A DNA stretch of 64,000 bases from Bradyrhizobiaceae bacterium PARB1 (GTDB lineage: Bacteria > Pseudomonadota > Alphaproteobacteria > Rhizobiales > Xanthobacteraceae). This document shows, in pieces, positions 1 to 64,000 of this stretch. A program made the position numbers and the translations under genes. The DNA lies in NCBI GenBank assembly GCA_002256345.1, contig NKIY01000004.1, forward strand, positions 327,876 through 391,875, in the 5' to 3' direction. Position 1 is the stretch's first letter. Every line of letters begins with the position of its first letter. Under the pieces are notes generated by a model. That model was not told where the DNA came from and ran no database searches. It was given only the letters and a program-made list of their open reading frames with translations.

Positions 1-25
1 CACCGGTCGGTCTGTCGGCTGTGAT

Positions 26-310
26 CTATTCGGGACGGCGCCTTAGCCTGACGCCCTCGACGTATTCTTCGTCACCGAAGAAGAATTCGATTCCTTCCTT
101 TTCTAGCGCCGCCCGGAGCGCCTTGTGGACGTCCCGCCTGCGCCGGTCGGGCCGGCCTTCCGTTTCAGTCTCGATCTTGGAAATCGTGCGCCGCGACACG
201 TTAGGCGTCAGCGTCTCGCCGAGCTGGGTCTGGGAGAGGTTCAACAGGCCCCGTGCGGCTCGGATCATGGCAGCGGATATCAGGAGTTCGGGTATTTCGG
301 CGTCGGTCAT
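26..310 (-). CDS. XRE-type helix-turn-helix regulator
   Basis: This is a 94-residue protein with a single helix-turn-helix of the Cro/CI (XRE) type at about residues 15-48 (RGLLNLSQTQLGETL followed by VSRRTISKIE). The C-terminal half is charged and resembles the small phage and island regulators that follow this fold. It is transcribed away from the operon beginning at 430, and a 9-bp inverted repeat lies in the shared upstream region at 349-375. The likely role is repressor of itself and of the divergent operon, as in other XRE-controlled mobile elements. The family call is firm; the targets are inferred. Confidence 0.8.
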   Translation of the reverse strand: MTDAEIPELLISAAMIRAARGLLNLSQTQLGETLTPNVSRRTISKIETETEGRPDRRRRDVHKALRAALEKEGIEFFFGDEEYVEGVRLRRRPE

Positions 311-348
311 CCCCGAGTTCTATGCAGGAAAATTAACGTTAGCAAGCC

Positions 349-375
349 TTATTCTTCTCATAATGGGAAGAATAA
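349..375. promoter_or_regulatory. Inverted repeat, candidate operator
   Basis: Two perfect 9-bp arms (TTATTCTTC at 349-357 and GAAGAATAA at 367-375) are separated by 9 bases in the divergent region between the XRE regulator and the HNH-headed operon. The segment is AT-rich in an otherwise GC-rich region. Its position and symmetry fit an operator bound by the regulator at 26-310. Binding has not been shown. Confidence 0.5.
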
Positions 376-429
376 TTGACTTGGCGTCATCGCGATGGCA
401 TCTTGTTCCCAACGAAGAGGGAGTTTGCG

Positions 430-753
430 ATGACCTATAGCGAGTACATCCAGAGCACTGCATGGCGGACCAGTCCGGTCCGGCTGCGCGAATTCGAGGC
501 GGCGGGTTTCGCTTGCCGTCTCTGCCCGGCGGCGGCTTCCGACGGCGCCACGCTGGAATCGCATCACCGGACCTACGACCGTCTTGGCAACGAGAGCGAC
601 GGCGACCTCACCTCGCTGTGCTCGGACTGCCACCGCGCGGTGACGTCCTTCCTGCGGGCCCGCCGCTACGCGCTGCTGCAGCCGCTGCGCGCCGACGTGA
701 AGACCATCCGCATCGACGCGCCGCTGTTCGACCCGACCCGCGAGGTGGCGTGA
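430..753 (+). CDS. HNH-type endonuclease-like protein
   Basis: This is a 107-residue protein with the standard zinc-finger HNH layout: C29 and C32, then SHHRTYDRLGNE (H45, H46), then LCSDCH (C64, C67, H68). Such small stand-alone HNH proteins are common in phages and integrative elements, where they nick or cut DNA. I chose the ATG at 430 because a GAGGGAG ribosome-binding site lies just upstream. An earlier in-frame ATG at 376 falls next to the candidate operator and has no good site. The stop codon overlaps the start of the next gene (TGATG), so the two are translationally coupled. It heads the operon that runs to 5401. Confidence 0.75.
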   Translation: MTYSEYIQSTAWRTSPVRLREFEAAGFACRLCPAAASDGATLESHHRTYDRLGNESDGDLTSLCSDCHRAVTSFLRARRYALLQPLRADVKTIRIDAPLFDPTREVA

Positions 754-1328
754 TGGAAGCCGAGAAGATCACCATGCGCCTGACCGGGACGCGCCCGCTG
801 CTGATGCATTCGTCGCGCCTTGCGGACCCGCTCGATCCGATCCGGGCGCGCCTCACGAAGGTGACGACGAAGAGGGCGAAGACGCTGGCGGACCATCTCG
901 AAATCTCGCGGATCGAATGGCATGGCGGCCTGTGGATCTTCGAAGGTCGCCCGTGCATCCCGGCGGAAGCGCTGTTGAGCACCTTCAAGTCCGCCGCACG
1001 GGCGCGCAACAAGGGCCAGGAGGCAACCGCCGGCATCCAGATCGGCCGCCCGGCCATCCTGGAATACGACGGGCCGCGCGACCTCGACGAGCTCGGCGCC
1101 GACGAACGCTTCGTGTTCCGGACGACCGTCAGGGTCGGACGCGCCCGGACCATCCGCACGCGCGCCCGCTTCAACGACTGGGCCGTCGAATTCGACGTGA
1201 TGTATCTGCCCACCCTGCTGAACCGCAGCGAGGTGCTCGACACCTTCATGACCGCCGGCTTCACGCGGGGGATCGGCGACTGGCGGCCAACCTTCGGCAC
1301 CTACCTGGCCGAGGAGCGCAAGGAATGA
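753..1328 (+). CDS. Phage/ICE-type protein with GIGDWRP tail
   Basis: This 191-residue protein starts at the ATG overlapping the HNH stop codon. It opens with a TGTRPLLMHSSRLADPLDP segment and ends with a glycine-rich GIGDWRPTFGTY motif. I recall similar unnamed proteins in phages and integrative elements, but I cannot name a family. The alternating beta-strand pattern and terminal G-x-G-x-x-R-P loop are reminiscent of RAMP-like folds, which is a weak impression only. The reading frame stays open upstream to 462, but that part is the shifted reading of the HNH gene. The stop codon is followed within 7 bases by an array of NGGCN pentamers, so any link between this protein and that DNA is worth testing. 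Confidence 0.6.
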   Translation: MEAEKITMRLTGTRPLLMHSSRLADPLDPIRARLTKVTTKRAKTLADHLEISRIEWHGGLWIFEGRPCIPAEALLSTFKSAARARNKGQEATAGIQIGRPAILEYDGPRDLDELGADERFVFRTTVRVGRARTIRTRARFNDWAVEFDVMYLPTLLNRSEVLDTFMTAGFTRGIGDWRPTFGTYLAEERKE

Positions 1329-1334
1329 GTTTCA

Positions 1335-1389
1335 AGGCTTGGCGGGGCGTGGCCCGGCGAGGCAGGGCACGGCCCGGCTTGGCGAGGCA
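1335..1389 (+). repeat. Eleven phased NGGCN pentamers
   Basis: GGC recurs exactly every 5 bases for eleven units: AGGCT, TGGCG, GGGCG, TGGCC, CGGCG, AGGCA, GGGCA, CGGCC, CGGCT, TGGCG, AGGCA. The two bases between successive GGC triplets vary freely (TT, GG, GT, CC, GA, AG, AC, CC, TT, GA, AT). The order is therefore not explained by simple recent duplication of one unit; the GGC spacing itself looks conserved. The array starts 6 bases after the stop codon of the gene ending at 1328 and is followed directly by a strong hairpin. Its function is unknown. Confidence 0.85.
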
Positions 1390-1390
1390 T

Positions 1391-1418
1391 GGGGAGCGTC
1401 CACTCTAGGACGCTCCCC
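1391..1418 (+). terminator. Strong hairpin, terminator-like
   Basis: A perfect 11-bp stem (GGGGAGCGTCC at 1391-1401, GGACGCTCCCC at 1408-1418) has a 6-base loop. No run of T follows, so intrinsic termination is doubtful; it may protect or process the transcript. A second small hairpin (CGGTCT/AGACCG) lies at 1450-1464, before the next gene. Confidence 0.5.
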
Positions 1419-1500
1419 ACCCACCGAATTCCGAACCTAACCAACTTCGCGGTCTGGAAGACCGCAACGTGCCATTCGGCGCGAACGGGAGAACCATGTC

Positions 1501-2043
1501 ATGCGTACCGAAACGAAGAAGACGAAGCCGACCCGCGGCACCGCCCGTGCCCTGGAGATGTCCAAACCGCGTTCGATCGCGGCGCATTTCCTCGGCGAGA
1601 CGCCGGCGGATTGGGAGCACGCACATCTGCTGTGGCGCTCCGTGCCGGCGCACCGCTTCCATCGCGATCACCGCGCCGCCGTTAACGAGTGCATGCGGCG
1701 CACGTCGTCCATCATGGACGCATGGCGCCTGGCCATCGCCGGCGATGCCGCGAGCGCCATCGGCCTGGCTCTGAGCATGGGCATTCCCCAGCAGGTCACG
1801 ATCCGCACCGACCTGACGATGACGGTGCTGCTGCACAACGCGCTGCGCGGCAGCGCCGGCGCCACGCTGGTGCTCTCCAACCTGATCCGCCGGATGCCGA
1901 TCGACCGCGCCGACCGCCGCCGCCTGGCGACATCCTGGCTGGCCCACAACTTTCGTCAGGCCTGGCCGGAGCTCGACGAACGCCTCCGCCTCGTCAAGGC
2001 CGGCACGCATCGTCGCGGCGATGACGGGGAGGACCTGTCGTGA
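1501..2043 (+). CDS. Unrecognised 180-aa protein
   Basis: I do not recognise this protein. It is mostly alpha-helical and basic, has no signal peptide or membrane segment, and begins with a lysine/threonine-rich tail (MRTETKKTKPTRG). The ATG at 1501 has a GGGAG site about 9 bases upstream. The stop codon overlaps the GTG start of the metallophosphoesterase at 2040, which argues for coupled translation and a shared task. Shifted frames in the same interval lack these signals. It may be a DNA-associated accessory protein of the element; this is only a guess from context. Confidence 0.55.
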   Translation: MRTETKKTKPTRGTARALEMSKPRSIAAHFLGETPADWEHAHLLWRSVPAHRFHRDHRAAVNECMRRTSSIMDAWRLAIAGDAASAIGLALSMGIPQQVTIRTDLTMTVLLHNALRGSAGATLVLSNLIRRMPIDRADRRRLATSWLAHNFRQAWPELDERLRLVKAGTHRRGDDGEDLS

Positions 2044-2813
2044 GGATCCAGGTCATGTCCGACCTCCACGTCGAGTTCTACGGCACCGCGGCGATGCCAC
2101 GGACGGTCGATGGCGCCGACTTCGTCGTGGTCGCCGGCGACACCTGCAAGGGCCTGGTCAGGGCCGTGGAGACGCTGCGCGACGCCTTCCCCCGCGTCGA
2201 GGTGGCGACCGTCGCCGGAAACCACGAATACTACGGGTGCGAGCTCGCCGCCGAGCTCGAGGCCGGTCGCGTCCGCGCGCGCCAGTTGGGGGTGCACCTG
2301 CTGTCCGACGACGCCGTGACGATCGGCCGTGCGCGCGTCGTGGGCTGCACCCTCTGGACCGACTACTGCCTGTTCGGCGCCGATCTGCGCGAACTCGCGA
2401 TGCACACGGCGCGCGACGCAATGATGGACCACAAGCGGATCGCGTGGCGCCGGAACCCCTGGGCCAGGTTCCGGCCGGAGGAGGCGGCGGCGCTGCATCT
2501 GCGGTCCCGCAACTTCCTGGAGACCGAGCTTGCGAAGAGCCACCCCGGGCCCGTCGTCGTGGTGTCCCATCACGGCATGACGCTGGAAGCCGTTTCGCCG
2601 CTGAACCAGCGCTCTCTTCTGAGCGCCGCATACGCTTCGGAGCTGCTGCCGCTGGTCGACCGTCACCGTCCCGCGGCTTGGGTCTCGGGCCACACCCATC
2701 ACTCCATGAATCTGCGGCGCGGCGGGACGAGGTTGGTCAGCAACGGGCGCGGCTATCCCGGCGAGAACGCCGGTTTCGATCCCGCCTTCGTCATGGAGAT
2801 CGCCGATGACTGA
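2040..2813 (+). CDS. Calcineurin-like metallophosphoesterase
   Basis: This 257-residue protein carries all the metal-binding blocks of the calcineurin-like family: D8-x-H10 (SDLH), GD at 33-34 (VAGD), GNHE at 60-63, SHH at 176-178 and GHTHH at 217-221. The enzymes hydrolyse phosphomonoesters or phosphodiesters, including nucleic acids, with two metal ions; the substrate cannot be told from sequence. The GTG start overlaps the stop of the gene before it, and the 3' end overlaps a micropeptide gene by 8 bases. With an HNH protein in the same operon, a nucleic-acid substrate is plausible but unproven. Confidence 0.85.
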   Translation: MRIQVMSDLHVEFYGTAAMPRTVDGADFVVVAGDTCKGLVRAVETLRDAFPRVEVATVAGNHEYYGCELAAELEAGRVRARQLGVHLLSDDAVTIGRARVVGCTLWTDYCLFGADLRELAMHTARDAMMDHKRIAWRRNPWARFRPEEAAALHLRSRNFLETELAKSHPGPVVVVSHHGMTLEAVSPLNQRSLLSAAYASELLPLVDRHRPAAWVSGHTHHSMNLRRGGTRLVSNGRGYPGENAGFDPAFVMEIADD

Positions 2814-2865
2814 GCCAGGACACCGCCTCGCCATACTCCTCACGTTCCAGGTGCATCCCCCCTAG
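2806..2865 (+). CDS. Micropeptide 1 (…RLAI…QVHPP)
   Basis: This short reading frame encodes MTEPGHRLAILLTFQVHPP, 19 residues. Its ATG overlaps the end of the metallophosphoesterase and has a GGAG site at 2795-2798, 7 bases upstream. The last 44 bases match the end of micropeptide 2 at 34 of 44 positions, and both keep the frame, the RLAI block, the QVHPP ending and the TAG stop. Conservation of both ends around a divergent middle argues that the peptide, not just the DNA, is maintained. The function is unknown; it could be a leader peptide, a substrate or regulator of the protease that follows, or a secreted signal. Confidence 0.55.
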   Translation: MTEPGHRLAILLTFQVHPP

Positions 2866-2916
2866 CGGGCCGGCGCCGCCAACCCGACCACCATCACCGA
2901 CACCATGGAGAATCCG

Positions 2917-2982
2917 ATGCCCGACCCCAAGCCCGCGATCCGCCTCGCCATAACCCCGAATCCGCAGGTGCATCCACCCTAG
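2917..2982 (+). CDS. Micropeptide 2 (…RLAI…QVHPP)
   Basis: This 21-residue reading frame ends RLAITPNPQVHPP and is preceded by a proline-rich stretch (MPDPKPAI). A GGAG at 2907-2910 sits 6 bases before the ATG at 2917, matching the layout of micropeptide 1, where CATGGAGA also lies just upstream of the start. An in-frame ATG at 2905 would add four residues. The protease gene begins 31 bases after its stop. Because both copies carry the same site, RLAI block and QVHPP-stop ending, they look like a tandem duplication under coding constraint. Confidence 0.55.
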   Translation: MPDPKPAIRLAITPNPQVHPP

Positions 2983-3013
2983 CGACCATGACCTTCGACA
3001 CAGGAACATCCAC

Positions 3014-5401
3014 GTGACCAAGTACACGAAGACGAAGACGAAGAAGCGCCGCGCAGCGCTCGCGCGCAACGCCGGGCCGAGCCGCCCGGCATCGGTGGCG
3101 ACCGCCTCGCCGGCCGCCATGGGCCCGCTCGAGGCGGAGACGGACCGCCTCGCCGTCGAGGTATCGCGGACCTATCGGAAGGCCATGGGCGCGGCCCAGG
3201 CGCGTCGCGTCGAACAGCTCGCCCCGGCCGTTCCATCGCCGGTCAAGGGATTCGTCGGACTGGCGGCGCTCCGCCGGCGCACGCGCGACGACGATGACGA
3301 CCTGGACGTCGCCGTCGCCACGAAGCACCCGAAGGTGGAGCCGGTCACGTCCGTCGAGATCGCCGCCAGGCTGATGCTGGCCAGGCAGGTCGACGCGCTG
3401 GGCGGGCTCGCGGTAGCGGTCCGGAGCGGATCTCCAGTGGTCGTGGTCGACGTGCCGGATGCGGCGATGCTCGACCGTCTCGGGCGCGTGTGGGAGAGCG
3501 TCCTGATGCCCGCCACCGCGGTGTGCGTGAAGTTTCTCGGCAGCGGCGCGCTCCGCCACGGCCAGTACGATGCCCTCTACGTCGTGGCCAAGACCCCGAC
3601 GAAGCCCAAGGATTCGGACGACACGCGCCGGTTGACGCTCGACGCCCTCGGTCTCGCTTTGCCGGTTATTGCCTTCTCGCCCTCCGCGGAGACGCATCTT
3701 CCGGCGGAGCTGCTCCTCGCATGCACCCACCGGATCGCGATTCCGGCGCTGGACGCGCGCACCATCGTCAGAACGATCGAGATCGTGACGGGACGCACGT
3801 GCCGCGCGCGGCTCGACGACGTCACCGTCGCGCGGACGGGACTCGGCGAGATCGCCATCGCCGTGCGCTTCGACCGGACGCCCGCCGAGTGCGTCGCCGG
3901 CCTGCGACGCCTCGCCGAGGCCAAGGCGGTCAAGCGCGGTTCGCGCGACCTGACGCTCGACGAACTGCACGGAATGGACTCCGCCGTGGCGTGGGCCCGT
4001 TCGGCGATCGTCGATCTGAATTCCTGGAGGCGTGGCGACGTCGGGAGCTGGTCCGCGGTGTCGTCGAAAGTCCTGCTGAACGGGCCGCCGGGCACCGGAA
4101 AGACCACTTTCGCCGCCGTTTTCGCACGGGCCGCCGGACTTCCGATCGTCACGGCTTCGCTCGCCGGCTGGCAGTCGCAGGGGCACCTCGGCGACCTCTT
4201 GAAGGCCATGCGGACCGACTTCGAGAAGGCGAGAAACCTCGCAAATTCAGCCTCAGGGTGCGTCATGTTCATCGACGAGGTCGATGCTTTCGCCGACAGA
4301 AGCTCGATCCGGCATGACCACGCGGACTACGTGATCCAGGTAGTCTCGGGCTTTCTCGAACTGACCGACGGTCTCGCCGGAAACGAGAATCTCTTTCTGG
4401 TCGCGGCCTGCAACGATGTCCGTCGCTGCGATCCCGCGTTGGTCCGCCCGGGACGGTTCAATCCGGTGATCGAGATCGGTCTGCCGAACCTCGCGGACCT
4501 GGAGAAGATGTTCAGGGTCCGCCTGGGTCCGGACCTCGTCGACGCCGATCTCCGCGAAATCTGCGAACGGACGCTCGGCGGCTCGGGCGCCGAGGTGGAG
4601 CGCATCGTCAACGACGCCCGCCGTCTCGCCAGGCACGATGGCGCCCGTTCGATCGTCATGCACGATCTCCTGAGCATCGTGAAGGGCGAGGACGCCCGGC
4701 CGGAGGCGCTGCGGCGGCGCACCGCCATCCACGAAGCCGGCCACATCGTCGTCGATGTGTTGTTCAACGGCGGCGCCGGGATCCACGCCAGCATCTCGCC
4801 GTCGCGCGGGACCGGCGGGCGGGTCGTCCGCACCGAGGCGACGGAAACGGCCGGCACCTACGAAGACTACGCGCGCCGCCTCCAGGTCTTGCTGGCGGGA
4901 CGGACGGCGGAGATCCTCATGTGCGGTGATTGCGGTCACGGTTCCGGCGGCGTCGCCGGCTCCGACATGGCAGTCGCGGCCAGCATGGCGGCGGCGATGT
5001 CGGGCTCGGTCGGGCTCTCCGGACCGCGACCGCTGCTCTTCCTCGCCCCGCGCGAGAACACTCCCGAGCTGCTGTCCTATCCCGAGGTCCGCCTGGCGGC
5101 GAACGAGGAGTTGACCAAGGCGGCCGACGCCTGCCGGGCGCTCCTGCAGCGTCACCGCGGCGCCCTGGAGGCCGTGACGGAGGTGCTGCTGGCCGAGGGC
5201 AGGATCGACGGCGAAGGCGTGTGCCGGCTGCTCGCGACGGCCAATCCCCCGGGCGGCGCCGCCGGAGGGGCCGCGACCAGGCTCCCCGGGCGTGCCGACG
5301 GGGCGGGCGGCCCAAGGATTCGAAATACACCGACACGACGCCGGAAGTCTCCCCCGTCGCGCGAGCGCCGCGCCGGGACCGCTCCCGGAAAGCCCTTGTG
5401 A
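3014..5401 (+). CDS. Soluble FtsH-like AAA+/M41 metalloprotease
   Basis: This 795-residue protein joins an AAA+ ATPase to an M41 zinc peptidase in the FtsH order. Visible sites are Walker A GPPGTGKT at 357-364, Walker B FIDE with D421 and E422, a second region of homology (NDVRRCDPALVRPGRF), the zinc motif HEAGH at 573-577 and a likely third ligand D651 in GSDMAVAAS. Unlike FtsH it has no N-terminal membrane segments. Instead about 350 residues of basic and mixed sequence precede the ATPase, with an acidic DDDDDLD patch near residue 95. It should unfold and degrade cytosolic proteins with ATP. The start is a GTG with AGGA about 10 bases upstream. It is the last gene of the operon, directly before the excisionase and integrase, so its target may be a phage or element protein. 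Confidence 0.85.
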   Translation: MTKYTKTKTKKRRAALARNAGPSRPASVATASPAAMGPLEAETDRLAVEVSRTYRKAMGAAQARRVEQLAPAVPSPVKGFVGLAALRRRTRDDDDDLDVAVATKHPKVEPVTSVEIAARLMLARQVDALGGLAVAVRSGSPVVVVDVPDAAMLDRLGRVWESVLMPATAVCVKFLGSGALRHGQYDALYVVAKTPTKPKDSDDTRRLTLDALGLALPVIAFSPSAETHLPAELLLACTHRIAIPALDARTIVRTIEIVTGRTCRARLDDVTVARTGLGEIAIAVRFDRTPAECVAGLRRLAEAKAVKRGSRDLTLDELHGMDSAVAWARSAIVDLNSWRRGDVGSWSAVSSKVLLNGPPGTGKTTFAAVFARAAGLPIVTASLAGWQSQGHLGDLLKAMRTDFEKARNLANSASGCVMFIDEVDAFADRSSIRHDHADYVIQVVSGFLELTDGLAGNENLFLVAACNDVRRCDPALVRPGRFNPVIEIGLPNLADLEKMFRVRLGPDLVDADLREICERTLGGSGAEVERIVNDARRLARHDGARSIVMHDLLSIVKGEDARPEALRRRTAIHEAGHIVVDVLFNGGAGIHASISPSRGTGGRVVRTEATETAGTYEDYARRLQVLLAGRTAEILMCGDCGHGSGGVAGSDMAVAASMAAAMSGSVGLSGPRPLLFLAPRENTPELLSYPEVRLAANEELTKAADACRALLQRHRGALEAVTEVLLAEGRIDGEGVCRLLATANPPGGAAGGAATRLPGRADGAGGPRIRNTPTRRRKSPPSRERRAGTAPGKPL

Positions 5402-5470
5402 CAAGCATGTCACAAGGATTCGCAGCTTGCCTCTGGTTCCATTTCTCAAGGATTCGATTTCAAGGATTCG
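5313..5470 (+). repeat. Four CAAGGATTCG direct repeats
   Basis: The decamer CAAGGATTCG occurs at 5313-5322, 5413-5422, 5447-5456 and 5461-5470, that is, at the end of the protease gene and in the leader of the excisionase-like gene. The spacing closes from 100 to 34 to 14 bases. Short direct repeats next to xis/int genes commonly serve as excisionase or integrase arm sites, which is the most likely reading here. Confidence 0.6.
5395..5416. promoter_or_regulatory. 9-bp palindrome across the protease stop codon
   Basis: CTTGTGACA and TGTCACAAG form perfect arms around the 4-base spacer AGCA. The element overlaps the TGA stop (5399-5401) of the protease and sits about 60 bases before the excisionase-like gene. 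It is probably an operator or a transcript hairpin between the two modules; there is no T run. Confidence 0.5.
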
Positions 5471-5475
5471 ATGAC

Positions 5476-5937
5476 ATGACCCGCCCAACGGGCGCCGCCG
5501 ACGCCCCGAATTCCGGCACCGAGATGACCTCCGTCCTGCGCGCCGGATTTGGGAACCGGCCCGCGGTGCCGATGGCAGATCTGAGTAAGATGTTGATGTT
5601 GGACGAGAAAACGTTGCTCCGCCACGTGCGCTCTGGTAGGTTGCCCTACCGGGCGATGGGAACCGGACGGCGACGGATCAGGCGGTACTTCACAATGGAT
5701 GACGTGGTTCAGTTCTTCAAGAATCTGGGGAACCCGGCGGCTGACCCGGTTCCGCCGCGTCGTGCCCGTACGCCGTGGACGTCGGACGCGCCCGGTTTCG
5801 TTGGCGGTGTCGAGCGCCCCACCCGTCGCTCCGCCGAAGCCGTCCGCACAGCGCGCGTGTCCGCCAGGAGGGAGACCGCTGCGGACGCTTCCGGCACGTC
5901 CGGCGCGTGCCCAAAGTCGACGGGAGGCGTCGTATGA
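5476..5937 (+). CDS. Excisionase-like helix-turn-helix protein
   Basis: This is a 153-residue protein. Residues about 35-85 (VPMADLSKMLMLDEKTLLRHV, then SGRLPYRAMGTGRRRIRRYF and DDVVQFF) have the winged helix-turn-helix pattern of AlpA/Xis-type proteins that bend DNA and set recombination direction. The tail is long, basic and low in complexity. The ATG at 5476 follows the CAAGGATTCG repeats; an in-frame ATG at 5407 would overlap the palindrome. Its last codons overlap the integrase start (ATG at 5934), the usual xis-int coupling. The upstream repeats are good candidates for its binding sites. Confidence 0.7.
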   Translation: MTRPTGAADAPNSGTEMTSVLRAGFGNRPAVPMADLSKMLMLDEKTLLRHVRSGRLPYRAMGTGRRRIRRYFTMDDVVQFFKNLGNPAADPVPPRRARTPWTSDAPGFVGGVERPTRRSAEAVRTARVSARRETAADASGTSGACPKSTGGVV

Positions 5938-7157
5938 CCGTCTACATGCATAAGAATTCGCCCTATTGGCAGATCTGCTTCCAGTTGAGCAAGCGCAAGT
6001 TCTCCTACTCCAGCGAGACGACCTGTCACGCCACGGCCGTGGAACTGGAGGACGAGTACCGCGCACAGGCGAAGCGGGACCTGGCCCTCGAGATGGCGGC
6101 GGGGCCACGCGTCACCTTCAACCAGGCGATGCACAAGTACTGGAAGCTCAAGGTGTTCGACCCCCGTCCGAAGGAGCTGAAGACCGACGAAAAGATCAAT
6201 CGCGAGATCGCCAAGTTCGACGCGCTCACCTCTGCCGGCAAGCAGGTCGGCCTCGACACCCTCTGCGCCGACGTCGATACCACGCGCATGCTGGAGATCC
6301 GCGAAGAACTGAAATCGGCCACGGCCAACACGGCGACTGGACGGCTCAAGCCGAGCGCCATCAACCGCCAGCTCGAGCTGATCTTCTGCGTCCTGAACTT
6401 CGCGAGGGACCATATGTCCACGCCGCTGCCGAAGCGGCCCCGGATGAAGGAAATCAAGTTGGTGGAGGACGACCGCGACCGGATCATCGACTACGACGAC
6501 GAGACGGCGATCTGCGAGCATCTCGACGAGGATTTCCAGGCCGCGTTCGTGCTGGAACTCGAGACCGCGATCCGGAGCGGCGACGTCATCGGGCTGCAAT
6601 GGTCGCAGGTCCGGCTGAAGCAGCGGCACATCCTCGCCCACCGCAAGTCCAAGGGGCGCAAAATCTACAAGGTCTGGCTGAACGACCGCGCAGTCGCGAT
6701 CCTCGAACAGATGAAGGGTCTCCACCCGACCCACGTCTTCACCCGGGTCGTCGAGACGACGGCGATCGTCGACGGCGAGCCGGTCAAGGTCGCGACGCGG
6801 ATTCCCTACAAGAAGTCGCATTTCGGGACGCGTATGAAGAAGGCCTTCGAGGCCGCGAAGGTCGACGACCTCACCTTCCACGACCTGCGGCGCACCGCGG
6901 GCACGCGGTACTATCTGGCGACCAAGGACTACGAAGCCACCCGGCAGTTCCTGGGGCACTCGTCCGTCGAGGTCACCAAACGCTACATCAAGATCGCGCT
7001 CGAGAACGTCATCGAAGGCGTTTTCAACATGGAGAGGGACCGCGCCGGCCGCGGCTGGCGGTTGAAGCCTTCGCGCAAGGCGGCGACCTCCGCGACCGTC
7101 GAGAAAATCGTCGCCTTGGCTCAGAGCGGCCGCACCCGCAAAGCGGTCGGAGCTTGA
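5934..7157 (+). CDS. Tyrosine recombinase (integrase 1)
   Basis: This 407-residue phage-type integrase has a complete active site: R214 (ETAIRSGD), a lysine in HRKSKGRK near 240, HDLRR with H316 and R319, H342 in LGHSS and the nucleophile Y351 in TKRYIKI. A core-binding helical domain lies at about 60-170. The start at 5934 overlaps the excisionase stop. No tRNA gene lies next to it, so its own attachment site is unknown. It may mark an older or separate element inside the island, carrying the operon 430-5401 as cargo. Confidence 0.9.
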   Translation: MTVYMHKNSPYWQICFQLSKRKFSYSSETTCHATAVELEDEYRAQAKRDLALEMAAGPRVTFNQAMHKYWKLKVFDPRPKELKTDEKINREIAKFDALTSAGKQVGLDTLCADVDTTRMLEIREELKSATANTATGRLKPSAINRQLELIFCVLNFARDHMSTPLPKRPRMKEIKLVEDDRDRIIDYDDETAICEHLDEDFQAAFVLELETAIRSGDVIGLQWSQVRLKQRHILAHRKSKGRKIYKVWLNDRAVAILEQMKGLHPTHVFTRVVETTAIVDGEPVKVATRIPYKKSHFGTRMKKAFEAAKVDDLTFHDLRRTAGTRYYLATKDYEATRQFLGHSSVEVTKRYIKIALENVIEGVFNMERDRAGRGWRLKPSRKAATSATVEKIVALAQSGRTRKAVGA

Positions 7158-7317
7158 CAGAACGTCCGTGGCGGCATCGGTCGTGGGCGCCCCTTGTCGA
7201 AACGCGGCTCCACGACCGATTGCCCCGCTCCGCAGCCGGAGTTCTAGGCGATCGTCGTGGATCGGAGGCGATCCGCGACCACGCCCGTGGATCGCACTGC
7301 GGCGACGGACGCCGGCG

Positions 7318-7343
7318 GCCACCGACACGTCGGTTGGCTTTTT
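7318..7343 (+). terminator. Intrinsic terminator after integrase 1
   Basis: An 8-bp stem with one bulged T (GCCACCGA at 7318-7325, TCGGTTGGC at 7330-7338) and a CACG loop is followed by five T. It lies 160 bases past the integrase stop, before the converging mer genes. Confidence 0.65.
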
Positions 7344-7364
7344 CTGCAAGCCGGCGGCTTCCAT

Positions 7365-7595
7365 TTACGATTGGCTGCAGCACGGCCCGGCGCACCGGTC
7401 GCCTCCGCCCTCGGCCTGTATCGGCGGACAGGGAACCGAGCCGTAGGAGCAAAACACGCAACAATCGCCAGGCTTCGGCTTCAGCATGATGCCGCAGCCG
7501 GTGCATTCGTAGAAGAATTGACAGGCATCGGTCGGCATCGTCTCCGTCTTGGCGACGGCGCACTGGGGACAAGTGATGATCGATTCGAAAAGCAT
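7365..7595 (-). CDS. Small Cys-rich protein of mer loci
   Basis: This 76-residue protein is rich in cysteine: CPQC near the start, CTGCG in the middle, then GDCCVFCSYGSVPCPPIQ and a final CAGPCC. I recall the GDCCVFCSYG signature from short unnamed proteins that accompany merR-merT-merP in proteobacteria. It probably binds metal, most likely mercury, though this is inferred. It begins 4 bases after the merP stop and so ends the mer transcript. The DNA after it reaches integrase 1 with no merA reductase. Confidence 0.7.
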   Translation of the reverse strand: MLFESIITCPQCAVAKTETMPTDACQFFYECTGCGIMLKPKPGDCCVFCSYGSVPCPPIQAEGGGDRCAGPCCSQS

Positions 7596-7598
7596 CCG

Positions 7599-7871
7599 TC
7601 AGCCCCGGGGCGCTGACGGATGACCCGCCTTGGCGGTCGCCGACATCAGTCCGTTCACGACGGCCACTGTGTCGCGGTAGACGACCGTCGCCGTCTTTTC
7701 CTTGAAGGACGCCACGACCCGGGCGACGCCCGGTATGGCTTCGCGGCTGCCTTTGACGATCGACGGACATGCGGCGCAATACATGTTGTCCACCGCGCGG
7801 TCCGCGGCCATTGCAGCCGACGAGGCCAGGATGCCTCCTGTGAGAACCGCGCGAAGAAGAAGTTTGCTCAT
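7599..7871 (-). CDS. merP: Periplasmic mercury-binding protein MerP
   Basis: This 90-residue protein has a signal peptide (LLLRAVLTGGILASSAAMA) and a heavy-metal-associated domain. The metal site is the M30-Y-C32-A-A-C35 motif, and the remainder follows the MerP pattern (VARVVASFKEKTATVVY and the final AGHPS). MerP captures Hg(II) in the periplasm and passes it to MerT. The usual G before M-x-C is N here. Its merT partner appears frameshifted and no merA is present, so the transport chain may no longer confer resistance. Confidence 0.85.
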   Translation of the reverse strand: MSKLLLRAVLTGGILASSAAMAADRAVDNMYCAACPSIVKGSREAIPGVARVVASFKEKTATVVYRDTVAVVNGLMSATAKAGHPSAPRG

Positions 7872-7880
7872 TGGGGACCT

Positions 7881-8259
7881 TTAACGATGGAGGAAGAGCG
7901 GTGCGATGAGGTCGAAGCCGAGCTCGGCGGCGACCAGGAGGGTCGCCACGACGAGACCCGTCCTGACGAAGCGATCCGACAGCGGGCGGGCACAGGATCC
8001 GGCGGCTGCGCATGACGAACGCCCCAGGCAGGACAGCCGATAGCCGTAACTCAGGACCGCCAGCGTCGCCGCGACGATCCAGGGCCGATAGGCGGCGAGC
8101 CGGGTGAGGTTCCCTATCCTCACGCCGCTGACGCTGAGACCGACGAGGGCTAGGGATGGAACAAGAGGAAGCCGCGACCGCCCCCCCACAGCCCGCCGAC
8201 CGCCACGCCCCCTGCCGTAGCCGCTCGCCGTCTATTCGATGCGTCTGTTGGACTTTCAT
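7881..8259 (-). pseudogene. merT: merT, mercury transporter, frameshifted
   Basis: The C-terminal two thirds read as MerT: LALVGLSVSGVRIGNLTRLAAYRP, a membrane helix, a cysteine pair region (CLGRSSC) and a last hydrophobic segment. An in-frame start for this part (8189) would cut off the first membrane helix. The missing N-terminus (ATG at 8259, ending GGAVAASSC) is present in another frame, and the switch falls near 8155-8171, where the ASSCC motif of MerT should be. A one-base change therefore breaks the gene. A sequencing error is the alternative. The first gene after the mer operator, it would otherwise be the inner-membrane Hg(II) importer. Confidence 0.7.
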
Positions 8260-8274
8260 GACGGTCAGGATGCA

Positions 8275-8293
8275 TCCTGTAGCGGCTACAGGA
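8275..8293. promoter_or_regulatory. MerR operator in the divergent mer promoter
   Basis: TCCTGTAG-CGG-CTACAGGA is a perfect 8-bp dyad with a 3-base centre lying between merR and merT. Read on the minus strand, TTGCTC lies just upstream as a -35 overlapping the dyad, and the dyad occupies the long spacer, as in known MerR-controlled promoters. The MerR dimer should bind here, repress without Hg(II) and untwist the promoter with it. Confidence 0.8.
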
Positions 8294-8307
8294 GCAAGGA
8301 CCATTCG

Positions 8308-8748
8308 ATGGGCAAAAACACGATTTCGCGAGCCGGAAGGATATCGATCGGCGCGCTCTCGAGACAAGGCGGCGTGAAAATCGAGACCATCCGCTACTAT
8401 GAGCGCATCGGGATGCTGCCTCCGCCGCCGCGGACGGCGGGCGGCCGACGGTTGTACGGTCGAGCCGAGGAACGGACGCTGGCCTTCATCCGGCGCTCGC
8501 GCGATCTGGGGTTCACGCTCGAAGAAATTCGCGCGCTGCTCGCGTTGGGGGCGCCGGAACGCGCGCCCTGTGTCGACGTGCACAAGATCGCCGGCGCCCA
8601 TCTGGCGAAGATCCGCAACAAGCTCTCCGATCTAGTCAAGCTCGAAGCCATCCTGGCGGAGACGGTCGCCCGATGTTCCGACGGCGAAGCGCCCGGCTGT
8701 CCGGTGCTCGATGTCCTCGACGCCGGGCGTCGGAGCCAAGGCGCCTGA
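8308..8748 (+). CDS. merR: Mercury-responsive regulator MerR
   Basis: This 146-residue MerR-family activator has an N-terminal winged helix-turn-helix (ISIGALSRQGGVKIETIRYYERIG) and a dimerisation helix. The metal-sensing cysteines are C88, C123 and C131, in the places of the three Hg(II) ligands of classical MerR. The C123-C131 loop is one residue shorter than in Tn21 MerR, so a different thiophilic metal cannot be excluded. The merT-merP context favours mercury. I chose the ATG at 8308; an upstream in-frame ATG at 8239 would run through the operator. Confidence 0.85.
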   Translation: MGKNTISRAGRISIGALSRQGGVKIETIRYYERIGMLPPPPRTAGGRRLYGRAEERTLAFIRRSRDLGFTLEEIRALLALGAPERAPCVDVHKIAGAHLAKIRNKLSDLVKLEAILAETVARCSDGEAPGCPVLDVLDAGRRSQGA

Positions 8749-8887
8749 CCCGGGTCGGTGCCGATGGGATGCCCTGTCGGACGCGCCCGCGCCGGGCGGA
8801 CCGTGCCCCGACCCGGAGGCACGGCGCACGGACCGGCCGGCGATCCGCGCCGAAGCAACCGCGCCGGACGCCGAGTGACCGCCGATC

Positions 8888-8952
8888 ACGATCGTGACGC
8901 GCCGCCACGATCGTGATCGCGCGTTACGATCGTGACGATACGTTACGATTTT
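8888..8952 (+). repeat. 19-bp phased iterons (ACGATCGTGA)
   Basis: The decamer ACGATCGTGA recurs at 8888, 8907 and 8926, exactly 19 bases apart, and a degenerate fourth copy (ACGATTTT) starts in phase at 8945. Each unit contains the palindrome ACGATCGT. A further related half-site (ATCGTGACG) lies at 9015-9023. Such phased iterons are typical of plasmid replication or partition regions and of sites that nucleate protein arrays. The next gene downstream encodes a KfrA-like DNA-binding protein. Confidence 0.8.
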
Positions 8953-9017
8953 CGGCCGGGTTGCGTCTGCTTTGCCTCTACTGAATCTATACTTGCGACG
9001 GCCGTCCGGCGAAAATC

Positions 9018-9032
9018 GTGACGCTGCGTCAC
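9018..9032. promoter_or_regulatory. Palindrome GTGACGC-T-GCGTCAC
   Basis: This perfect 7-bp dyad overlaps the related iteron half-site ATCGTGACG, 375 bases before the KfrA-like gene. A CGGGAGATTTC-type direct repeat occurs right after it (9034-9050) and again at 9289-9306, so the leader has several layers of repeated sites. Confidence 0.5.
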
Positions 9033-9307
9033 TACGGGAGATTTCCGGGACCTACGGTCCGCCTGCGTGGGTCTGTTTCCCTTAAATTCCGCTAAAGTTC
9101 GTGGAACGTTCACGCCATAGCTTCGAACCGGGTCCCGGCTAACCCATTGATCGGAAACCCAATAACGACGGGCCTCCACAAGGACTCGCACCCTCCGGAA
9201 AGGCGCCCGTGAATCTGCTTTGATTACAGGTTTGCGTTTGTCGCAGAGGCCTTGTTTTGTAGGGTTTCCGAGCCCTCCTTCGAACATTTCGGGAGATTTC
9301 GGGAGCC

Positions 9308-9324
9308 CGTAACGAAGCGTTACG
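9308..9324. promoter_or_regulatory. Palindrome CGTAACG-AAG-CGTTACG
   Basis: This perfect 7-bp dyad lies 9 bases before TTGACG (9333-9338), a possible -35 of the KfrA-like gene at 9393. CGTTACGA also occurs within the iterons. It is a likely operator for autoregulation. Confidence 0.5.
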
Positions 9325-9392
9325 CTAGTTTGTTGACGGGTTGGAAAGCCGGCTTCCACTAGCTTCGTACCGGCGACATTCAGGATCCGGTC

Positions 9393-10484
9393 ATGGCGAA
9401 AAACGATCTGCGAGCACGGGTCTATCAGGCGGCCGACGAATTGTTCATCGAGAGCGGTTCTCTCCAAAGCATCGGTCAGCGCGCGGTCCGTGAACGGGCC
9501 AAGGGAGGTTCAAACGATGTAGGGCCGCTCCTCGATGATTGGCGGGCTTCGCGGGAAGCGATGCTGGGCTCAAGACCAGCCGCACTCGCCGCGATCGCCG
9601 AGGAGTTCGCCGGTCGCCTGTGGCTTATGGCGCAGTTAATGTCCGGCGGATCCGGAGACAGTGCCCGTCCTCTTCCGGCTCAGCCTCTCCCCGCCGCTCC
9701 CCCGCCAACGACGCGACCCGCCCAGCGGACCCGGCCTGCGCCGACCAAGACAGGATCTGCGGCTCCCACTGCGGAACCGACCGGTCGACTTCGCGGTGCG
9801 GGAAATGTCGGATTGTTCAGCGAGCTTCCCCGACCGGAGCGTCCGGCGAAAGCTCCCAAGCCCAGTGCCAAGCGCGTGGCGACGGTCAGAAACTTCAAAA
9901 TCCGCGAGGCGGGTCAGAAGCTTTTCGTCCTTGTTGATCCGAAGCCACCCCTGCAGCCGGGCGTCCTTACCGAGGCCGACTGGACCGGCGCACGGGACGA
10001 GAAGCTGGCGGAGGCGGTCGCGACCATACTGCGCAAGAACGGCGATCGGCTGCGGGCCTTCGACATTCACAAGAGGCTGCCGAAAAACCTCCGCCCCGGT
10101 ACCCGGGACCATGCCCAGAGGGATTTAAAGTTAGGGTTGTTCGGGTCGAGAATCGAATGGGCGAACGGCGGCTGGTTCTGGTTCAAGGGCGAACCCCTCC
10201 CCAAGCATCGCATGACTCTTGGCACCCCGGCGGCCGAGAAACGCCGACAAGGGGACGTGCTGTGGTGGCGTATAGCGCACACGATCGCGGGGCTCGGTCG
10301 CGACTTCACCCAGGCTGAGATCGAGGACGCGTGCGGCGACGAAATCAGGAACTTCGGGGACACGTGGTTGCGGCTCCGGCTCACGCGCATGCGGGAACGG
10401 TCAGAACCGTTCATTCAGCTCGTCTCGGCCGGCATCATGCGCTGGACCGGACTCGATCCGGCCGAGATCGTAGTAGAGGACTGA
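9393..10484 (+). CDS. KfrA-like DNA-binding protein
   Basis: This is a 363-residue protein. Residues about 1-60 (RARVYQAADELFIESGS through RERAKGGSNDVGPLLDDWRASREAM) match the pattern of KfrA-type N-terminal DNA-binding domains of plasmids. A proline/alanine-rich linker covers about 90-165. The C-terminal half (FKIREAGQKLFVLVDP and later ILRKNGDRLRAFDIHKRLP) suggests one or two further winged-helix domains; I cannot name them. The family is known for autoregulation and plasmid stability. The phased iterons and palindromes upstream are the obvious candidate targets. No replication initiator or parA is visible nearby, so a replication role is uncertain. Confidence 0.6.
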   Translation: MAKNDLRARVYQAADELFIESGSLQSIGQRAVRERAKGGSNDVGPLLDDWRASREAMLGSRPAALAAIAEEFAGRLWLMAQLMSGGSGDSARPLPAQPLPAAPPPTTRPAQRTRPAPTKTGSAAPTAEPTGRLRGAGNVGLFSELPRPERPAKAPKPSAKRVATVRNFKIREAGQKLFVLVDPKPPLQPGVLTEADWTGARDEKLAEAVATILRKNGDRLRAFDIHKRLPKNLRPGTRDHAQRDLKLGLFGSRIEWANGGWFWFKGEPLPKHRMTLGTPAAEKRRQGDVLWWRIAHTIAGLGRDFTQAEIEDACGDEIRNFGDTWLRLRLTRMRERSEPFIQLVSAGIMRWTGLDPAEIVVED

Positions 10485-10564
10485 AAATCCCGCCAGCCGT
10501 CGGCGGCGCCCGAGCGGACGTAGCTCGAGCGGACCGAAGCGGTTCGCTGGCCGATCGGCCGTAG

Positions 10565-11055
10565 GCACTCGTCGAGTCCTACGACGACATCTTCCGTCTC
10601 GTCGGCCCTTCGGCGGGAGCGCCGGGCTTGCCCGCCGTCAACGACGGCTGGCGCGACCTGCTGGAGCGCGCGTGCGCACGCATCCGCGCGTTTGTCCGCA
10701 CGCACGGCGGCTCGCTTCGGGTGACTGAGATCAGCGAGAAGTACGGCTCCCTGCGCGTCCGCTGGGAGGGATCTATGTCGCCCCGCCGCGCGAGTAGAAG
10801 AGGCCGTCGATCTGGCGGAGGCGCGCGGCGCGACGACCTGCGAGGTCTGCGGCGAACCCGGCGTCCTCCGCGCCGGCGAATGGCTCGCGACACGCTGCGA
10901 CGCGCACGCACCCGGCAGAAGTCGAGCAAGGAATCGAACATCCCTACGTCGAGCGGAGGTTCGTCGACGGGCACTGGCACGCCGTCTTTCGGTTCTACGA
11001 CCGCACCTCCGACCGCTTCGTCGAAGCGGATCTCCCCAGTAGCCAAGTGGAGTGA
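10565..11055 (+). pseudogene. Decayed gene in three reading frames
   Basis: One protein can be pieced together from three frames. The first runs from about 10565 to 10775 (SYDDIFRLVGP, then NDGWRDLLERACARIRAF and EISEKYGSLRVRW). The second runs from about 10788 to 10920 (VEEAVDLAEARGATTCEVCGEP, with a CxxC and a later C-D-A-H). The third runs from about 10918 to 11055 (HPYVERRFVDGHWHAVFRFYD). The first two pieces fit a family of unnamed proteins with a GW-x-DL segment, a K-x-G-x-L-R segment and a zinc-like CxxC. No start codon is seen for the first piece. At least two frameshifts imply a dead gene; miscalled bases are less likely for two events. Confidence 0.6.
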
Positions 11056-11057
11056 CC

Positions 11058-11240
11058 ATGGCACGCTTCAGATGTTCCGCCTGCACACGCTCCGGCGAGT
11101 GCGGATACGACGGCCGCGGCCAAGCGTGTCCGCTTTGCGGTTCGCCGGACGTGGTGTTCGCGGTGGCGATCGAAGAACTGCCCGACGAGGTGCTCGCGGC
11201 TCTTGCTCCGCTGGAGCATTCCGGCGAAGGCATCGAGTAG
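11058..11240 (+). CDS. Small zinc-ribbon protein
   Basis: This 60-residue protein has two cysteine pairs, CSAC near residue 6 and CPLC near residue 25, as in short zinc ribbons. The tail is acidic (IEELPDEVLAALAPLEHSGEG). A GTG two codons earlier is an alternative start. It follows the decayed gene by 3 bases. No function can be assigned. Confidence 0.55.
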   Translation: MARFRCSACTRSGECGYDGRGQACPLCGSPDVVFAVAIEELPDEVLAALAPLEHSGEGIE

Positions 11241-11410
11241 CAGTCGAGAATTTCCGATCCTACCGACGGACATACATCACGAACTTGCCGGCAATGCGCA
11301 TCGCTTCGACGATAGCCGAGCGGGGGAAAAGTCGCCCGCGCCGAGGCTTCGCTGTGGACTCCTGCAGCCTGGGTTGGGATCGTCGCCGAATGCAACCCGG
11401 AGAATCGGTG

Positions 11411-11614
11411 ATGGCTAAATCGACGAGCAATACTGGAAAGCCCTGGACACCTGCGGAAGTGAAGCAGCTCAAGCAGGAAGCTGCCGGCAACACTCCCACC
11501 AGGGTCATGGGACTGAAGCACAAGCGCACAGAAGCGGCGATACGTGCGAAAGCCCAGGTCGAGGGTATTTCGCTAAAGCCGACCAACCAGAGTCCGTACG
11601 GGACAAAGAAGTAG
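11411..11614 (+). CDS. Small conserved rhizobial protein, SANT/Myb-like
   Basis: This is a 67-residue protein. MAKSTSNTGKPWTPAEVKQL resembles the start of a Myb/SANT helix, followed by GNTPTRVMGLKHKRTEAAIRAKA and a KPTNQSPYGTKK tail. I recall near-identical short proteins as widespread unnamed genes in Rhizobiales. It is probably a DNA-binding protein. The ATG at 11411 has GGAG about 10 bases upstream. A longer open frame upstream is the reading of the decayed gene and should not be joined to it. Confidence 0.75.
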   Translation: MAKSTSNTGKPWTPAEVKQLKQEAAGNTPTRVMGLKHKRTEAAIRAKAQVEGISLKPTNQSPYGTKK

Positions 11615-11644
11615 CCGGTCGGCCATCTGCAGTCACGATCCTGG

Positions 11645-12514
11645 ATGAACGTTCCAAAACGACACCACTTCGTTCCCGAAATGCTGCAAAAGCGCTTCGT
11701 CGATGAGGCGGGCCTTCTGCACTTCTACAACAAGCGAACGCCGGAGAAGGGCGTTCAGTCCACCAGGCCGGGCAATCTACACGTCAAAACGCATCTTTAC
11801 TCGAAGATCCTCTCGGACGGGACCAAGGACGTCGCGCTCGAGCTTCGTTACGCCGCGCTTGAAGGCGTCGCCGAGCCGATATTTGCTGAACTTGTGAACG
11901 CAGCCCTTCGTGGCCGCACACCGCGCATCCCGTCGACGACCAGGGAGGTCATCGACCACTTCGCCTACGAACAGATGCGGCGCGTGCCGGAATTCCACGA
12001 ACAGATAATGCCGACCAGCGACTCGGAGCGGCAGATCCGACTGGCGCTCGACGAATACGAACGAAGGTTCAGGAAAGTCCCGGCCGAACAGCGGGAGAAC
12101 ACGCTTCGCCCCTCCTCGATCGAGGAGTTCCGTCAGAACGCGCGCGTCGGCGCACTGTCCCGCCATTCGCCCAGGGTCATGCGCGCCCTTGCCTCGAAAT
12201 CGCTCGTCATCGCACGCACCCGAACGAAACTCAGCTTCATGATCGGCAGCCGCCCCGTGGTGCGCTCGCGCGGCAACTTGCCGGACCCGGCGACCGAAGT
12301 CTGGTTGCCGATCGGCGCGAACATCGCCCTGCTGTATATCGGCGAGCGGTGGGAGAGCCCACCCATCTACGACGTCCCAGACCACACGGTCCGTCGTCTG
12401 AACGATACGATCGCGGCGCAGAGCGCAATATTCGCCGGGCGATCGGGCAAACTCATTCTGAGCGTGATCGGCCGTCTGATCCTTACGACCTCAAATGCAA
12501 TGCCGAGGACGTAG
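11645..12514 (+). CDS. DUF4238 family protein
   Basis: This 289-residue protein opens with the PKRHHFVPEMLQKRF signature of the DUF4238 family and has LHFYNKRT soon after. The molecular function of the family is not settled. Members often occur as single genes in accessory regions and near defence genes. It runs toward the Qat operon, ending 138 bases from the qatD stop. It may be separate cargo, since known Qat systems do not need it. Confidence 0.75.
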   Translation: MNVPKRHHFVPEMLQKRFVDEAGLLHFYNKRTPEKGVQSTRPGNLHVKTHLYSKILSDGTKDVALELRYAALEGVAEPIFAELVNAALRGRTPRIPSTTREVIDHFAYEQMRRVPEFHEQIMPTSDSERQIRLALDEYERRFRKVPAEQRENTLRPSSIEEFRQNARVGALSRHSPRVMRALASKSLVIARTRTKLSFMIGSRPVVRSRGNLPDPATEVWLPIGANIALLYIGERWESPPIYDVPDHTVRRLNDTIAAQSAIFAGRSGKLILSVIGRLILTTSNAMPRT

Positions 12515-12652
12515 CCGATCCGATAGTCGGGACTTTTCCACGGCCTCCCCGGGGAAGCGCGATCGCCGGAGCCGGCCAGAGGCCCCTCGCGGCCGTGCGC
12601 CGTGGCGGCGACGCCCACCTCCAATCCTTTGAAGCGGGCTCTCGGGGCGATC

Positions 12653-13384
12653 CTATGCAGACGAGACCAAGGCTTTGAGATTGGAGAGAAGTCGCGCCTC
12701 GATCTCGAGCTCGCTCTTCCCCCAGACGGCGGACAGCGCGGCGATCGCTCCCTTCGCGTCCCAGGGACAGGCGGCTCTGCCGTCGAGTTGAGCGAAGGGA
12801 CCATCCGTCTCGGTCAGCACCTTTTCCTGGGGCATCTCCGCCGCAAGCGCGCGTCCCTTTTCCCCTGCAAGCATGGCTGGGCCGACGCTGAACCAGCATC
12901 CCATCGCGACCGCTCTCTTGAGTTCGCGACGGGTCCCGGAAAACCAATGGAGGACCGGCACGCCCGCGCCCGGATGTCGCTCCAAGGCGTCGAGAACCTG
13001 ACCGGCTGCTCGCCTGCTGTGTATCGAAAGGATTCGTCCGCCCGCAGTGGAGCACGCGTTCAATATCCGGTCAAAGACGAATTGCTGATCGCGCCAGTAG
13101 CGCTTGAGCTCGGGGCCGCCGTCAAGGCCGACCTCACCGACGTAGCGGGTCGTGGAGACGAGCTCATCGAACAGCGCAAGTTCGCCTTTTCTTTCGTGGG
13201 CAAGCTGGGGATGAAGGCCGAGAGCGGTTCTGATGCGCGGGGCATCCGAGGCGAGCGCCGACGTCCCCTCGAACGCGGTCGGCGTTGTCGTCACCGAGAG
13301 CACGAACATCTCCCGCGACCGGGCTTCCCGCACCATCTCGACGGGGTCGGGATAGAGGTCGAGATGGCAATGAAAGTCGATCAT
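12653..13384 (-). CDS. qatD: QatD, TatD-like metal-dependent nuclease
   Basis: This 243-residue TatD-type hydrolase has the expected metal ligands: H5 and H7 in FHCHLD, E84 in VGEVGLD, H122 in SIHSR, H146 in LHWFSG and D194 in TETDGPF. TatD enzymes cut DNA from the 3' end with divalent metals. Placed after a KAP ATPase, a proline-rich protein and a QueC-like protein, it is the fourth gene of the Qat anti-phage system. Its start overlaps the qatC stop by 4 bases. The alternative, a housekeeping TatD, is ruled out by context. Confidence 0.9.
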   Translation of the reverse strand: MIDFHCHLDLYPDPVEMVREARSREMFVLSVTTTPTAFEGTSALASDAPRIRTALGLHPQLAHERKGELALFDELVSTTRYVGEVGLDGGPELKRYWRDQQFVFDRILNACSTAGGRILSIHSRRAAGQVLDALERHPGAGVPVLHWFSGTRRELKRAVAMGCWFSVGPAMLAGEKGRALAAEMPQEKVLTETDGPFAQLDGRAACPWDAKGAIAALSAVWGKSELEIEARLLSNLKALVSSA

Positions 13385-14655
13385 TTAACGCCCAGCGCCG
13401 CATGCAGCGCCTGCAGCTCGGCCATTCCGCGTGAGATCATGGCTTCGAGTCCTGCCCTGTCGGCTACGAAAGGAGAGCTGAGCGAAGGTCCCAGCCAATC
13501 GCTCAGGCCATCTCCGGCGGCGTTCCGGATGGCCATGGCGACGGACCGGACGTCGTCGAAGCCGGCGTGCTCGGCGTCGTCTCGGCCGAGATCTGTGTAC
13601 ACGTAGTTCGTCGTATCGGACACGCCCCAAGCGCGGAATGCGGCGCGACGGACATGGCACGGCACGCAACGACCGCAGTGCCGGTAATTGAAGCGTTGGA
13701 ATCGTCCGCAGCTCGTCGACCGCGCCGCTTGAATGCGCAGCAGCGTCTGGTCCGCGCATGACCGCAGCATCTCACCCTTCGTCGATGTCGCGTACGGATT
13801 GCGGATCTTCACGCGAAGGCCGGCCGCATCCAGCATTCGCTGCACGCCGCCGAGATAGTGCGGATGAGCGGTACGCGTGCTGAGGCTGCCTATCCGCGCT
13901 CCGGTGAGCGGTGGATTGATCGCGATGAAGCCGTTTTCGCACAGGAAAAGATCGACCGTCCCGCCCTCATGGTAGGCGGCGAGCGATGTCGCGGCCATGA
14001 CGCCGAAAGCGATGAAGATCAGCGATCTGGCCCGTTGGGACGCTTCCTCGACGCCGGGAGCGTGGGCGTTGTGGTTCAGTTGCAGATGGTCGAGGCCGCC
14101 GGCGATATGGGCGGCGAAGTCGACCTGCTTCGCGGCGTCCCCGCGAACCGTCTGGCTGACGGCGAGGGGCCGCCGTCCGGCGGCGGCCAAATCGATCGCC
14201 CCGACCAGACTGTCGAGACCGCCCGAAAGCAGAACGACGCAATCGGCATCCGGACGCTCGGCCGGCTTCGGCGGCGCCGGCTGCATGCCGCCCCCGTGAA
14301 AACCGAAACACCATATGTCCGTTGTCAGGAATCCGACCGCTTTCGCGAGATGGCCGGCCTGGGCGTTCCAGAACGCGGGATCCGAGACCGCGATCTGCAG
14401 ATCGAACTCCCGGGTCCATCCGTCCGGACTCCGTTCACGAAGGCCCGCATAATCCGCGGTCACCACCGAGAGCGCTATCGAAAGCAGATCCCAAGCTCGA
14501 GGTGCCGCCTCCAGCCGCCGGCGCAGGAACTCATGCTTCGCCGCGTCACCGGCGCTGCCACGGTCGCCGCTGCCGGGCTGACCGAACAGCACGACCCGTA
14601 GATCGTCGGCCGTCGCCGGCAGATCGATGTCCTCTGGAGCACAAACCAGCCTCAT
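13381..14655 (-). CDS. qatC: QatC, QueC-like enzyme
   Basis: This 424-residue protein is related to 7-cyano-7-deazaguanine synthase. The ATP-pyrophosphatase loop SGGLDS is at 144-149 and a zinc site is formed by C316, C327, C330 and C333 (CGRCVPC). An N-terminal extension of about 135 residues is not found in housekeeping QueC. In the Qat defence system it is thought to modify a protein or nucleic acid partner; the exact substrate should be taken from current literature. It overlaps qatB and qatD by 4 bases on each side, so translation is coupled. Confidence 0.9.
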   Translation of the reverse strand: MRLVCAPEDIDLPATADDLRVVLFGQPGSGDRGSAGDAAKHEFLRRRLEAAPRAWDLLSIALSVVTADYAGLRERSPDGWTREFDLQIAVSDPAFWNAQAGHLAKAVGFLTTDIWCFGFHGGGMQPAPPKPAERPDADCVVLLSGGLDSLVGAIDLAAAGRRPLAVSQTVRGDAAKQVDFAAHIAGGLDHLQLNHNAHAPGVEEASQRARSLIFIAFGVMAATSLAAYHEGGTVDLFLCENGFIAINPPLTGARIGSLSTRTAHPHYLGGVQRMLDAAGLRVKIRNPYATSTKGEMLRSCADQTLLRIQAARSTSCGRFQRFNYRHCGRCVPCHVRRAAFRAWGVSDTTNYVYTDLGRDDAEHAGFDDVRSVAMAIRNAAGDGLSDWLGPSLSSPFVADRAGLEAMISRGMAELQALHAALGVK

Positions 14656-15539
14656 TCCGCGTAGCCCTCGAAAACGATGCAGGTTTCCCTGACGGCCTCG
14701 CTCACGACACGGTTGATCCTGTCCACCGTCAGCCGTTTCCCTGCGTCGCGCAGCTTCCGGAATTCCGCGCCGACGATCTCCTTCACGTAGTCCCTGGCAT
14801 CCTTGAGACGCGCGAGCGCCACGGTCGCGGTCGGCGATTTTTCGCTGATCGCGACGCCGACATCCAGTTCGAACCGTCGGAAGACGTTCATTGCGGCATA
14901 TCGCTCTATGACGAAGTCTCTCTGTTCGGAATCGAGATTTAAGAGGTCCGCTTCGGGGTAGTGCGTGAGCAGCTCGGACAACGCGTCGCGGATGGCCGCG
15001 CGCGCCGCCTCCGCGTCCTGTGTGCCATCGGTGGGACGTACCGCCTCGACGACCGCATCCATGACCTCCCGCGCGGAGCGGCCAGCAAGAAGCGCCGGAT
15101 CGAGCGGACTTCCAGCCGTGGCAGGCTGGCCGGCGGCGATGTTCGACAGCGCACTACCGAGCGACTGCGCCGTCGCCGCGGTCCCCCCAAGCCTGGCCGA
15201 GGCGGTCGCCGAGCCCGAGTAACCGCTGCGGACGTAGTGTCCGAGCGCCTTCTTCAGATCGTCCCTGTTGCCGCTGCGGGCGTAGTCTCCGAGGCTGCGC
15301 CGCGTGCCCCGGAAACGTGCTGCGGGCGCCACGGGCGGCGCCGCCGTAAGCGGCACAGCCGGAAGCGTTGGGATCGGCGGCGACGGTTGCTGCTCACCGG
15401 GCGGCGGCGGCAGCGACGGGTCGGGAGCACCCGGCTCGGGCACTTGCGGCTCGGGTGGCGGCGCTGGCGGCGTCCAGGGCGGAACCATCGGCACGCCCGG
15501 CCCCGGCCCTCCGCTAGATTGCGACGTTCCCATTTTCAA
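14652..15539 (-). CDS. qatB: QatB, proline-rich Qat component
   Basis: This is a 295-residue protein. The first 90 residues are rich in proline and glycine (PPWTPPAPPPEPQVPEPG and similar), then a helical domain begins at RGTRRSLGDYARSGNRDDL. The order KAP ATPase, this protein, QueC-like, TatD identifies it as QatB. The flexible N-terminus is typical and could be a modified or docking segment. The ATG at 15539 or at 15533 may be used; both overlap the end of qatA. A 4-base overlap joins it to qatC. Confidence 0.85.
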   Translation of the reverse strand: MKMGTSQSSGGPGPGVPMVPPWTPPAPPPEPQVPEPGAPDPSLPPPPGEQQPSPPIPTLPAVPLTAAPPVAPAARFRGTRRSLGDYARSGNRDDLKKALGHYVRSGYSGSATASARLGGTAATAQSLGSALSNIAAGQPATAGSPLDPALLAGRSAREVMDAVVEAVRPTDGTQDAEAARAAIRDALSELLTHYPEADLLNLDSEQRDFVIERYAAMNVFRRFELDVGVAISEKSPTATVALARLKDARDYVKEIVGAEFRKLRDAGKRLTVDRINRVVSEAVRETCIVFEGYAE

Positions 15540-17382
15540 ACGTTCTCTTGATTGCGGTCTTGACCGGCCTCGACACGTCCAGACCGTCCCACTTCTCCAA
15601 CACGCCTCGAGCCCAAGGCTGATCGGCGATCTTCGGTACGATGTTGGGCCTGACCTGCGCGACCGGCCGCTCGGCGAGAAAGGCCGCGAGACGACTGCCC
15701 TGAGGCGGATCCACTTCCGACAAGGCCAGGCAGGCCTCCAGTATCGGCGGCACGCCCCATTCCTGCTCCTGCCGTGCCTTCTCCAGCAGACGATCCATGA
15801 TCACGGCCGTCTCGAGCCGCTGCACCGTCTGCAGCCGCGGTTTGAGGCGCGCCGCCATCTCCGGATTCTGCAGCAGAGCGGTCAACAGTTCCGCGGCCTC
15901 TGACGACAGGCGATCCTCGGAAGTGACCAGCGCGACATGCTCGCGGCTGACGTATAACGCGCCTCTGAGGTCGACGTCCGCCAGGGCCGGCGGCAACGTC
16001 AGCCACTCCCGCACGAACGGAGCGTTCCACGGGGACGGGAGATCGAGCTCCTTGCCCGCATTTGCGGCTTCCTCCCACTCGCCGAGGAACGCGGGTTTCC
16101 CGGACTCGCTGGCACCGACCGCGGAGATCAACGAAGCATAGGCCTTCGTGTCCCCTAGACGTTCGAACAACATGAGCTTGGCAAGCACAGCTTCGTCGAC
16201 ACCGACGCCTTGGGCGGTCGAGATCGACATCCGTATGGACAGCGCATTCAGGAATCTTTTGATTAAACGGGGATTGCCGGCGATGCCGGACGCGGTCGCC
16301 ATCAACGGGGCGAGGCGGTCCGCGGTATCGAACTTGCCGATCAGTTCGTCCGGCATCGGATCATGAAGTGTCTGGACGAACGCCCGGTCGACGCGCTTGC
16401 CTTCCCACGTCCGGCGAAGCTGATTGCAGATGCCGACGCGGATCTTCTCCTGGACTTCACCGTCCAGGACGCTGTTCTCCACGAACAGCAACATCATGTA
16501 GGCGCGCACTTCCTGCGTTCCGAGCGGCGGGACCCGAATCGGCACCTGGATCAGCTTGTCGAAATAGTTGGTGACCAACAGATCGTCTTGGATGCCGACG
16601 AAATGCTTGCGGACCGCGTGCTTGATCATGTCGTTGTCGGCGGCGATGACGAAAGCGGTGTTCTTCAGGAACAGGAAGAGACGGATGGCCTCGAGGGTCG
16701 AGATCGTGGTCTCCGGAAGACAGCGGTCGAGATCGTCGATCAGGACCACCAGCGTGATCCCCAACTCCTCGAGGATGTCCTCGAACGAATCCCGGAGTGC
16801 CTGGATCTGTTTCGGCGGCGACTCGTCGGGCTTCGGATCCAGGAGTCCGCCTGCAGCGTCCGCGACCTTGCCCGCCGCGGCTTCGGCATCCTTGGCTAGA
16901 TTGCCGCCGAGGCCTTCGTCGAAGGCCCGACGGCCGAGGCCGATCACGTCGCCGACCAGGCCCGTCGGCGGCAGGCCGAGCGCGAGCGAGATCGCAGGCA
17001 CGGCGACGAGTTTGGCGGCCCGCAGCCAGTTGACGCGCTTCAGCAACGCCTTCGTCTTGTCGACGGCGGTCGCGCGCGCGGCCGCTTCCGCCTCCAGCTT
17101 CGAAGCGATGACGTCCATCAGCGCCGCCCGCGCATCGTCGTAGCCCTGATACAGCCAAGCATTGAATTCGACGAAGACGAACTGCCGCTCGCCGGCAGGG
17201 AGGGGGCGCGCGGCGACGGACGCCCGGATGAGCTTGATCATCGACGACTTGCCGATACCCCACGAACCGGACACCCCGATCGAGACCGGGCGCCCTCGCG
17301 CCTGCACGACGATCTCGGCCACGGTGTCCGCGACGCCCGAAAAATTCAGGAAGTCGCGCTCCGTCTCGTTGTCATGCCACAT
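15514..17382 (-). CDS. qatA: QatA, KAP-family P-loop NTPase
   Basis: This is a 622-residue KAP NTPase. Walker A GSWGIGKSS is at 39-47, FNAWLYQG at 73-80 is the KAP hallmark, and Walker B LVVLIDDLDRC is at 211-221. An insertion with a hydrophobic stretch (about 122-150) separates the two, as in many KAP proteins. It is the first gene of qatABCD and probably acts as sensor or switch. I placed the start at MWHDNETERDF (17382); an in-frame ATG 16 residues upstream is possible. No strong ribosome-binding site separates the two. Confidence 0.9.
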   Translation of the reverse strand: MWHDNETERDFLNFSGVADTVAEIVVQARGRPVSIGVSGSWGIGKSSMIKLIRASVAARPLPAGERQFVFVEFNAWLYQGYDDARAALMDVIASKLEAEAAARATAVDKTKALLKRVNWLRAAKLVAVPAISLALGLPPTGLVGDVIGLGRRAFDEGLGGNLAKDAEAAAGKVADAAGGLLDPKPDESPPKQIQALRDSFEDILEELGITLVVLIDDLDRCLPETTISTLEAIRLFLFLKNTAFVIAADNDMIKHAVRKHFVGIQDDLLVTNYFDKLIQVPIRVPPLGTQEVRAYMMLLFVENSVLDGEVQEKIRVGICNQLRRTWEGKRVDRAFVQTLHDPMPDELIGKFDTADRLAPLMATASGIAGNPRLIKRFLNALSIRMSISTAQGVGVDEAVLAKLMLFERLGDTKAYASLISAVGASESGKPAFLGEWEEAANAGKELDLPSPWNAPFVREWLTLPPALADVDLRGALYVSREHVALVTSEDRLSSEAAELLTALLQNPEMAARLKPRLQTVQRLETAVIMDRLLEKARQEQEWGVPPILEACLALSEVDPPQGSRLAAFLAERPVAQVRPNIVPKIADQPWARGVLEKWDGLDVSRPVKTAIKRTFENGNVAI

Positions 17383-17777
17383 GAAAAGCTCGCCCCCGCC
17401 GATCCCCCACACAACCGATAGCTGACGGCCTCCCATCTTTGCAATGGCCGAGCGAAGTCGAATTCTGCTTGGGAGGATCGGTACGGGGCCGGCGCCTTGT
17501 TCGGCCGGCAGCGGAGAAACGGGCCGATGATGCCGTACGCGTCGCATAACAACGTCGGACCGCCCGATGCTTCGTACTGTGGACCTCGCGGTGGCGATGC
17601 CTATCCGGATCCAAACAGCAGAAGATGTGAATGCCTCGCTCCCGGCCGACGCTCATGGGCTGGTCGTACAATCGGAAACCGACGCGACATTTTCGGTGTG
17701 CGACGAAACAGTACCGCGCCATCGCCGTACCAGTCCCGTGCATAGCGGAAGCCGACTACGGCGCGATATGGCTGGCG
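17383..17777. other. Non-coding leader of the Qat operon
   Basis: About 395 bases separate qatA from the HEPN gene. Several open frames cross the stretch but have no recognisable protein features. It should contain the qat promoter on the minus strand. I could not place convincing -35 and -10 boxes. Confidence 0.4.
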
Positions 17778-18308
17778 TCAGATGCGAGGCCGAGACGACG
17801 CGGAATTTTCGTCGTCCTCGCCAGGCTCCGGATCCACCGCAGCCTTGAACGCAGCGATCGCGTCCCGGAGCCTGATCAGGACCCGTCGCGCGGCCTCGAC
17901 CGAAGGCCCCGCCTTCGACGCGTCGAAGTCGTCGTAGATGACTTTCCGAGCCCTATGGCGCATCCTCAACAGTTCGAGCACGTCCTTCTTGAGATCTGCG
18001 TCGATGATCGCAGGCCTCGCGTTAACGCCGGTCATCTGCCTTGAGACCCGCTCGACGAGATCCCTGTGCGAGTGCTGCCCCTCGACCGGGCTCTTTTCCT
18101 TCAAAATGGAGAGGATCTTCTCCAATGCGGCTTCCAGCAGCGAATACCCGGTCTCCATCCCATGGAGAAACGCATTGGACCGTTCCCATACCGCGTCGAG
18201 GTCCGGAGAATCGAAGCCTCCGCGGTCGAACGCGCGGACGGCGTTTCCGATCTGCAGAATGGCATGGTCGATATCGGCATCGACATCCGTCCAACGCGGG
18301 TCGCTCAT
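17778..18308 (-). CDS. HEPN-domain protein of a HEPN/MNT pair
   Basis: This is a 176-residue helical protein encoded directly after a minimal nucleotidyltransferase, the standard HepT-MntA toxin-antitoxin arrangement. HEPN toxins are RNases with an R-x4-6-H motif. Here the matching region is LLRMRHRARKVIYDDFD (113-129), and lysine 122 stands where relatives have the histidine of R-x4-H. If the alignment holds, RNase activity may be lost or changed. Y125 may be the residue modified by the partner. The ATG overlaps the MNT stop by 4 bases. Confidence 0.75.
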   Translation of the reverse strand: MSDPRWTDVDADIDHAILQIGNAVRAFDRGGFDSPDLDAVWERSNAFLHGMETGYSLLEAALEKILSILKEKSPVEGQHSHRDLVERVSRQMTGVNARPAIIDADLKKDVLELLRMRHRARKVIYDDFDASKAGPSVEAARRVLIRLRDAIAAFKAAVDPEPGEDDENSASSRPRI

Positions 18309-18637
18309 GACAGCGTTACCGCTTCATTCGCGATCCGGGCGAGGAACCGCTCGCTTGCCAACGATCTCAAGTAATAATCGACAGGCAGGTCGTGAATTCG
18401 CGACAAGTCTTCAACGAAGTCGACGGCTTCGCCTTCGCGATCCGATGGAAAATCGACGACGACATCCAGATCGCTCTCGGACGACATGGCATCCACCGCC
18501 GCCGATCCGAACACAAGGAACCGGCCGCCGCGCGAAATCGCAAATGCCTTCAGTTTCGCGATGATCGCGTCCGCAGCCGATCGTCGCCGCGCTGCTTCGC
18601 GCGCGTCCCTCTCTGCTATGGTGACGACCTTATCCAT
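18305..18637 (-). CDS. Minimal nucleotidyltransferase (MNT antitoxin)
   Basis: This 110-residue minimal nucleotidyltransferase has the motif GS-x10-D-x-D as G44-S45 with D56 and D58 (FGSAAVDAMSSESDLDVVVDF region). In HEPN/MNT pairs this enzyme adds AMP groups to the HEPN toxin and silences it. It is translated first and overlaps the HEPN gene, so antitoxin is made before toxin. The stretch upstream to 18819 is non-coding. Confidence 0.85.
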   Translation of the reverse strand: MDKVVTIAERDAREAARRRSAADAIIAKLKAFAISRGGRFLVFGSAAVDAMSSESDLDVVVDFPSDREGEAVDFVEDLSRIHDLPVDYYLRSLASERFLARIANEAVTLS

Positions 18638-18819
18638 GCGTTCTCCGCCCCCAATATCGGGCCTTTGACTGCATAAAACAATGACGGCGTGATCAGGCGG
18701 GTATCACTCGGCCCGACGGTCGGCGGCGGGCCACTCAGGACGCGAGGCTTGGCGGATCGGATTCGTCGGATAAGTCGTCCGACGATCGCCTCGGCCGTTC
18801 TCAACCCGCGAGTGGGCGG

Positions 18820-20412
18820 TCACGCCGGCTCCTTCCTTTTCCCGGCACGGCTCCTGTTCGCATCGCCTCGCCGGTCGCGGAGTTTTCCGGCCGCGACATC
18901 GTATCTCGGATGCTTCAGGATCTCCGGCTGCATGACGTCCGGCGGCACTTCGCCATACTCCTCGCCCTCGGTGCGGGGCGCGTGCCCCTGGATGGCGTCG
19001 AGGATCAGCCAGTCCATCCTCGCCTTGCGGCCCGCGGTCTTGAAGCGATGGCGCCAACCATGGTTCGGCGCGACCCGTGGGTCCTTGATACCGATTTCGC
19101 GAACCCACTCGGCCAATTTGTTGCCGACCGACGTGTAGGTCGGGTTCTTCCGGTCCGGGTTGCGCTGCCGCGCGACGGAATAGAACAGCGGCGCCTTGCC
19201 CTTCTTCATCCGAGCGAAGTCGAGAAATCCTTGCTCGACCAGATGAGGATGAATCGGGACGACGCGCTCGCGCAGCGTCTTCACGGTTCCCGCCTCGGGC
19301 GTTATGCGGATGCAATCGATGCCGTCCACGTTCAGGACGTCGCTGGCCCGAAGCTGCGTGATCTCGTTGACGCGGGCTCCGGTATAGGCGCAGATCCATG
19401 GCACCCACCGGCGCGCCGCGGCATTCTCCCGCGCCATCAGCTTGCTCATAGGAGCCAATGCGGCGGACAAGATGATCGCGGCTTCCTTGTCCGTGAAACC
19501 GCGCATCTTGGTCTCATGCTTTTCGCTGACGTCGACGACGACTTCCGCGCTCGGGTCGCTTCGCAGCTTCTTCATCCGCTTGCACCAGCCAAAGAAAGCC
19601 TTCGCGGCGGCGATGTAACCGTCCTTGACGGTGATGGGCGACAGCTTCGTCGCCAGCAGCGCGTCTCGCCAGTCCAGCAGATGCTGCTCGGTGACGAGGT
19701 TCATGTCCGTCGACCCGACCCGAAGCATCAACGCCGAGAAATACGGACGCCATTTCTTCTTGGTCGACGCTGAAATCTTCTTCGCCTCGCAGAATTCGGT
19801 CCACAGGCCCTCGAAGGGCTTCTTCGGCTCGGTCAACTGGAGCGCCGGATATTTCGCCTGCTCCGGATCGGGGGTGTAATCGCCCTCCGCGTGGCGAAGC
19901 AGCACCCTGCTCGCATGCTCCTTCGCCTTGACGTACGCCTTGATAAAGGTTTCGAACCTGTCACCTACCAGTTTCAGGCGCCGACGGGCCAGGAAGTCGC
20001 GCGCCTCGTCGCCGAACGCGAAACGCAGATGAACCCCTGCCGGCTGGATGCTGATCAGCCGCGTCTTCTTCTTCTCCAGCGCGCGCAGCGATTCTTCCCA
20101 AAGGATGGGACGGCCAGGCTCGTCGCGATGGCTTGCCACCATCTCGGCGTAGAATTCGCCGGCGAGCGCGTTGATCTGCATGTGGGAGAGATCCGAGGGC
20201 GGCTCGCCTTCGAGATTGGCGCGCCAGGTGCGCTCCAGCTTCAGATTTTCTTCCTGGCAGCGCAGCACCGCCTCGTCCCAGTCTGCGGTTCCGAGCGAGA
20301 ATTTGATCTCCGACGGCATGCCAAACTTGCGGTATTTCGCCGGCACACGCCGACGAAACCAGTAGTTCTTCGTGTGGTCTTTTTTGATGGGTTGAAGCAT
20401 GTTGAGGCTCAC
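18820..20412 (-). CDS. Tyrosine recombinase of the island (integrase 2)
   Basis: This site-specific recombinase has about 530 residues. An N-terminal DUF6538-like start (LQPIKKDHTKNYWFRRRVPAKYR) is followed by a helical core-binding region near the middle and a catalytic domain with ICAYTGARVNEITQL (R), NHGWRHRFKT (H, R) and GHAPRTEGEEYG (H and the nucleophile Y). The GTG at 20412 has an AGGAG site 10 bases upstream and is the best start; ATG at 20400 is the alternative. It starts 90 bases from the tRNA-Ser 3' end, so it is the likely enzyme that inserted the island there. No excisionase is seen beside it. Confidence 0.9.
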   Translation of the reverse strand: MSLNMLQPIKKDHTKNYWFRRRVPAKYRKFGMPSEIKFSLGTADWDEAVLRCQEENLKLERTWRANLEGEPPSDLSHMQINALAGEFYAEMVASHRDEPGRPILWEESLRALEKKKTRLISIQPAGVHLRFAFGDEARDFLARRRLKLVGDRFETFIKAYVKAKEHASRVLLRHAEGDYTPDPEQAKYPALQLTEPKKPFEGLWTEFCEAKKISASTKKKWRPYFSALMLRVGSTDMNLVTEQHLLDWRDALLATKLSPITVKDGYIAAAKAFFGWCKRMKKLRSDPSAEVVVDVSEKHETKMRGFTDKEAAIILSAALAPMSKLMARENAAARRWVPWICAYTGARVNEITQLRASDVLNVDGIDCIRITPEAGTVKTLRERVVPIHPHLVEQGFLDFARMKKGKAPLFYSVARQRNPDRKNPTYTSVGNKLAEWVREIGIKDPRVAPNHGWRHRFKTAGRKARMDWLILDAIQGHAPRTEGEEYGEVPPDVMQPEILKHPRYDVAAGKLRDRRGDANRSRAGKRKEPA

Positions 20413-20499
20413 GGTGTGTCCACTCCTGTGTACCACCGGCCTTTTTAGAAATGCCTTATTCTATAGATAAAATTGGATTTTCAGGGGCCTGAACGGCCG

Positions 20500-20591
<92 letters not shown>

Positions 20592-20904
20592 TTGGTGCCG
20601 AAATCCGGAGGTCGCCCGCCGGGTGGTTGGCGGTGTTCTAGGCGAGGACGGCGGGACAGACAAGCGCCGGGTGAGGAAATTCCGTCGCCAGCCCACCGGG
20701 ATGCCACGAAATCAGCCGCGCTTGCCGCGGAGTGCTCCACCCCACGCCGTTCATCCCCGGAATCCGGGCGCCAAATGCCTGACTGTGACGCCTGCCGCAG
20801 CCAGAAGAACCGCGGGGCGATTCGCTCAACCGCGCCCGGGAGCACAAGCCCTTGTCGAAGCCAGAGGGTCGGAAGGGCGCTCACGCCGTCCCGACGCCCC
20901 CGGT
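20592..20904. other. Intergenic stretch, no gene seen
   Basis: These 313 bases lie between the tRNA-Ser 5' end and the ROK kinase stop. They should hold the tRNA promoter. Open frames here show no protein features. Confidence 0.5.
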
Positions 20905-22014
20905 TCATTCCTTCGCCTTGGCTTTCGAGTCTTTGTCGTCCTTGTCCTTCTTCGCCTCCCGCTTGCGGTTGGTGAAGCGGGCATTGCCGAGGCCGGTGCC
21001 GATGGTCAGCACGCCCCAGCGGTCGAACTCCTGCATGAACGGAACCTCGCTCAGCCCCTGCGCCACGCCGTCATTGTGCATCAGCACCGCGGTGTCGTGA
21101 TCGCCGATGCTCGGAATGCCTTCGACCAGCAGCGCCGGGAGGTTGAACTTGCTGCTCTCCCAATTGCCCGGCAGGTTCTGCGCGCCCTTCTCGATGGTGC
21201 CGTCCTCATTGATGACGCCCGGGCAGGAGATGCCGATGAAGGGCGCCAGCTTGAAGCCTTCCTTCTCGGCCGCCTTGATCAGATCCTGCAGCATTTTGAT
21301 CAGTCGCTTCACCGCGCCTTCGCGGGTCGGCTCGTCATCGGCGTGCTTCCATAAATCGGACTTCCACACCGACGCCTTGGAGAGGTCCTTCGATTTCTTC
21401 CAGCCCGTTTCAACAACGCCGCAGCGGATGTTGGAGCCGCCGATATCGACGGCGAGAATGCTGTCATAGCCCTCGAAGATCCAGGACGGCGCCAGGTGCA
21501 GGCAACCGATCAGGCCGGCTTCGTCCGGATGATACTGGATCGGGATGAGATCGACCTTCAGCCCTTCGGCCTTGAGGATGATATCGGTGCGGGCAATAGC
21601 GAGCTCGCCAACCCGGCTCTGGCGAAAGCCGCCGCCGACCACGATACATTCGGTGTCTTCCCACACCTTGTTCTTGAAGAAGCGCTGGATCACATAGGCG
21701 AATTCCCGCGCGAATTCCTCGATGGCGCCGTGCACCAGCGCTGCCGCCGCCACGTCCTCGCCGACCAGCATCTCGTCGAGTGCGGATTTGCTGATCTCCT
21801 TCACCGGCTTCTTGCCGAGCGGATCGTCACCGTTCTTCTTGAGCGGCTTGCGCAGGTCCTCGACGATCTTCTGGAATGCGCCCTTGCTGGCGCGATCGCC
21901 GAGAAACCCGTCGCCGTCCTTGATCTCGATATTGAATGTATCCACGTCCACCGAGGGCAAACGCTTGGCACCGTGATTGCCGATACCAACGGTCGTCAGA
22001 TTTTCTTCAGCCAT
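20905..22014 (-). CDS. ROK-family sugar kinase-like protein
   Basis: This 369-residue protein of the sugar kinase/HSP70/actin fold has ILAVDIGGSNIRCGVVE (phosphate loop), FIGISCPGVINEDGTI, IPSIGDHDTAVLMHNDG and LTIGTGLGNARF. These are the ROK or glucokinase-type blocks. The order is unusual, because about 190 residues precede the phosphate loop. The C-terminus is a lysine/aspartate-rich tail. The start at 22014 (MAEENLTTVG) is preferred over an upstream frame extension without protein character. The substrate is unknown; glucose or another hexose is likely. Confidence 0.75.
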   Translation of the reverse strand: MAEENLTTVGIGNHGAKRLPSVDVDTFNIEIKDGDGFLGDRASKGAFQKIVEDLRKPLKKNGDDPLGKKPVKEISKSALDEMLVGEDVAAAALVHGAIEEFAREFAYVIQRFFKNKVWEDTECIVVGGGFRQSRVGELAIARTDIILKAEGLKVDLIPIQYHPDEAGLIGCLHLAPSWIFEGYDSILAVDIGGSNIRCGVVETGWKKSKDLSKASVWKSDLWKHADDEPTREGAVKRLIKMLQDLIKAAEKEGFKLAPFIGISCPGVINEDGTIEKGAQNLPGNWESSKFNLPALLVEGIPSIGDHDTAVLMHNDGVAQGLSEVPFMQEFDRWGVLTIGTGLGNARFTNRKREAKKDKDDKDSKAKAKE

Positions 22015-22219
22015 GTTGCCCCTGAACGCTTGAACCCGGCGACAACGCGGATGGAACCAAATAGTTGCAATCCAGGCCCATGTGCCCGGGCCGGCTCGGC
22101 AATTGCGCCGCACCCGCGCAAACCCGAACGTCGCCTCCACGAACGACGTTCGCCGCGTTTCTCGACATTCGGTGCAGCTACGTCCTTTCGAGACTTCGCT
22201 TCTTCAAACGCCCAGGAAG

Positions 22220-22248
22220 AAGAGGGACGATCTTCAATCGTCCCTCTT
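22220..22248 (-). terminator. Hairpin after the chemotaxis receptor
   Basis: A perfect 12-bp stem (AAGAGGGACGAT and ATCGTCCCTCTT) with a 5-base loop lies 16 bases past the receptor stop. The downstream strand continues CTTCC, so the U run is weak. Confidence 0.55.
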
Positions 22249-22263
22249 CCGATCTCGATCACC

Positions 22264-23937
22264 TTACGCAGCTCGTACCGTCATCAGGAAACGGCCGACT
22301 TCCTGCTTCAACCGCGTGCTGTCTTGCGAGAGGGACTGTGCGGCTGAAAGGACCTGGCTGGCTGCCGTTCCGGTTTCCGATGCACCATGCTGAACTTCCG
22401 CGACACTGGATGACACCTGCATCGTTCCCTGGGCGGCCTGTTGGATGTTGCGAGAGATTTCCTGCGTCGCGGCACCCTGCTCTTCGATCGCCGACGCAAT
22501 GGTCGACGAGATTTCCGACATTCTGCTGATGGTGTCGCTGATGCCCCTGATCGCTCCAACCGACTGGCTTGTCGCGTTTTGGATGTTGGCAATCTGCTCA
22601 CTGATTTCGCCCGTCGCTTTCGCTGTCTGCTCTGCAAGAGCTTTCACTTCGGAAGCGACGACAGCAAATCCACGACCGGCGTCGCCTGCGCGAGCAGCTT
22701 CGATGGTCGCATTCAGAGCAAGCAAATTCGTTTGACCGGCGATATTGTTGATAAGCTCGACGACATCGCCAATGCGGGATGCTGCCTGTGCCAGTTCGCC
22801 CACGCTTTGATTTGTTGCTCGCGCCTGATCTACCGCTCGTTCCGAGATGATGGTGGACTCCTGGACTTGACGGCCAATTTCGTTGACCGACGACGAGAGT
22901 TCTTCCGTGGCGGATGCAACTGATTGCACGTTGGCCGACGCTTCTTCCGAAGCTACAGCAACTGAGGTCGTAAGCCGCTGCGAACGTTCTGCGGTCGAAG
23001 TGAGCGTTTCCGCCGATGCCTCGAGTTCGGTAGATGCCGACGACACCGTCTCGATGATTTCGCCGACGGCGGCCTCGAAGCCAGAAGCCAGCGCCTGCAT
23101 ATCGGCCTTGCGCTGAGCTGCTCTTTGCTCGTCGCCAGCCCGCTGCTCGGCTTCCATGGTCCTGATCCGCAAACCATTGTCCTTGAAGACCTGGAGAGCT
23201 TTTGCCATATCACCGATTTCGTCGCGGCGCTGGGTATACTCGATATCCTGTTCGAGTTTGCCTCCGGCAATTATCTCCATGGTCTGGCTCAGACGCTGCA
23301 ACGGTCTCGTCGCGCGAAACACGACGATCAAGGCTGCCACCGCGGCAAACACAAGTGCGACACCGCTGACAACCAGCATCATGAACCTGGCACTGAGATA
23401 GGTTTGCCGCGTACTCTCCGTAGCGGCCTCCGATCCCGTATTGTTATAGTTTATAGTATGGTCAAGCGCGGATAGAGATTCGTTGAAGGCGGCGACATTT
23501 GAGAAAATGGCCAACGCTTCCGCCGCCCTCCCTGCCTCGGACAATCTTAGAACTTCCGCCTGGTTCCTGGCATAGACGGACCACTTGTCCATGAAGTTCT
23601 GCCACCTGCTCCGTTCGTCCGGAGACGATATCAATGGTTCGTACCGGGTTTTCGCCGCGGACATTTCTCCATTCGACATCTTGATGAGCGCTTCAGTTTC
23701 GCTGCGCTGGCTTTGGTTAGTCGCCATCACCATGCGAGCTTCATTCACGCGTGATCGCGTGATTGCGTATTTGACTTCACCCAAAGCGCGGACCGAGGGC
23801 AGCCAGTTCTGGGCGACGTCTTCCGCTTTCATATTCATGTCGCTGGATTTCGAGATCGCTGTCCAGGACTGAAGCCCAACGAGAAGAACGAGCGATGATA
23901 CGATAGTTAGCAGAACTAATTTTAGCGTTATGCGCAT
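22264..23937 (-). CDS. Methyl-accepting chemotaxis receptor
   Basis: This is a 557-residue inner-membrane receptor. A first membrane helix lies at about 5-25, a periplasmic four-helix-bundle sensor at about 30-185, a second helix at about 188-212, a HAMP domain at about 213-265, and a long signalling coiled coil ends the protein. The tip [20 protein letters not shown] is diagnostic for CheA/CheW coupling. It relays an unknown small-molecule signal to the flagellar motor. No che genes are nearby, so it is a stand-alone receptor. Confidence 0.93.
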
Positions 23938-24245
23938 TACAATCTCGCCAAGTGTGCCATTTTCTGTAGCATTGACGCCCGCTCTTCGTGCGGGCGCATC
24001 GCAGTTGCGACATCTGTGCGTACGATACTTGACGTTGATTTATAGTTAATTGTCCGCGCTGCGAACATCGCGTTGCGCTATCGAACACCGCACCGACAAC
24101 AACCAATCTGTTTTGCCTCAAACGTGAAGAGGCGCGACAGATAGTAGCGTCGCGTCCATAGCGAAACGAAAGTAGCTCTCGGCGCGCTATTGAACGCCGA
24201 AGGACGATGTAACGATTTTATGACAACGAGCTTGATGTCGCTGGC
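23938..24245. other. Intergenic stretch, no gene seen
   Basis: These 308 bases lie between the receptor start and the GAF gene stop and include AT-rich patches around 24030-24060 that could carry the receptor promoter. I see no RNA gene or repeat. Confidence 0.45.
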
Positions 24246-24869
24246 TCAGTATTTGGCTTTAGCCAGTGCGCTGATTTCGGCCCGCATGCGCCGCAATTGC
24301 AGATCGATGCGATGCCGCTCGATCGCCAGAGCCACGGTGAGGGTGATCCCGGCAATGGCTTCGAGATCGTGCGGACGGGGCGAGCGCGGCGCGTCGTAAT
24401 AGATCGCGAAGGTGCCACGTGTGACGTCGTCCATCCCCTTGATCGGCGTGGACCAGCAGGCGCGCAGATCGTTTGCCAGCGCCAGATCGCGATAGTCCTT
24501 CCATAACGGATCGGTGTCGATGTCGACGACATAGACCGGCGTACCACGATGCGCGGCGGTACCGCACGAGCCCACGCCCTCCTCAATGCGCGCACCGTCG
24601 ATCGCATTGCTGTAAGCTGCCGGCAGACTGGGCGCCGCCAGATGCCGGAGATACTCGCCATCCTCGCTGACTTCCAGAATGGAGGCCATCATGCCATGGC
24701 CCGCCGCAGCCTCGACGCTCCGCAGCAGCTCCTGCAACACATCCGACAGCGGACGACCCGCCGCGATCTGCATCAGCACATGACGTTCGCGCGCGATATG
24801 CGCGCGCAGCGACGGTCCGCTGCTGCGTCTCAGAAGTTCGATACCTGGCAGGTCGAGCTTCACGTCCAT
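24246..24869 (-). CDS. GAF-domain sensor protein
   Basis: This 207-residue protein is almost entirely one GAF domain (about residues 30-190), with HGMMASILEVSEDGEYLRHLAAPSLP and the conserved EGVGSCGTAAHRG turn. GAF domains bind small ligands such as cyclic nucleotides, haem or bilins. No output domain is attached, so it must act through a partner. A short basic tail follows. The ligand is unknown. Confidence 0.8.
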   Translation of the reverse strand: MDVKLDLPGIELLRRSSGPSLRAHIARERHVLMQIAAGRPLSDVLQELLRSVEAAAGHGMMASILEVSEDGEYLRHLAAPSLPAAYSNAIDGARIEEGVGSCGTAAHRGTPVYVVDIDTDPLWKDYRDLALANDLRACWSTPIKGMDDVTRGTFAIYYDAPRSPRPHDLEAIAGITLTVALAIERHRIDLQLRRMRAEISALAKAKY

Positions 24870-25232
24870 ATCAGCTCATCACAATGTCGGTGTTATCCAA
24901 CCGTCGCCGATTTGACCCGCGCCTCGCATCTTCGGCTATCTGTCTCGCGATACCGTCATCGAGACGCAGCGACAATTAGCGGGCGAAACCTTCCGTCGAA
25001 ACGCGTTATGAATGTGCGCTCGACACTACGCGTTGACAAGCTCGCCGTGAGCTCATCCTTGGTAAATCAGCACCAGGCATGTTTGCTATCAATCACAGCC
25101 TCGCGATATTCCCGCACCGGATACTACAAACTGCGCGATCGGACGTACGCCGGCATACCACCGCACGATATGCCACCGATCGCTACCATCAATTCAGATT
25201 GAAACCACGTTGGCGGGGCGCGGAGGCCGCGA
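24870..25232. other. Intergenic stretch, no gene seen
   Basis: These 363 bases lie between the GAF gene start and the histidine ammonia-lyase stop. Open frames on both strands lack protein features. No repeat or RNA fold was recognised. Confidence 0.45.
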
Positions 25233-26759
25233 TCAGATCGCGGGAAGCGTTGTGGCCCCCACAGAATCCACCACGGCACCCGAGCGGACCAGTGCGAGCG
25301 CTTTTTCGATATCCGCATGGAAGTAACGATCGTCGTCGAGATGCGCGATATCGTCGCGGATGCGCTTTCGCACGGCTTCAAGTGCATCGCTCGAGGTGAG
25401 CGGCGCGTGGAAGTCGCAGCCTTGCGCTGCAGCGAGCAGTTCGATGGCAATCACGGCCATCGCATTCTCCACCATCGGGACAAGACGTCGCGCGCCATGG
25501 GCAGCCATGGAGACGTGGTCTTCCTGATTAGCCGAGGTCGGAATCGAATCGACGCTTGCGGGATAAGCGCGCTGCTTGTTTTCGGACACCAGCGCCGCCG
25601 CCGTCACCTGCGCGATCATGAAGCCGGAGTTGAGTCCCGGCCGCGGCGTCAGGAACGCCGGCACGCCGGACAGCACGGGATCGACCAGCATGGCGATGCG
25701 CCGCTCGGCGATGGAGCCGATCTCGCACATCGCCAGCGCGATCATATCGGCCGCGAAAGCCACCGGCGCTGCGTGAAAATTGCCGCCGGACATAGCAAGA
25801 TCCTCGTCCGGGAAAATCAGCGGATTGTCGGACACACCGTTGGCTTCGGTGAGCAGCGTCGCCGCCGCCTGGCGCAATACATCCAGCGCCGCGCCCATCA
25901 CCTGCGGCTGGCAGCGCAGACAATAAGGGTCCTGCACGCGCACATCGCCAAGCCGATGCGACTCGCGGATAGCGCTGCCTTGCATCAGGCTTTGCAATGC
26001 GGAAGCCACCGCGATCTGCCCATCATGCTTGCGCAGTTGATGGATGCGCGCATCGAACGGTGTATCGGAGCCGCGCGCCGCATCGGTGGAGAGCGCGCCT
26101 GACACCAGCGCATTCCTGAACAGCAGCTCGGCCTCGAACAGGCCGGCCAGCGCGCAGGCGGTCGAGAATTGCGTGCCGTTGAGCAGCGCGAGGCCTTCCT
26201 TGGGTCCGAGCTCGATCGGCTGCAAGCCCGCACTGGCGAGCGCATCGGTGGCGGGAAGACGTTTGTTGCCGGCGAAGGCTTCACCGACGCCGATCATCAC
26301 CGAGGTCATGTGCGCGAGCGGTGCGAGATCGCCGGAAGCGCCCACCGAGCCCTGCGACGGCACCACGGGAATGATGTCATGCACCAGCATTGCCTCGAGC
26401 AGCTGGATTGTCTCGAGCTTCACGCCGGAAAATCCCTGCGCGAGCGAGGCGATCTTCAGCGCCATCATCAGGCGCGTGATCACTGGCGACAGTGGCTCGC
26501 CGACACCGGCGCAATGCGACAGCACGATGTTCTTTTGCAGGGCGACCAGATCCTCGGCGGCGATGCCGACGCTGGCGAGCTTCCCGAAACCGGTATTGAT
26601 GCCATAGACCGGCTCGCCCCGCGCCACGATCCGCGCGACAGAATCGGCGCTGGCCTGAATGCGCGGATGATGCCTCGCATCGAGCTTCGGCGCAGCGCCG
26701 CGATAGATCGCGCGCCAGTCGGCCAGAGACATCGCACCGGGTTCGAAAGAAGGGGTCAT
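25233..26759 (-). CDS. hutH: Histidine ammonia-lyase
   Basis: This is a 508-residue aromatic amino acid ammonia-lyase. The A141-S142-G143 triplet in [14 protein letters not shown] forms the MIO cofactor, and GINTGFG (53-59) and [11 protein letters not shown] are the usual active-site blocks. The length and the SHCAG segment fit HutH, which turns histidine into urocanate and ammonia. hutU, hutI and hutG are not in the window, so it is isolated from its pathway here. A related lyase for another amino acid cannot be excluded. Confidence 0.88.
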
Positions 26760-26956
26760 GGCAGGCTCCTCATTTGTCTAGGCATATTACCCGGAACGCA
26801 GGCCGCCGTCACTCAGCATAACGCTTGTCGTCACCCGGCCGTGCGCGCAATTGCGCGCCAGGAACGGGTGACCCAGTAAACGGCGAGTTCACGGCTCCAT
26901 CACGGCAGCCCGTGTCTACTGGTTCGCCCCGGTCAAGCCAGACGATGACAACAGAG

Positions 26957-27847
26957 TTACTTCGCGCTGCTCTGCAGGCTTTCCAGCAACAATTGTGCCG
27001 GTAGGCTAAGCCCCTTGTTTCGCACGGCGATGACGAATTGCCGCTGCGCCCACTCATTGTTCAGCGGAATCACCTTCAATCCCAGCGTCTGCTGGATCGC
27101 CGACGCCTCTTCCTGCGGCACGATGGCGACGGCAAGCTGTGCAGCGACGACGCGATAGGCGGCATCCACCGTGGAGACCTGAATGCGGTAACGCATCTGC
27201 TTGCCGGCCGCCGCCGCCGCACTCCGCTGCGTCGCCTGCATGATGCTGCGCGCGACGATATCGACATGTTCGTAGTCGATGGTTTCCTCGAACGACACGT
27301 TTTCGCGCGATGCCAGTGCATGATCGGGATGCACGACCACCGCGAGACGATCGCGATGATAGGGATGCGTCGTGAGCCCGCGCAGATCGACGGCATCCCA
27401 GCACACGCCGATATCGGCGCGGCCTTCCTCCACGCCGCGTACCACTTCCCAGATCTCGCGCTCTTCCAGCGACACGCGCACATCGCGATATTTCTTCGCG
27501 AACGCGCTGACATCCTCCGGCAACACCTGCGCCACCGCCGACTTCGATGCGAACACCCGCACATGCCCCTGCACGCCATCGGCAAAAGCGCCGAGTTCGG
27601 CCTGCATGCGATCGAGCAATTGCAGGCTTTCGCGGGCATAGCGCCACAGCACCTCGCCCGCCGCCGTCACCGTGACGCCGCGGCGTCCGCGTTCGAGCAA
27701 GTGCACGCCGGCCTCGTCTTCCATCTGGCTGATCCGCTTCGACACGGCGGACGGCACGATCGCCTCGCGCTTGGCCGCCGACGCGATGTTGCGCTCCTCG
27801 CAGACGGCGATGAACAGGCGGAGGGAGACGGGATCGAAGCTGCGCAT
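26957..27847 (-). CDS. LysR-type regulator
   Basis: This 296-residue LysR-type regulator has an N-terminal helix-turn-helix (IASAAKREAIVPSAVSKRISQME) and a C-terminal effector-binding domain. It is divergent from the tartrate dehydratase gene, with 137 bases between the two starts. LysR proteins usually control the gene they face and respond to its substrate or product. D-tartrate is therefore the likely effector. This is an inference from layout. Confidence 0.9.
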   Translation of the reverse strand: MRSFDPVSLRLFIAVCEERNIASAAKREAIVPSAVSKRISQMEDEAGVHLLERGRRGVTVTAAGEVLWRYARESLQLLDRMQAELGAFADGVQGHVRVFASKSAVAQVLPEDVSAFAKKYRDVRVSLEEREIWEVVRGVEEGRADIGVCWDAVDLRGLTTHPYHRDRLAVVVHPDHALASRENVSFEETIDYEHVDIVARSIMQATQRSAAAAAGKQMRYRIQVSTVDAAYRVVAAQLAVAIVPQEEASAIQQTLGLKVIPLNNEWAQRQFVIAVRNKGLSLPAQLLLESLQSSAK

Positions 27848-27984
27848 CCAGCCATCTTAGATGGGAACGGCTTGGATGAAAAATCATCATTTCAGAGATG
27901 GCTGCGACAAGCGTATTGCCTCAAGCCGTCCGCAAGTCTGCCGCCGTGTTGCCGCACCAGAAGACGCGAAAACGAGGAAAAACC

Positions 27985-29148
27985 ATGCGCATTGTCGAAG
28001 TCCGGGAGCGCACCGCTCCGATCGCCTCCCCCATCGCTAACGCCTTCATCGACTTCAGCAAAATGACGCTGAGCCTGGTTGCCGTGGTCACCGACGTGAT
28101 CCGCGACGGCAAGCCTGTCATCGGCTACGGCTTCAATTCCAACGGCCGCTACGGCCAGGGTGGCCTGATCCGCGAGCGTTTCGCGCCCCGCATCCTCGAA
28201 GCCAAGCCTGACGATCTCATTGATTCGACTGGTGAAAATATCGACCCGCACAAGGTGTGGGCGACCATGTTCACCAATGAAAAGCCCGGCGGCCACGGCG
28301 AGCGCTCGGTCGCTATCGGCACCATCGACATGGCTGTCTGGGACGCCGTCGCCAAGATCGCAGGGAAGCCACTTTTCCGTTTGTTGTCAGAGCGTTACGG
28401 CACCACCGCGAACCCGAAGGTGTTCGTCTATGCGGCCGGTGGCTACTATTATCCCGGTAAGGGCCTCGAAGGCTTAGCCGCTGAAATGAAAGGCTATTTG
28501 GACCGCGGCTACAATGTTGTGAAGATGAAGATCGGCGGCGCCCCGCTGGCGGACGACCTCAAGCGCATCGAACATGTGCTGAAATTGCTGCCCTCGGGCT
28601 GCCAACTAGCCGTGGACGCCAATGGCCGGTTCGATCTCACGACTGCCGTGGACTACGCCAAGGCTTTGAGGGAATACGATCTTTTCTGGTACGAGGAAGC
28701 CGGCGACCCCTTGGATTACGAGCTGCAGGAAAAGCTCGCCGAGCATTATCCGAAGCCGATGGCCACCGGCGAAAACCTGTTCTCGATGCAGGACGCCCGC
28801 AACCTGATCCGCTATGGCGGCATGCGCAAGGACCGCGACTGGCTGCAATTCGACTGCGCGCTGTCCTATGGACTGGTCGAATATCTCAGGACCTTGGAAA
28901 TGCTGAAGAATTACGGCTGGTCCTGGACCCGCTGCATCCCCCATGGCGGCCACCAGATGTCGCTGAACATCGCCGCCGGCCTCGGCTTGGGGGGCAATGA
29001 GTCGTATCCCGACCTGTTCCAGCCCTATGGCGGCTTCCCGGACGGCGTGAAAGTCGAGAACGGCCACATCGTGATGCCGGAACTGCCGGGCATCGGGTTT
29101 GAAGGCAAGTCGGACCTGATCAAGGAAATGCGCAGCCTCGCATCGTAG
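27985..29148 (+). CDS. tarD: D(-)-tartrate dehydratase
   Basis: This 387-residue enolase-superfamily enzyme closely resembles, as I recall it, the Bradyrhizobium D-tartrate dehydratase. Shared blocks are VGYGFNSNGRYGQGGLIRER (as IGYGFNSN here), NEKPGGHGERSVA, VFVYAAGGYYYPGKGL, VKMKIGGAP, DANGRF, WLQFDCALSYGL and IPHGGHQMSLNIAAG. It removes water from D-tartrate to give oxaloacetate. The ATG at 27985 has GAGGA upstream; an in-frame extension to 27898 would cross the regulator region. The LysR gene alongside probably controls it. Confidence 0.88.
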   Translation: MRIVEVRERTAPIASPIANAFIDFSKMTLSLVAVVTDVIRDGKPVIGYGFNSNGRYGQGGLIRERFAPRILEAKPDDLIDSTGENIDPHKVWATMFTNEKPGGHGERSVAIGTIDMAVWDAVAKIAGKPLFRLLSERYGTTANPKVFVYAAGGYYYPGKGLEGLAAEMKGYLDRGYNVVKMKIGGAPLADDLKRIEHVLKLLPSGCQLAVDANGRFDLTTAVDYAKALREYDLFWYEEAGDPLDYELQEKLAEHYPKPMATGENLFSMQDARNLIRYGGMRKDRDWLQFDCALSYGLVEYLRTLEMLKNYGWSWTRCIPHGGHQMSLNIAAGLGLGGNESYPDLFQPYGGFPDGVKVENGHIVMPELPGIGFEGKSDLIKEMRSLAS

Positions 29149-29202
29149 GCTTCGAGAGCGAGTCAAATGCAGGCCAAATGCCTGTTTTTGGCTCGCTTTT
29201 CC

Positions 29203-29230
29203 TTGACTCCCCGTCTTCCCCCTCTATAAA
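29203..29230 (+). promoter_or_regulatory. Sigma-70-type promoter for rplU-rpmA
   Basis: TTGACT at 29203-29208 and TATAAA at 29225-29230 are 16 bases apart, about 170 bases before rplU. The long leader could hold control by ribosomal protein; I see no clear structure. Confidence 0.7.
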
Positions 29231-29400
29231 GCACCCTTCGGCGCAAGCTTTGTCTCGCGCCGATTGTTTTTGTGCGGGATCGCAACGTCGGTCAAAAAGC
29301 CCAAAAACACCAAACCCTTATCGACTGAACAAAAAGCCGTCCCGGAGCGATTGCTTGTCGCTTGATCCGAGGACGGGATCGAACACGAAGGATTAGAACG

Positions 29401-29790
29401 ATGTTCGCAGTCATCAAAACCGGCGGCCGGCAGTACCGCGTTGTTCCGGATGATGTACTTGAGATTGGCAAGATCGCTGGCGATGCCGGCACGATCGTGC
29501 AGCTTGGTGAAGTGCTCGTGCTCGGCGGCGATACGCCGGTGCTCGGCGTGCCGACCGTTGCTGGCGCCAGCGTTGCGGTTGAAATTCTCGACCACAAGCG
29601 CGGCCCCAAGGTCATCGCGTTCAAGAAGCGCCGCCGTAAGCACTCGAAGCGCAAGCGTGGCTATCGCGACGAGCTGACCCTCGTCCGCATCAGCGAGATC
29701 CTCGCCGATGGTAAGGCGCCGACGCTGGGCCCGCGCCCGAAGCGTGAAAAGGCAGCCCCGAAGGCCGCTCCGGCCGAAGCGGCCGAGTAA
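29401..29790 (+). CDS. rplU: 50S ribosomal protein L21
   Basis: This 129-residue ribosomal protein has the classic MFAVIKTGGRQYRV start and KRRRKHSKRKRGYRDELT core. The alanine/proline/lysine-rich tail (KAAPKAAPAEAAE) is common in Alphaproteobacteria. It binds 23S rRNA in the large subunit. It precedes rpmA, and the two form the conserved L21-L27 operon. The ATG at 29401 gives the normal family length. Confidence 0.97.
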   Translation: MFAVIKTGGRQYRVVPDDVLEIGKIAGDAGTIVQLGEVLVLGGDTPVLGVPTVAGASVAVEILDHKRGPKVIAFKKRRRKHSKRKRGYRDELTLVRISEILADGKAPTLGPRPKREKAAPKAAPAEAAE

Positions 29791-29898
29791 AATAGAATCG
29801 CTGCAGCAGCGGAATTATCCGCTGCGCAAATTTGAAAATCCGTGAGACAATTCCCCCAAGGAATTGATCTTTGAAAAGATCGAGATCGGAGACGAGCT

Positions 29899-30171
29899 AT
29901 GGCTCATAAAAAAGCAGGCGGTTCATCGCGCAACGGCCGCGATTCAGCTGGCAAGCGTCTTGGCGTCAAGGCGTTCGGCGGCGAGCGCGTGATTCCCGGC
30001 AACATCATTGCGCGTCAGCGCGGCACCACCTGGCACCCCGGCCTTAATGTCGGCATGGGCACGGACCATACCCTGTTCGCCAAGGTCGAAGGCCGCGTGG
30101 AGTTTAAAGCCAAAGCCAACGGTCGCACCTTCGTATCGGTACTTCCGATCACTCAGGCCGCGGCCGAATAA
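29899..30171 (+). CDS. rpmA: 50S ribosomal protein L27
   Basis: This 90-residue protein begins [22 protein letters not shown], the invariant start of L27 that reaches the peptidyl-transferase centre. The 108-base gap to rplU holds no other gene. A strong terminator follows at 30241-30270. Confidence 0.97.
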
Positions 30172-30240
30172 ACGGTGGACACTCAAATGGAGTCCGCCGG
30201 GTCCTGTTGAACCGGCGGAGCGCCAGAATTGGGCTCCAGA

Positions 30241-30270
30241 GGGGAGGCGGGAAACCGGCCTCCCCTTTTC
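30241..30270 (+). terminator. Intrinsic terminator of rplU-rpmA
   Basis: The stem GGGGAGGC/GCCTCCCC is extended by GG/CC around a GAAA loop and followed by TTTTCGTTT. It lies 70 bases after rpmA and 40 bases before the next start. Confidence 0.85.
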
Positions 30271-30310
30271 GTTTGGTGCGTCGCTTCGGGGCGCACTGCA
30301 GGAGCCCGAG

Positions 30311-30904
30311 ATGCTGCAGGATATTCCGACACCTCACCTGAGCGAGAGCAGACCTTCCGTTCTGCAAACGCAGCGCCTGACACTGCGCAAGCCTGTGATG
30401 GCCGACGCCATCGCAGTGACCGAACTCGCCAATGACCGCCGCATCGCGGAGAACACCCGCCGCCTGCCGCACCCGTATTCACAGGACGATGCCGAACAAT
30501 TCGTCGGCTCGCTGCAGGACGGGACGGCCACGGATGCGGTGTTCCTGATCGAGCTCGACTTCCGCCCGATCGGCATGGTCGGCATCGACTGGCGCGAGTC
30601 CGAGACGCCGGAGCTCGGCTACTGGCTTGGCGTCGAGCATTGGGGCCGAGGTTACGCGACCGAAGCGGTGCGCGCGGCGATCGACTACACGTTCGAGGAA
30701 TTCGCCATCGATCACTTGATCGCAGGCGCACGCGTCGCCAACCCGGCATCGCGCAACATCCTTGAAAAGTGCGGCTTCCAGTGGACCGGCGTGCAACTGC
30801 ATCGCTTCGAGGCGATCGGATCATCAACGCCGGTGGATTGCTTCAAGCTGACACGGGGCGTATGGAGCTCGCTGAAGAACTGGGCGAGTTCGACGCGGAA
30901 GTGA
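30311..30904 (+). CDS. GNAT acetyltransferase, RimJ/RimL type
   Basis: This 197-residue acetyltransferase has the RimJ/RimL layout: QTQRLTLRKPVMADA at the start, IGMVGIDW, and ELGYWLGVEHWGRGYATEAVRA, whose G-x-G-x-A loop binds acetyl-CoA, then NPASRNILEKCGFQ. Members acetylate N-termini of ribosomal or other proteins. Its place between rpmA and obgE is conserved in this family of bacteria. The ATG at 30311 is preceded by GGAG. Confidence 0.88.
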   Translation: MLQDIPTPHLSESRPSVLQTQRLTLRKPVMADAIAVTELANDRRIAENTRRLPHPYSQDDAEQFVGSLQDGTATDAVFLIELDFRPIGMVGIDWRESETPELGYWLGVEHWGRGYATEAVRAAIDYTFEEFAIDHLIAGARVANPASRNILEKCGFQWTGVQLHRFEAIGSSTPVDCFKLTRGVWSSLKNWASSTRK

Positions 30905-30908
30905 CCCC

Positions 30909-31057
30909 TCTTTCCTTCTCCCCTTGTGGGAGAAGGTGGCTTCGCGAAGCGAAGACGGATGAGGGGTGTGGCTGGGCTCTGAGCTTGTGGCACCCCTCAC
31001 CCGTCTGCGCGCAAAGAAGCGCGCATCCACCCTCTCCCACAAGGGGAGAGGGAAGAA
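30909..31057. repeat. Intergenic inverted repeat, CTCCCCTTGTGGGAG type
   Basis: Near-complementary arms end this 149-base element: CTTCTCCCCTTGTGGGAG on the left and CTCCCACAAGGGGAGAGG on the right. Shorter complementary tracts (GGATGAGGGGTG, CACCCCTCACC) lie inside. Elements of this kind are scattered through Bradyrhizobium and Rhodopseudomonas genomes. Lying between convergent genes, it may also end transcription in both directions. Confidence 0.8.
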
Positions 31058-31065
31058 AGTGGAGT

Positions 31066-31983
31066 TCACACCACCGGCGGCACTTCGTCCGCGATCTTGC
31101 CGAGGCTCTGCTCACGCAGGAAAATATAAAGCCCGGCTGCGATGATGATCGTCGCGCCGATCAGCGTTGCGGGTGCCGGCAACTCATTGAAAATGAGATA
31201 GCCAAAAATCACCGCCCAGACGATCATCGTATATTGATACGGCACCACGACACTCGCCGGCGCCAGTTTCAGCGAGCGGTTTACGCACATCAGCGCCGCG
31301 ATCGACACCACGCCCGCCAGCAGGAACAAGCCGAGATCGGCCAACCCCGGCGTCACCCAGCCGAATGTCGTCAACACCGCGCCGAATGTGAACGTCCCGA
31401 CGAATTGCGACGTCGCCAGCACCACATCCGGCGCCGAGCGCAGCGATCGTGTGATCAGCATCAGCGCTGCGAAAGACAGGCTGCCACCGAGCGCGATCAG
31501 CGCCGGCCAGGTCACCATCTGCGCCGACGGCTTCAGTGCGATGATCACACCCACGAAGCCGACAAACACCGCACTCCAGCGCCGCCATCCCACGGCTTCG
31601 CGCAAAAAGATTGCCGAGCCCGCGGTGACGAAGATCGGACAGGCCAGATAATAGGTAATGACATCGGCTAGCGGCAGATAACCAGCGGCCCAGAAGAAGG
31701 CCGCGACCTCCAGCGTGGACAGCACCACGCGGACGATCTGCAAGCCCGGCCGGTCGAGCGTTAGGAAATCGCCGCGGTGTCGCCAGATCAGCGGCGCAAG
31801 CAGCGTCAGCGCGGCAATGGCCCGCAGGAACATCAATTGTCCGACCGAATAGGTCGAAACCAGATATTTGCCGATGGCGTCGCCACAGGAAAACATGGCG
31901 ATGCCAGCCAGCATGAGGCCGATACCAGCAATCCGGGCGGCGCGGTTGTCCGCTCCGGTCGAAATGGTCGCAAACATGCCCAT
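31066..31983 (-). CDS. EamA/DMT-family transporter
   Basis: This is a drug/metabolite transporter of about 305 residues with ten hydrophobic helices in two EamA repeats. The segments ITYYLACPIFVTAGSAIFL and VVPYQYTMIVWAVIFGYLIFNE close the repeats. Such proteins export or import small metabolites across the inner membrane; the substrate cannot be told. Starts at 31983 or 31977 are equally possible, and a longer frame to 32028 has a hydrophilic, unlikely extension. Confidence 0.85.
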   Translation of the reverse strand: MGMFATISTGADNRAARIAGIGLMLAGIAMFSCGDAIGKYLVSTYSVGQLMFLRAIAALTLLAPLIWRHRGDFLTLDRPGLQIVRVVLSTLEVAAFFWAAGYLPLADVITYYLACPIFVTAGSAIFLREAVGWRRWSAVFVGFVGVIIALKPSAQMVTWPALIALGGSLSFAALMLITRSLRSAPDVVLATSQFVGTFTFGAVLTTFGWVTPGLADLGLFLLAGVVSIAALMCVNRSLKLAPASVVVPYQYTMIVWAVIFGYLIFNELPAPATLIGATIIIAAGLYIFLREQSLGKIADEVPPVV

Positions 31984-32110
31984 ATACGCCTGTACGGGAG
32001 CGGCTGCGCGGGGCGCGCAGCCCGACATTGGTTAACAGCGATCATTGTCCTTTAGGACGCGATTGAAACCGTAGCAAGGCAGGCATGACACCGCCCGCCC
32101 GCGCCGATGA

Positions 32111-33199
<1,089 letters not shown>

Positions 33200-33228
33200 A
33201 AACCGTCCCCTGATGATTTACGGGACTA

Positions 33229-33354
33229 TGTCCCGGGCGCGGTGCAGCGTCCTTTACGCTGCTCCGCAGAACCGGGACCATACCAACCGCCGGGGTTCGT
33301 AGCGGTCCCGGCTCAGCGAAGCGGCACTACGCGCCGCATCGCGTCAGGGACACA
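33229..33354. repeat. 126-bp palindromic repeat, copy 1
   Basis: The element begins TGTCCCGGGCGCGG and ends GCGTCAGGGACACA, with an inner pair (AACCGGGACC, GGTCCCGGCT). Two further copies of exactly the same length lie at 34987-35112 and 54498-54623. This copy is the most diverged at its edges. Confidence 0.85.
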
Positions 33355-33385
33355 GACTTTCTCACTTTCGAAACGAAGCATCATC

Positions 33386-34516
33386 ATGTCGTCTCCCGAC
33401 CTCAAAAACTTCCGTCGCATCGTCGTCAAGGTCGGCTCGTCCCTGCTGATCGACCACGCGGCCGGTGAGGTGCGGGCCGAGTGGCTGGCGGCGCTCGCCG
33501 CCGATATCGCCAAGCTCCATGCCGATGGCCGCGACGTGCTCGTCGTCTCCTCCGGCTCCATCGCGCTCGGCCGCCATCGCCTGAAACTGCCGCGCGGGCC
33601 GCTGAAGCTGGAAGAGAGCCAGGCCGCCGCCGCCGTCGGACAGATCGCCCTCGCCCGCATCTGGTCGGAAGTGCTCGGCCATCACGGCATCGGCGCCGGG
33701 CAGATCCTTGTGACGCTGCAGGACACCGAGGAACGCCGCCGCTACCTCAATGCGCGCTCGACCATCGGCAAGCTGCTGGAATGGCGCGCGGTGCCTGTCA
33801 TCAACGAGAACGACACCGTCGCCACCAACGAGATCCGCTACGGCGACAATGACCGCCTCGCCGCGCGCGTCGCCACCATGACCTCGGCGGATCTGCTCAT
33901 CCTGCTGTCGGATATCGACGGTCTCTACACCGCACCGCCCGGCGCCAATCCCGACGCGAAACTGATCCCGGTCGTCGATCACATCACCGCCGATATCGAA
34001 AACATGGCCGGCGCGGCCGAGTCCGAACTGTCGCGCGGCGGCATGTACACCAAGATCGAAGCCGGCAAGATCGCCACCACCGCGGGCACGCATATGATCA
34101 TCGCCTCCGGCAAGATCGATCATCCACTGCAGGCGATCATGGATGGCGGCCGCTGCACCTGGTTCCTGACGCCGGCCAATCCCGTAACCGCGCGCAAGCG
34201 CTGGATCGCGGGATCGCTGGAGCCGAAAGGCACGCTGACCATCGATGCCGGCGCGGCCGCTGCACTACGCGCCGGCAAAAGCCTGCTGCCGGCCGGCGTC
34301 ATCCGCGTGGATGGCTCGTTCTCGCGGGGTGATGCGGTAATCGTGCGCGATCCCGATGGACATGAGATCGGCCGCGGACTCGTCGCTCACGACGCCGATC
34401 ATGCGGAGAAAATCAAGGGACGTTCTTCGCCGGATGCGATGAGCATTCTCGGCATCACCGGACGGGCAGAGATGATCCATCGCGATGATCTGGTGATTGG
34501 CGGGAACAGGAACTGA
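33386..34516 (+). CDS. proB: Glutamate 5-kinase
   Basis: This 376-residue enzyme performs the first step of proline synthesis. The kinase domain shows [32 protein letters not shown] and [11 protein letters not shown], and [13 protein letters not shown] is the glutamate/ADP region. A C-terminal PUA domain starts near residue 280. The ATG at 33386 is preferred over the upstream frame that runs through the repeat. proA, the usual next gene, is not here. Confidence 0.95.
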
Positions 34517-34751
34517 CACAATCCCTCATGGTAAGGAGCGCGCTTTTGTGCGTGTCTCGAACCACGAGCTGGCCCGGCTCCGAGCTTGTGGGCCATCCCC
34601 TGGATGAGGACAGAGCTTCGGAACTAACTGTCGTTTCATTACTTCCCAACGATGACATCGCGCAGCGCAGGTTCCCGCCATTATTGCGCCATCCCCGCGG
34701 TCTTGTCTGCGCCCGCATTCAACGATGACAATTGATCAGGGAGTCATTGCA

Positions 34752-34976
34752 ATGAAACGTCTTTTGATCGTGCCCCTCCTGTTGCTCGCCACGCCGGCTC
34801 TCGCGCAGCAGGGCGCTCACTCCACACAGAACAAGGACGCTTGCGCGCGCGACGTCTCGCGCTTCTGCCGCGCCAAGATGAGCGAAGGCGACACAGTCGT
34901 GCTCGGCTGCCTGAAGGATCATCGCGCCAAGCTCGGCAAGGCCTGTGCGAAAGTGCTCGCGGATAACGGGCAGTGA
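34752..34976 (+). CDS. Small secreted Cys-rich-repeat protein
   Basis: This 74-residue protein has a clear signal peptide (KRLLIVPLLLLATPALAQ). The mature part holds four cysteines, CARDVSRFC and CLKDHRAKLGKAC, in the pattern of the cysteine-rich repeat family (Cys_rich_FGFR). It is probably periplasmic with two disulfides. The function is unknown. The ATG at 34752 gives a good signal peptide; the upstream start at 34725 would hide it. Confidence 0.75.
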   Translation: MKRLLIVPLLLLATPALAQQGAHSTQNKDACARDVSRFCRAKMSEGDTVVLGCLKDHRAKLGKACAKVLADNGQ

Positions 34977-34986
34977 TCTAGGCTCT

Positions 34987-35112
34987 TGTCCCGGACGCGA
35001 CGCAGCACGCAGTGCTGCTTCGCAGAGCCGGGACCGTATCAAACGCCGGAGCCTGTAACGGTCCCGGCTCTGCGGCGCACCGCAAGAGCGCTGCACCGCG
35101 TCCGGGACACAG
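34987..35112. repeat. 126-bp palindromic repeat, copy 2
   Basis: It starts TGTCCCGGACGCGACGCAGC, has inner arms AGAGCCGGGACCGT and ACGGTCCCGGCTCT, and ends CGCGTCCGGGACACAG. It fills the gap between the convergent Cys-rich and MFS genes, and a bidirectional terminator role is possible. Confidence 0.9.
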
Positions 35113-35117
35113 GTAAG

Positions 35118-36812
35118 CTAGCTACTCCCCGCCGGTGTCGACGCCGGCAATACCTCCGTCGCGGCGCGATCCGGCGTCTCTTCCTTCCAGCGCACCGAAC
35201 CGAACGGACGCTCCAGCATGCGGCGCACGCGGACTGGATCGGGGCCGAGATGGAAGCCCGCGGCACGCAGATACAAAGCGCGTTCCGATGTCGTCGAGCG
35301 ATTGCGCTGGCGCAAGAAGTCCAGCCAGGTCGGGCAGTGATAGCGCTCGGTCCAGAGCTCGGGATCGGCGATGTCGCGCGCGATCGACCAGCCATAGGCG
35401 CCGTTGCGCTGGCGCGCGAGCTGCACATCCTGCATCACGCCATGGAAATTGCGCGCCTGATCCTGGTCGACGCGATATTCGATCTCCACCACCAGCGGCC
35501 CGCTACGCGCGGTGAGCTGCAACTGCACTTCGGGATCTTCGAGGCGCTCGGCATCCTCGTCGCGCGCGCCGGTCGGCGGCATCCGCCACACCAGGCCGAA
35601 CAGCGGAGAGGAAAACATCGCAATGCCCGACACGATCAGCGCCCATTCGACGCCGACCATATCGGTGAGCCGGCCCCAGCCCCAGCTACCGATGGCGACA
35701 CCGCCGGCAATCGCCGCCTGAAACGCCGCGAGCGAACGACCAGCCACCCAGCGCGGCGCCGAGAGCTGCACACCGATATTGAGCAGCGCGATGGCGGCCA
35801 TCCAGACGGCACCGGCCACCACCAATGAAGCCGCGGTGAGCACCGGCTCCGTCGAGATGGCAACGCCAATGATGGCCATTCCCATGATCAGGGCACAGCC
35901 GCGGATCGCCGTTTCGCCGGAAAAATGCTTGCGGATCGGTCCGATATTCATCGCGCCGATCACCGCGCCCATACCGAAGGCGCCAAGCATGATACCATAG
36001 GTCTGCGCGCCGCCATGCAGCAGATCGCGTGCCACCAGCGGCATCAGCGCGGAGATCGAGCCGCCGCAGATACCGGTGATCAGGGTGCGCGCCAGCGAAA
36101 TCCTAATCGAAGGCGAATTGGCGATGTAGCGAATGCCCGACACCATCGCCCGGTTCAGCCGCTCGCGCGGCAGCCGCGACACCTCGACCTTGCGGCGCCA
36201 GAGCAGCAGCACCACGAACAGCGGCACATAAAGCAGCGCATTGGCGGCAAAGGATGCGACCGCGCCGGCCGCCGCAACGATGACACCGCCGATGGCCGGA
36301 CCGAAACTGCGGGCGATATTGTAACTGATGCCGCTGAGGGCAACGGCGGGCGGCAACACTTCCGGCGGCACCTGCTCGCCGACCGACGACTGCCAGGCCG
36401 GACCGAACAGTGCCATGCCGCTGCCGATGATGAAGCAGAAGGTGAGCAGGATGTTCGGCGTAATGTGTCCGGTCCACTCCATGGCCGTCAGCGTACTGGC
36501 GCCGACGAGGGACAGCGCCAGCGACGCCAAGGATACCATGCGGCGGTCATACATGTCGGCGACCGCGCCCGCGGGCATGGCCAGGATCATGATCGGCAGC
36601 ATCAGGGCCGTCTGCACCAGCGCCACCTTGTCGGCAGAGGCCGTCATCTGCGTCATCGCCCAGGCGGCGCCGACGCTCTGGATCATCAGGCCCAGATTGG
36701 ACAGCAAACTGGCCAGCCAGATGCGACGGAATACCGGATAGCGCAGCGGCGCGGCAATTCCGTCGGATGGTGAAATGATAGGCTTGGAGATTGGCTTCGG
36801 CGTGTCCGTCAT
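35118..36812 (-). CDS. MFS exporter with C-terminal soluble domain
   Basis: This is a 564-residue major facilitator of the MFS_3/EntS-like secretion group with twelve predicted helices up to about residue 420. The MFS signature is AGAVADMYDRR. Unlike ordinary transporters it carries about 140 further residues, including VVEIEYRVDQDQARNF and YHCPTWLDFLRQRNRSTTSE, which resemble a monooxygenase-type (ABM) barrel. Fusions like this are known as unnamed 'MFS plus ABM' proteins. Substrate and role of the tail are unknown. Confidence 0.85.
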   Translation of the reverse strand: MTDTPKPISKPIISPSDGIAAPLRYPVFRRIWLASLLSNLGLMIQSVGAAWAMTQMTASADKVALVQTALMLPIMILAMPAGAVADMYDRRMVSLASLALSLVGASTLTAMEWTGHITPNILLTFCFIIGSGMALFGPAWQSSVGEQVPPEVLPPAVALSGISYNIARSFGPAIGGVIVAAAGAVASFAANALLYVPLFVVLLLWRRKVEVSRLPRERLNRAMVSGIRYIANSPSIRISLARTLITGICGGSISALMPLVARDLLHGGAQTYGIMLGAFGMGAVIGAMNIGPIRKHFSGETAIRGCALIMGMAIIGVAISTEPVLTAASLVVAGAVWMAAIALLNIGVQLSAPRWVAGRSLAAFQAAIAGGVAIGSWGWGRLTDMVGVEWALIVSGIAMFSSPLFGLVWRMPPTGARDEDAERLEDPEVQLQLTARSGPLVVEIEYRVDQDQARNFHGVMQDVQLARQRNGAYGWSIARDIADPELWTERYHCPTWLDFLRQRNRSTTSERALYLRAAGFHLGPDPVRVRRMLERPFGSVRWKEETPDRAATEVLPASTPAGSS

Positions 36813-36959
36813 GCCATCCGTTGATGCCTGCGAAACGCAGCGTCTGTCCAGTCACCCCGGCACAAATCGATGCTGCAACTGCAAACAACGGCGCCTTCAA
36901 GACGCCGGCTTTGTCCGGTGATATAGTCTGGCATCGCTCCTGAAGTTGCGAGGCCAGTC

Positions 36960-38348
36960 GTGAGCATTGCCGAGGTCTACGACTTTCCGACGCCGAAGCG
37001 CCATGTGGTGCCGCCGGCGCCGCCCCGTGCGCCGGACGACATGACCGCCAGCGCGAGAATGGCGGCGATGCGACGCAGCGCCATCGAGACCTGGGGCCGG
37101 AAGGCCTATGAGGACGACATCATCAAAGGCCGCTTCTTCGGCCGTGCCAGCTTCATCCTCAACGATCCGGACGCCATCCGCCATGTGCTGGTGGACAATC
37201 ACGAGAACTACACCCGCACGCCAGCCGCCTTCCGCGTGCTGCGGCCGATGCTTGGCGAGGGTCTCCTGATCGCCGAAGGCCGCGTCTGGAAGCATCAGCG
37301 CCGCACACTGGCGCCGGCCTTTACGCCGCGCGCGGTGGGAACGCTGGTGCCGCATATGCTCTCGGCCATCGATGAGACCGTGGCCGATCTGCAGCACAAG
37401 ACCGATGGGCCGGTCGATCTACGCGAGATCATGCAGCGCATGACGCTGGAGATCGCCGGGCGCACCATGTTCTCCTATGGCATGGCCAAACACGGCAAGA
37501 CGCTACGCGACTTCGTGATGGAATATGGCGCGTCGCTCGTCCGGCCGCATTTCTTCGACCTGCTCCTGCCGCAAGGCTGGCCAACGCCGCAGGATATTCC
37601 GCGCTATTTCTTCCGCCGGCGCTGGACGCGCTTCGTCGCCATGCTGGTAGCCGAACGCCGCGCCGCCGGCAAAGCCGACGACGCCCCGCCGCGCGACCTG
37701 TTCGAACTGATGCTGGCGGCGCGCGATCCGGAGACCGGCGCAGAGTTCAACGACGACCAGCTCGGCGATCAGGTGGCGACCATGATCCTTGCTGGCCATG
37801 AGACCACGGCGACGGCACTGTTCTGGGCGCTGTATCTGCTGACGCTCGATCCGGCCACGCAGGAGCAGGTGGCGCACGAAGCACGCGCGGCCATGGCAGC
37901 GGGCGCGCTCGAACTCGACCGGTTGAAATTCACCCGCGCCGTGATCGACGAGACCATGCGGCTGTATCCGCCTGCCTTTCTGATCGCGCGTGCAGCGCGC
38001 GCGGCGGATACCGTGAGCGGTATGGCGGTCGCGAAGGGCGATATCGTTCTGATGGCTCCGTGGCTGCTGCACCGGAACGAAAAGCGCTGGTCCGACCCGA
38101 ACGCCTTCGTACCGCAACGCTTCATGCCCGGCAGCCCGCAGCCGGACCGCTTCGCCTATATGCCCTTCGGGGTCGGCGCCCGCGTCTGCATCGGCGCACA
38201 TTTCGCCATCGTCGAGGCCACGCTGGCGCTGGCCAAGATCATCGGTCATTTCAGGGTGACATTGCCGGAGCACGAACCTGTGATGCCGGTCGGCGTGGTG
38301 ACCACCCAGCCCGATCGTTCGCCCATGTTCAGGATTGAAGAGCGCTGA
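36960..38348 (+). CDS. Cytochrome P450
   Basis: This 462-residue P450 has the oxygen-binding helix motif AGHETTATALFW, the ExxR motif in ETMRLYPP and the haem-thiolate loop PFGVGARVCIGAHFA. The absence of an N-terminal membrane anchor marks it as soluble. The start is a GTG with GAGG upstream. The sequence is of the CYP4/CYP102-like bacterial type (RRTLAPAFTP), which often hydroxylates fatty acids or alkanes. The redox partner is not adjacent. Confidence 0.92.
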   Translation: MSIAEVYDFPTPKRHVVPPAPPRAPDDMTASARMAAMRRSAIETWGRKAYEDDIIKGRFFGRASFILNDPDAIRHVLVDNHENYTRTPAAFRVLRPMLGEGLLIAEGRVWKHQRRTLAPAFTPRAVGTLVPHMLSAIDETVADLQHKTDGPVDLREIMQRMTLEIAGRTMFSYGMAKHGKTLRDFVMEYGASLVRPHFFDLLLPQGWPTPQDIPRYFFRRRWTRFVAMLVAERRAAGKADDAPPRDLFELMLAARDPETGAEFNDDQLGDQVATMILAGHETTATALFWALYLLTLDPATQEQVAHEARAAMAAGALELDRLKFTRAVIDETMRLYPPAFLIARAARAADTVSGMAVAKGDIVLMAPWLLHRNEKRWSDPNAFVPQRFMPGSPQPDRFAYMPFGVGARVCIGAHFAIVEATLALAKIIGHFRVTLPEHEPVMPVGVVTTQPDRSPMFRIEER

Positions 38349-38491
38349 ACACCTCTACCTGATGGGCGGTGCGACCACACCTGCACGTTCGGCACGTCAG
38401 GCCGGACCGATACGGTCGTACTCAGGTGCTGTATCTCGATCTGCTGGATGCGTCCCTTGGACGCACCGGTTATTTGACCTAGATTGAAGTC

Positions 38492-39901
38492 ATGAGTGAT
38501 GTTCAGGCGCAATTCGAGACGTTAAGTCAGGCGACAGATCCCGTTGTCGCGGATGCCATCGTGAAACTGATCCGCGACGGCGCGGATCACGAGCTCAACC
38601 GCGTCAACGTACTGGACTTTGCGACACGCCGGGGTCTCAACGAAGAGCGCGTCATTTCCGGCTTCCTGCACGCCGCACGGCTCGGCCTGTTCGATCTGAC
38701 CTGGAACGTGCTGTGCCCGGGCTGCAGCGGTGTCCTCGACGCCCACAGCACGCTGAAATCGCTGCGCCATGACGACTATCATTGCGGGCTTTGCGCCTGC
38801 GGCTATGAAGCGTCCGTCGACGAGCAGGTCGAAGTGGCGTTCACAGTCGCGCCACGGGTCCGGCACATTGGCGCCCACGATCCGAATACATTGCCGCTCT
38901 GGGAATATTTCAAACAGATCTTCTGGAGCTCGGGCGTCGATCTCAATCAGGAAACATTCGCGTCGCTCACCGACGAGGTGACGCTGGATGCGATGGAATT
39001 GCCGTCACATGAAAAGGCGGTCATGTCACTGCACCTGCCGTCGGAGTTCGTCATCGTCTTCGAGCCGGTGACCCACTCCGCGCAGTTTATCGACGTGAAG
39101 GGCGAGCCAACCAAAGAGCGCCAGCATCTGTCGCTGCTCTACAACCGCATGCATACGCCGACCGGCACCATCACGATGCAACCCGGACCGCTGCGATTAT
39201 CGCTTGAGAACCAGACCGAGGTGCGTGTGCTGCCGTCAGTCTTCGTCGCGGCCGAGGGCCTCCATCATCTGATCGGCAAGCGCAAACCGTTTCTCACGGC
39301 CAAGCGGATTCTCAGCAACCAGACTTTTCGCGATCTCTACAAGGCCGACAATCTCAATATCGACCAGCGACTGAAAATCACCTCGCTGACCTTCCTGTTC
39401 ACCGATCTCAAGGGCTCCACTGCGCTTTATGAGCGCGTGGGCGATCTCGCCGCTTTCGATCTTGTCCGCGCCCATTTCCATGCCTTGCTCGACATCATCG
39501 CGGCGGAAGGCGGCGCCGTGGTGAAGACCATCGGCGACAGCGTGATGGCCACCTTCACGTACCCCGAACAGGCGCTGCTTGCCGCGATCGAGATGCGCAA
39601 GGCGATGCAGCGGCTCAATGACGAACGCGAAACCAGCGACCTCGTGGTCAAGATCGGCATTCACGAAGGACCGTGCCTCGCCGTGATGCTCAACGAGCGG
39701 CAGGATTATTTCGGCCAGACCGTGAACATCGCCGCACGCGTGCAGGGCCTCGCCACGTCCCAATCCATTCATGTGACCTCCCCGATCGTCTCCGCGAAAG
39801 GCGTCGAAGCGATCCTGCAAAAGTCCGGGGCGATGCCTATCGAAAAGGCTGCCGCTTTACGCGGCATTGCCGACAAGGTTCTGGTCTACGAGATTCCGTG
39901 A
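38492..39901 (+). CDS. DUF5939 adenylate/guanylate cyclase
   Basis: This is a 469-residue protein. The N-terminal region contains a zinc-ribbon-like set C75, C78, C98, C101 and a DUF5939 segment. The class III cyclase domain follows from about residue 300: FLFTDLKGSTALYERVGD with a metal aspartate, IGDSVMATF, and DYFGQTVNIAARVQ. It should make cAMP from ATP (or cGMP). No membrane segment is seen, so it acts in the cytosol. The ligand of the N-terminal part is unknown. Confidence 0.88.
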   Translation: MSDVQAQFETLSQATDPVVADAIVKLIRDGADHELNRVNVLDFATRRGLNEERVISGFLHAARLGLFDLTWNVLCPGCSGVLDAHSTLKSLRHDDYHCGLCACGYEASVDEQVEVAFTVAPRVRHIGAHDPNTLPLWEYFKQIFWSSGVDLNQETFASLTDEVTLDAMELPSHEKAVMSLHLPSEFVIVFEPVTHSAQFIDVKGEPTKERQHLSLLYNRMHTPTGTITMQPGPLRLSLENQTEVRVLPSVFVAAEGLHHLIGKRKPFLTAKRILSNQTFRDLYKADNLNIDQRLKITSLTFLFTDLKGSTALYERVGDLAAFDLVRAHFHALLDIIAAEGGAVVKTIGDSVMATFTYPEQALLAAIEMRKAMQRLNDERETSDLVVKIGIHEGPCLAVMLNERQDYFGQTVNIAARVQGLATSQSIHVTSPIVSAKGVEAILQKSGAMPIEKAAALRGIADKVLVYEIP

Positions 39902-40050
39902 GCGGGCGAAGCCTTGTTGAGGAGAAGCCTTGCTTAACCGTAATGACGCCGTCAGGAACTGCAGTGTATTGTGTGCGTTCCTTTTTCACGCCACAACGCG
40001 ATAGTCTTATTCGCTGTAGGCGAATGGTCCCATCTGGTTCATAAAATCCC

Positions 40051-40530
40051 ATGCTCGAGAAACTGCGCCAGTTCATCACCGATGTGGTGTCTCCCGACGC
40101 CAATGCCGACCAGAAATTTGACGACACCGGATTCCGGCTCGCCGCCACGGCGCTGCTGATTCATGTGATCTCGATCGACGGCGCACCGTCCAAGATCGAA
40201 CAGGACAAGCTGCACAGCCTGATCGAGACGCGGTTCGAGCTCGATCCCGGCACAGCCGATCGCCTGATCGAAGCGGCGACACTGGTCGAGGGCGAAGCGG
40301 TCGATCTGTATCACTTCACCAGCGTGATCATGCGCGTGGTCGATGAACCCGGCCGCATCCGCCTGGTCGAGATGATGTGGGAGCTGGTTTTTGCCGATGG
40401 CAAGGTCAGCGAGTTCGAGGAGAACGTGGTGTGGCGCGCAGCTGATCTGCTCGGCGTGTCCGCGCGCGACCGCGTCGAGCTGAAACGCCGTGTCGCGGGC
40501 GATGCCGCCGAGACGGACGCCACCGTCTGA
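40051..40530 (+). CDS. TerB-family protein
   Basis: This 159-residue helical protein has the TerB pattern: ALLIHVISIDGAPSKIEQDKL and MMWELVFADGKVSEFEENVVWRAADLLG, two repeats of acidic residues that can bind metal. TerB was first linked to tellurite resistance, but the stand-alone form is widespread and of unknown role. No other ter genes are nearby. Confidence 0.85.
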   Translation: MLEKLRQFITDVVSPDANADQKFDDTGFRLAATALLIHVISIDGAPSKIEQDKLHSLIETRFELDPGTADRLIEAATLVEGEAVDLYHFTSVIMRVVDEPGRIRLVEMMWELVFADGKVSEFEENVVWRAADLLGVSARDRVELKRRVAGDAAETDATV

Positions 40531-40780
40531 TCTTTGCAAGGTGGGCAAGGCACATTGCTCCCCCGTCACGCGCGTGCGTTACAGGGTGGGCATGCTACGC
40601 TTTGCCCCATCCTACAGTTTGCCCTGTGACAGTTTCACAATGCGCGATCAGCGACGCCGCCTATGGGAAGTAACGCGGCGGTACTCCAGTGACCATTCCT
40701 GCTTGCGCATGAATGTTATCTTCATTACGCCTGTTGTTTAGAACCATTCGTTTCCAAGCATCCGTTGCAAGAGAATTGCC

Positions 40781-41569
40781 GTGACTGAGCGCGTGACGTT
40801 GATTACCGGGGCTTCGGCGGGAATTGGCGCCGAGATGGCCCGCGTCTTCGCCGCGCACAAGCATCGCCTGGCTCTGGTGGCACGGCGCACCGATCGCCTC
40901 ACCGCCCTCTCGGCCGAGATCGTTGCCGCCGGCGGCCCGGCGCCCATCGTCATTCCCTGCGATCTCGAGCAGCCCGATGCCTGCGCGAAGATCGAAGATG
41001 CGCTGCAGAGCGCCGGTGTCGAAGTCGAGTATCTGATTAACAATGCCGGCTTCGGCATGTTCGGCTTCGCCATCGACATGGATCGCGACGCGCAACTGCG
41101 CATGATCGACCTGAATGTCCGCACGCTCACCGATCTGTCGCTGCGGCTTGCGCCGAATGTGATCCGCCACAAAGGCGGCATCCTCAATGTGAGTTCGATC
41201 GCCGGCCTGATCCCCGGCCCCGGCATGGCCGTCTATTACGCCAGCAAGGCCTATGTGCTGTCCTTCACCGAAGCGCTGCGCCAGGAGCTCGGCCCCAAGG
41301 GCGTGCGCGTCACCGCGCTGTGCCCCGGCCCGGTGCCGTCGGAATTCCAGGCGCGGGCAGGCTTCAAGCCCGGGCTGGATTCGGTGATTCTCGGCGTGTC
41401 GCCGAAGGACGTCGCAGCGCTCGCCTATAAGAGCCTGATGGCCAACAAGGGCACGGTATTTCCAGGGCTCGGCATCAAGATCGTGCCGATTCTGCTGCGG
41501 CTGTTCCCACGGAGCTTTATCGCGGGGGCGGTGGCAAAGCTGCAGTTGACGCGGGTGGGGCAGGTTTAG
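40781..41569 (+). CDS. Short-chain dehydrogenase/reductase
   Basis: This 262-residue SDR has the cofactor loop TGASAGIGAEMA, NNAGFG, and the catalytic S...Y-x-x-x-K as S-S-I-A and YYASKAYVLSF. It uses NAD(P)H to reduce or oxidise an unknown carbonyl or alcohol. The GTG start at 40781 gives the full Rossmann fold. The 250 bases upstream hold no other gene. Confidence 0.9.
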   Translation: MTERVTLITGASAGIGAEMARVFAAHKHRLALVARRTDRLTALSAEIVAAGGPAPIVIPCDLEQPDACAKIEDALQSAGVEVEYLINNAGFGMFGFAIDMDRDAQLRMIDLNVRTLTDLSLRLAPNVIRHKGGILNVSSIAGLIPGPGMAVYYASKAYVLSFTEALRQELGPKGVRVTALCPGPVPSEFQARAGFKPGLDSVILGVSPKDVAALAYKSLMANKGTVFPGLGIKIVPILLRLFPRSFIAGAVAKLQLTRVGQV

Positions 41570-41616
41570 GGGGAGCTTTCGCTTCCGTCCGTCTTCGCCC
41601 TGCGGGCTTCGCCGGA

Positions 41617-41676
41617 CACCACGCTTCGCCAAGTGGCTTTGCGCGGCTGCGCCACGCGAAGCCACTTGGCGAAGCG

Positions 41677-41681
<5 letters not shown>
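41617..41681. repeat. Perfect 23-bp inverted repeat at the tRNA-Ala 3' end
   Basis: The left arm, CACCACGCTTCGCCAAGTGG plus CTT, is at 41617-41639. The right arm at 41659-41681 is its exact complement. The loop is 19 bases and can form a small hairpin itself. The right arm overlaps the encoded ACCA end of tRNA-Ala, so a transcript running past the tRNA would fold its 3' end into a long stem. Confidence 0.9.
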
Positions 41682-41752
<71 letters not shown>

Positions 41753-41956
41753 GTCTCGAACTGCGCCGTACCGACGCAGGTCTGGAATGGGCGCCATTTA
41801 CAATCCCCATTAACGGCAAGTCAAGAACGACCCGCAAACGGCGCAAAGTCTCGGTTTTCCGGGCCTTTTTGCCCCGTCCTTCCCTTGTTTGCGCAGCGGC
41901 GAACCGATATTTAGCCTCTGTCTTATCCGCGACCCAACCCGCGAGTCCTTCCCGCC

Positions 41957-42247
41957 ATGCGCGCCGTTCTCGATATCGTGCTGATCGTCCTCGATCTCTA
42001 CGTCTGGCTGCTGATTGCTTCGGCGATCCTGTCCTGGCTGATCGCCTTCAATGTGGTGAACACCCGCAACCAGTTCATCGCCGCGGTGGGCGAGTTCCTG
42101 TATCGCATCACCGAACCGGTGCTGGCGCCGATCCGCCGGATGCTGCCGAATCTCGGCGGCCTCGATCTGTCGCCGATCGTCGTGATCCTGATCATCATCT
42201 TCCTGCAGCGGGTGATCGGCTACTACATCTATCCCTACGTCGCCTGA
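41957..42247 (+). CDS. YggT-family membrane protein
   Basis: This 96-residue protein has two membrane helices (VLIVLDLYVWLLIASAILSWL and IVVILIIIFLQRVIGYYI) and the conserved TEPVLAPIRRMLP loop of the YggT family. The family has been tied to osmotic stress and to cell-division complexes, without a firm mechanism. It is followed at once by DUF167 and folD, a conserved order. Confidence 0.9.
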   Translation: MRAVLDIVLIVLDLYVWLLIASAILSWLIAFNVVNTRNQFIAAVGEFLYRITEPVLAPIRRMLPNLGGLDLSPIVVILIIIFLQRVIGYYIYPYVA

Positions 42248-42251
42248 TCCT

Positions 42252-42590
42252 TTGGCGGATCCTTGGCGATACGGCGCCGATGGCGTCAGCATCGCCGTCC
42301 GCGTGACGCCGCGCGGCGGCCGCGACGACATCGACGGGATCGAGACCATGGCCAATGGCCGCGCGGTGCTGAAAGTCCGCGTCCGCGCCATTGCCGAAGG
42401 TGGCGAGGCCAATCGCGCTGTCACCGAGCTGCTGGCGAAACAGCTCAAGGTGCCGAAACGGGATGTCCGGCTGCTGTCGGGCGCGACTTCCCGCATCAAA
42501 CAGATCGCCGTGAATGGCGATCCCCACAAACTCGGGCTGCTGCTGCGCACCCTCGCAGCCGCCCCTTCTGACGACGGAGACCCGGCATGA
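42252..42590 (+). CDS. DUF167 (YggU) protein
   Basis: This is a 112-residue DUF167 protein with [34 protein letters not shown] and [15 protein letters not shown]. The family is universal but its function is not settled. The start appears to be TTG at 42252, since the next ATG would remove the first strand. It overlaps folD by 4 bases. Confidence 0.88.
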
Positions 42591-43471
42591 CCGCCAGCGT
42601 GATCGATGGAAAAGTAATCGCCGCAGAACTGCGCACGCGCGTGGCCGCCGAAGTTGCGCGGGTGAAGAGCGAGCACGGCTTGACGCCGGGCCTCGCCGTA
42701 GTGCTGGTCGGCAGCGATCCCGCCAGCGAGGTCTATGTGCGCAGCAAGCACAAGCAGACCCAGGAAGCCGGCATGGCCTCGTTCGAACACGTGCTGCCCG
42801 CCGATGTCGCGCAAAGCGATCTGATCGCGCTGGTACACAAGCTCAACAATGACGCCTCCGTGCATGGCATCCTCGTGCAGCTGCCACTGCCGAAGGGCCT
42901 CGACACCCAGGCCGTGATCAATGCCATCGATCCCGCCAAGGATGTCGACGGCCTGCATCCGGTGAATGCCGGCCGCCTCGCCAGCGGCATGGACGCACTG
43001 TCGCCCTGCACGCCGCTCGGCTGTATCATCCTGGCCAAGAGCGTGCATGAATCCCTCGAAGGCATGAACGCCATCGTGATCGGCCGCTCTAATCTGGTCG
43101 GCCGCCCGCTGGTGCAGTTGCTGCTGAACGAGAACGCCACTGTGACCATTGCGCATTCGCGCTCGCGCGAACTGCCGAAGCTGACCGCACAGGCCGATCT
43201 CGTCTTCGCCGCCGTCGGCAAATCCGAAATGGTGCGCGGCGACTGGATCAAGCCGGGCGCCACGGTGATCGATGTGGGCATCAACCGCCTGCCCGCGGCA
43301 GATGGCAAATCGAAACTGGTCGGAGATGTCGCCTATCAGGAAGCACTGAAGACCGCGGGCGCGATTACGCCAGTGCCGGGCGGCGTCGGCCAGATGACGG
43401 TCGCGTGCCTGCTGGTGAACACGCTGCGTGCGGCCTGCGCGATCAACGGGCTGAAGGCGCCGGCGGTGTAA
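42587..43471 (+). CDS. folD: Bifunctional methylene-THF dehydrogenase/cyclohydrolase
   Basis: This 294-residue FolD has the catalytic [17 protein letters not shown] segment (substrate lysine), [17 protein letters not shown] and the NADP loop [12 protein letters not shown]. It interconverts methylene-, methenyl- and formyl-tetrahydrofolate in one-carbon metabolism. The 4-base overlap with DUF167 shows co-translation. Confidence 0.96.
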
Positions 43472-43473
43472 GT

Positions 43474-43562
43474 GTAGCCCGGATGGAGCGAAGCGAAATC
43501 CGGGGACCGGCAATATGAGGAAGCGCTGAATCCCGGATTGCGCTTCGCTCCATCCGGGCTAC
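43474..43562. repeat. Inverted repeat, GTAGCCCGGATGGAGCG type
   Basis: GTAGCCCGGATGGAGCGAAG at the left end and CTTCGCTCCATCCGGGCTAC at the right end are exact complements, with CGAAATCCGGG/CCCGGATTGCG inside. The element lies between the convergent folD and M20 genes and belongs to a repeat type common in Bradyrhizobium. Confidence 0.9.
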
Positions 43563-43567
43563 GGCGC

Positions 43568-45049
43568 TTACTTCCCCACATTCTCCATCAGCCGCCGATA
43601 AAACCGGATCATATCCGCATAACCGGCGATGCTAAGCCGTTCATTGGTGCCATGAACGCGCTTCAGATCCTCGCCGGTGGTGCGCACGGGCTGGAAGCGG
43701 AAGATGTTGTCGGCGACATCGGCATAGTTGCGTGAATCGGTCGCGCCGACCATCAGGCCGGGCGTCACCACGACATCGGGAAACACCTCGCGAATGGTGC
43801 GATTGATGGCGCGATAGCCATCGCTGTCGGTACGGGTCACCGGCGGCGGATCGGTATTGCCGGGAAACGGCGTGATCGAAATCCGCTCATCGTCGATCAC
43901 GCGGCGAACATGTTCGGTGACACTCGCCTGCGTATCGCCCGGCAGCAGGCGGAAATTCACCGTCGCTTCGGCATAGCCGGGCAATACATTGTCCTTGTCG
44001 CCGGCGTTGAAGATCGTCAGCGCCGTGGAGGTCCGTACATTCGCCTCGCTCGGGCCCGACTTTTCGAACTCGCGCAGCAGAAGCGGCTTGAAGAGCCAGA
44101 GATTCGACAGCACGACGCGATTGAAGCCGCTCATCTCCGGCGCCACGGTGTCGAGCATCTCACCGACCGTCTCGCCGACGCGCATTGGAAACCGTTTGTT
44201 CTCGAGGCGCACCAGCGCCGCACTCATCGTGCCAATCGCGGTGTCGCGCGGCGGATAGGACGAGTGGCCGGGCGTGCCCTTGGCTGTCAGCACAAGTGTC
44301 GAATAGCCCTTTTCCGCAACGCCGATGAGCGCTAGCGGTCTATCGAGGCCCTTCAGCATTCCTTCGGTGATCAAGAGCCCTTCATCGAGGACGAATTCAA
44401 GCCGCACGCCACGCGACGCCAACAGCGTTGCAATCGCCTTCGCGCCGCGCTGGCCCGACACTTCCTCGTCATGGCCGAAGGCGAAATAGATCGTGCGCTT
44501 CGGCCTGAAGCCCTGCTTCACCATCGCCTCGACCGCTTCGAGCATCGCATAGATGCTGGATTTGTCGTCCCAGGCACCACGTCCCCAGATGAAGCCATCG
44601 GCGACAACACCGGCAAATGGCGGATACTGCCAGTCCTTCTCCGTGCCCGGCGCCACCGGCACGACGTCCTGATGGGCGAGGAGCGCGATCGGCCGGGCGG
44701 CAGGATCGGAGCCTTCCCACGTATAGAGCAGGCTATAATCGCCCACGATCTCGCGCTTGGCCGCGCCGTGAAAGGCCGGAAAGCTCGCGGCGAGATGCGC
44801 CTGCATGCCGCGCAGCGCGTCGGCAGCCTGGTCCGGATGAGCGAAACTGGAAATGGTCTGGAAGCGGATCGCCTCGGCGAGGCGTGTGGCAGCGGCCTGT
44901 TCGTCCACTGCCAGCTTCGGCGCGGGCGCGACCGCGATCTGCTTCGAGCCCTGCCGGAACGTATTCACGAGAACCACCGCCGCGAGCACCACGACAATGG
45001 CGATCGCGACGAGGATGATGTTGCGAAACCAGATCAGCATGCGGCGCAT
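43568..45049 (-). CDS. M20-family metallopeptidase, membrane-anchored
   Basis: This 493-residue peptidase has one N-terminal membrane helix (NIILVAIAIVVVLAAVVLV). Zinc sites are visible as LLAHQDVVPV, GRGAWDDKSS, FGHDEEVSGQRGA and, near the end, GATDSRNY. A dimerisation domain is inserted in the middle. This is the carboxypeptidase PM20D1/CPS1-like branch, acting on peptides or N-acyl amino acids outside the membrane. The substrate is not certain. Confidence 0.9.
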   Translation of the reverse strand: MRRMLIWFRNIILVAIAIVVVLAAVVLVNTFRQGSKQIAVAPAPKLAVDEQAAATRLAEAIRFQTISSFAHPDQAADALRGMQAHLAASFPAFHGAAKREIVGDYSLLYTWEGSDPAARPIALLAHQDVVPVAPGTEKDWQYPPFAGVVADGFIWGRGAWDDKSSIYAMLEAVEAMVKQGFRPKRTIYFAFGHDEEVSGQRGAKAIATLLASRGVRLEFVLDEGLLITEGMLKGLDRPLALIGVAEKGYSTLVLTAKGTPGHSSYPPRDTAIGTMSAALVRLENKRFPMRVGETVGEMLDTVAPEMSGFNRVVLSNLWLFKPLLLREFEKSGPSEANVRTSTALTIFNAGDKDNVLPGYAEATVNFRLLPGDTQASVTEHVRRVIDDERISITPFPGNTDPPPVTRTDSDGYRAINRTIREVFPDVVVTPGLMVGATDSRNYADVADNIFRFQPVRTTGEDLKRVHGTNERLSIAGYADMIRFYRRLMENVGK

Positions 45050-45061
45050 TGAAAGTCCTCA

Positions 45062-45111
45062 GAGCATGATCCCGAAAACCGGCTTTCGGTTTCCGGATAA
45101 GATCATGCTCC
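45062..45111. repeat. Short palindromic repeat, GAGCATGATC type
   Basis: GAGCATGATCCCGAAAACCG and TTTCCGGATAAGATCATGCTC are inverted copies around GCTTTCGG. This 50-base element is a well-known scattered palindrome of Bradyrhizobiaceae. It lies upstream of the M20 gene. Confidence 0.85.
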
Positions 45112-45173
45112 AAAAGACAAAGGCCAGAGGCTGATCCATTGAAGATGGATCGATCTCCGGCGCCGCCCGCGGA

Positions 45174-45716
45174 TTAGCCTTTGGCCTTTTCAGCCTTGGC
45201 GCGGTCGATGCCTTCCTGGATCAGTCTATGCGCTTCCGCGGCATCCGCCCAGCGCACCACCTTCACCCACTTGCCGGGCTCGAGGTCCTTGTAGTGCTCG
45301 AAGAAGTGCTGGATCTGGTCGAGGGTGATCTGCGGCAGGTCGCTGTAGTTCTTCACCTTGTCGTAGCGCTGGGTGAGCTTCGAGGTCGGCACCGCGATGA
45401 TCTTCTCGTCGAGGCCGCCTTCGTCTTCCATCAGCAGCACGCCGACCGGGCGGCAGGCCATCACGGCACCCGGCACGATGGCGCGGGTATTGGCGACCAG
45501 CACGTCGCAGGGATCGCCGTCGCCGGAGAGCGTGTGCGGGATGAAGCCGTAATTGCCGGGATAACGCATCGGCGTATAGAGGAAGCGATCGACGAACAGC
45601 GCGCCGGACGCCTTGTCCATCTCGTATTTGATCGGCTCACCACCGACCGCAACCTCGATGACGACGTTCACTTCATGCGGCGCCTTGGCGCCGAGCGGGA
45701 TAGCGTCAAGACGCAT
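45174..45716 (-). CDS. ppa: Inorganic pyrophosphatase
   Basis: This is a 180-residue family I pyrophosphatase. [23 protein letters not shown] holds the metal-binding aspartates, followed by IIAVP and DLPQ...[10 protein letters not shown]. It splits PPi with Mg2+ and so drives biosynthetic reactions in the cytosol. The length is normal. Confidence 0.96.
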
Positions 45717-45850
45717 CGAAAGCTCCGGTTCTGGTATGACGAATTGCGCCAGACCTAGCCGAGCGGAGCCAATGATTCAACGCCAAACCGTGCGAAAATC
45801 GCACGACTGGTGAATGGCTTAGCGGCAATACCTATGGGCGGCCCGGATGC

Positions 45851-46360
45851 TCACGCGTTCCAGGCGAAGGCCACCTTGTCAAGCGACTTCGGCCCGAAAC
45901 GCTCGGACGAACGGGCCACCATGCGGCCACCCAGCGCGCGGTAGAATTCCGTGGCGCCTTCATTGTCCGACAGCGCCCAGATAACGAGGCTCTTCAGCCC
46001 GCTCTGCATCAGGTCGCGCTTGGCCGAGGCGAACAGGCGGCGGCCGAAGCCGAGGCCCTGGAATTCCGGCCGCAGGTAAAGTTCGTAGATCTCGCCTTCG
46101 AACTGCAGGCTGCGCGCACGGTTGCGGCCGTAATTGGCATAGCCAGCCACCTTGTCGCCAAAACAGAGAACGCTGACGCGGCTGCCCTTGCGGATCGCCG
46201 AATCCCACCACTGCGGACCGCGGCGATTGATGAGCTTGTCGAGTTCCGGGCCCGGAATCAGCCCCTGATAGGCCGCGCGCCAGGCTTCGTCGTGGGTGGA
46301 CGCCACCTCAACCGCATCCGCGGTCTTGGCCGGCCGAACTTCGATCAGGGTTGTGCTCAT
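45851..46360 (-). CDS. GNAT acetyltransferase
   Basis: This 169-residue acetyltransferase begins IEVRPAKTADAVEVASTHDEAW and contains ELYLRPEFQGLGFGRRLFASA, where QGLGFGRR is the acetyl-CoA loop, then IWALSDNEGATEFYRALGG. The acceptor molecule is unknown. The single gene lies between ppa and a non-coding gap. Confidence 0.88.
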   Translation of the reverse strand: MSTTLIEVRPAKTADAVEVASTHDEAWRAAYQGLIPGPELDKLINRRGPQWWDSAIRKGSRVSVLCFGDKVAGYANYGRNRARSLQFEGEIYELYLRPEFQGLGFGRRLFASAKRDLMQSGLKSLVIWALSDNEGATEFYRALGGRMVARSSERFGPKSLDKVAFAWNA

Positions 46361-46668
46361 GAGGTGATCAAAGCAGCACGCCCGACCGTCTTCAAGAGCA
46401 TCGTTAATTATCAGTTAACGTGTGGAATTTTTGCATCAGTTCCGTGAAAATCTGTCCCGGAAAAAGACATATCGTTACGGGATGGGCCAATGACCGATCC
46501 TGTTTTCCACCGGACGACGACTTTGGCGCGCGATCCGTGGCTCGATTGCACGCAGCCGTTGGTGCTTCCCACTGATTCGCGACAACTACACTTGTCCGGC
46601 GCATCGGTATGATAGAGAGACCTCGGTGCCGTAGCACGTTGAACGATGCGCCGGTTCGCGAGTCCGCC
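46361..46668. other. Intergenic stretch between divergent genes
   Basis: These 308 bases lie between the GNAT start and the DUF2269 start and should hold two divergent promoters. An AT-rich segment at 46405-46430 (TTAATTATCAGTTAAC) is the only notable feature. Confidence 0.45.
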
Positions 46669-47139
46669 ATGACCGTCTATTTCATCTTGAAATTCCTGCA
46701 CATTCTCGGCGCCATCGTCATTCTCGGCACCGGCTCGGGAATCGCCTTTTTCATGCTGATGGCCCATCGCTCCGGCGATGCTGCCTTCATCGCCGCCACG
46801 GCGGGCACCGTCGTGATCGCCGACCTCTTGTTCACGGCGAGCGCGGTGATCCTGCAGCCTTTTACGGGCGGCTTTCTGATGCAGATGTCATCGACCGGCA
46901 CCACCGAGCCATGGATCGTGGCCTCGCTGATCCTCTATGCGGTCGCCGGCCTGTTCTGGCTGCCGGTCGTGTTCATGCAGGTCGAGATGCGCAATCTCGC
47001 GCGGCAGGCCGTGGCCGATCACGCACCGCTGCCGCCGCGTTATCACACTTTATTCCGCCGCTGGTTCTGGTTTGGCGTTCCCGGCTTCGGTTCGGTGATC
47101 GTCATTCTCTGGCTGATGATCGCAAAGCCCTCATTCTGA
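46669..47139 (+). CDS. DUF2269 membrane protein
   Basis: This is a 156-residue protein with four hydrophobic helices. It opens with VYFILKFLHILGAIVILGTGSGIAFFM, whose histidine and GTG are typical of the DUF2269 family. It sits in the inner membrane and its function is unknown. It is followed 11 bases later by the epimerase-DoxX gene and probably shares its transcript. The start at 46669 begins the first helix. Confidence 0.82.
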   Translation: MTVYFILKFLHILGAIVILGTGSGIAFFMLMAHRSGDAAFIAATAGTVVIADLLFTASAVILQPFTGGFLMQMSSTGTTEPWIVASLILYAVAGLFWLPVVFMQVEMRNLARQAVADHAPLPPRYHTLFRRWFWFGVPGFGSVIVILWLMIAKPSF

Positions 47140-47150
47140 AGGACATTGCC

Positions 47151-48467
47151 ATGCCGCAGCGATGCCAAAACATCCTCGTGCTCGGCGGCTCCGGCCTGAT
47201 CGGCCGCTACATCGCGGAAGATCTGCGGCTGCGCGGTTTCACCGTGACGGCCGTCGCGCGGCGCTACGCGACATCGCAAAGAATCAGCGCCGACGATCTT
47301 GAAATGCCGATCATGACGTTGACGGCAGATCAGCTCGCGCGCCTGATGACCGAACGCGGGATTCAGATGGTCGTCAATTGTCTCGGCGTGCTGCAGGACG
47401 GACCGGGCATGGACACGGCGGCGGTGCATCGCGACTTCACCGCCAGACTCCTGGCGGCCATCGCGGCCACGACGCAGCCGATTCAGTTCGTCCACATCTC
47501 GATCCCCGGCGGCGCCGACAGCGACCACACAGCTTTCAGCAAGACCAAACGCGACGCGGAACGCCTGATCGCAGGGGCCGGCGTGGGCAGCACGATCCTG
47601 CGACCGGGCTTCGTCGTCGCGCCGGCAACCTATGGCGGCAGCGCGCTCATTCGCGCGCTCGCAGCATTGCCGATTGCCGATCTGCCGTCCGATCTGGCCA
47701 GCCGACAATTCCAACCCGTGGCGGTGGACGACATCGCGGCAACGATTGCGTGGCTGTGCGAACATGGCGGCAACTCACATCGAGCCTGGGACCTGATGCA
47801 GCCGGAGCCGGTAACCCTCGGCATGGTCGTCGATCGCTATCGAACATTCTTCGGCACCGACCGGAGCACGCGCATCCGACTGCCGGCCTTCCTGCTCGAT
47901 CTCGGCGCGATGCTTGGCGATGCCACCGCCCGGCTCGGCTGGACGCCGCCGGTGCGCAAGACGGCGATCGCCGAACTCCGCCGCGGCGTCAGCGGCGATC
48001 CCGCACCATGGATCGCCGCCACCGGCATCGCGCCGCAGACGCTGGCGCAGATGATCAACCGGCGTTCGGCCACGATTCAGGACAAATGGTTTGCCCGGCT
48101 GTTCCTGCTCAAGCCGGTGATCTTTGTCAGTCTCGTGCTGTTCTGGATTGTATCTGGCTTCATCGCACTGTTCGTGTCCTACGACGCGGCAGCCGGCATC
48201 CTGACTGCGCATAATTTTCCGCCTGCGCTGGTCGCCCCCGTGACTGTGGGCACCAGCCTGATGGACATGGCCACCGGTGTTCTCATTGCCTTCCGGCGAA
48301 CGAGCGCGATCGGCCTGGTCTGGGGCATCCTCGCATCGCTCGGCTACATGTTCGGAGCGGCTCTGCTAACGCCCGATCTTTGGATCGAACCCCTCGGCGC
48401 ACTGGTGAAGACCGGGCCGGCAATCGTCCTGATGCTCGTGGCCCTGGCCATGCTCGACAACAGGTGA
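47151..48467 (+). CDS. NAD(P)-binding epimerase fused to DoxX-like domain
   Basis: This is a 438-residue fusion. Residues 1 to about 300 form a Rossmann-fold SDR (NILVLGGSGLIGRYIAEDL, CLGVLQDG) of the NmrA or NDUFA9 type. The last 130 residues form four membrane helices of a DoxX-like domain (FVSLVLFWIVSGFIALFVSYD and later GTSLMDMATGVLIAFRR). This fusion is frequently followed by a DCC protein, as here after 4 bases. The complex is probably a membrane redox system; the substrate is unknown. Confidence 0.85.
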   Translation: MPQRCQNILVLGGSGLIGRYIAEDLRLRGFTVTAVARRYATSQRISADDLEMPIMTLTADQLARLMTERGIQMVVNCLGVLQDGPGMDTAAVHRDFTARLLAAIAATTQPIQFVHISIPGGADSDHTAFSKTKRDAERLIAGAGVGSTILRPGFVVAPATYGGSALIRALAALPIADLPSDLASRQFQPVAVDDIAATIAWLCEHGGNSHRAWDLMQPEPVTLGMVVDRYRTFFGTDRSTRIRLPAFLLDLGAMLGDATARLGWTPPVRKTAIAELRRGVSGDPAPWIAATGIAPQTLAQMINRRSATIQDKWFARLFLLKPVIFVSLVLFWIVSGFIALFVSYDAAAGILTAHNFPPALVAPVTVGTSLMDMATGVLIAFRRTSAIGLVWGILASLGYMFGAALLTPDLWIEPLGALVKTGPAIVLMLVALAMLDNR

Positions 48468-48471
48468 GATC

Positions 48472-48894
48472 ATGGCGACGCCTATGACGCCCCCGTGGCC
48501 CAATGACGACATCATCCTCTATGACGGCGTCTGCATCTTCTGCTCAAGCTGGGTGCGCTTTGTGGCCAGGCGCGATGTGGCGAGGCGCTTTCGCTTCACG
48601 CCGATCCAGTCGGACTACGGCACAAGGCTTGCTCACCATTTCGGGATCGATCCCGACGATCCCGACACAAACGCCGTAGTCCATGGCGGCGTGGCCTATT
48701 TCAAATCCGACGCAGCCCTCACGGTGCTATCGCTCCTGCCGGGCTGGCGCTGGGTGCGCGTGCTGTTCGCAGTGCCGGCGGCGCTGCGCAATCCCGTCTA
48801 CAATCTCATCGCACGGAATCGCTATCGCATCTTCGGGCGCAGCGAGGTTTGCATGGTCCCGGATGCGGCGCTGCGGGCGCGCGTGATCGAGTAG
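48472..48894 (+). CDS. DCC-family thiol-disulfide oxidoreductase-like protein
   Basis: This 140-residue protein has the family hallmark DGVCIFCSSWVRF, where D-x-x-C-x-x-C is the DCC motif, and FTPIQSDYGTRL. The family (DUF393) is thioredoxin-like. It follows the epimerase-DoxX gene by 4 bases, which supports a shared membrane redox role with DoxX. Confidence 0.88.
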   Translation: MATPMTPPWPNDDIILYDGVCIFCSSWVRFVARRDVARRFRFTPIQSDYGTRLAHHFGIDPDDPDTNAVVHGGVAYFKSDAALTVLSLLPGWRWVRVLFAVPAALRNPVYNLIARNRYRIFGRSEVCMVPDAALRARVIE

Positions 48895-48973
48895 CACTTA
48901 TACTTGCGCTGAGCTTCAATCTCTTGTGAAACTGTGAGTACAGATTGAAGAATCGCACGGACAATCGCGGGCT

Positions 48974-49873
48974 ATGGCCAAAGCAGTTTTCACGACCAAA
49001 GTAACCCCTGCTTATAAAGACCTGCCCGAACGACAGTATCATTTCCCTCGTACTTATCTGAATCAGGCACGACAGGCCGTCGGCGACTTCATCGTCTATT
49101 ATCAACCGAGACGTGCTAACGCGGATCTTGCCAGCAAAGGAGGTAGCCAGTCCTACTTCGGAATGGCCCGCGTTACAGAAATTATCGAGGATCCAGAGGC
49201 ACCCGATCATTACTACGCCCTCGTCGATAACTATCTCGACTTTGATCACCCGGTCCCATTCGCGAGCGCTGGGCACTACTACGAGAACGCCCTCAGAAAG
49301 GATGACGGCAGCACAAACAAGGGAGCTTTCGGTCGCGCCGTAAGGCTCGTGCCGGAGGAAGAATTCGATCTCATTTTGAAATCTGGTTTCGCGCCAATTT
49401 TGAAAGATGAGGTACCCCTGCCGGATCTGAAGCTCTCAGAATTTGCAGAGTCTCAGATGCCGTTTGAGCGGCCGATCGTCGAAATGACGGTCCTACGCCC
49501 GTTCCGCGAACGCTCCTTCATGCACAATGTGCGCGCGGCATACTCCAACCGATGTGCAATGACTGGGCTTCGCTTGATCAACGGCGGCGGTCGCCCAGAA
49601 GTACAAGCAGCCCATATCCAACCCGTGGCTTCGAATGGACCTGATTCGGTGAGAAATGGCCTAGCTTTGTCCGGGACCGTCCACTGGATGTTTGATCGCG
49701 GATTAGTTTCGATAGGAGACAACTACGACATTCTCATCGCCAAAAGTCACGTTCCAGAAGACGCAGCTCGACTATTGAACAGTAGCGGCACGATCCACTT
49801 ACCTAAAGATCCTGCGCTATATCCAAACGCCCACTACCTCAAATTCCATCGAGATCGGGTCTTCAAGGGCTAA
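48974..49873 (+). CDS. HNH endonuclease with N-terminal reader-like region
   Basis: This is a 299-residue protein. The C-terminal half is an HNH nuclease with C194, AHI including H214, N228 and H237 (RCAMTGLRL, VQAAHIQPV, NGLALSGTVHWMFDRGL). The N-terminal half (GDFIVYYQPRRANADLASKGG, YFGMARVTEI) resembles small beta-barrel readers such as EVE/SRA, which recognise modified bases. Stand-alone proteins of this design act as modification-dependent restriction enzymes in other bacteria. The base composition is poorer in GC than that of the neighbours, a sign of transfer. No methyltransferase is adjacent. Confidence 0.75.
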   Translation: MAKAVFTTKVTPAYKDLPERQYHFPRTYLNQARQAVGDFIVYYQPRRANADLASKGGSQSYFGMARVTEIIEDPEAPDHYYALVDNYLDFDHPVPFASAGHYYENALRKDDGSTNKGAFGRAVRLVPEEEFDLILKSGFAPILKDEVPLPDLKLSEFAESQMPFERPIVEMTVLRPFRERSFMHNVRAAYSNRCAMTGLRLINGGGRPEVQAAHIQPVASNGPDSVRNGLALSGTVHWMFDRGLVSIGDNYDILIAKSHVPEDAARLLNSSGTIHLPKDPALYPNAHYLKFHRDRVFKG

Positions 49874-49876
49874 TTC

Positions 49877-50104
49877 TTAAAACTCATAGTCTGAAATGCG
49901 ATCAAGATCATATTTCTCGCCGAACCAATCAACAAACTCATTCGCGGGCTGCTTCATCTCCCAATGAGATTTCAACATCTCATCATCAACACCGGCATCA
50001 GCGAGTGTAATGCAGTAGCTTCTGTGAAGCCGTTGATCCACTGCCTTTCTCCAAAAGGAAAAACTTGCAATCTGTCGACTCGTCTCGTTCTTAGCGTTTC
50101 GCAT
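49877..50104 (-). CDS. Unrecognised 75-aa protein
   Basis: This small protein begins MRNAKNETSRQIASFSFWRKA and ends GEKYDLDRISDYEF. It has an acidic tail, no signal peptide and a lower-GC base composition like the HNH gene it faces. The stop codons lie 3 bases apart, so the two genes converge. I recognise no family. It may be a partner of the nuclease or a separate passenger. Confidence 0.5.
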   Translation of the reverse strand: MRNAKNETSRQIASFSFWRKAVDQRLHRSYCITLADAGVDDEMLKSHWEMKQPANEFVDWFGEKYDLDRISDYEF

Positions 50105-50227
50105 TTTTCACTCTCTTTCCGACCGAGTGACGAGCAAATGTAAATGGCAGAGACTGCCTTAACAGAAGGCGACTGAAGTTTAGTGCTCAGCAAATGCTGG
50201 GCAACAGCGAAGTCCCGATCAAACAGA

Positions 50228-51481
50228 TTAATTACAAGCTTTGTCCAACACCATCACTTCCTTCGCTGCCCGCTCACCGCTCTCCCTTGCGCCATGCGCT
50301 GTCGAGAAGAAATTCGGCGACGTCGCTTCGCCCGCAAAGAACAGCCGATCATTCACGGGGGCTGCGAGCACAGCACGCGCCTCGGCATGGCCGGGCCTTG
50401 CAGCGGAATAAGCGCCCTGCGCGAAGCGATCGTGGCACCAGCGGGATTCCGCCAGCGGCGTGAGCTTGCTGCGGATGTCGTTGCCGAGCAGCGCGGCGAT
50501 CTCGTCGATGCTCTGCGCGGCCAGCGCACCCTCGCCGGCATCTTCCAGCTCGCGCGCAAAGGTGCCCCCATAGAAACCGGCGATACACGGCCGGCCGGAC
50601 GGGCGCAGGTGGAAGCTGCCGATGCCGACGCGCATATAGGCGCCCCGCAGGCCGACATCTTCGGGCCACCTGTCGGCATCGGCCAGCGCCAGCATCACCT
50701 TGTTGTCGGCGCCGAGCGGCAGGCCGGCGGCGGCTTCGACTTTCTCCGACAGCGGCGGATGCAAGCGGATGTTCTCGTTCGCGAGAAGATTGGTCGGCAC
50801 GCAGACGATCACCTTCGCCGCGCTGAGCGTGCCACGCGAGGTCTCGATCTTCACGCGCGATCCGGAATGATCGATCACCAGCACTTCGGTGTTCAGCGCC
50901 ACCGGGCATGGCTTGCCATAGGCCGCGATCAGCGCGCCATAGCCATCGGGCAGCCGCCAGTTCACCTCGGTGTCCTCATAGGAATCCATGTCGTGCAGCG
51001 ACACGTCCTTGAGTTCGAACCCGTTGATGTAGGTGGAGACCGCATCGATCATCGGATTCCACGGATTGCCCGGCTCGAGGCAGGTCGCGGCCGGCGCATC
51101 CTCGTCATTCTCGGCGGCTTCCTCGGCGCGGTCGTAGAACGCATCCATCGCGGCGAAGAATTCCGCGCGCTGCGCCTTTGAGAACACGGCGTCATAGGTC
51201 TGCTCGCGCCATGGCGGGCGCTTGGTATCGACCTTGAAGCCGAGCTGTTTCGCAATGCCGACAAAGTCGTTCCTGTCCGCCGAATGCAGCCATTCGCAGC
51301 CGAGATCGAACGGAATCCCGGGCGCCGCCATGATCGTATGCGCGCGGCCGCCGATGCGATCGCGGGCTTCGAGAACAACCACGGACAGGCCAGAACCTTC
51401 CAGCGTACGCGCGGCGCCAAGGCCGGCGGCGCCGGCGCCGATGATGGCGACATCGACTTCGGAGGGGAGATTGCTGCTCAT
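50228..51481 (-). CDS. FAD-dependent amine oxidase
   Basis: This is a 417-residue flavoprotein. The FAD-binding fold is VAIIGAGAAGLGAARTLEGSG with EARDRIGGRA, and the C-terminal flavin contact is LFFAGEATS. It belongs to the monoamine/polyamine oxidase family and oxidises an amine to an imine, giving H2O2. The start at 51481 is favoured; a frame extension to 51511 is possible. It is divergent from the zeta-class GST. Confidence 0.88.
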   Translation of the reverse strand: MSSNLPSEVDVAIIGAGAAGLGAARTLEGSGLSVVVLEARDRIGGRAHTIMAAPGIPFDLGCEWLHSADRNDFVGIAKQLGFKVDTKRPPWREQTYDAVFSKAQRAEFFAAMDAFYDRAEEAAENDEDAPAATCLEPGNPWNPMIDAVSTYINGFELKDVSLHDMDSYEDTEVNWRLPDGYGALIAAYGKPCPVALNTEVLVIDHSGSRVKIETSRGTLSAAKVIVCVPTNLLANENIRLHPPLSEKVEAAAGLPLGADNKVMLALADADRWPEDVGLRGAYMRVGIGSFHLRPSGRPCIAGFYGGTFARELEDAGEGALAAQSIDEIAALLGNDIRSKLTPLAESRWCHDRFAQGAYSAARPGHAEARAVLAAPVNDRLFFAGEATSPNFFSTAHGARESGERAAKEVMVLDKACN

Positions 51482-51562
51482 CGCGTCATTCACACCGGAT
51501 TGTCGTGACACCGGGATAGAGCCTTGCTTGAATTATGCAAGTCTCGCCCTGCGGAGCATCCC

Positions 51563-52228
51563 ATGACCCGGCAAACCGAATATGACCTCTACGGCTATTG
51601 GCGGACCTCGGCGACCTATCGCATCCGCGTCGCACTCAACCTGAAGGGGCTGACCGCCAAGGAGCATGTGGTCGATATCGACAAGGGCGAGCAGCTCAGC
51701 GACGCCTTCCTCGCCATCAATCCGCTCGGCGCCATTCCGGCCTTCATCGACAACGGCCATCCACCGCTGACGCAGTCGCTGGCGATCCTGGAATTTCTGG
51801 ACGAGACGCATCCCGCGCCGCCGCTGTTGCCGCGCGATCCGCATGGTCGCGCGCGGGTGCGCTCGATCGCTGCCATGCTGGCGGCCGATACGCACCCCCT
51901 GATCACCCCGCGGGTGCGGAAATATCTGGCGCAGGCCGGCGGCTTCGATGACGCGCAGGTGCGGGCCTGGCTCGTGCACTGGTTCACGGTCGGGCTGCAG
52001 GCAGTGGAGCAGCGGCTGATCAAGGAGCCGGGCACCGGTATGTTCTGCCATGGCGATCAGGTTGGTATCGCCGATATCTGCCTCGCCAGCATCACCGCGA
52101 CCATGAAGGCGATCAAGATCCCGCTGCCGGACGTGCCAGTGATTGCCGCGATCGTGGCCCGCTGCGAGGCGATGGAGGCCTTTGCGAAGGCCGATCCGAT
52201 GAAGCAGGTGGGCGCGCCGAGGGAATGA
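51563..52228 (+). CDS. maiA: Zeta-class GST, maleylacetoacetate isomerase
   Basis: This is a 221-residue glutathione S-transferase of the zeta class. The N-terminal thioredoxin-like domain has YGYWRTSATYRIRVALNLKG and INPLGAIPAF, then QSLAILEFLDET. Classical isomerases have an SSC motif where this one reads T-S-A, so the cysteine is missing; related alphaproteobacterial enzymes also lack it. It probably converts maleylacetoacetate to fumarylacetoacetate in tyrosine breakdown. No hmgA or fahA lies near. Confidence 0.85.
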   Translation: MTRQTEYDLYGYWRTSATYRIRVALNLKGLTAKEHVVDIDKGEQLSDAFLAINPLGAIPAFIDNGHPPLTQSLAILEFLDETHPAPPLLPRDPHGRARVRSIAAMLAADTHPLITPRVRKYLAQAGGFDDAQVRAWLVHWFTVGLQAVEQRLIKEPGTGMFCHGDQVGIADICLASITATMKAIKIPLPDVPVIAAIVARCEAMEAFAKADPMKQVGAPRE

Positions 52229-52270
52229 TAAAGCTCGTCGTTCCCGCCACTCCAATTGGAGTGGCTGAGG

Positions 52271-52346
52271 GCGCGTGTAGCGCGAACCCGGAACCTCGGT
52301 AGAGTGACAACTCAACTTCGAGATTCCGGGTTCGCGCTACACGCGC
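52271..52346. repeat. Perfect 23-bp inverted repeat
   Basis: GCGCGTGTAGCGCGAACCCG plus GAA at 52271-52293 is the exact complement of 52324-52346, around a 30-base centre. It lies between the convergent maiA and typA genes and belongs to the scattered intergenic palindromes of this genome. Confidence 0.9.
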
Positions 52347-52371
52347 CCCGGAATGACGCGCTGGCCCATAA

Positions 52372-52399
52372 CAAAAATGCCCGGCTCTCGCCGGGCATT
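52372..52399 (-). terminator. Intrinsic terminator of typA
   Basis: On the minus strand, ATGCCCGGC-GAGA-GCCGGGCAT is followed by TTTTTG. The stem is perfect and lies about 30 bases past the typA stop. Confidence 0.9.
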
Positions 52400-52427
52400 C
52401 CGCAACAGTGAAGAAAAACGCCGCCTC

Positions 52428-54251
52428 TTAGGCGATCGCTTCCTTGCTCTTTTCCGCACGCTTGCGATCGTTCGGATCGAGGTGCTTCTTGCGCAGGCGG
52501 ATCGACTTCGGGGTGATTTCCACCAGTTCGTCGCTCTCGATGTAAGCCAGCGCCTTTTCCAGCGTCATGCGGATCGGCGGGGTCAGGCGCACCGCCTCGT
52601 CCTTCGACGTGGTGCGGATATTCGTCAGCTGCTTGCCCTTGAGAACGTTGAGTTCGAGATCGTTCTCGCGGGTGTGCTCGCCGATGATCATGCCGCGATA
52701 GACCTTCCAGCCCGGCTCGATCATCATCGGGCCGCGGTCTTCCAGCTTGAACATCGCATAGGCCACCGCTTCGCCCTGGTCGTTCGAGATCAGCACGCCG
52801 TTGCGGCGGCCGGCGATCTCGCCCTTATAGGGCAGATAGGCGTGGAACAGGCGGTTCATGATCGCGGTACCCTTGGTATCGGTCATCAGTTCGCCCTGAT
52901 AGCCGATGAGGCCGCGGGTCGGTGCATGGAACACGAGACGCAGGCGGTTGCCGCCCGACGGACGCATTTCCATCATCTCGGCCTTGCGCTCGCTCATCTT
53001 CTGCACGACCACGCCCGAGAACTCGTCATCGACGTCGATCACGACTTCCTCGATCGGCTCCAGCGTCTGGCCTTCCTCGTTCTTCTCGAACACCACGCGC
53101 GGACGCGACACCGAGAGCTCGAAGCCTTCGCGGCGCATGTTTTCGATCAGGATCGCGAGCTGCAATTCGCCGCGGCCCGACACTTCCATCGCGTCCTTGT
53201 CGGCGGATTCGACGACCTTGAGCGCGACATTGCCTTCGGCTTCGCGCAGCAGGCGGTCGCGGATCAGGCGGCTCGTGACCTTGTCGCCTTCGGTGCCGGC
53301 GAGCGGCGAGTTGTTGACGATAAAGGACATCGACACGGTCGGCGGATCGATCGCCTGCGCCTGGATCGGAGTCTCGACCGTGGGATCGCAGAAGGTATCG
53401 GCCACGGTGCCCTTGGTCATGCCCGCGATCGCGACGATGTCGCCGGCTTCGGCGAAATCCACCGGCTGGCGCTCGAGGCCGCGGAAGGCAAGGATCTTCG
53501 AGATACGGCCGGTTTCGACGGTCTTGCCGTCGCGCGACAGAACCTTGAAGGTCTGGTTCGGCTTCACCGAACCCGAGGCGATGCGGCCGGTGATAATGCG
53601 GCCCAGGAAGTTGTTGGCTTCGAGGATGGTGCCAAGCAGACGGAATGGACCTTCTTCGACAACCGGCGGCGGCACATGCTTGAGCACCAGCTCGAACAGC
53701 GCCTTCATGCCGACATCGTGCGAGGCATCCGGGCTCGAGGCCATCCAGCCATTGCGGCCCGACCCGTACAGGATCGGGAAGTCGAGCTGCTCGTCGGTGG
53801 CATCGAGGGCGGCGAACAGGTCGAACACTTCATTGACGACTTCGTCGATGCGGGCGTCCTGACGGTCCACCTTGTTGATCGCGACGATCGGGCGGAGGCC
53901 GAGCTTGAGCGCCTTGCCGACCACGAACTTGGTCTGCGGCATCGGGCCCTCGGCGGCGTCGACGAGAACGATCACACCATCGACCATCGACAGGATGCGC
54001 TCGACTTCGCCACCGAAGTCGGCGTGGCCTGGAGTATCGACGATGTTGATCTGGGTGTCTTCCCACAGCACCGAAGTACACTTCGCGAGAATGGTGATGC
54101 CGCGTTCTTTTTCGAGATCGTTGCTATCCATCGCGCGTTCCTGGACGCGCTGGTTGTCGCGGAAGGTGCCCGACTGCTGCAGGAGCTTGTCGACGAGAGT
54201 GGTCTTGCCGTGGTCGACGTGTGCGATGATGGCGATGTTGCGCAGTTTCAT
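52428..54251 (-). CDS. typA: Ribosome-associated GTPase TypA/BipA
   Basis: This 607-residue translational GTPase begins [21 protein letters not shown], whose HVDHGKT is the P-loop. [14 protein letters not shown] (G3) and NKVDR (G4) follow, and a BipA-specific C-terminal domain ends the protein. It helps 50S assembly and stress or cold growth. The start at 54251 matches the family; an upstream frame to 54299 is unlikely. Confidence 0.96.
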
Positions 54252-54497
54252 GTGTCTTCTTCTGGTTCGACGAACGGATGCCCGAAGCGGGTTCTGCAAG
54301 ACGTCAGCCCGGCGCTGTCTGCGCGACCAACCCTATCCTGCCTGAAAACGCGCTGGGCAATCCCTGCAAAAGCAAACCCGGCCTTGGTGAAAAAGCCGGG
54401 TACCTGGGCGCGTTGCGGCGCAATATAGTGGGGAATCTCTCAAAAACAATGTGAATCTGCCTTCGATTTCGACGTGTCGGCATCCCCGCCCGGATTG

Positions 54498-54623
54498 TGT
54501 CCCGGACGCGATGCGGCACCTTCATGCCGCTTCGCAGAGCCGGGACCGCCAGGAACTCCGGCGTTGGGAACGGTCCCGGCTCTGCGGAGCAGCGCAAGGG
54601 CGCTGCACCGCATCTGGGACACG
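54498..54623. repeat. 126-bp palindromic repeat, copy 3
   Basis: It starts TGTCCCGGACGCGATGCGGC, has inner arms AGAGCCGGGACCG and CGGTCCCGGCTCT, and ends GCATCTGGGACACG. Its length is identical to that of the copies at 33229 and 34987. It sits between the typA start and the phosphatase stop. Confidence 0.9.
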
Positions 54624-54626
54624 GTT

Positions 54627-56177
54627 TCAGCCCATTTTCGGGTCCAGAACCGTGCTCCAGAGCGCCACATCGGCCCGATCCCTGAGCGTCACGGTCATTT
54701 GGCCGGTCGCCCCCTCGATCTTCACATGGCCGAAGAACTGCATACCGGCCGAGGGCGGCAGGTTCTGCTTCCCCTCGCCGGGGGCCTTCACATAACGCAC
54801 CTCGGGGCCGAAGGTATTGTCCATCCCGCCCGGCCCGAAGGTGCCGGCATGGAACGGGCCGGAGACGAACTCCCAGAACGGCTCGAAATCCTGGAATTGG
54901 GCTTTGTCCGGATTGTAGTAATGCGCCGCCGTGTAATGCACATCGGCGGTGAACCAGACGGTGTTGCGGATACCCGCCGTCTTGATGAAGCGGAGCAGAT
55001 CCGCGATCTCCAGCTCGCGGCCGCGCGGCGGCCCGTCGCCCTGGGCGATGGCTTCCGAGCCCTTGTGATTGACCGCATCGTCCTCGACGATGATGCCGAT
55101 CGGCATGTCGGAGGCGATCACCTTCCAGGTCGCCCGCGATTCCATCAGCGCCCGCTTCAGCCATGCGAGCTGTTCCGGCCCGATGAACTGCGCCTCGGGG
55201 CCATAGGTCTCTTGCATGTTAGGGCCATTCGGCCCGCGATAACTGCGCTCATCGAGCATGAACACATCAAGATGCGGCCCGTAATTGAGCACGCGATAGA
55301 CGCGGCCGGGCTCGGCAATGTTCGGCCGCAACGGATACATCTCATGGAAAGCGCGGGCGCCGCGCGCGGCCAGCAGCGTGATGTCGCGTTCTTTATAGGC
55401 CGCGGGAAGCTGCTTGGAGAGCGACCAGTTGTTGGTGACCTCGTGATCGTCCCACTGGCCGAAGATCGGAACCTGCGCATTGAAAGCGCGGACATGATCG
55501 TCGAGCAGATTGTATTTATGCGCCGCGCGGAATTCGTCGAGCGTCTCGGCGACCTTCGCCTTTTCCGGCACTACCAGCGTGTTCTTCCAGACCTTGCCAT
55601 CCGGCAGCTTGGTCTCCGCGGTGATCGGCCCGTCGGCATAGACGGTGTCGCCGGAATGGATCAGGAAATCCGGATTGTGCTTGCGCATGGTGGCGAAAGT
55701 GAACATGCCGCCGTCATCGGCATTGATGCCATAGCCCTGCCCCGCCACATCGCCGCCCCAGACGAAAGAGACATCGCGCCGATCGGCCGGCGCCGTGCGA
55801 AAGCGGCCAACCACCGGCTCGCCGACGATCTCGTAATGCGACAGATCGCGAAACCGCACGCGATAGAAAATGTCCTGGCCGGCCGGCAGATTTTCCAGCA
55901 GCATTTTTGCGGTGAAATCGCTCTCCGGCAGCGCATTGACCGGCGGCAGCTTGCGCGCATTGGCGAAGGATTCCGTGGTCGCCACTTCCACCATCATCTG
56001 CGCCGGACGATCGGCCCGCGACCAGATCATGCCGCTGTCGAAGCCGATATCGCCGGACTGCACGCCATGGGTCACGGCAGGACGATCGGCGGCGCGACTG
56101 AGAGCGGGCATTGCAAGCACGCCGGCGCTTGCGGCGGTATAGGTCATGAACCGGCGGCGAGAGATGCGGAACGCCAT
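54627..56177 (-). CDS. phoD: PhoD-like alkaline phosphatase, Tat-exported
   Basis: This 516-residue phosphatase has a twin-arginine signal peptide (ISRRRFMTYTAASAGVLAMPAL). PhoD features include VTHGVQSGDIGFDSGMIWSRAD, FLIHSGDTVYADGPI, WDDHEVTNNW and FTADVHYTAA, which carry the Fe3+/Ca2+ ligands. It hydrolyses phosphate mono- and diesters in the periplasm. The start at 56177 gives the complete signal. Confidence 0.93.
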   Translation of the reverse strand: MAFRISRRRFMTYTAASAGVLAMPALSRAADRPAVTHGVQSGDIGFDSGMIWSRADRPAQMMVEVATTESFANARKLPPVNALPESDFTAKMLLENLPAGQDIFYRVRFRDLSHYEIVGEPVVGRFRTAPADRRDVSFVWGGDVAGQGYGINADDGGMFTFATMRKHNPDFLIHSGDTVYADGPITAETKLPDGKVWKNTLVVPEKAKVAETLDEFRAAHKYNLLDDHVRAFNAQVPIFGQWDDHEVTNNWSLSKQLPAAYKERDITLLAARGARAFHEMYPLRPNIAEPGRVYRVLNYGPHLDVFMLDERSYRGPNGPNMQETYGPEAQFIGPEQLAWLKRALMESRATWKVIASDMPIGIIVEDDAVNHKGSEAIAQGDGPPRGRELEIADLLRFIKTAGIRNTVWFTADVHYTAAHYYNPDKAQFQDFEPFWEFVSGPFHAGTFGPGGMDNTFGPEVRYVKAPGEGKQNLPPSAGMQFFGHVKIEGATGQMTVTLRDRADVALWSTVLDPKMG

Positions 56178-56374
56178 GGCGAACTCCTCATGCTGGCTTT
56201 GGCGACTGTTGCGTGTAGGCCGCGTGATTGACGCTGCGATGACAGAAGGCGGTCACGTGCATTTGCATCGCCGTCCGTCATGTCTCCTCTCCCGCCGGGC
56301 AGAGCTTTGCTCAACGACAGCAGTGTTGCTGCCCTGCAATTGACACAGTCAGAAATATCACCCAAACGTGAAAC
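56178..56374. other. Intergenic region before the riboswitch
   Basis: These bases lie between the divergent phosphatase and the cobalamin riboswitch and probably contain both promoters. Open frames here show no protein features. Confidence 0.45.
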
Positions 56375-56554
56375 GACGGTTCCTTTCGAGGACCAAAAGG
56401 GAATGCGGTGAGGCTCGTTATTTCAACGAGCCGATTCCGCGGCTGCCCCCGCAACTGTAAGCGGCGAGCCTTCGCCACACGCCACTGGGTCTCGACCTGG
56501 GAAGGCGGCGCAAGGCACTGACCCGCGAGCCAGGAGACCTGCCGTCAGTCGTGG
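56375..56554 (+). ncRNA. Cobalamin riboswitch
   Basis: The segment carries the conserved blocks of the B12 aptamer in order: GGTTCCTTTCGAGGACC with AAAGGGAATGCGGTG, then GCTGCCCCCGCAACTGTAA (the B12 box is GCCCCCGCAACTGTAAGCGG in part), CCACTGGG, CTGGGAAGGCG and GCGAGCCAGGAGACCTGCC. It lies 110 bases before the TonB receptor start, so adenosyl- or methylcobalamin should switch off that gene and probably its partner. Boundaries are approximate. Confidence 0.95.
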
Positions 56555-56666
56555 TCACACGCGAGCACATTGGGCGGGGTGTCCTGGTGGAAGTCGCATT
56601 GTCGGTCTGAGGACTGCGGGGCGGCTTGGTTTGCGGTGACGTGCCACGTTATCGCGAGTCCTTTTG

Positions 56667-58967
56667 ATGACCTCTGCCTTCTTCTCCGCATCGAAGCGAT
56701 GCAGTTTTCTCCTCTCCTCCGTTGCACTCACCTGCCTGATCGCTCCGACGGACAGCTGGTCGCAAGCTGCGCAGCAGAGCCAGACACTCGACCCCGTCGT
56801 GGTGCAACCAACGGCAACGCCACAGCGCGCTCGACGCGCGACAAACGGCAACGCCACACGCGCCGCTCGCGCACGTCCGCAGCGCAATGTCGCGACGACG
56901 GCCGCCGCGCCGGTTGCGACATCCACCGGCCCCGTCTTCGCTGCGCCGACGCTGAACCTCACCGGTGCCAGCACCGCCGGCAGCCGTCTCGGCCTGACGC
57001 GCCTGCAGACGCCGGCCAGCGTCGAGGTGATTTCCGCCGAGACCATGGCCGAGCGCGGCCAGCAGAATTTCCTCGATGCAGTGACCCAGAACGCCATCGG
57101 CTTCACCGCAGCGCCATCGCCCGGCAACGGCGGCGTTACGTTCAACACCCGAGGCTTCACCGGCAACGGTTCGGTTATGACGCTGTATGACGGTACACAA
57201 CTCGCCATCGGCGCCGGTACAGTGACCTTCCCGTTCGACACATGGTCTGCCGAACGCATCGAGGTGCTGCGCGGCCCGGCATCGGTGATGTATGGCGCCG
57301 GCGCCGTCGGCGGCGCGATCAATGTTGTGACCAAGCTGCCGACCTGGATTCCGTTCAACCAGGCAGAGATGTCGCTCGACAGCAACATGACCCGCCGCAT
57401 CGCCGTGGATAGCGGCGGCCCCGTCAGTAAGGAGGTCGCCTATCGTATCACTGCCTCCGGCAACATGTCCGACGGCTGGGTGGATCGTGACAACAGCTCC
57501 AATGTGGCGCTGCATGCAGCCATCCAGATCAAGCAGAACGAGGACATCACCTGGACGCTGTCCACGGATTACGGCGACCGCAGCCCGACGCGTTATTACG
57601 GCACGCCGCTGGTCAATGGCGGCATTGTCGATGCGCTGCGCTTCAAGAATTACAATGTCGGCGACAGCACCATTCGCTATCAGGACAGCCTTAGCCAAGT
57701 GAAGACCGAGTGGCAGGTCACTGACGCCATCGCCATACGCAACACGCTGTACTACCTCGACACCAAGCGTCACTGGATGAATGCCGAGAACTTCCGCTAC
57801 AATCCGGCGACCGGCCTGATCGACCGCAGCAGCTATCTCGAAATCTTTCATAGCCAGCAGCAGCTCGGCGACCGTATGGATGCGACGATCAAGGGTCACC
57901 TCTTCGGCATGAAGAACGAGTTCCTCGTCGGTTTCGATGTCAGTCGCGTGAATTTCGCTCCTTATCAGATCAACTCGTTCGGTGGTCTTTCCAACGGCGC
58001 AAAATCGTCGGTCGATCCCTACAATTTCTTCCCGGGCTCGTATTTCAGCACGATCCCGACCGTCTCGACCTTCGGCTCCGTCGCCAATCAGTTTGCAGTC
58101 TTCGCCGAGAATCGTTTGTCCATCACCGATCAGCTCTCTTTGGTCACGGGCATCCGCCAGGACGAGCCGACCATCACGCGCACCGACTACATCACACCCG
58201 GCAACAGTTTCGAGAAATCCTTCTCCAACACCACCTGGCGCGCCGGCGCGGTCTATGAACCGATCAAGAATCTCGCCTTTTACGGCCAGTATTCCACTGC
58301 AGTCGATCCAGTCGGCGGACTGCTCTCGCTGTCGGCCGCCAACAAGGATTTCATCCTGGCCACCGGCAAGCAGATCGAGGTCGGCGTGAAGCAATCCTTC
58401 TGGGGCGGACGCGGCGAATGGACACTCGCAGGCTACGAGATCGTCAAGAGCAACCTGCTCGCGCGCGATCCGATCACTCCGCTGATCGTCACCCAAGTAG
58501 GTCAACAATCGTCGCGCGGCATTGAGGCATCGATTGGCCTCGCGCTCGATTACGGCTGGCGCATCGACGCCAACACCACCTTCCTGCGTGCGAAATATGA
58601 CGACTTCGTCCAGCCGGCCACGGTCGGCACCGGATCGGTCAACTTCGCCGGCAATGTGCCCGTCAATGTGCCGCAAACCGTCTCGAACATCTGGGCGACC
58701 TGGGCTTTCGCGCCGAACTGGTCGGCCAATGCCGGCATCCAGATCGTCGGCAAACGCTATGGCGACAATGCCAATACGGCTGCAGCGGAGATGCCCTCCT
58801 ACAATGTCGTCAATGCCGGCGTGCAATGGAAACCTGATCTCAACACCACCGTGTCGCTGCGCATCTACAACCTGTTCGACACGGTCTATGCGACTTCGGG
58901 CAATGCCAATGTGTGGACGCTCGGCATGCCGCGTACAGCGCAGCTTGCGGTGAACGTGAAGTTCTGA
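56667..58967 (+). CDS. TonB-dependent outer-membrane receptor, B12-controlled
   Basis: This is a 766-residue receptor with a signal peptide, a basic low-complexity spacer (about 45-85), a plug domain (RLQTPASVEVISAETMAERG, then IEVLRGPASVMYGAGAVGGAINV) and a beta-barrel ending in LAVNVKF with the terminal aromatic. The sequence looks more like siderophore receptors than like BtuB. The riboswitch upstream nevertheless ties it to cobalamin or a cobalt complex. The adjacent PepSY gene starts 4 bases after its stop. ATG at 56667 is chosen over a TTG one codon earlier. Confidence 0.88.
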   Translation: MTSAFFSASKRCSFLLSSVALTCLIAPTDSWSQAAQQSQTLDPVVVQPTATPQRARRATNGNATRAARARPQRNVATTAAAPVATSTGPVFAAPTLNLTGASTAGSRLGLTRLQTPASVEVISAETMAERGQQNFLDAVTQNAIGFTAAPSPGNGGVTFNTRGFTGNGSVMTLYDGTQLAIGAGTVTFPFDTWSAERIEVLRGPASVMYGAGAVGGAINVVTKLPTWIPFNQAEMSLDSNMTRRIAVDSGGPVSKEVAYRITASGNMSDGWVDRDNSSNVALHAAIQIKQNEDITWTLSTDYGDRSPTRYYGTPLVNGGIVDALRFKNYNVGDSTIRYQDSLSQVKTEWQVTDAIAIRNTLYYLDTKRHWMNAENFRYNPATGLIDRSSYLEIFHSQQQLGDRMDATIKGHLFGMKNEFLVGFDVSRVNFAPYQINSFGGLSNGAKSSVDPYNFFPGSYFSTIPTVSTFGSVANQFAVFAENRLSITDQLSLVTGIRQDEPTITRTDYITPGNSFEKSFSNTTWRAGAVYEPIKNLAFYGQYSTAVDPVGGLLSLSAANKDFILATGKQIEVGVKQSFWGGRGEWTLAGYEIVKSNLLARDPITPLIVTQVGQQSSRGIEASIGLALDYGWRIDANTTFLRAKYDDFVQPATVGTGSVNFAGNVPVNVPQTVSNIWATWAFAPNWSANAGIQIVGKRYGDNANTAAAEMPSYNVVNAGVQWKPDLNTTVSLRIYNLFDTVYATSGNANVWTLGMPRTAQLAVNVKF

Positions 58968-58970
58968 CCC

Positions 58971-60416
58971 GTGGCGTTTCGCCTCAAACGAAAACTCCGG
59001 CAGTGGTTGTATCTCACCCACCGCTGGATCGGCATTGTCACCTGCCTGTTCTTCGCCATGTGGTTCATCTCAGGCGTGGTGATGATGTATGTCGCGTTTC
59101 CCGGTCTCTCCGACAAGGAGAGGCTGGCGGCGCTGCCCGACATCGCATGGGAGAAAGCGAGGCTTTCTCCCGACGATGCCATGAAAACCGCCGGCAGCGC
59201 GCGCTATCCGCGCGATCTCAGGCTGACGATGCTGGCGGAGGAGCCGGTATATCGCCTGATCGACTGGAGCGGAAAGCGGCAGACGATTTCCGCGGTCGAT
59301 GGCCGCGCGATTACCGAGGTTTCCGAGCCGCAAGCGCTCGCGATCGCTGCGCATCATCCCGCGAGCAAATCACCCCGCCTCGAAGAGATGATCGACCGCG
59401 ACCAATGGAGCGTCGTCGCGCGCTACGATCCTTTGCGGCCATTCTATCTTGTCAATCTCGGCGACGATGCGGGGACAAAGCTCTACATCTCTTCCCGCTC
59501 TGGCGAGATCGCACTCGATACCAATCGCCTTGAGCGCGTCTGGAACTGGCTCGGCTCGATCCCGCACTGGATCTATCCGACCGTTCTCCGCAAGGACGGC
59601 GCACTGTGGCGGCAGGTGATCCTGTGGTCGTCAGGCATTTGTCTTATCGTCGGCATCACCGGAATCTGGATCGGCATTCTGCGCATGCGCCTGAAACGGC
59701 GCTATGCCAGCGGGAATATAACGCCCTATCGCGGCTGGATGGCCTGGCATCACATCACCGGCCTGATCGGCGGGGCGTTCATCCTGACCTGGATGTTTTC
59801 CGGCTGGCTATCGGTCAATCCCGGCGACTTTTTCAACCGCCGCGACAGCTCGCGCGAGATGCTGCAGCGCTATAGCGGCCATGACGCAGCAACGATCGCA
59901 GCAAAGTTGCCTGCGGCGCAAGAAGGCGTGGTCGAAGCCCGCTTTACCTGGCTCGATGGCACCCCGCTGATGATTACGAAATCTCGTAGCGGCGAACAAA
60001 GCATGCTGGATGCAGCGACCGGCGCTGCCGCTGTGTTGCCGCAAGACCGCCTCTGGGATGCCGCAGCAAAACTGCTCCCGACCGCGCAAATGACGGAACA
60101 AATCGAGCTGAAAGAATACGATTCCTACTGGTACGCGCATCATCGCGAGCGCGAATTGCCGGTGCTGCGCGCGATCTTCAATGACGATGCACAAACCTGG
60201 ATTCACATCAGCCCCGTCACCGGCGACATCCTCGGCCAGGTCGATGCGAGCCGCCGCAGCTATCGCTGGTGGTTCAACGCCCTGCACAGTCTCGACTTCC
60301 AGCTTCTGCTGAAATATCGCCCGGCCTGGGACATCGTGGTGATCCTGCTGTCGATCCTTGGCACCATCGTATCCGTGAGCGGGGTCGTGGTGGGGTGGCG
60401 TTATTTGAAGCGCTAG
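58971..60416 (+). CDS. PepSY-domain membrane protein
   Basis: This 481-residue protein has PepSY-associated membrane helices: YLTHRWIGIVTCLFFAMWFISGVVMMYV at the start, IDVILWSSG...VGITGIWIGI in the middle, and two more near the end (IVVILLSILGTIVSVSGVVVGW). Histidines in H-R-W and HHITG resemble haem sites of iron-reductase-like relatives. Starting with GTG at 58971, it forms an operon with the receptor and shares its riboswitch. A role in reducing or releasing the imported metal complex is inferred. Confidence 0.82.
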   Translation: MAFRLKRKLRQWLYLTHRWIGIVTCLFFAMWFISGVVMMYVAFPGLSDKERLAALPDIAWEKARLSPDDAMKTAGSARYPRDLRLTMLAEEPVYRLIDWSGKRQTISAVDGRAITEVSEPQALAIAAHHPASKSPRLEEMIDRDQWSVVARYDPLRPFYLVNLGDDAGTKLYISSRSGEIALDTNRLERVWNWLGSIPHWIYPTVLRKDGALWRQVILWSSGICLIVGITGIWIGILRMRLKRRYASGNITPYRGWMAWHHITGLIGGAFILTWMFSGWLSVNPGDFFNRRDSSREMLQRYSGHDAATIAAKLPAAQEGVVEARFTWLDGTPLMITKSRSGEQSMLDAATGAAAVLPQDRLWDAAAKLLPTAQMTEQIELKEYDSYWYAHHRERELPVLRAIFNDDAQTWIHISPVTGDILGQVDASRRSYRWWFNALHSLDFQLLLKYRPAWDIVVILLSILGTIVSVSGVVVGWRYLKR

Positions 60417-61858
60417 ACCGCGAGCGGTCGCGGCAATTGCCGCGCCGGCTCCGGCGGCGCCATGCCGATCAGCGCCTTGCGGTCGGCGACGGCGTTGTGG
60501 AATTGCTCGAGCGCGATATTGAAGGCCGTCAGCGTGCCCTCTTGTATCGCGCCGTGTTCGTAGCAGGTGAGCGTGTCGCGCAGGATGCCGTCGGCCTCGG
60601 CCTGCATGCTGTCGAGCTCTTCCAATGAATCGCTCTTGCGCGCGAGCGCTATCATGTCCAGCAGGCGATCGCGCTGCGAGACATTCACGTTGCGCTCGTC
60701 TTTGCGCAGATAGCTTGCGAACCAGGCGCCTGCGGAGCCCATGGCGGACAGGCCCATTAGGCTCCACCAGATGTAATCGCTGTAACGATCGAGGAAGGTC
60801 TTTTCCTCGCCATCCACATAGGCGGCTGCGCCGGGATGCACGGGGATCACGGCATCCTTGTCGGTATCGGGCGTCTCGATTTTCGCAGCGAGCGGGAAGT
60901 CGTTGATGATCTGCTGGCGGACCGCAAACAATTGCCGCGTCAGCGCCGCGACCGTCACGTCCGAGAGCCCCTGCCGCGCCACGATGTGATGCGAGAAGCT
61001 GATAGTCTTCACATCGTCTTCCGGCCGCGCCGGCGCGCCGCCGAAGGTCCCCGCAGGAATTTCGGACGCTTCATAGACCGGATAATTCTGCGCGATCGCA
61101 TCCGCAGAATCGATCGCGAGGAAAGTCGGCGCACCGCCATCGCGCGTCGAGGACTGAATCGCGTCTCCGGTGATCTTGCTGTTGACCGGACCGGCGGCAA
61201 GGAAGGCGTCGACCTTCTGATCCTTGATCGCATCGCCGACATCCGCCACCGAGAACTGCGCCACCGCCACCTTGGCGGGATCGACGCCGTATTGGCGCAG
61301 GATGATATTGAGCAGGTTCACATTGGCCTGGGTCTTGCCGATCACGCCGATGCGCTTGCCGGCGAGATCGGGAATCTTGGCGATCTTCGCCGCCGCCTTC
61401 TTGCCGCGTACAGTGGTCTTGGCCGGCGGCGGCACCCACATGACAACGACATTCTTGCGCAGCACCGCCACCGCGCGCGCATTCTTCGGCACCGGCAAAT
61501 CGCCGCGAATGACGGCGAGATCGGCCTTGCCATCAGCCAGCGCCTGCGCGCTCGCAGTGGCGCCGTCGCTGATCTGCGGGCGCAGACGCACCGCGCGGTG
61601 ATCGCGCGAGAAGGCCTGCACCAGCGCCTGCACAACCTTGACGTCGTCGCTGTTCGGCGGCCCGACGGCGATGCGCAGCGGCACCGGCTTCATCGCGAAG
61701 TAATAGGCGCCGGCCACTGCGGCGACGACGGCAAGCGTGCCGGCCAGCGTGATCAATGTCATCTTGCGCCGGACCGAACGCGGCGACGGGGGTCCGACCG
61801 GTCCAACGACCTCGGGTCCATCCGTCATCGATCTCGAAAACAGGCGCTTCAAGTCCAT
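60413..61858 (-). CDS. TAXI-type solute-binding protein, membrane-anchored
   Basis: This 481-residue protein has an N-terminal membrane helix (MTLITLAGTLAVVAAVAGAYYF), a TRAP TAXI-type binding domain (PLRIAVGPPNSDDVKVVQAL, LAGKRIGVIGKTQANVNLLN, VDAFLAAGPV), a second helix (YIWWSLMGLSAMGSAGAWFA) and a helical tail. TAXI proteins bind organic acids or amino acids for TRAP uptake, but no TRAP permease is adjacent, and the second helix with its tail is unusual. The stop codon overlaps that of the PepSY gene in CTAG. Confidence 0.82.
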   Translation of the reverse strand: MDLKRLFSRSMTDGPEVVGPVGPPSPRSVRRKMTLITLAGTLAVVAAVAGAYYFAMKPVPLRIAVGPPNSDDVKVVQALVQAFSRDHRAVRLRPQISDGATASAQALADGKADLAVIRGDLPVPKNARAVAVLRKNVVVMWVPPPAKTTVRGKKAAAKIAKIPDLAGKRIGVIGKTQANVNLLNIILRQYGVDPAKVAVAQFSVADVGDAIKDQKVDAFLAAGPVNSKITGDAIQSSTRDGGAPTFLAIDSADAIAQNYPVYEASEIPAGTFGGAPARPEDDVKTISFSHHIVARQGLSDVTVAALTRQLFAVRQQIINDFPLAAKIETPDTDKDAVIPVHPGAAAYVDGEEKTFLDRYSDYIWWSLMGLSAMGSAGAWFASYLRKDERNVNVSQRDRLLDMIALARKSDSLEELDSMQAEADGILRDTLTCYEHGAIQEGTLTAFNIALEQFHNAVADRKALIGMAPPEPARQLPRPLAV

Positions 61859-62043
61859 CGTCACCAAGGTGTGTTGGAGCCACAGTCTAGCAAAGTTCCG
61901 GGCCGGCCGTCCGTTCCGCCTCAAGCATGGTTACCGAAGCGCGTGGTTATCCAATTGAGCGGCATTTACCGCCTTATTGTGGCATGGATCCCGATTGTGG
62001 ACGCGCGCGTTGAGATAAAGTTCAAGTGAAGCAGGAGGTTGTC

Positions 62044-62346
62044 ATGGTGGAACGGCTATCGGCCGAAGGGCGCAAGACGGTACTGAAGGAACTGAGCGGC
62101 TGGAGCGAGGCCACGGACCGCGACGCCATCACGCGGACATTTACCTTCAAGGATTTCAACGAAGCCTTCGGCTTCATGGCACGGGTGGCGCTGGTGGCCG
62201 AAAAGCGTGACCACCATCCGGAATGGCGGAATGTCTACAAGACGGTAGAGGTGGTGCTGAGCACCCATGATGCCGATGGGCTGACACAGAAGGACATCGA
62301 TCTGGCGAAGGCGATGGATGCGATTGCGGAGCAGATCGGCGCCTGA
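62044..62346 (+). CDS. phhB: Pterin-4a-carbinolamine dehydratase
   Basis: This is a 100-residue protein of the PCD/DCoH family. The active-site motif is EKRDHHPEW followed by Y, and [16 protein letters not shown] precedes it. It recycles the pterin cofactor of aromatic amino acid hydroxylases. The ATG at 62044 has a perfect AGGAGG site; the earlier GTG at 62026 is less likely. Confidence 0.93.
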
Positions 62347-62423
62347 TCATTACCGTTCGTTGCGGAGCGCGACCTCCGACACCATTTGACATGCGTATGA
62401 CCTGGCACCGAGGAACCTTGCCA

Positions 62424-62807
62424 ATGGCCACCGAACACAGCGTAGGATTCGAGCCGGCCGACCGGCTGGCTCAGGATCGCGAGAGCGTTCGCAAGCAGTT
62501 CTGGCGCAAGCTGAAGCGGCTGGCCGTGAAGCTGCCGTTCATGGAGGATTTGCTCGCAGCCTATTACTGCGCCTTCGACCGGCAGACGCCACGCCACGTA
62601 CAGGCAGCGCTGCTGGGGGCGATCGCCTATTTCATTCTGCCGTTCGATTTCGTGCCGGATGTACTGCCGATCCTCGGTTACGGCGACGACGCGGCGATTC
62701 TCGCGACAGCGCTAAGGATGGTGGCAACGCATATCAACGAGGATCATCGCGAGGCGGCGCGAAGGGCGATTGCAAGAGGGCTGAGCGAGGAAGAGGCAGC
62801 GACATAA
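62424..62807 (+). CDS. DUF1232 (YkvA) protein
   Basis: This 127-residue protein has the DUF1232 core AALLGAIAYFILPFDFVPDVLPILGYGDDAAI, which contains one membrane-associated hairpin. It is widespread in bacteria and of unknown role. The ATG at 62424 follows GAGGAA; the ATG at 62391 would add 11 residues. It may share a transcript with the PCD gene, 77 bases upstream. Confidence 0.85.
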   Translation: MATEHSVGFEPADRLAQDRESVRKQFWRKLKRLAVKLPFMEDLLAAYYCAFDRQTPRHVQAALLGAIAYFILPFDFVPDVLPILGYGDDAAILATALRMVATHINEDHREAARRAIARGLSEEEAAT

Positions 62808-62809
62808 CT

Positions 62810-62935
62810 TGTCGTCCCGGCGAACGCCGGGACCCATAGACGCTGGAGAAATAGCAGGAACGCCGTGGTGGCAGCCTTCCGATTTTAACTACGACGTCGG
62901 AGGTTATGGATCCCGGCTTTCGCCGGGACGACAGC
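62810..62935. repeat. Intergenic inverted repeat, CGTCCCGGCGAACGCCGGGA type
   Basis: TGTCGTCCCGGCGAACGCCG at the left and CGGCTTTCGCCGGGACGACA at the right are near-complements, with ACCCATA/TATGGAT inside. The 126-base element separates two convergent genes. It is the same length as, but different in sequence from, the family at 33229. Confidence 0.85.
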
Positions 62936-62937
62936 CC

Positions 62938-63912
62938 TTACGGATGCAGAATCACCTTGCCCATGGCCTGACGGCCGGCAAGCACCTTCATGGCTTCCGC
63001 GGTCTTTTCCAACGGGAAGGTGCGGTCCACATGGGCGGAGATCTTGCCCTCGGCGGCCCAGTTCAGCAGCTTCTCCATGCTGGCGCGATATTTGTCGGGA
63101 TTCTGACGCACCCAGGCGCCCCAGAACACGCCGCGGATATCGCAGCCCTTCAACAGAGCGAGATTGAGCGGCATCTTCGGAATGTCGCCGGCCGCAAAGC
63201 CGATCACCATGAAGCGGCCTTCCCACGCGATCGCGCGTAATGCTGCCTCTGCAAATTTGCCGCCGACCGGATCGAAGATGATATCGACGCCCTTGCCGCC
63301 GGTAAGATTCTTGAGACCTTCCTTCAGGTCATCCTTCGCGTAGTTGAAACCGATATCGGCGCCATGCTTCTTGGCGAAGTCGAGTTTCTCGTCGGACGAT
63401 GCGCAGGCGATCACCTTGAGGCCGAGCAACTTGCCGAGTTCGCAGGCCGCAAGCCCGGTGCCACCAGCGGCGCCGAGCACGGCGAGCGTTTCGCCGGGCT
63501 TGGGCGAGGCGCGATCTTCCAGGGCATGCAGCGCGGTGCCGTAGATCACGATGACGCCGGCAGCGCGGTCGAAATCGAGATTATCCGGAATCTTGATCGC
63601 AGCAGTCGCCGCAACGGCGACCTTCTGCCGCGCACCGTTGTGACCGATGGAAGCAACGACGCGGTCGCCGACTTTCACCGACGTAACGCCGGGCCCGACG
63701 CTCTCGATCACACCCGCGACTTCCGCGGCCGGCGAGAACGGGAACGGCGGCTTGATCTGATACTTGCCCTGGATCATCAGGATGTCGAAGAAATTCAACG
63801 CAGCCGCCTTGATGGCGATGACCACCTGGCCTTCTCCCGCGACGGGATCCTCCACATCGGCAAAAACGAGATCGTCGGGTTCGCAATATTGCGAGCACAG
63901 AATGGCTTTCAT
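62938..63912 (-). CDS. NADPH:quinone oxidoreductase family protein
   Basis: This 324-residue medium-chain reductase has VGPGVTSVKVGDRVVAS, the NADPH loop LGAAGGTGLAACELGKLLG, and DIIFDPVGG. It lacks the zinc ligands of alcohol dehydrogenases, which puts it with zeta-crystallin-type quinone or enone reductases. It reduces an unsaturated carbonyl or quinone in the cytosol. The start at 63912 (MKAILCSQY) is standard. The rest of the window to 64000 shows no gene. Confidence 0.92.
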   Translation of the reverse strand: MKAILCSQYCEPDDLVFADVEDPVAGEGQVVIAIKAAALNFFDILMIQGKYQIKPPFPFSPAAEVAGVIESVGPGVTSVKVGDRVVASIGHNGARQKVAVAATAAIKIPDNLDFDRAAGVIVIYGTALHALEDRASPKPGETLAVLGAAGGTGLAACELGKLLGLKVIACASSDEKLDFAKKHGADIGFNYAKDDLKEGLKNLTGGKGVDIIFDPVGGKFAEAALRAIAWEGRFMVIGFAAGDIPKMPLNLALLKGCDIRGVFWGAWVRQNPDKYRASMEKLLNWAAEGKISAHVDRTFPLEKTAEAMKVLAGRQAMGKVILHP

Positions 63913-64000
63913 CGGATCGTCTGACCTTCATCGTGACAGTTGAAGGAAGTTGTGAAGGATTTACGCGATAGCCGCAACCGTCATGGCATGCGTCGCGCGT

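Follow-up and report, generated by a model that had tools for sequence, protein, structure and literature searches.

An array of GGC-centered pentamers in the DNA analyzed here, a 64-kb stretch (hereafter, the window), is very probably the guide region of the vrRNA of a VIPR system that uses a fixed guide, aimed at a recurring protein motif, that of the He_PIG domain. VIPR is a RAMP-based RNA-guided DNA-recognition system, and its protein component, Vipr, is a phage-borne ancestral RAMP (2026 preprint, PMC13142463). According to the same preprint, vrRNAs consist of 9-16 YNNGG units followed by a structured tail, and vrRNA copurifies with the Vipr protein of SUSP1; the code consists of NN pairs that read double-stranded DNA and leave one base unread from one pair to the next, and the NN letters are described as hypervariable (PMC13142463). 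In VIPR types III-V, enzymes are predicted (for example, nucleases or helicases), and types III and V are enriched in defense islands (PMC13142463). This was the only paper about VIPR among the literature matches listed. VIPR as a kind has only just been described; what sets this locus apart is the conserved, apparently fixed guide.

Anatomy and rarity of the pentamer array

The array follows directly the TGA stop codon of the vipr gene (positions 1326-1328) and contains 11 GGC triplets, which start at 1336, 1341 and so on to 1386, at a step of exactly 5 bases (span 1336-1388). The run of eleven slip-free pentamers after a stop codon, reported in an initial sequence-only reading of this DNA, is thus exact. 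Parsed as YNNGG, the array comprises 12 units directly downstream of vipr (Table 1), within the range of about 9-16 units that characterizes vrRNAs encoded beside vipr. In the rest of the window, 5-step runs of GGC or GCC do not exceed three copies, and in the 6.95-Mb genome, the array is the sole run of six or more (the six matches obtained are overlapping frames of the same array). Among 300 order-3 Markov control sequences of the window's length, the longest run never exceeded five copies, and a run of five was found in 2 of the 300.

The strong hairpin that had been noticed after the array is real, with a 12-bp stem. The fold of positions 1326-1445 beats all of 200 shuffled sequences (z -3.45), and compensatory changes preserve the pairing in three close relatives, including G319 and G017, which are 85-86% identical; the locus has the structured 3' tail of VIPR. 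Among the 20 loci of the clade analyzed below, three (G087, G348 and G426) have a tail whose fold is weak or unclear.

Table 1. Features of the VIPR locus and its surroundings (window positions)
Feature	Position	Strand	Evidence and remarks
XRE-type HTH gene, divergent from the vipr operon	26..310	-	Pfam HTH_3, E 9e-6
Small HNH-like gene, likely vipr accessory (vap)	430..753	+	PHROG HNH endonuclease, best E 2.8e-6
vipr, single-domain RAMP protein, 191 aa	753..1328	+	phrog_4652, E 1.4e-42; PDB 36pp_D (SUSP1 Vipr), E 4e-23
vrRNA guide region (very probable)	1333..1392	+	12 YNNGG units, NN = AA TT GG GT CC GA AG AC CC TT GA AT; kept in relatives
vrRNA 3' tail (very probable), 12-bp hairpin	1390..1419	+	arms 1390-1401 / 1408-1419; compensatory changes in relatives
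Conserved downstream gene	1501..2043	+	homologs in 14/22 related stretches, some stretches short
Metallophosphoesterase gene	2040..2813	+	Pfam Metallophos, E 2.8e-13; homologs in 12/22 related stretches

The family name was obtained through a sequence search of the PDB. A search of Rfam gave no match above chance; a consensus scan of window positions 1-3000 showed neither a sigma-70-type promoter nor a terminator at the array; blastn with an array against phages returned nothing; and the literature matches for GGC pentamers, judged by titles and the beginnings of abstracts, appeared to be unrelated. The earlier remark that pentamer runs of this kind have no agreed function is nonetheless outdated, the function being given by the 2026 VIPR preprint (PMC13142463).

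The Vipr protein and its gene neighborhood

Membership of the protein encoded directly upstream of the array in the Vipr family is near certain. Besides the PDB match (Table 1), a profile match to Vipr (E 2e-42) and a Csm-like structural model identify it as a RAMP homolog. The AlphaFold model has a pLDDT of 96.6, and its top Foldseek matches (PDB, April 2026) are Csm complex subunits (E 2.9e-6, TM 0.5); the best 50 Foldseek rows span E values of 2.9e-6 to 3.6e-4 and TM-scores of about 0.4-0.6, with entries named Csm3 appearing from E 4.4e-5. The C-terminal G-x-G-D-W-R-P-x-F-G of Vipr can be read as the RAMP glycine loop.

The stop codon of the HNH-like gene overlaps the vipr start codon (TGATG), and an HNH-like gene lies 5' of vipr in all 22 related stretches, consistent with the accessory gene of VIPR loci; the Pfam HNH match of its product (E 0.0012) is under the curated cut-off. 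The HNH-like protein would act together with Vipr. Of the 22 related stretches searched, 15 contain a homolog of the divergently transcribed XRE-type gene, and the product of the conserved gene downstream of the array matches no PHROGs or Pfam family at E 0.001. PADLOC detected no cas family among six proteins of the locus, and the pentamer array is the only tandem array found in window positions 1-5000; the combination of a CRISPR array and several cas genes that marks class 1 CRISPR-Cas was not found at the locus.

The surroundings of the VIPR genes show several further features. The nearby metallophosphoesterase matches the candidate defense family PDC-S10, and a gene downstream of the VIPR genes (3014-5401) encodes a fusion of an AAA ATPase and a Peptidase M41 domain (FtsH-like), with IetA-like PADLOC matches. 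A tandem repeat with units of about 19 bp is located at 8875-8949. The genome G013 has genes in common with the window 1-12514 region (from about -1600 to 12514), most of them 96-100% identical, and integrase genes are found at corresponding places in G000, G013 and G009. This region seems to be an island moving between strains.

Association of arrays with Vipr homologs in viral contigs

Scanning of viral contigs for eight GGC triplets at 5-base steps yielded at least 120 stretches, and a control scan with the reversed triplet yielded 82 (examined as 77 + 2 + 3). A Vipr homolog was detected in 84 of the 120 array loci listed versus 3 of the 82 reversed-motif stretches. Among the loci listed, the homolog was present in 45 of the 60 with arrays more than 2 kb from both ends, array and homolog shared the strand in 201 of 207 arrays, and array loci extended down to 39% GC. 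Many contigs carry several arrays, and arrays of at least six units lie on a single strand in 119 of the 120 listed loci. The number of 84 loci was obtained with a cleaned profile; a first homology iteration, with 96 loci, had drifted into translated arrays and was discarded. A search of viral contigs with the single query P0001 detected no relative.

This co-occurrence, which the sequence-only reading had proposed as a check, agrees with its suggestion that the upstream gene encodes a protein that uses the array, the product being Vipr. Its two further proposals, namely, that the 5-base step itself is selected and that a protein or RNA reads 5-base units, are also supported: a protein-RNA machine reading 5-base units, that is, Vipr with its vrRNA, accounts for the step, and its alternative of half a helical turn need not be invoked.

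A guide conserved across the clade

Vipr homologs were detected in 24 of the 391 genomes sampled from the family to which the window belongs. The clade set consisted of 20 distinct loci, with Vipr proteins 40-100% identical to that of the window; guides were aligned from the sequence 3' of each vipr stop codon, and three were re-registered by hand. Across the 20 loci, mean pairwise identity was 0.74 in the NN columns versus 0.76 in the GGY columns, with core NN columns reaching 1.0. The columns 2-12 bases 5' of the array had identities of 0.21-0.32 (7-20 sequences each); the column adjoining the array, which is part of a unit, had 0.64, and those further 5', with at most five sequences each, ranged from 0.17 to 1.0. 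GG at position 3, GT at position 4 and CC at position 9 are present in all 20 guides, and CC at position 5 in 19 of the 20. Some GGY units have decayed (to GAT, GCA, CGC or GCC) with the NN kept.

The two bases between the triplets, initially perceived as almost random, do vary within the array but are conserved across relatives. The hypervariability of NN, described for the SUSP1 and P. fulva clades and taken here as typical, not defining, was not observed in this clade. Because NN is called hypervariable in the preprint (PMC13142463), the conserved guide represents a departure. The guide of this clade appears to be kept by selection, fixed instead of hypervariable.

Some loci deviate from the common register. 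The vrRNAs of G017 (locus L209) and G387 (L227) each have one extra base, in both cases after NN position 8, and the vrRNA of G412 has lost one base one unit earlier; these one-base shifts are perhaps a tolerated slip. The order-level relative G652 has two vipr copies (L233 and L234; 44 and 46% identity) followed by arrays that differ and have letters unlike those of the family's fixed guide. The GGC-rich stretches of a family-level and an order-level relative (L216 in G039 and L215 in G132) are long and irregular, with frequent breaks in the 5-base step, and perhaps represent another array architecture.

The decoded guide and the He_PIG motif

Guides were decoded with the published rule of a 1-nt skip, in antisense, such that the wobble base of each codon is the one skipped. 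Read in this way, the guide of the window spells (I/M)-S-(N/K)-G-V-L-S-G-T-P-(N/K)-(F/L), and those of its relatives spell LSTGV(I/M)SGTPT, YTGV(I/M)(R/S)GTPT, S(F/L)(D/E)GT(I/M)SGTPT and VS(N/K)G(I/M)LSGTP(D/E). We take the decoded motif to be the signature of He_PIG Ig-like domains. The form G-[VITL]-[IL]-S-G-T-P is spelled in antisense by 19 of the 20 clade guides, with G348 breaking it, and in sense by none of the 20; it occurs in none of 250 other distinct arrays and in 8 of 200,000 random guides, all these counts being post hoc, as the motif was picked after the guides had been seen.

The changes among the guides are conservative with respect to the encoded amino acids in antisense (P 0.002, or 0.001 for positions 3-9), versus P 0.5 in sense. 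An earlier version of the substitution test, in which position 2 was masked in five guides, G017 and G412 were omitted and position 3 of G461 was wrong, had given P 0.048. At position 6, the exchange between GA and CT connects the two serine codon families in antisense, whereas in sense, it sets Asp/Glu against Leu.

Searching viral contigs for the array core produced five stretches on four contigs. One of these, L365, is a distant array (about 6029-6049, minus strand) that has six consecutive NN in common with the core of the fixed guide and reads L(I/M)SGTP in antisense; it is possibly a second He_PIG guide. The core matches other than L365 are inside other GGC-rich arrays, look like chance occurrences and were not retained.

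Distribution of matching DNA

A pattern of ten NN from the G300 guide matches viral contigs exactly at 34 sites, and at none when its order is reversed, and all 34 of the corresponding windows match Pfam He_PIG. Ten target ORFs, mostly from GC-rich contigs, were taken from these 34 sites; at E 0.001, seven of the ten had matches to tail-protein families, with no individual stretch passing in two of the seven. When four target ORFs were compared with named phages, two had actinophage relatives, one had a single uncultured match and one had none, and no alphaproteobacterial phage target was found among the four. The nine-NN core common to the guides of the window and G319 has 35 sites in 34 bacterial and archaeal loci, about 15 of which are expected by chance (a rough estimate that assumes uniform letters), and no site in viral contigs; a He_PIG match was found in 25 of the 32 windows scanned around these core sites. 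All 12 NN of the window guide have no exact match in the viral or genome contig collections. Matches to many unrelated genes are to be expected of any guide that encodes a widespread motif.

A target search in the window and in 20-144 kb around vipr in seven genomes detected no convincing site, with scores at background level. Window positions 36796-36824 agree with a degenerate consensus in 17 of 20 letters and have a close counterpart near vipr in G013, with 18 of 20; similar scores arise elsewhere by chance. Tail proteins of phrog_476 were found in none of 15 clade genomes, and one He_PIG repeat of G438, when compared with phages, matched nothing.

Alternative explanations

The locus might be an ordinary VIPR in which the He_PIG reading is coincidental and the real target is another conserved sequence, for example, one spelled in sense as V-G-V-P-(E/L)-(I/S)-T-P-V. 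The lack of an exact target of the window guide in the collections, where three target patterns were searched, leaves some room for this explanation, but we consider it unlikely: the motif is rare among random guides and absent from the other natural arrays compared, the guide changes are conservative in antisense only, the swap at position 6 stays within serine in antisense but replaces Asp/Glu with Leu in sense, and He_PIG domains contain the sites that were found (all 34 in one set, 25 of 32 in the other). Even less credence is due to the view that the guide letters are alike through recent spread of the loci and not through selection. An identical Vipr is indeed present in G009, and neighboring genes are near-identical in G013, but 17 of the 20 loci encode a Vipr of only 40-64% identity, and most columns just 5' of the array are near chance identity compared with up to 1.0 in the core NN; we regard this explanation as very improbable. 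Repeat slippage, a replication iteron or a protein-binding DNA array devoid of guide function, for which the exact 5-base step could be adduced, is hardly credible, given that the units differ at NN, that arrays are linked to Vipr homologs on the sense strand (201 of 207), that the hairpin tail shows compensatory changes in three close relatives and that Vipr has a RAMP fold.

The guide could also act not on an invader but on the host itself, regulating a gene (for an adhesin, for example) that contains He_PIG repeats. He_PIG proteins are encoded in 86 of the 391 family genomes, and G438 and G423, in which no Vipr was found, have repeat proteins with the motif that match the core of the clade guides. 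However, 20 of the 24 vipr carriers, the genome of the window among them, have no He_PIG at E 0.001. Since that genome and nine further carriers showed no such domain at this threshold, a resident gene is probably not targeted. In three of the four carriers with He_PIG (G426, G453 and G462, the fourth being G387), the strict motif is absent from the 18 kb surrounding the domain, and agreement with the guide of the carrier itself peaks at 11/14, 15/20 and 15/20 letters; both 15/20 matches are tied by a second site, and some of the best sites are diverged He_PIG motifs. No resident target was seen in the parts of carrier genomes searched, and regulation of a host gene is, in our assessment, improbable. 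Exclusion of He_PIG by VIPR was examined as well: the domain is present in 4 of the 24 carriers versus 82 of the 367 other genomes, with no clear depletion in carriers. The numbers are small, and the carrier data fit a non-resident target.

Proposed mechanism and relation to known systems

Under the preferred reading, that of a fixed-guide VIPR aimed at the He_PIG motif, the array and the hairpin would be expressed together, with the hairpin as the vrRNA tail. Vipr subunits would bind along the GGY/NN RNA and coat it, each covering one 5-nt unit, such that each NN pair is presented to double-stranded DNA; if the skip rule holds in this clade, one target base would be skipped between pairs. The complex would recognize the coding DNA of He_PIG domains, the presumed true target, when phages or other elements enter, irrespective of the codons they use. 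The recognized DNA would then be blocked, or cut by the adjacent HNH-like protein, the probable effector.

The Vipr fold, the glycine-rich loop and the coating of guide RNA by subunits are features in common with class 1 CRISPR-Cas, with its Csm3/Cas7 backbone; in contrast, the locus in the window has a 5-nt instead of a 6-nt unit, a single small domain and no CRISPR array or cas genes found at the locus. TldR differs from Vipr in belonging to another protein family and in using a contiguous guide, and TIGR-Tas is not a RAMP system. Points of likeness are a guide regulating one kind of gene, for the phage RNA-guided transcription factors TldR (PMC13418256), and tandem RNA-guide arrays in phages, for TIGR-Tas (PMC12045711). 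The closest resemblance is to VIPR, represented by SUSP1, the type II system of P. fulva and types III-V (PMC13142463), which has a Vipr RAMP, a GGY/NN vrRNA, a structured 3' tail and a minimal locus with an accessory gene; the single vrRNA of the window locus is as known for some types. Unlike in the described systems, NN in the window's clade is conserved across genera, and the decoded target is a protein-domain motif.

These properties raise the prospect of germline-encoded, broad-spectrum RNA-guided immunity, in which one fixed guide, selected across genera, reads G-V-I-S-G-T-P of He_PIG at the DNA level, a proposal to which we give equal weight for and against. Because the 1-nt skip ignores wobble bases, a single guide would read an amino-acid motif in DNA and so cover many unrelated phages. 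If the fixed-guide reading is true, it would provide a directly testable target, and this guide would be an innate counterpart to adaptive guides, recognizing a protein motif instead of a strain-specific sequence, and the usefulness of a code that skips every third base would be explained.
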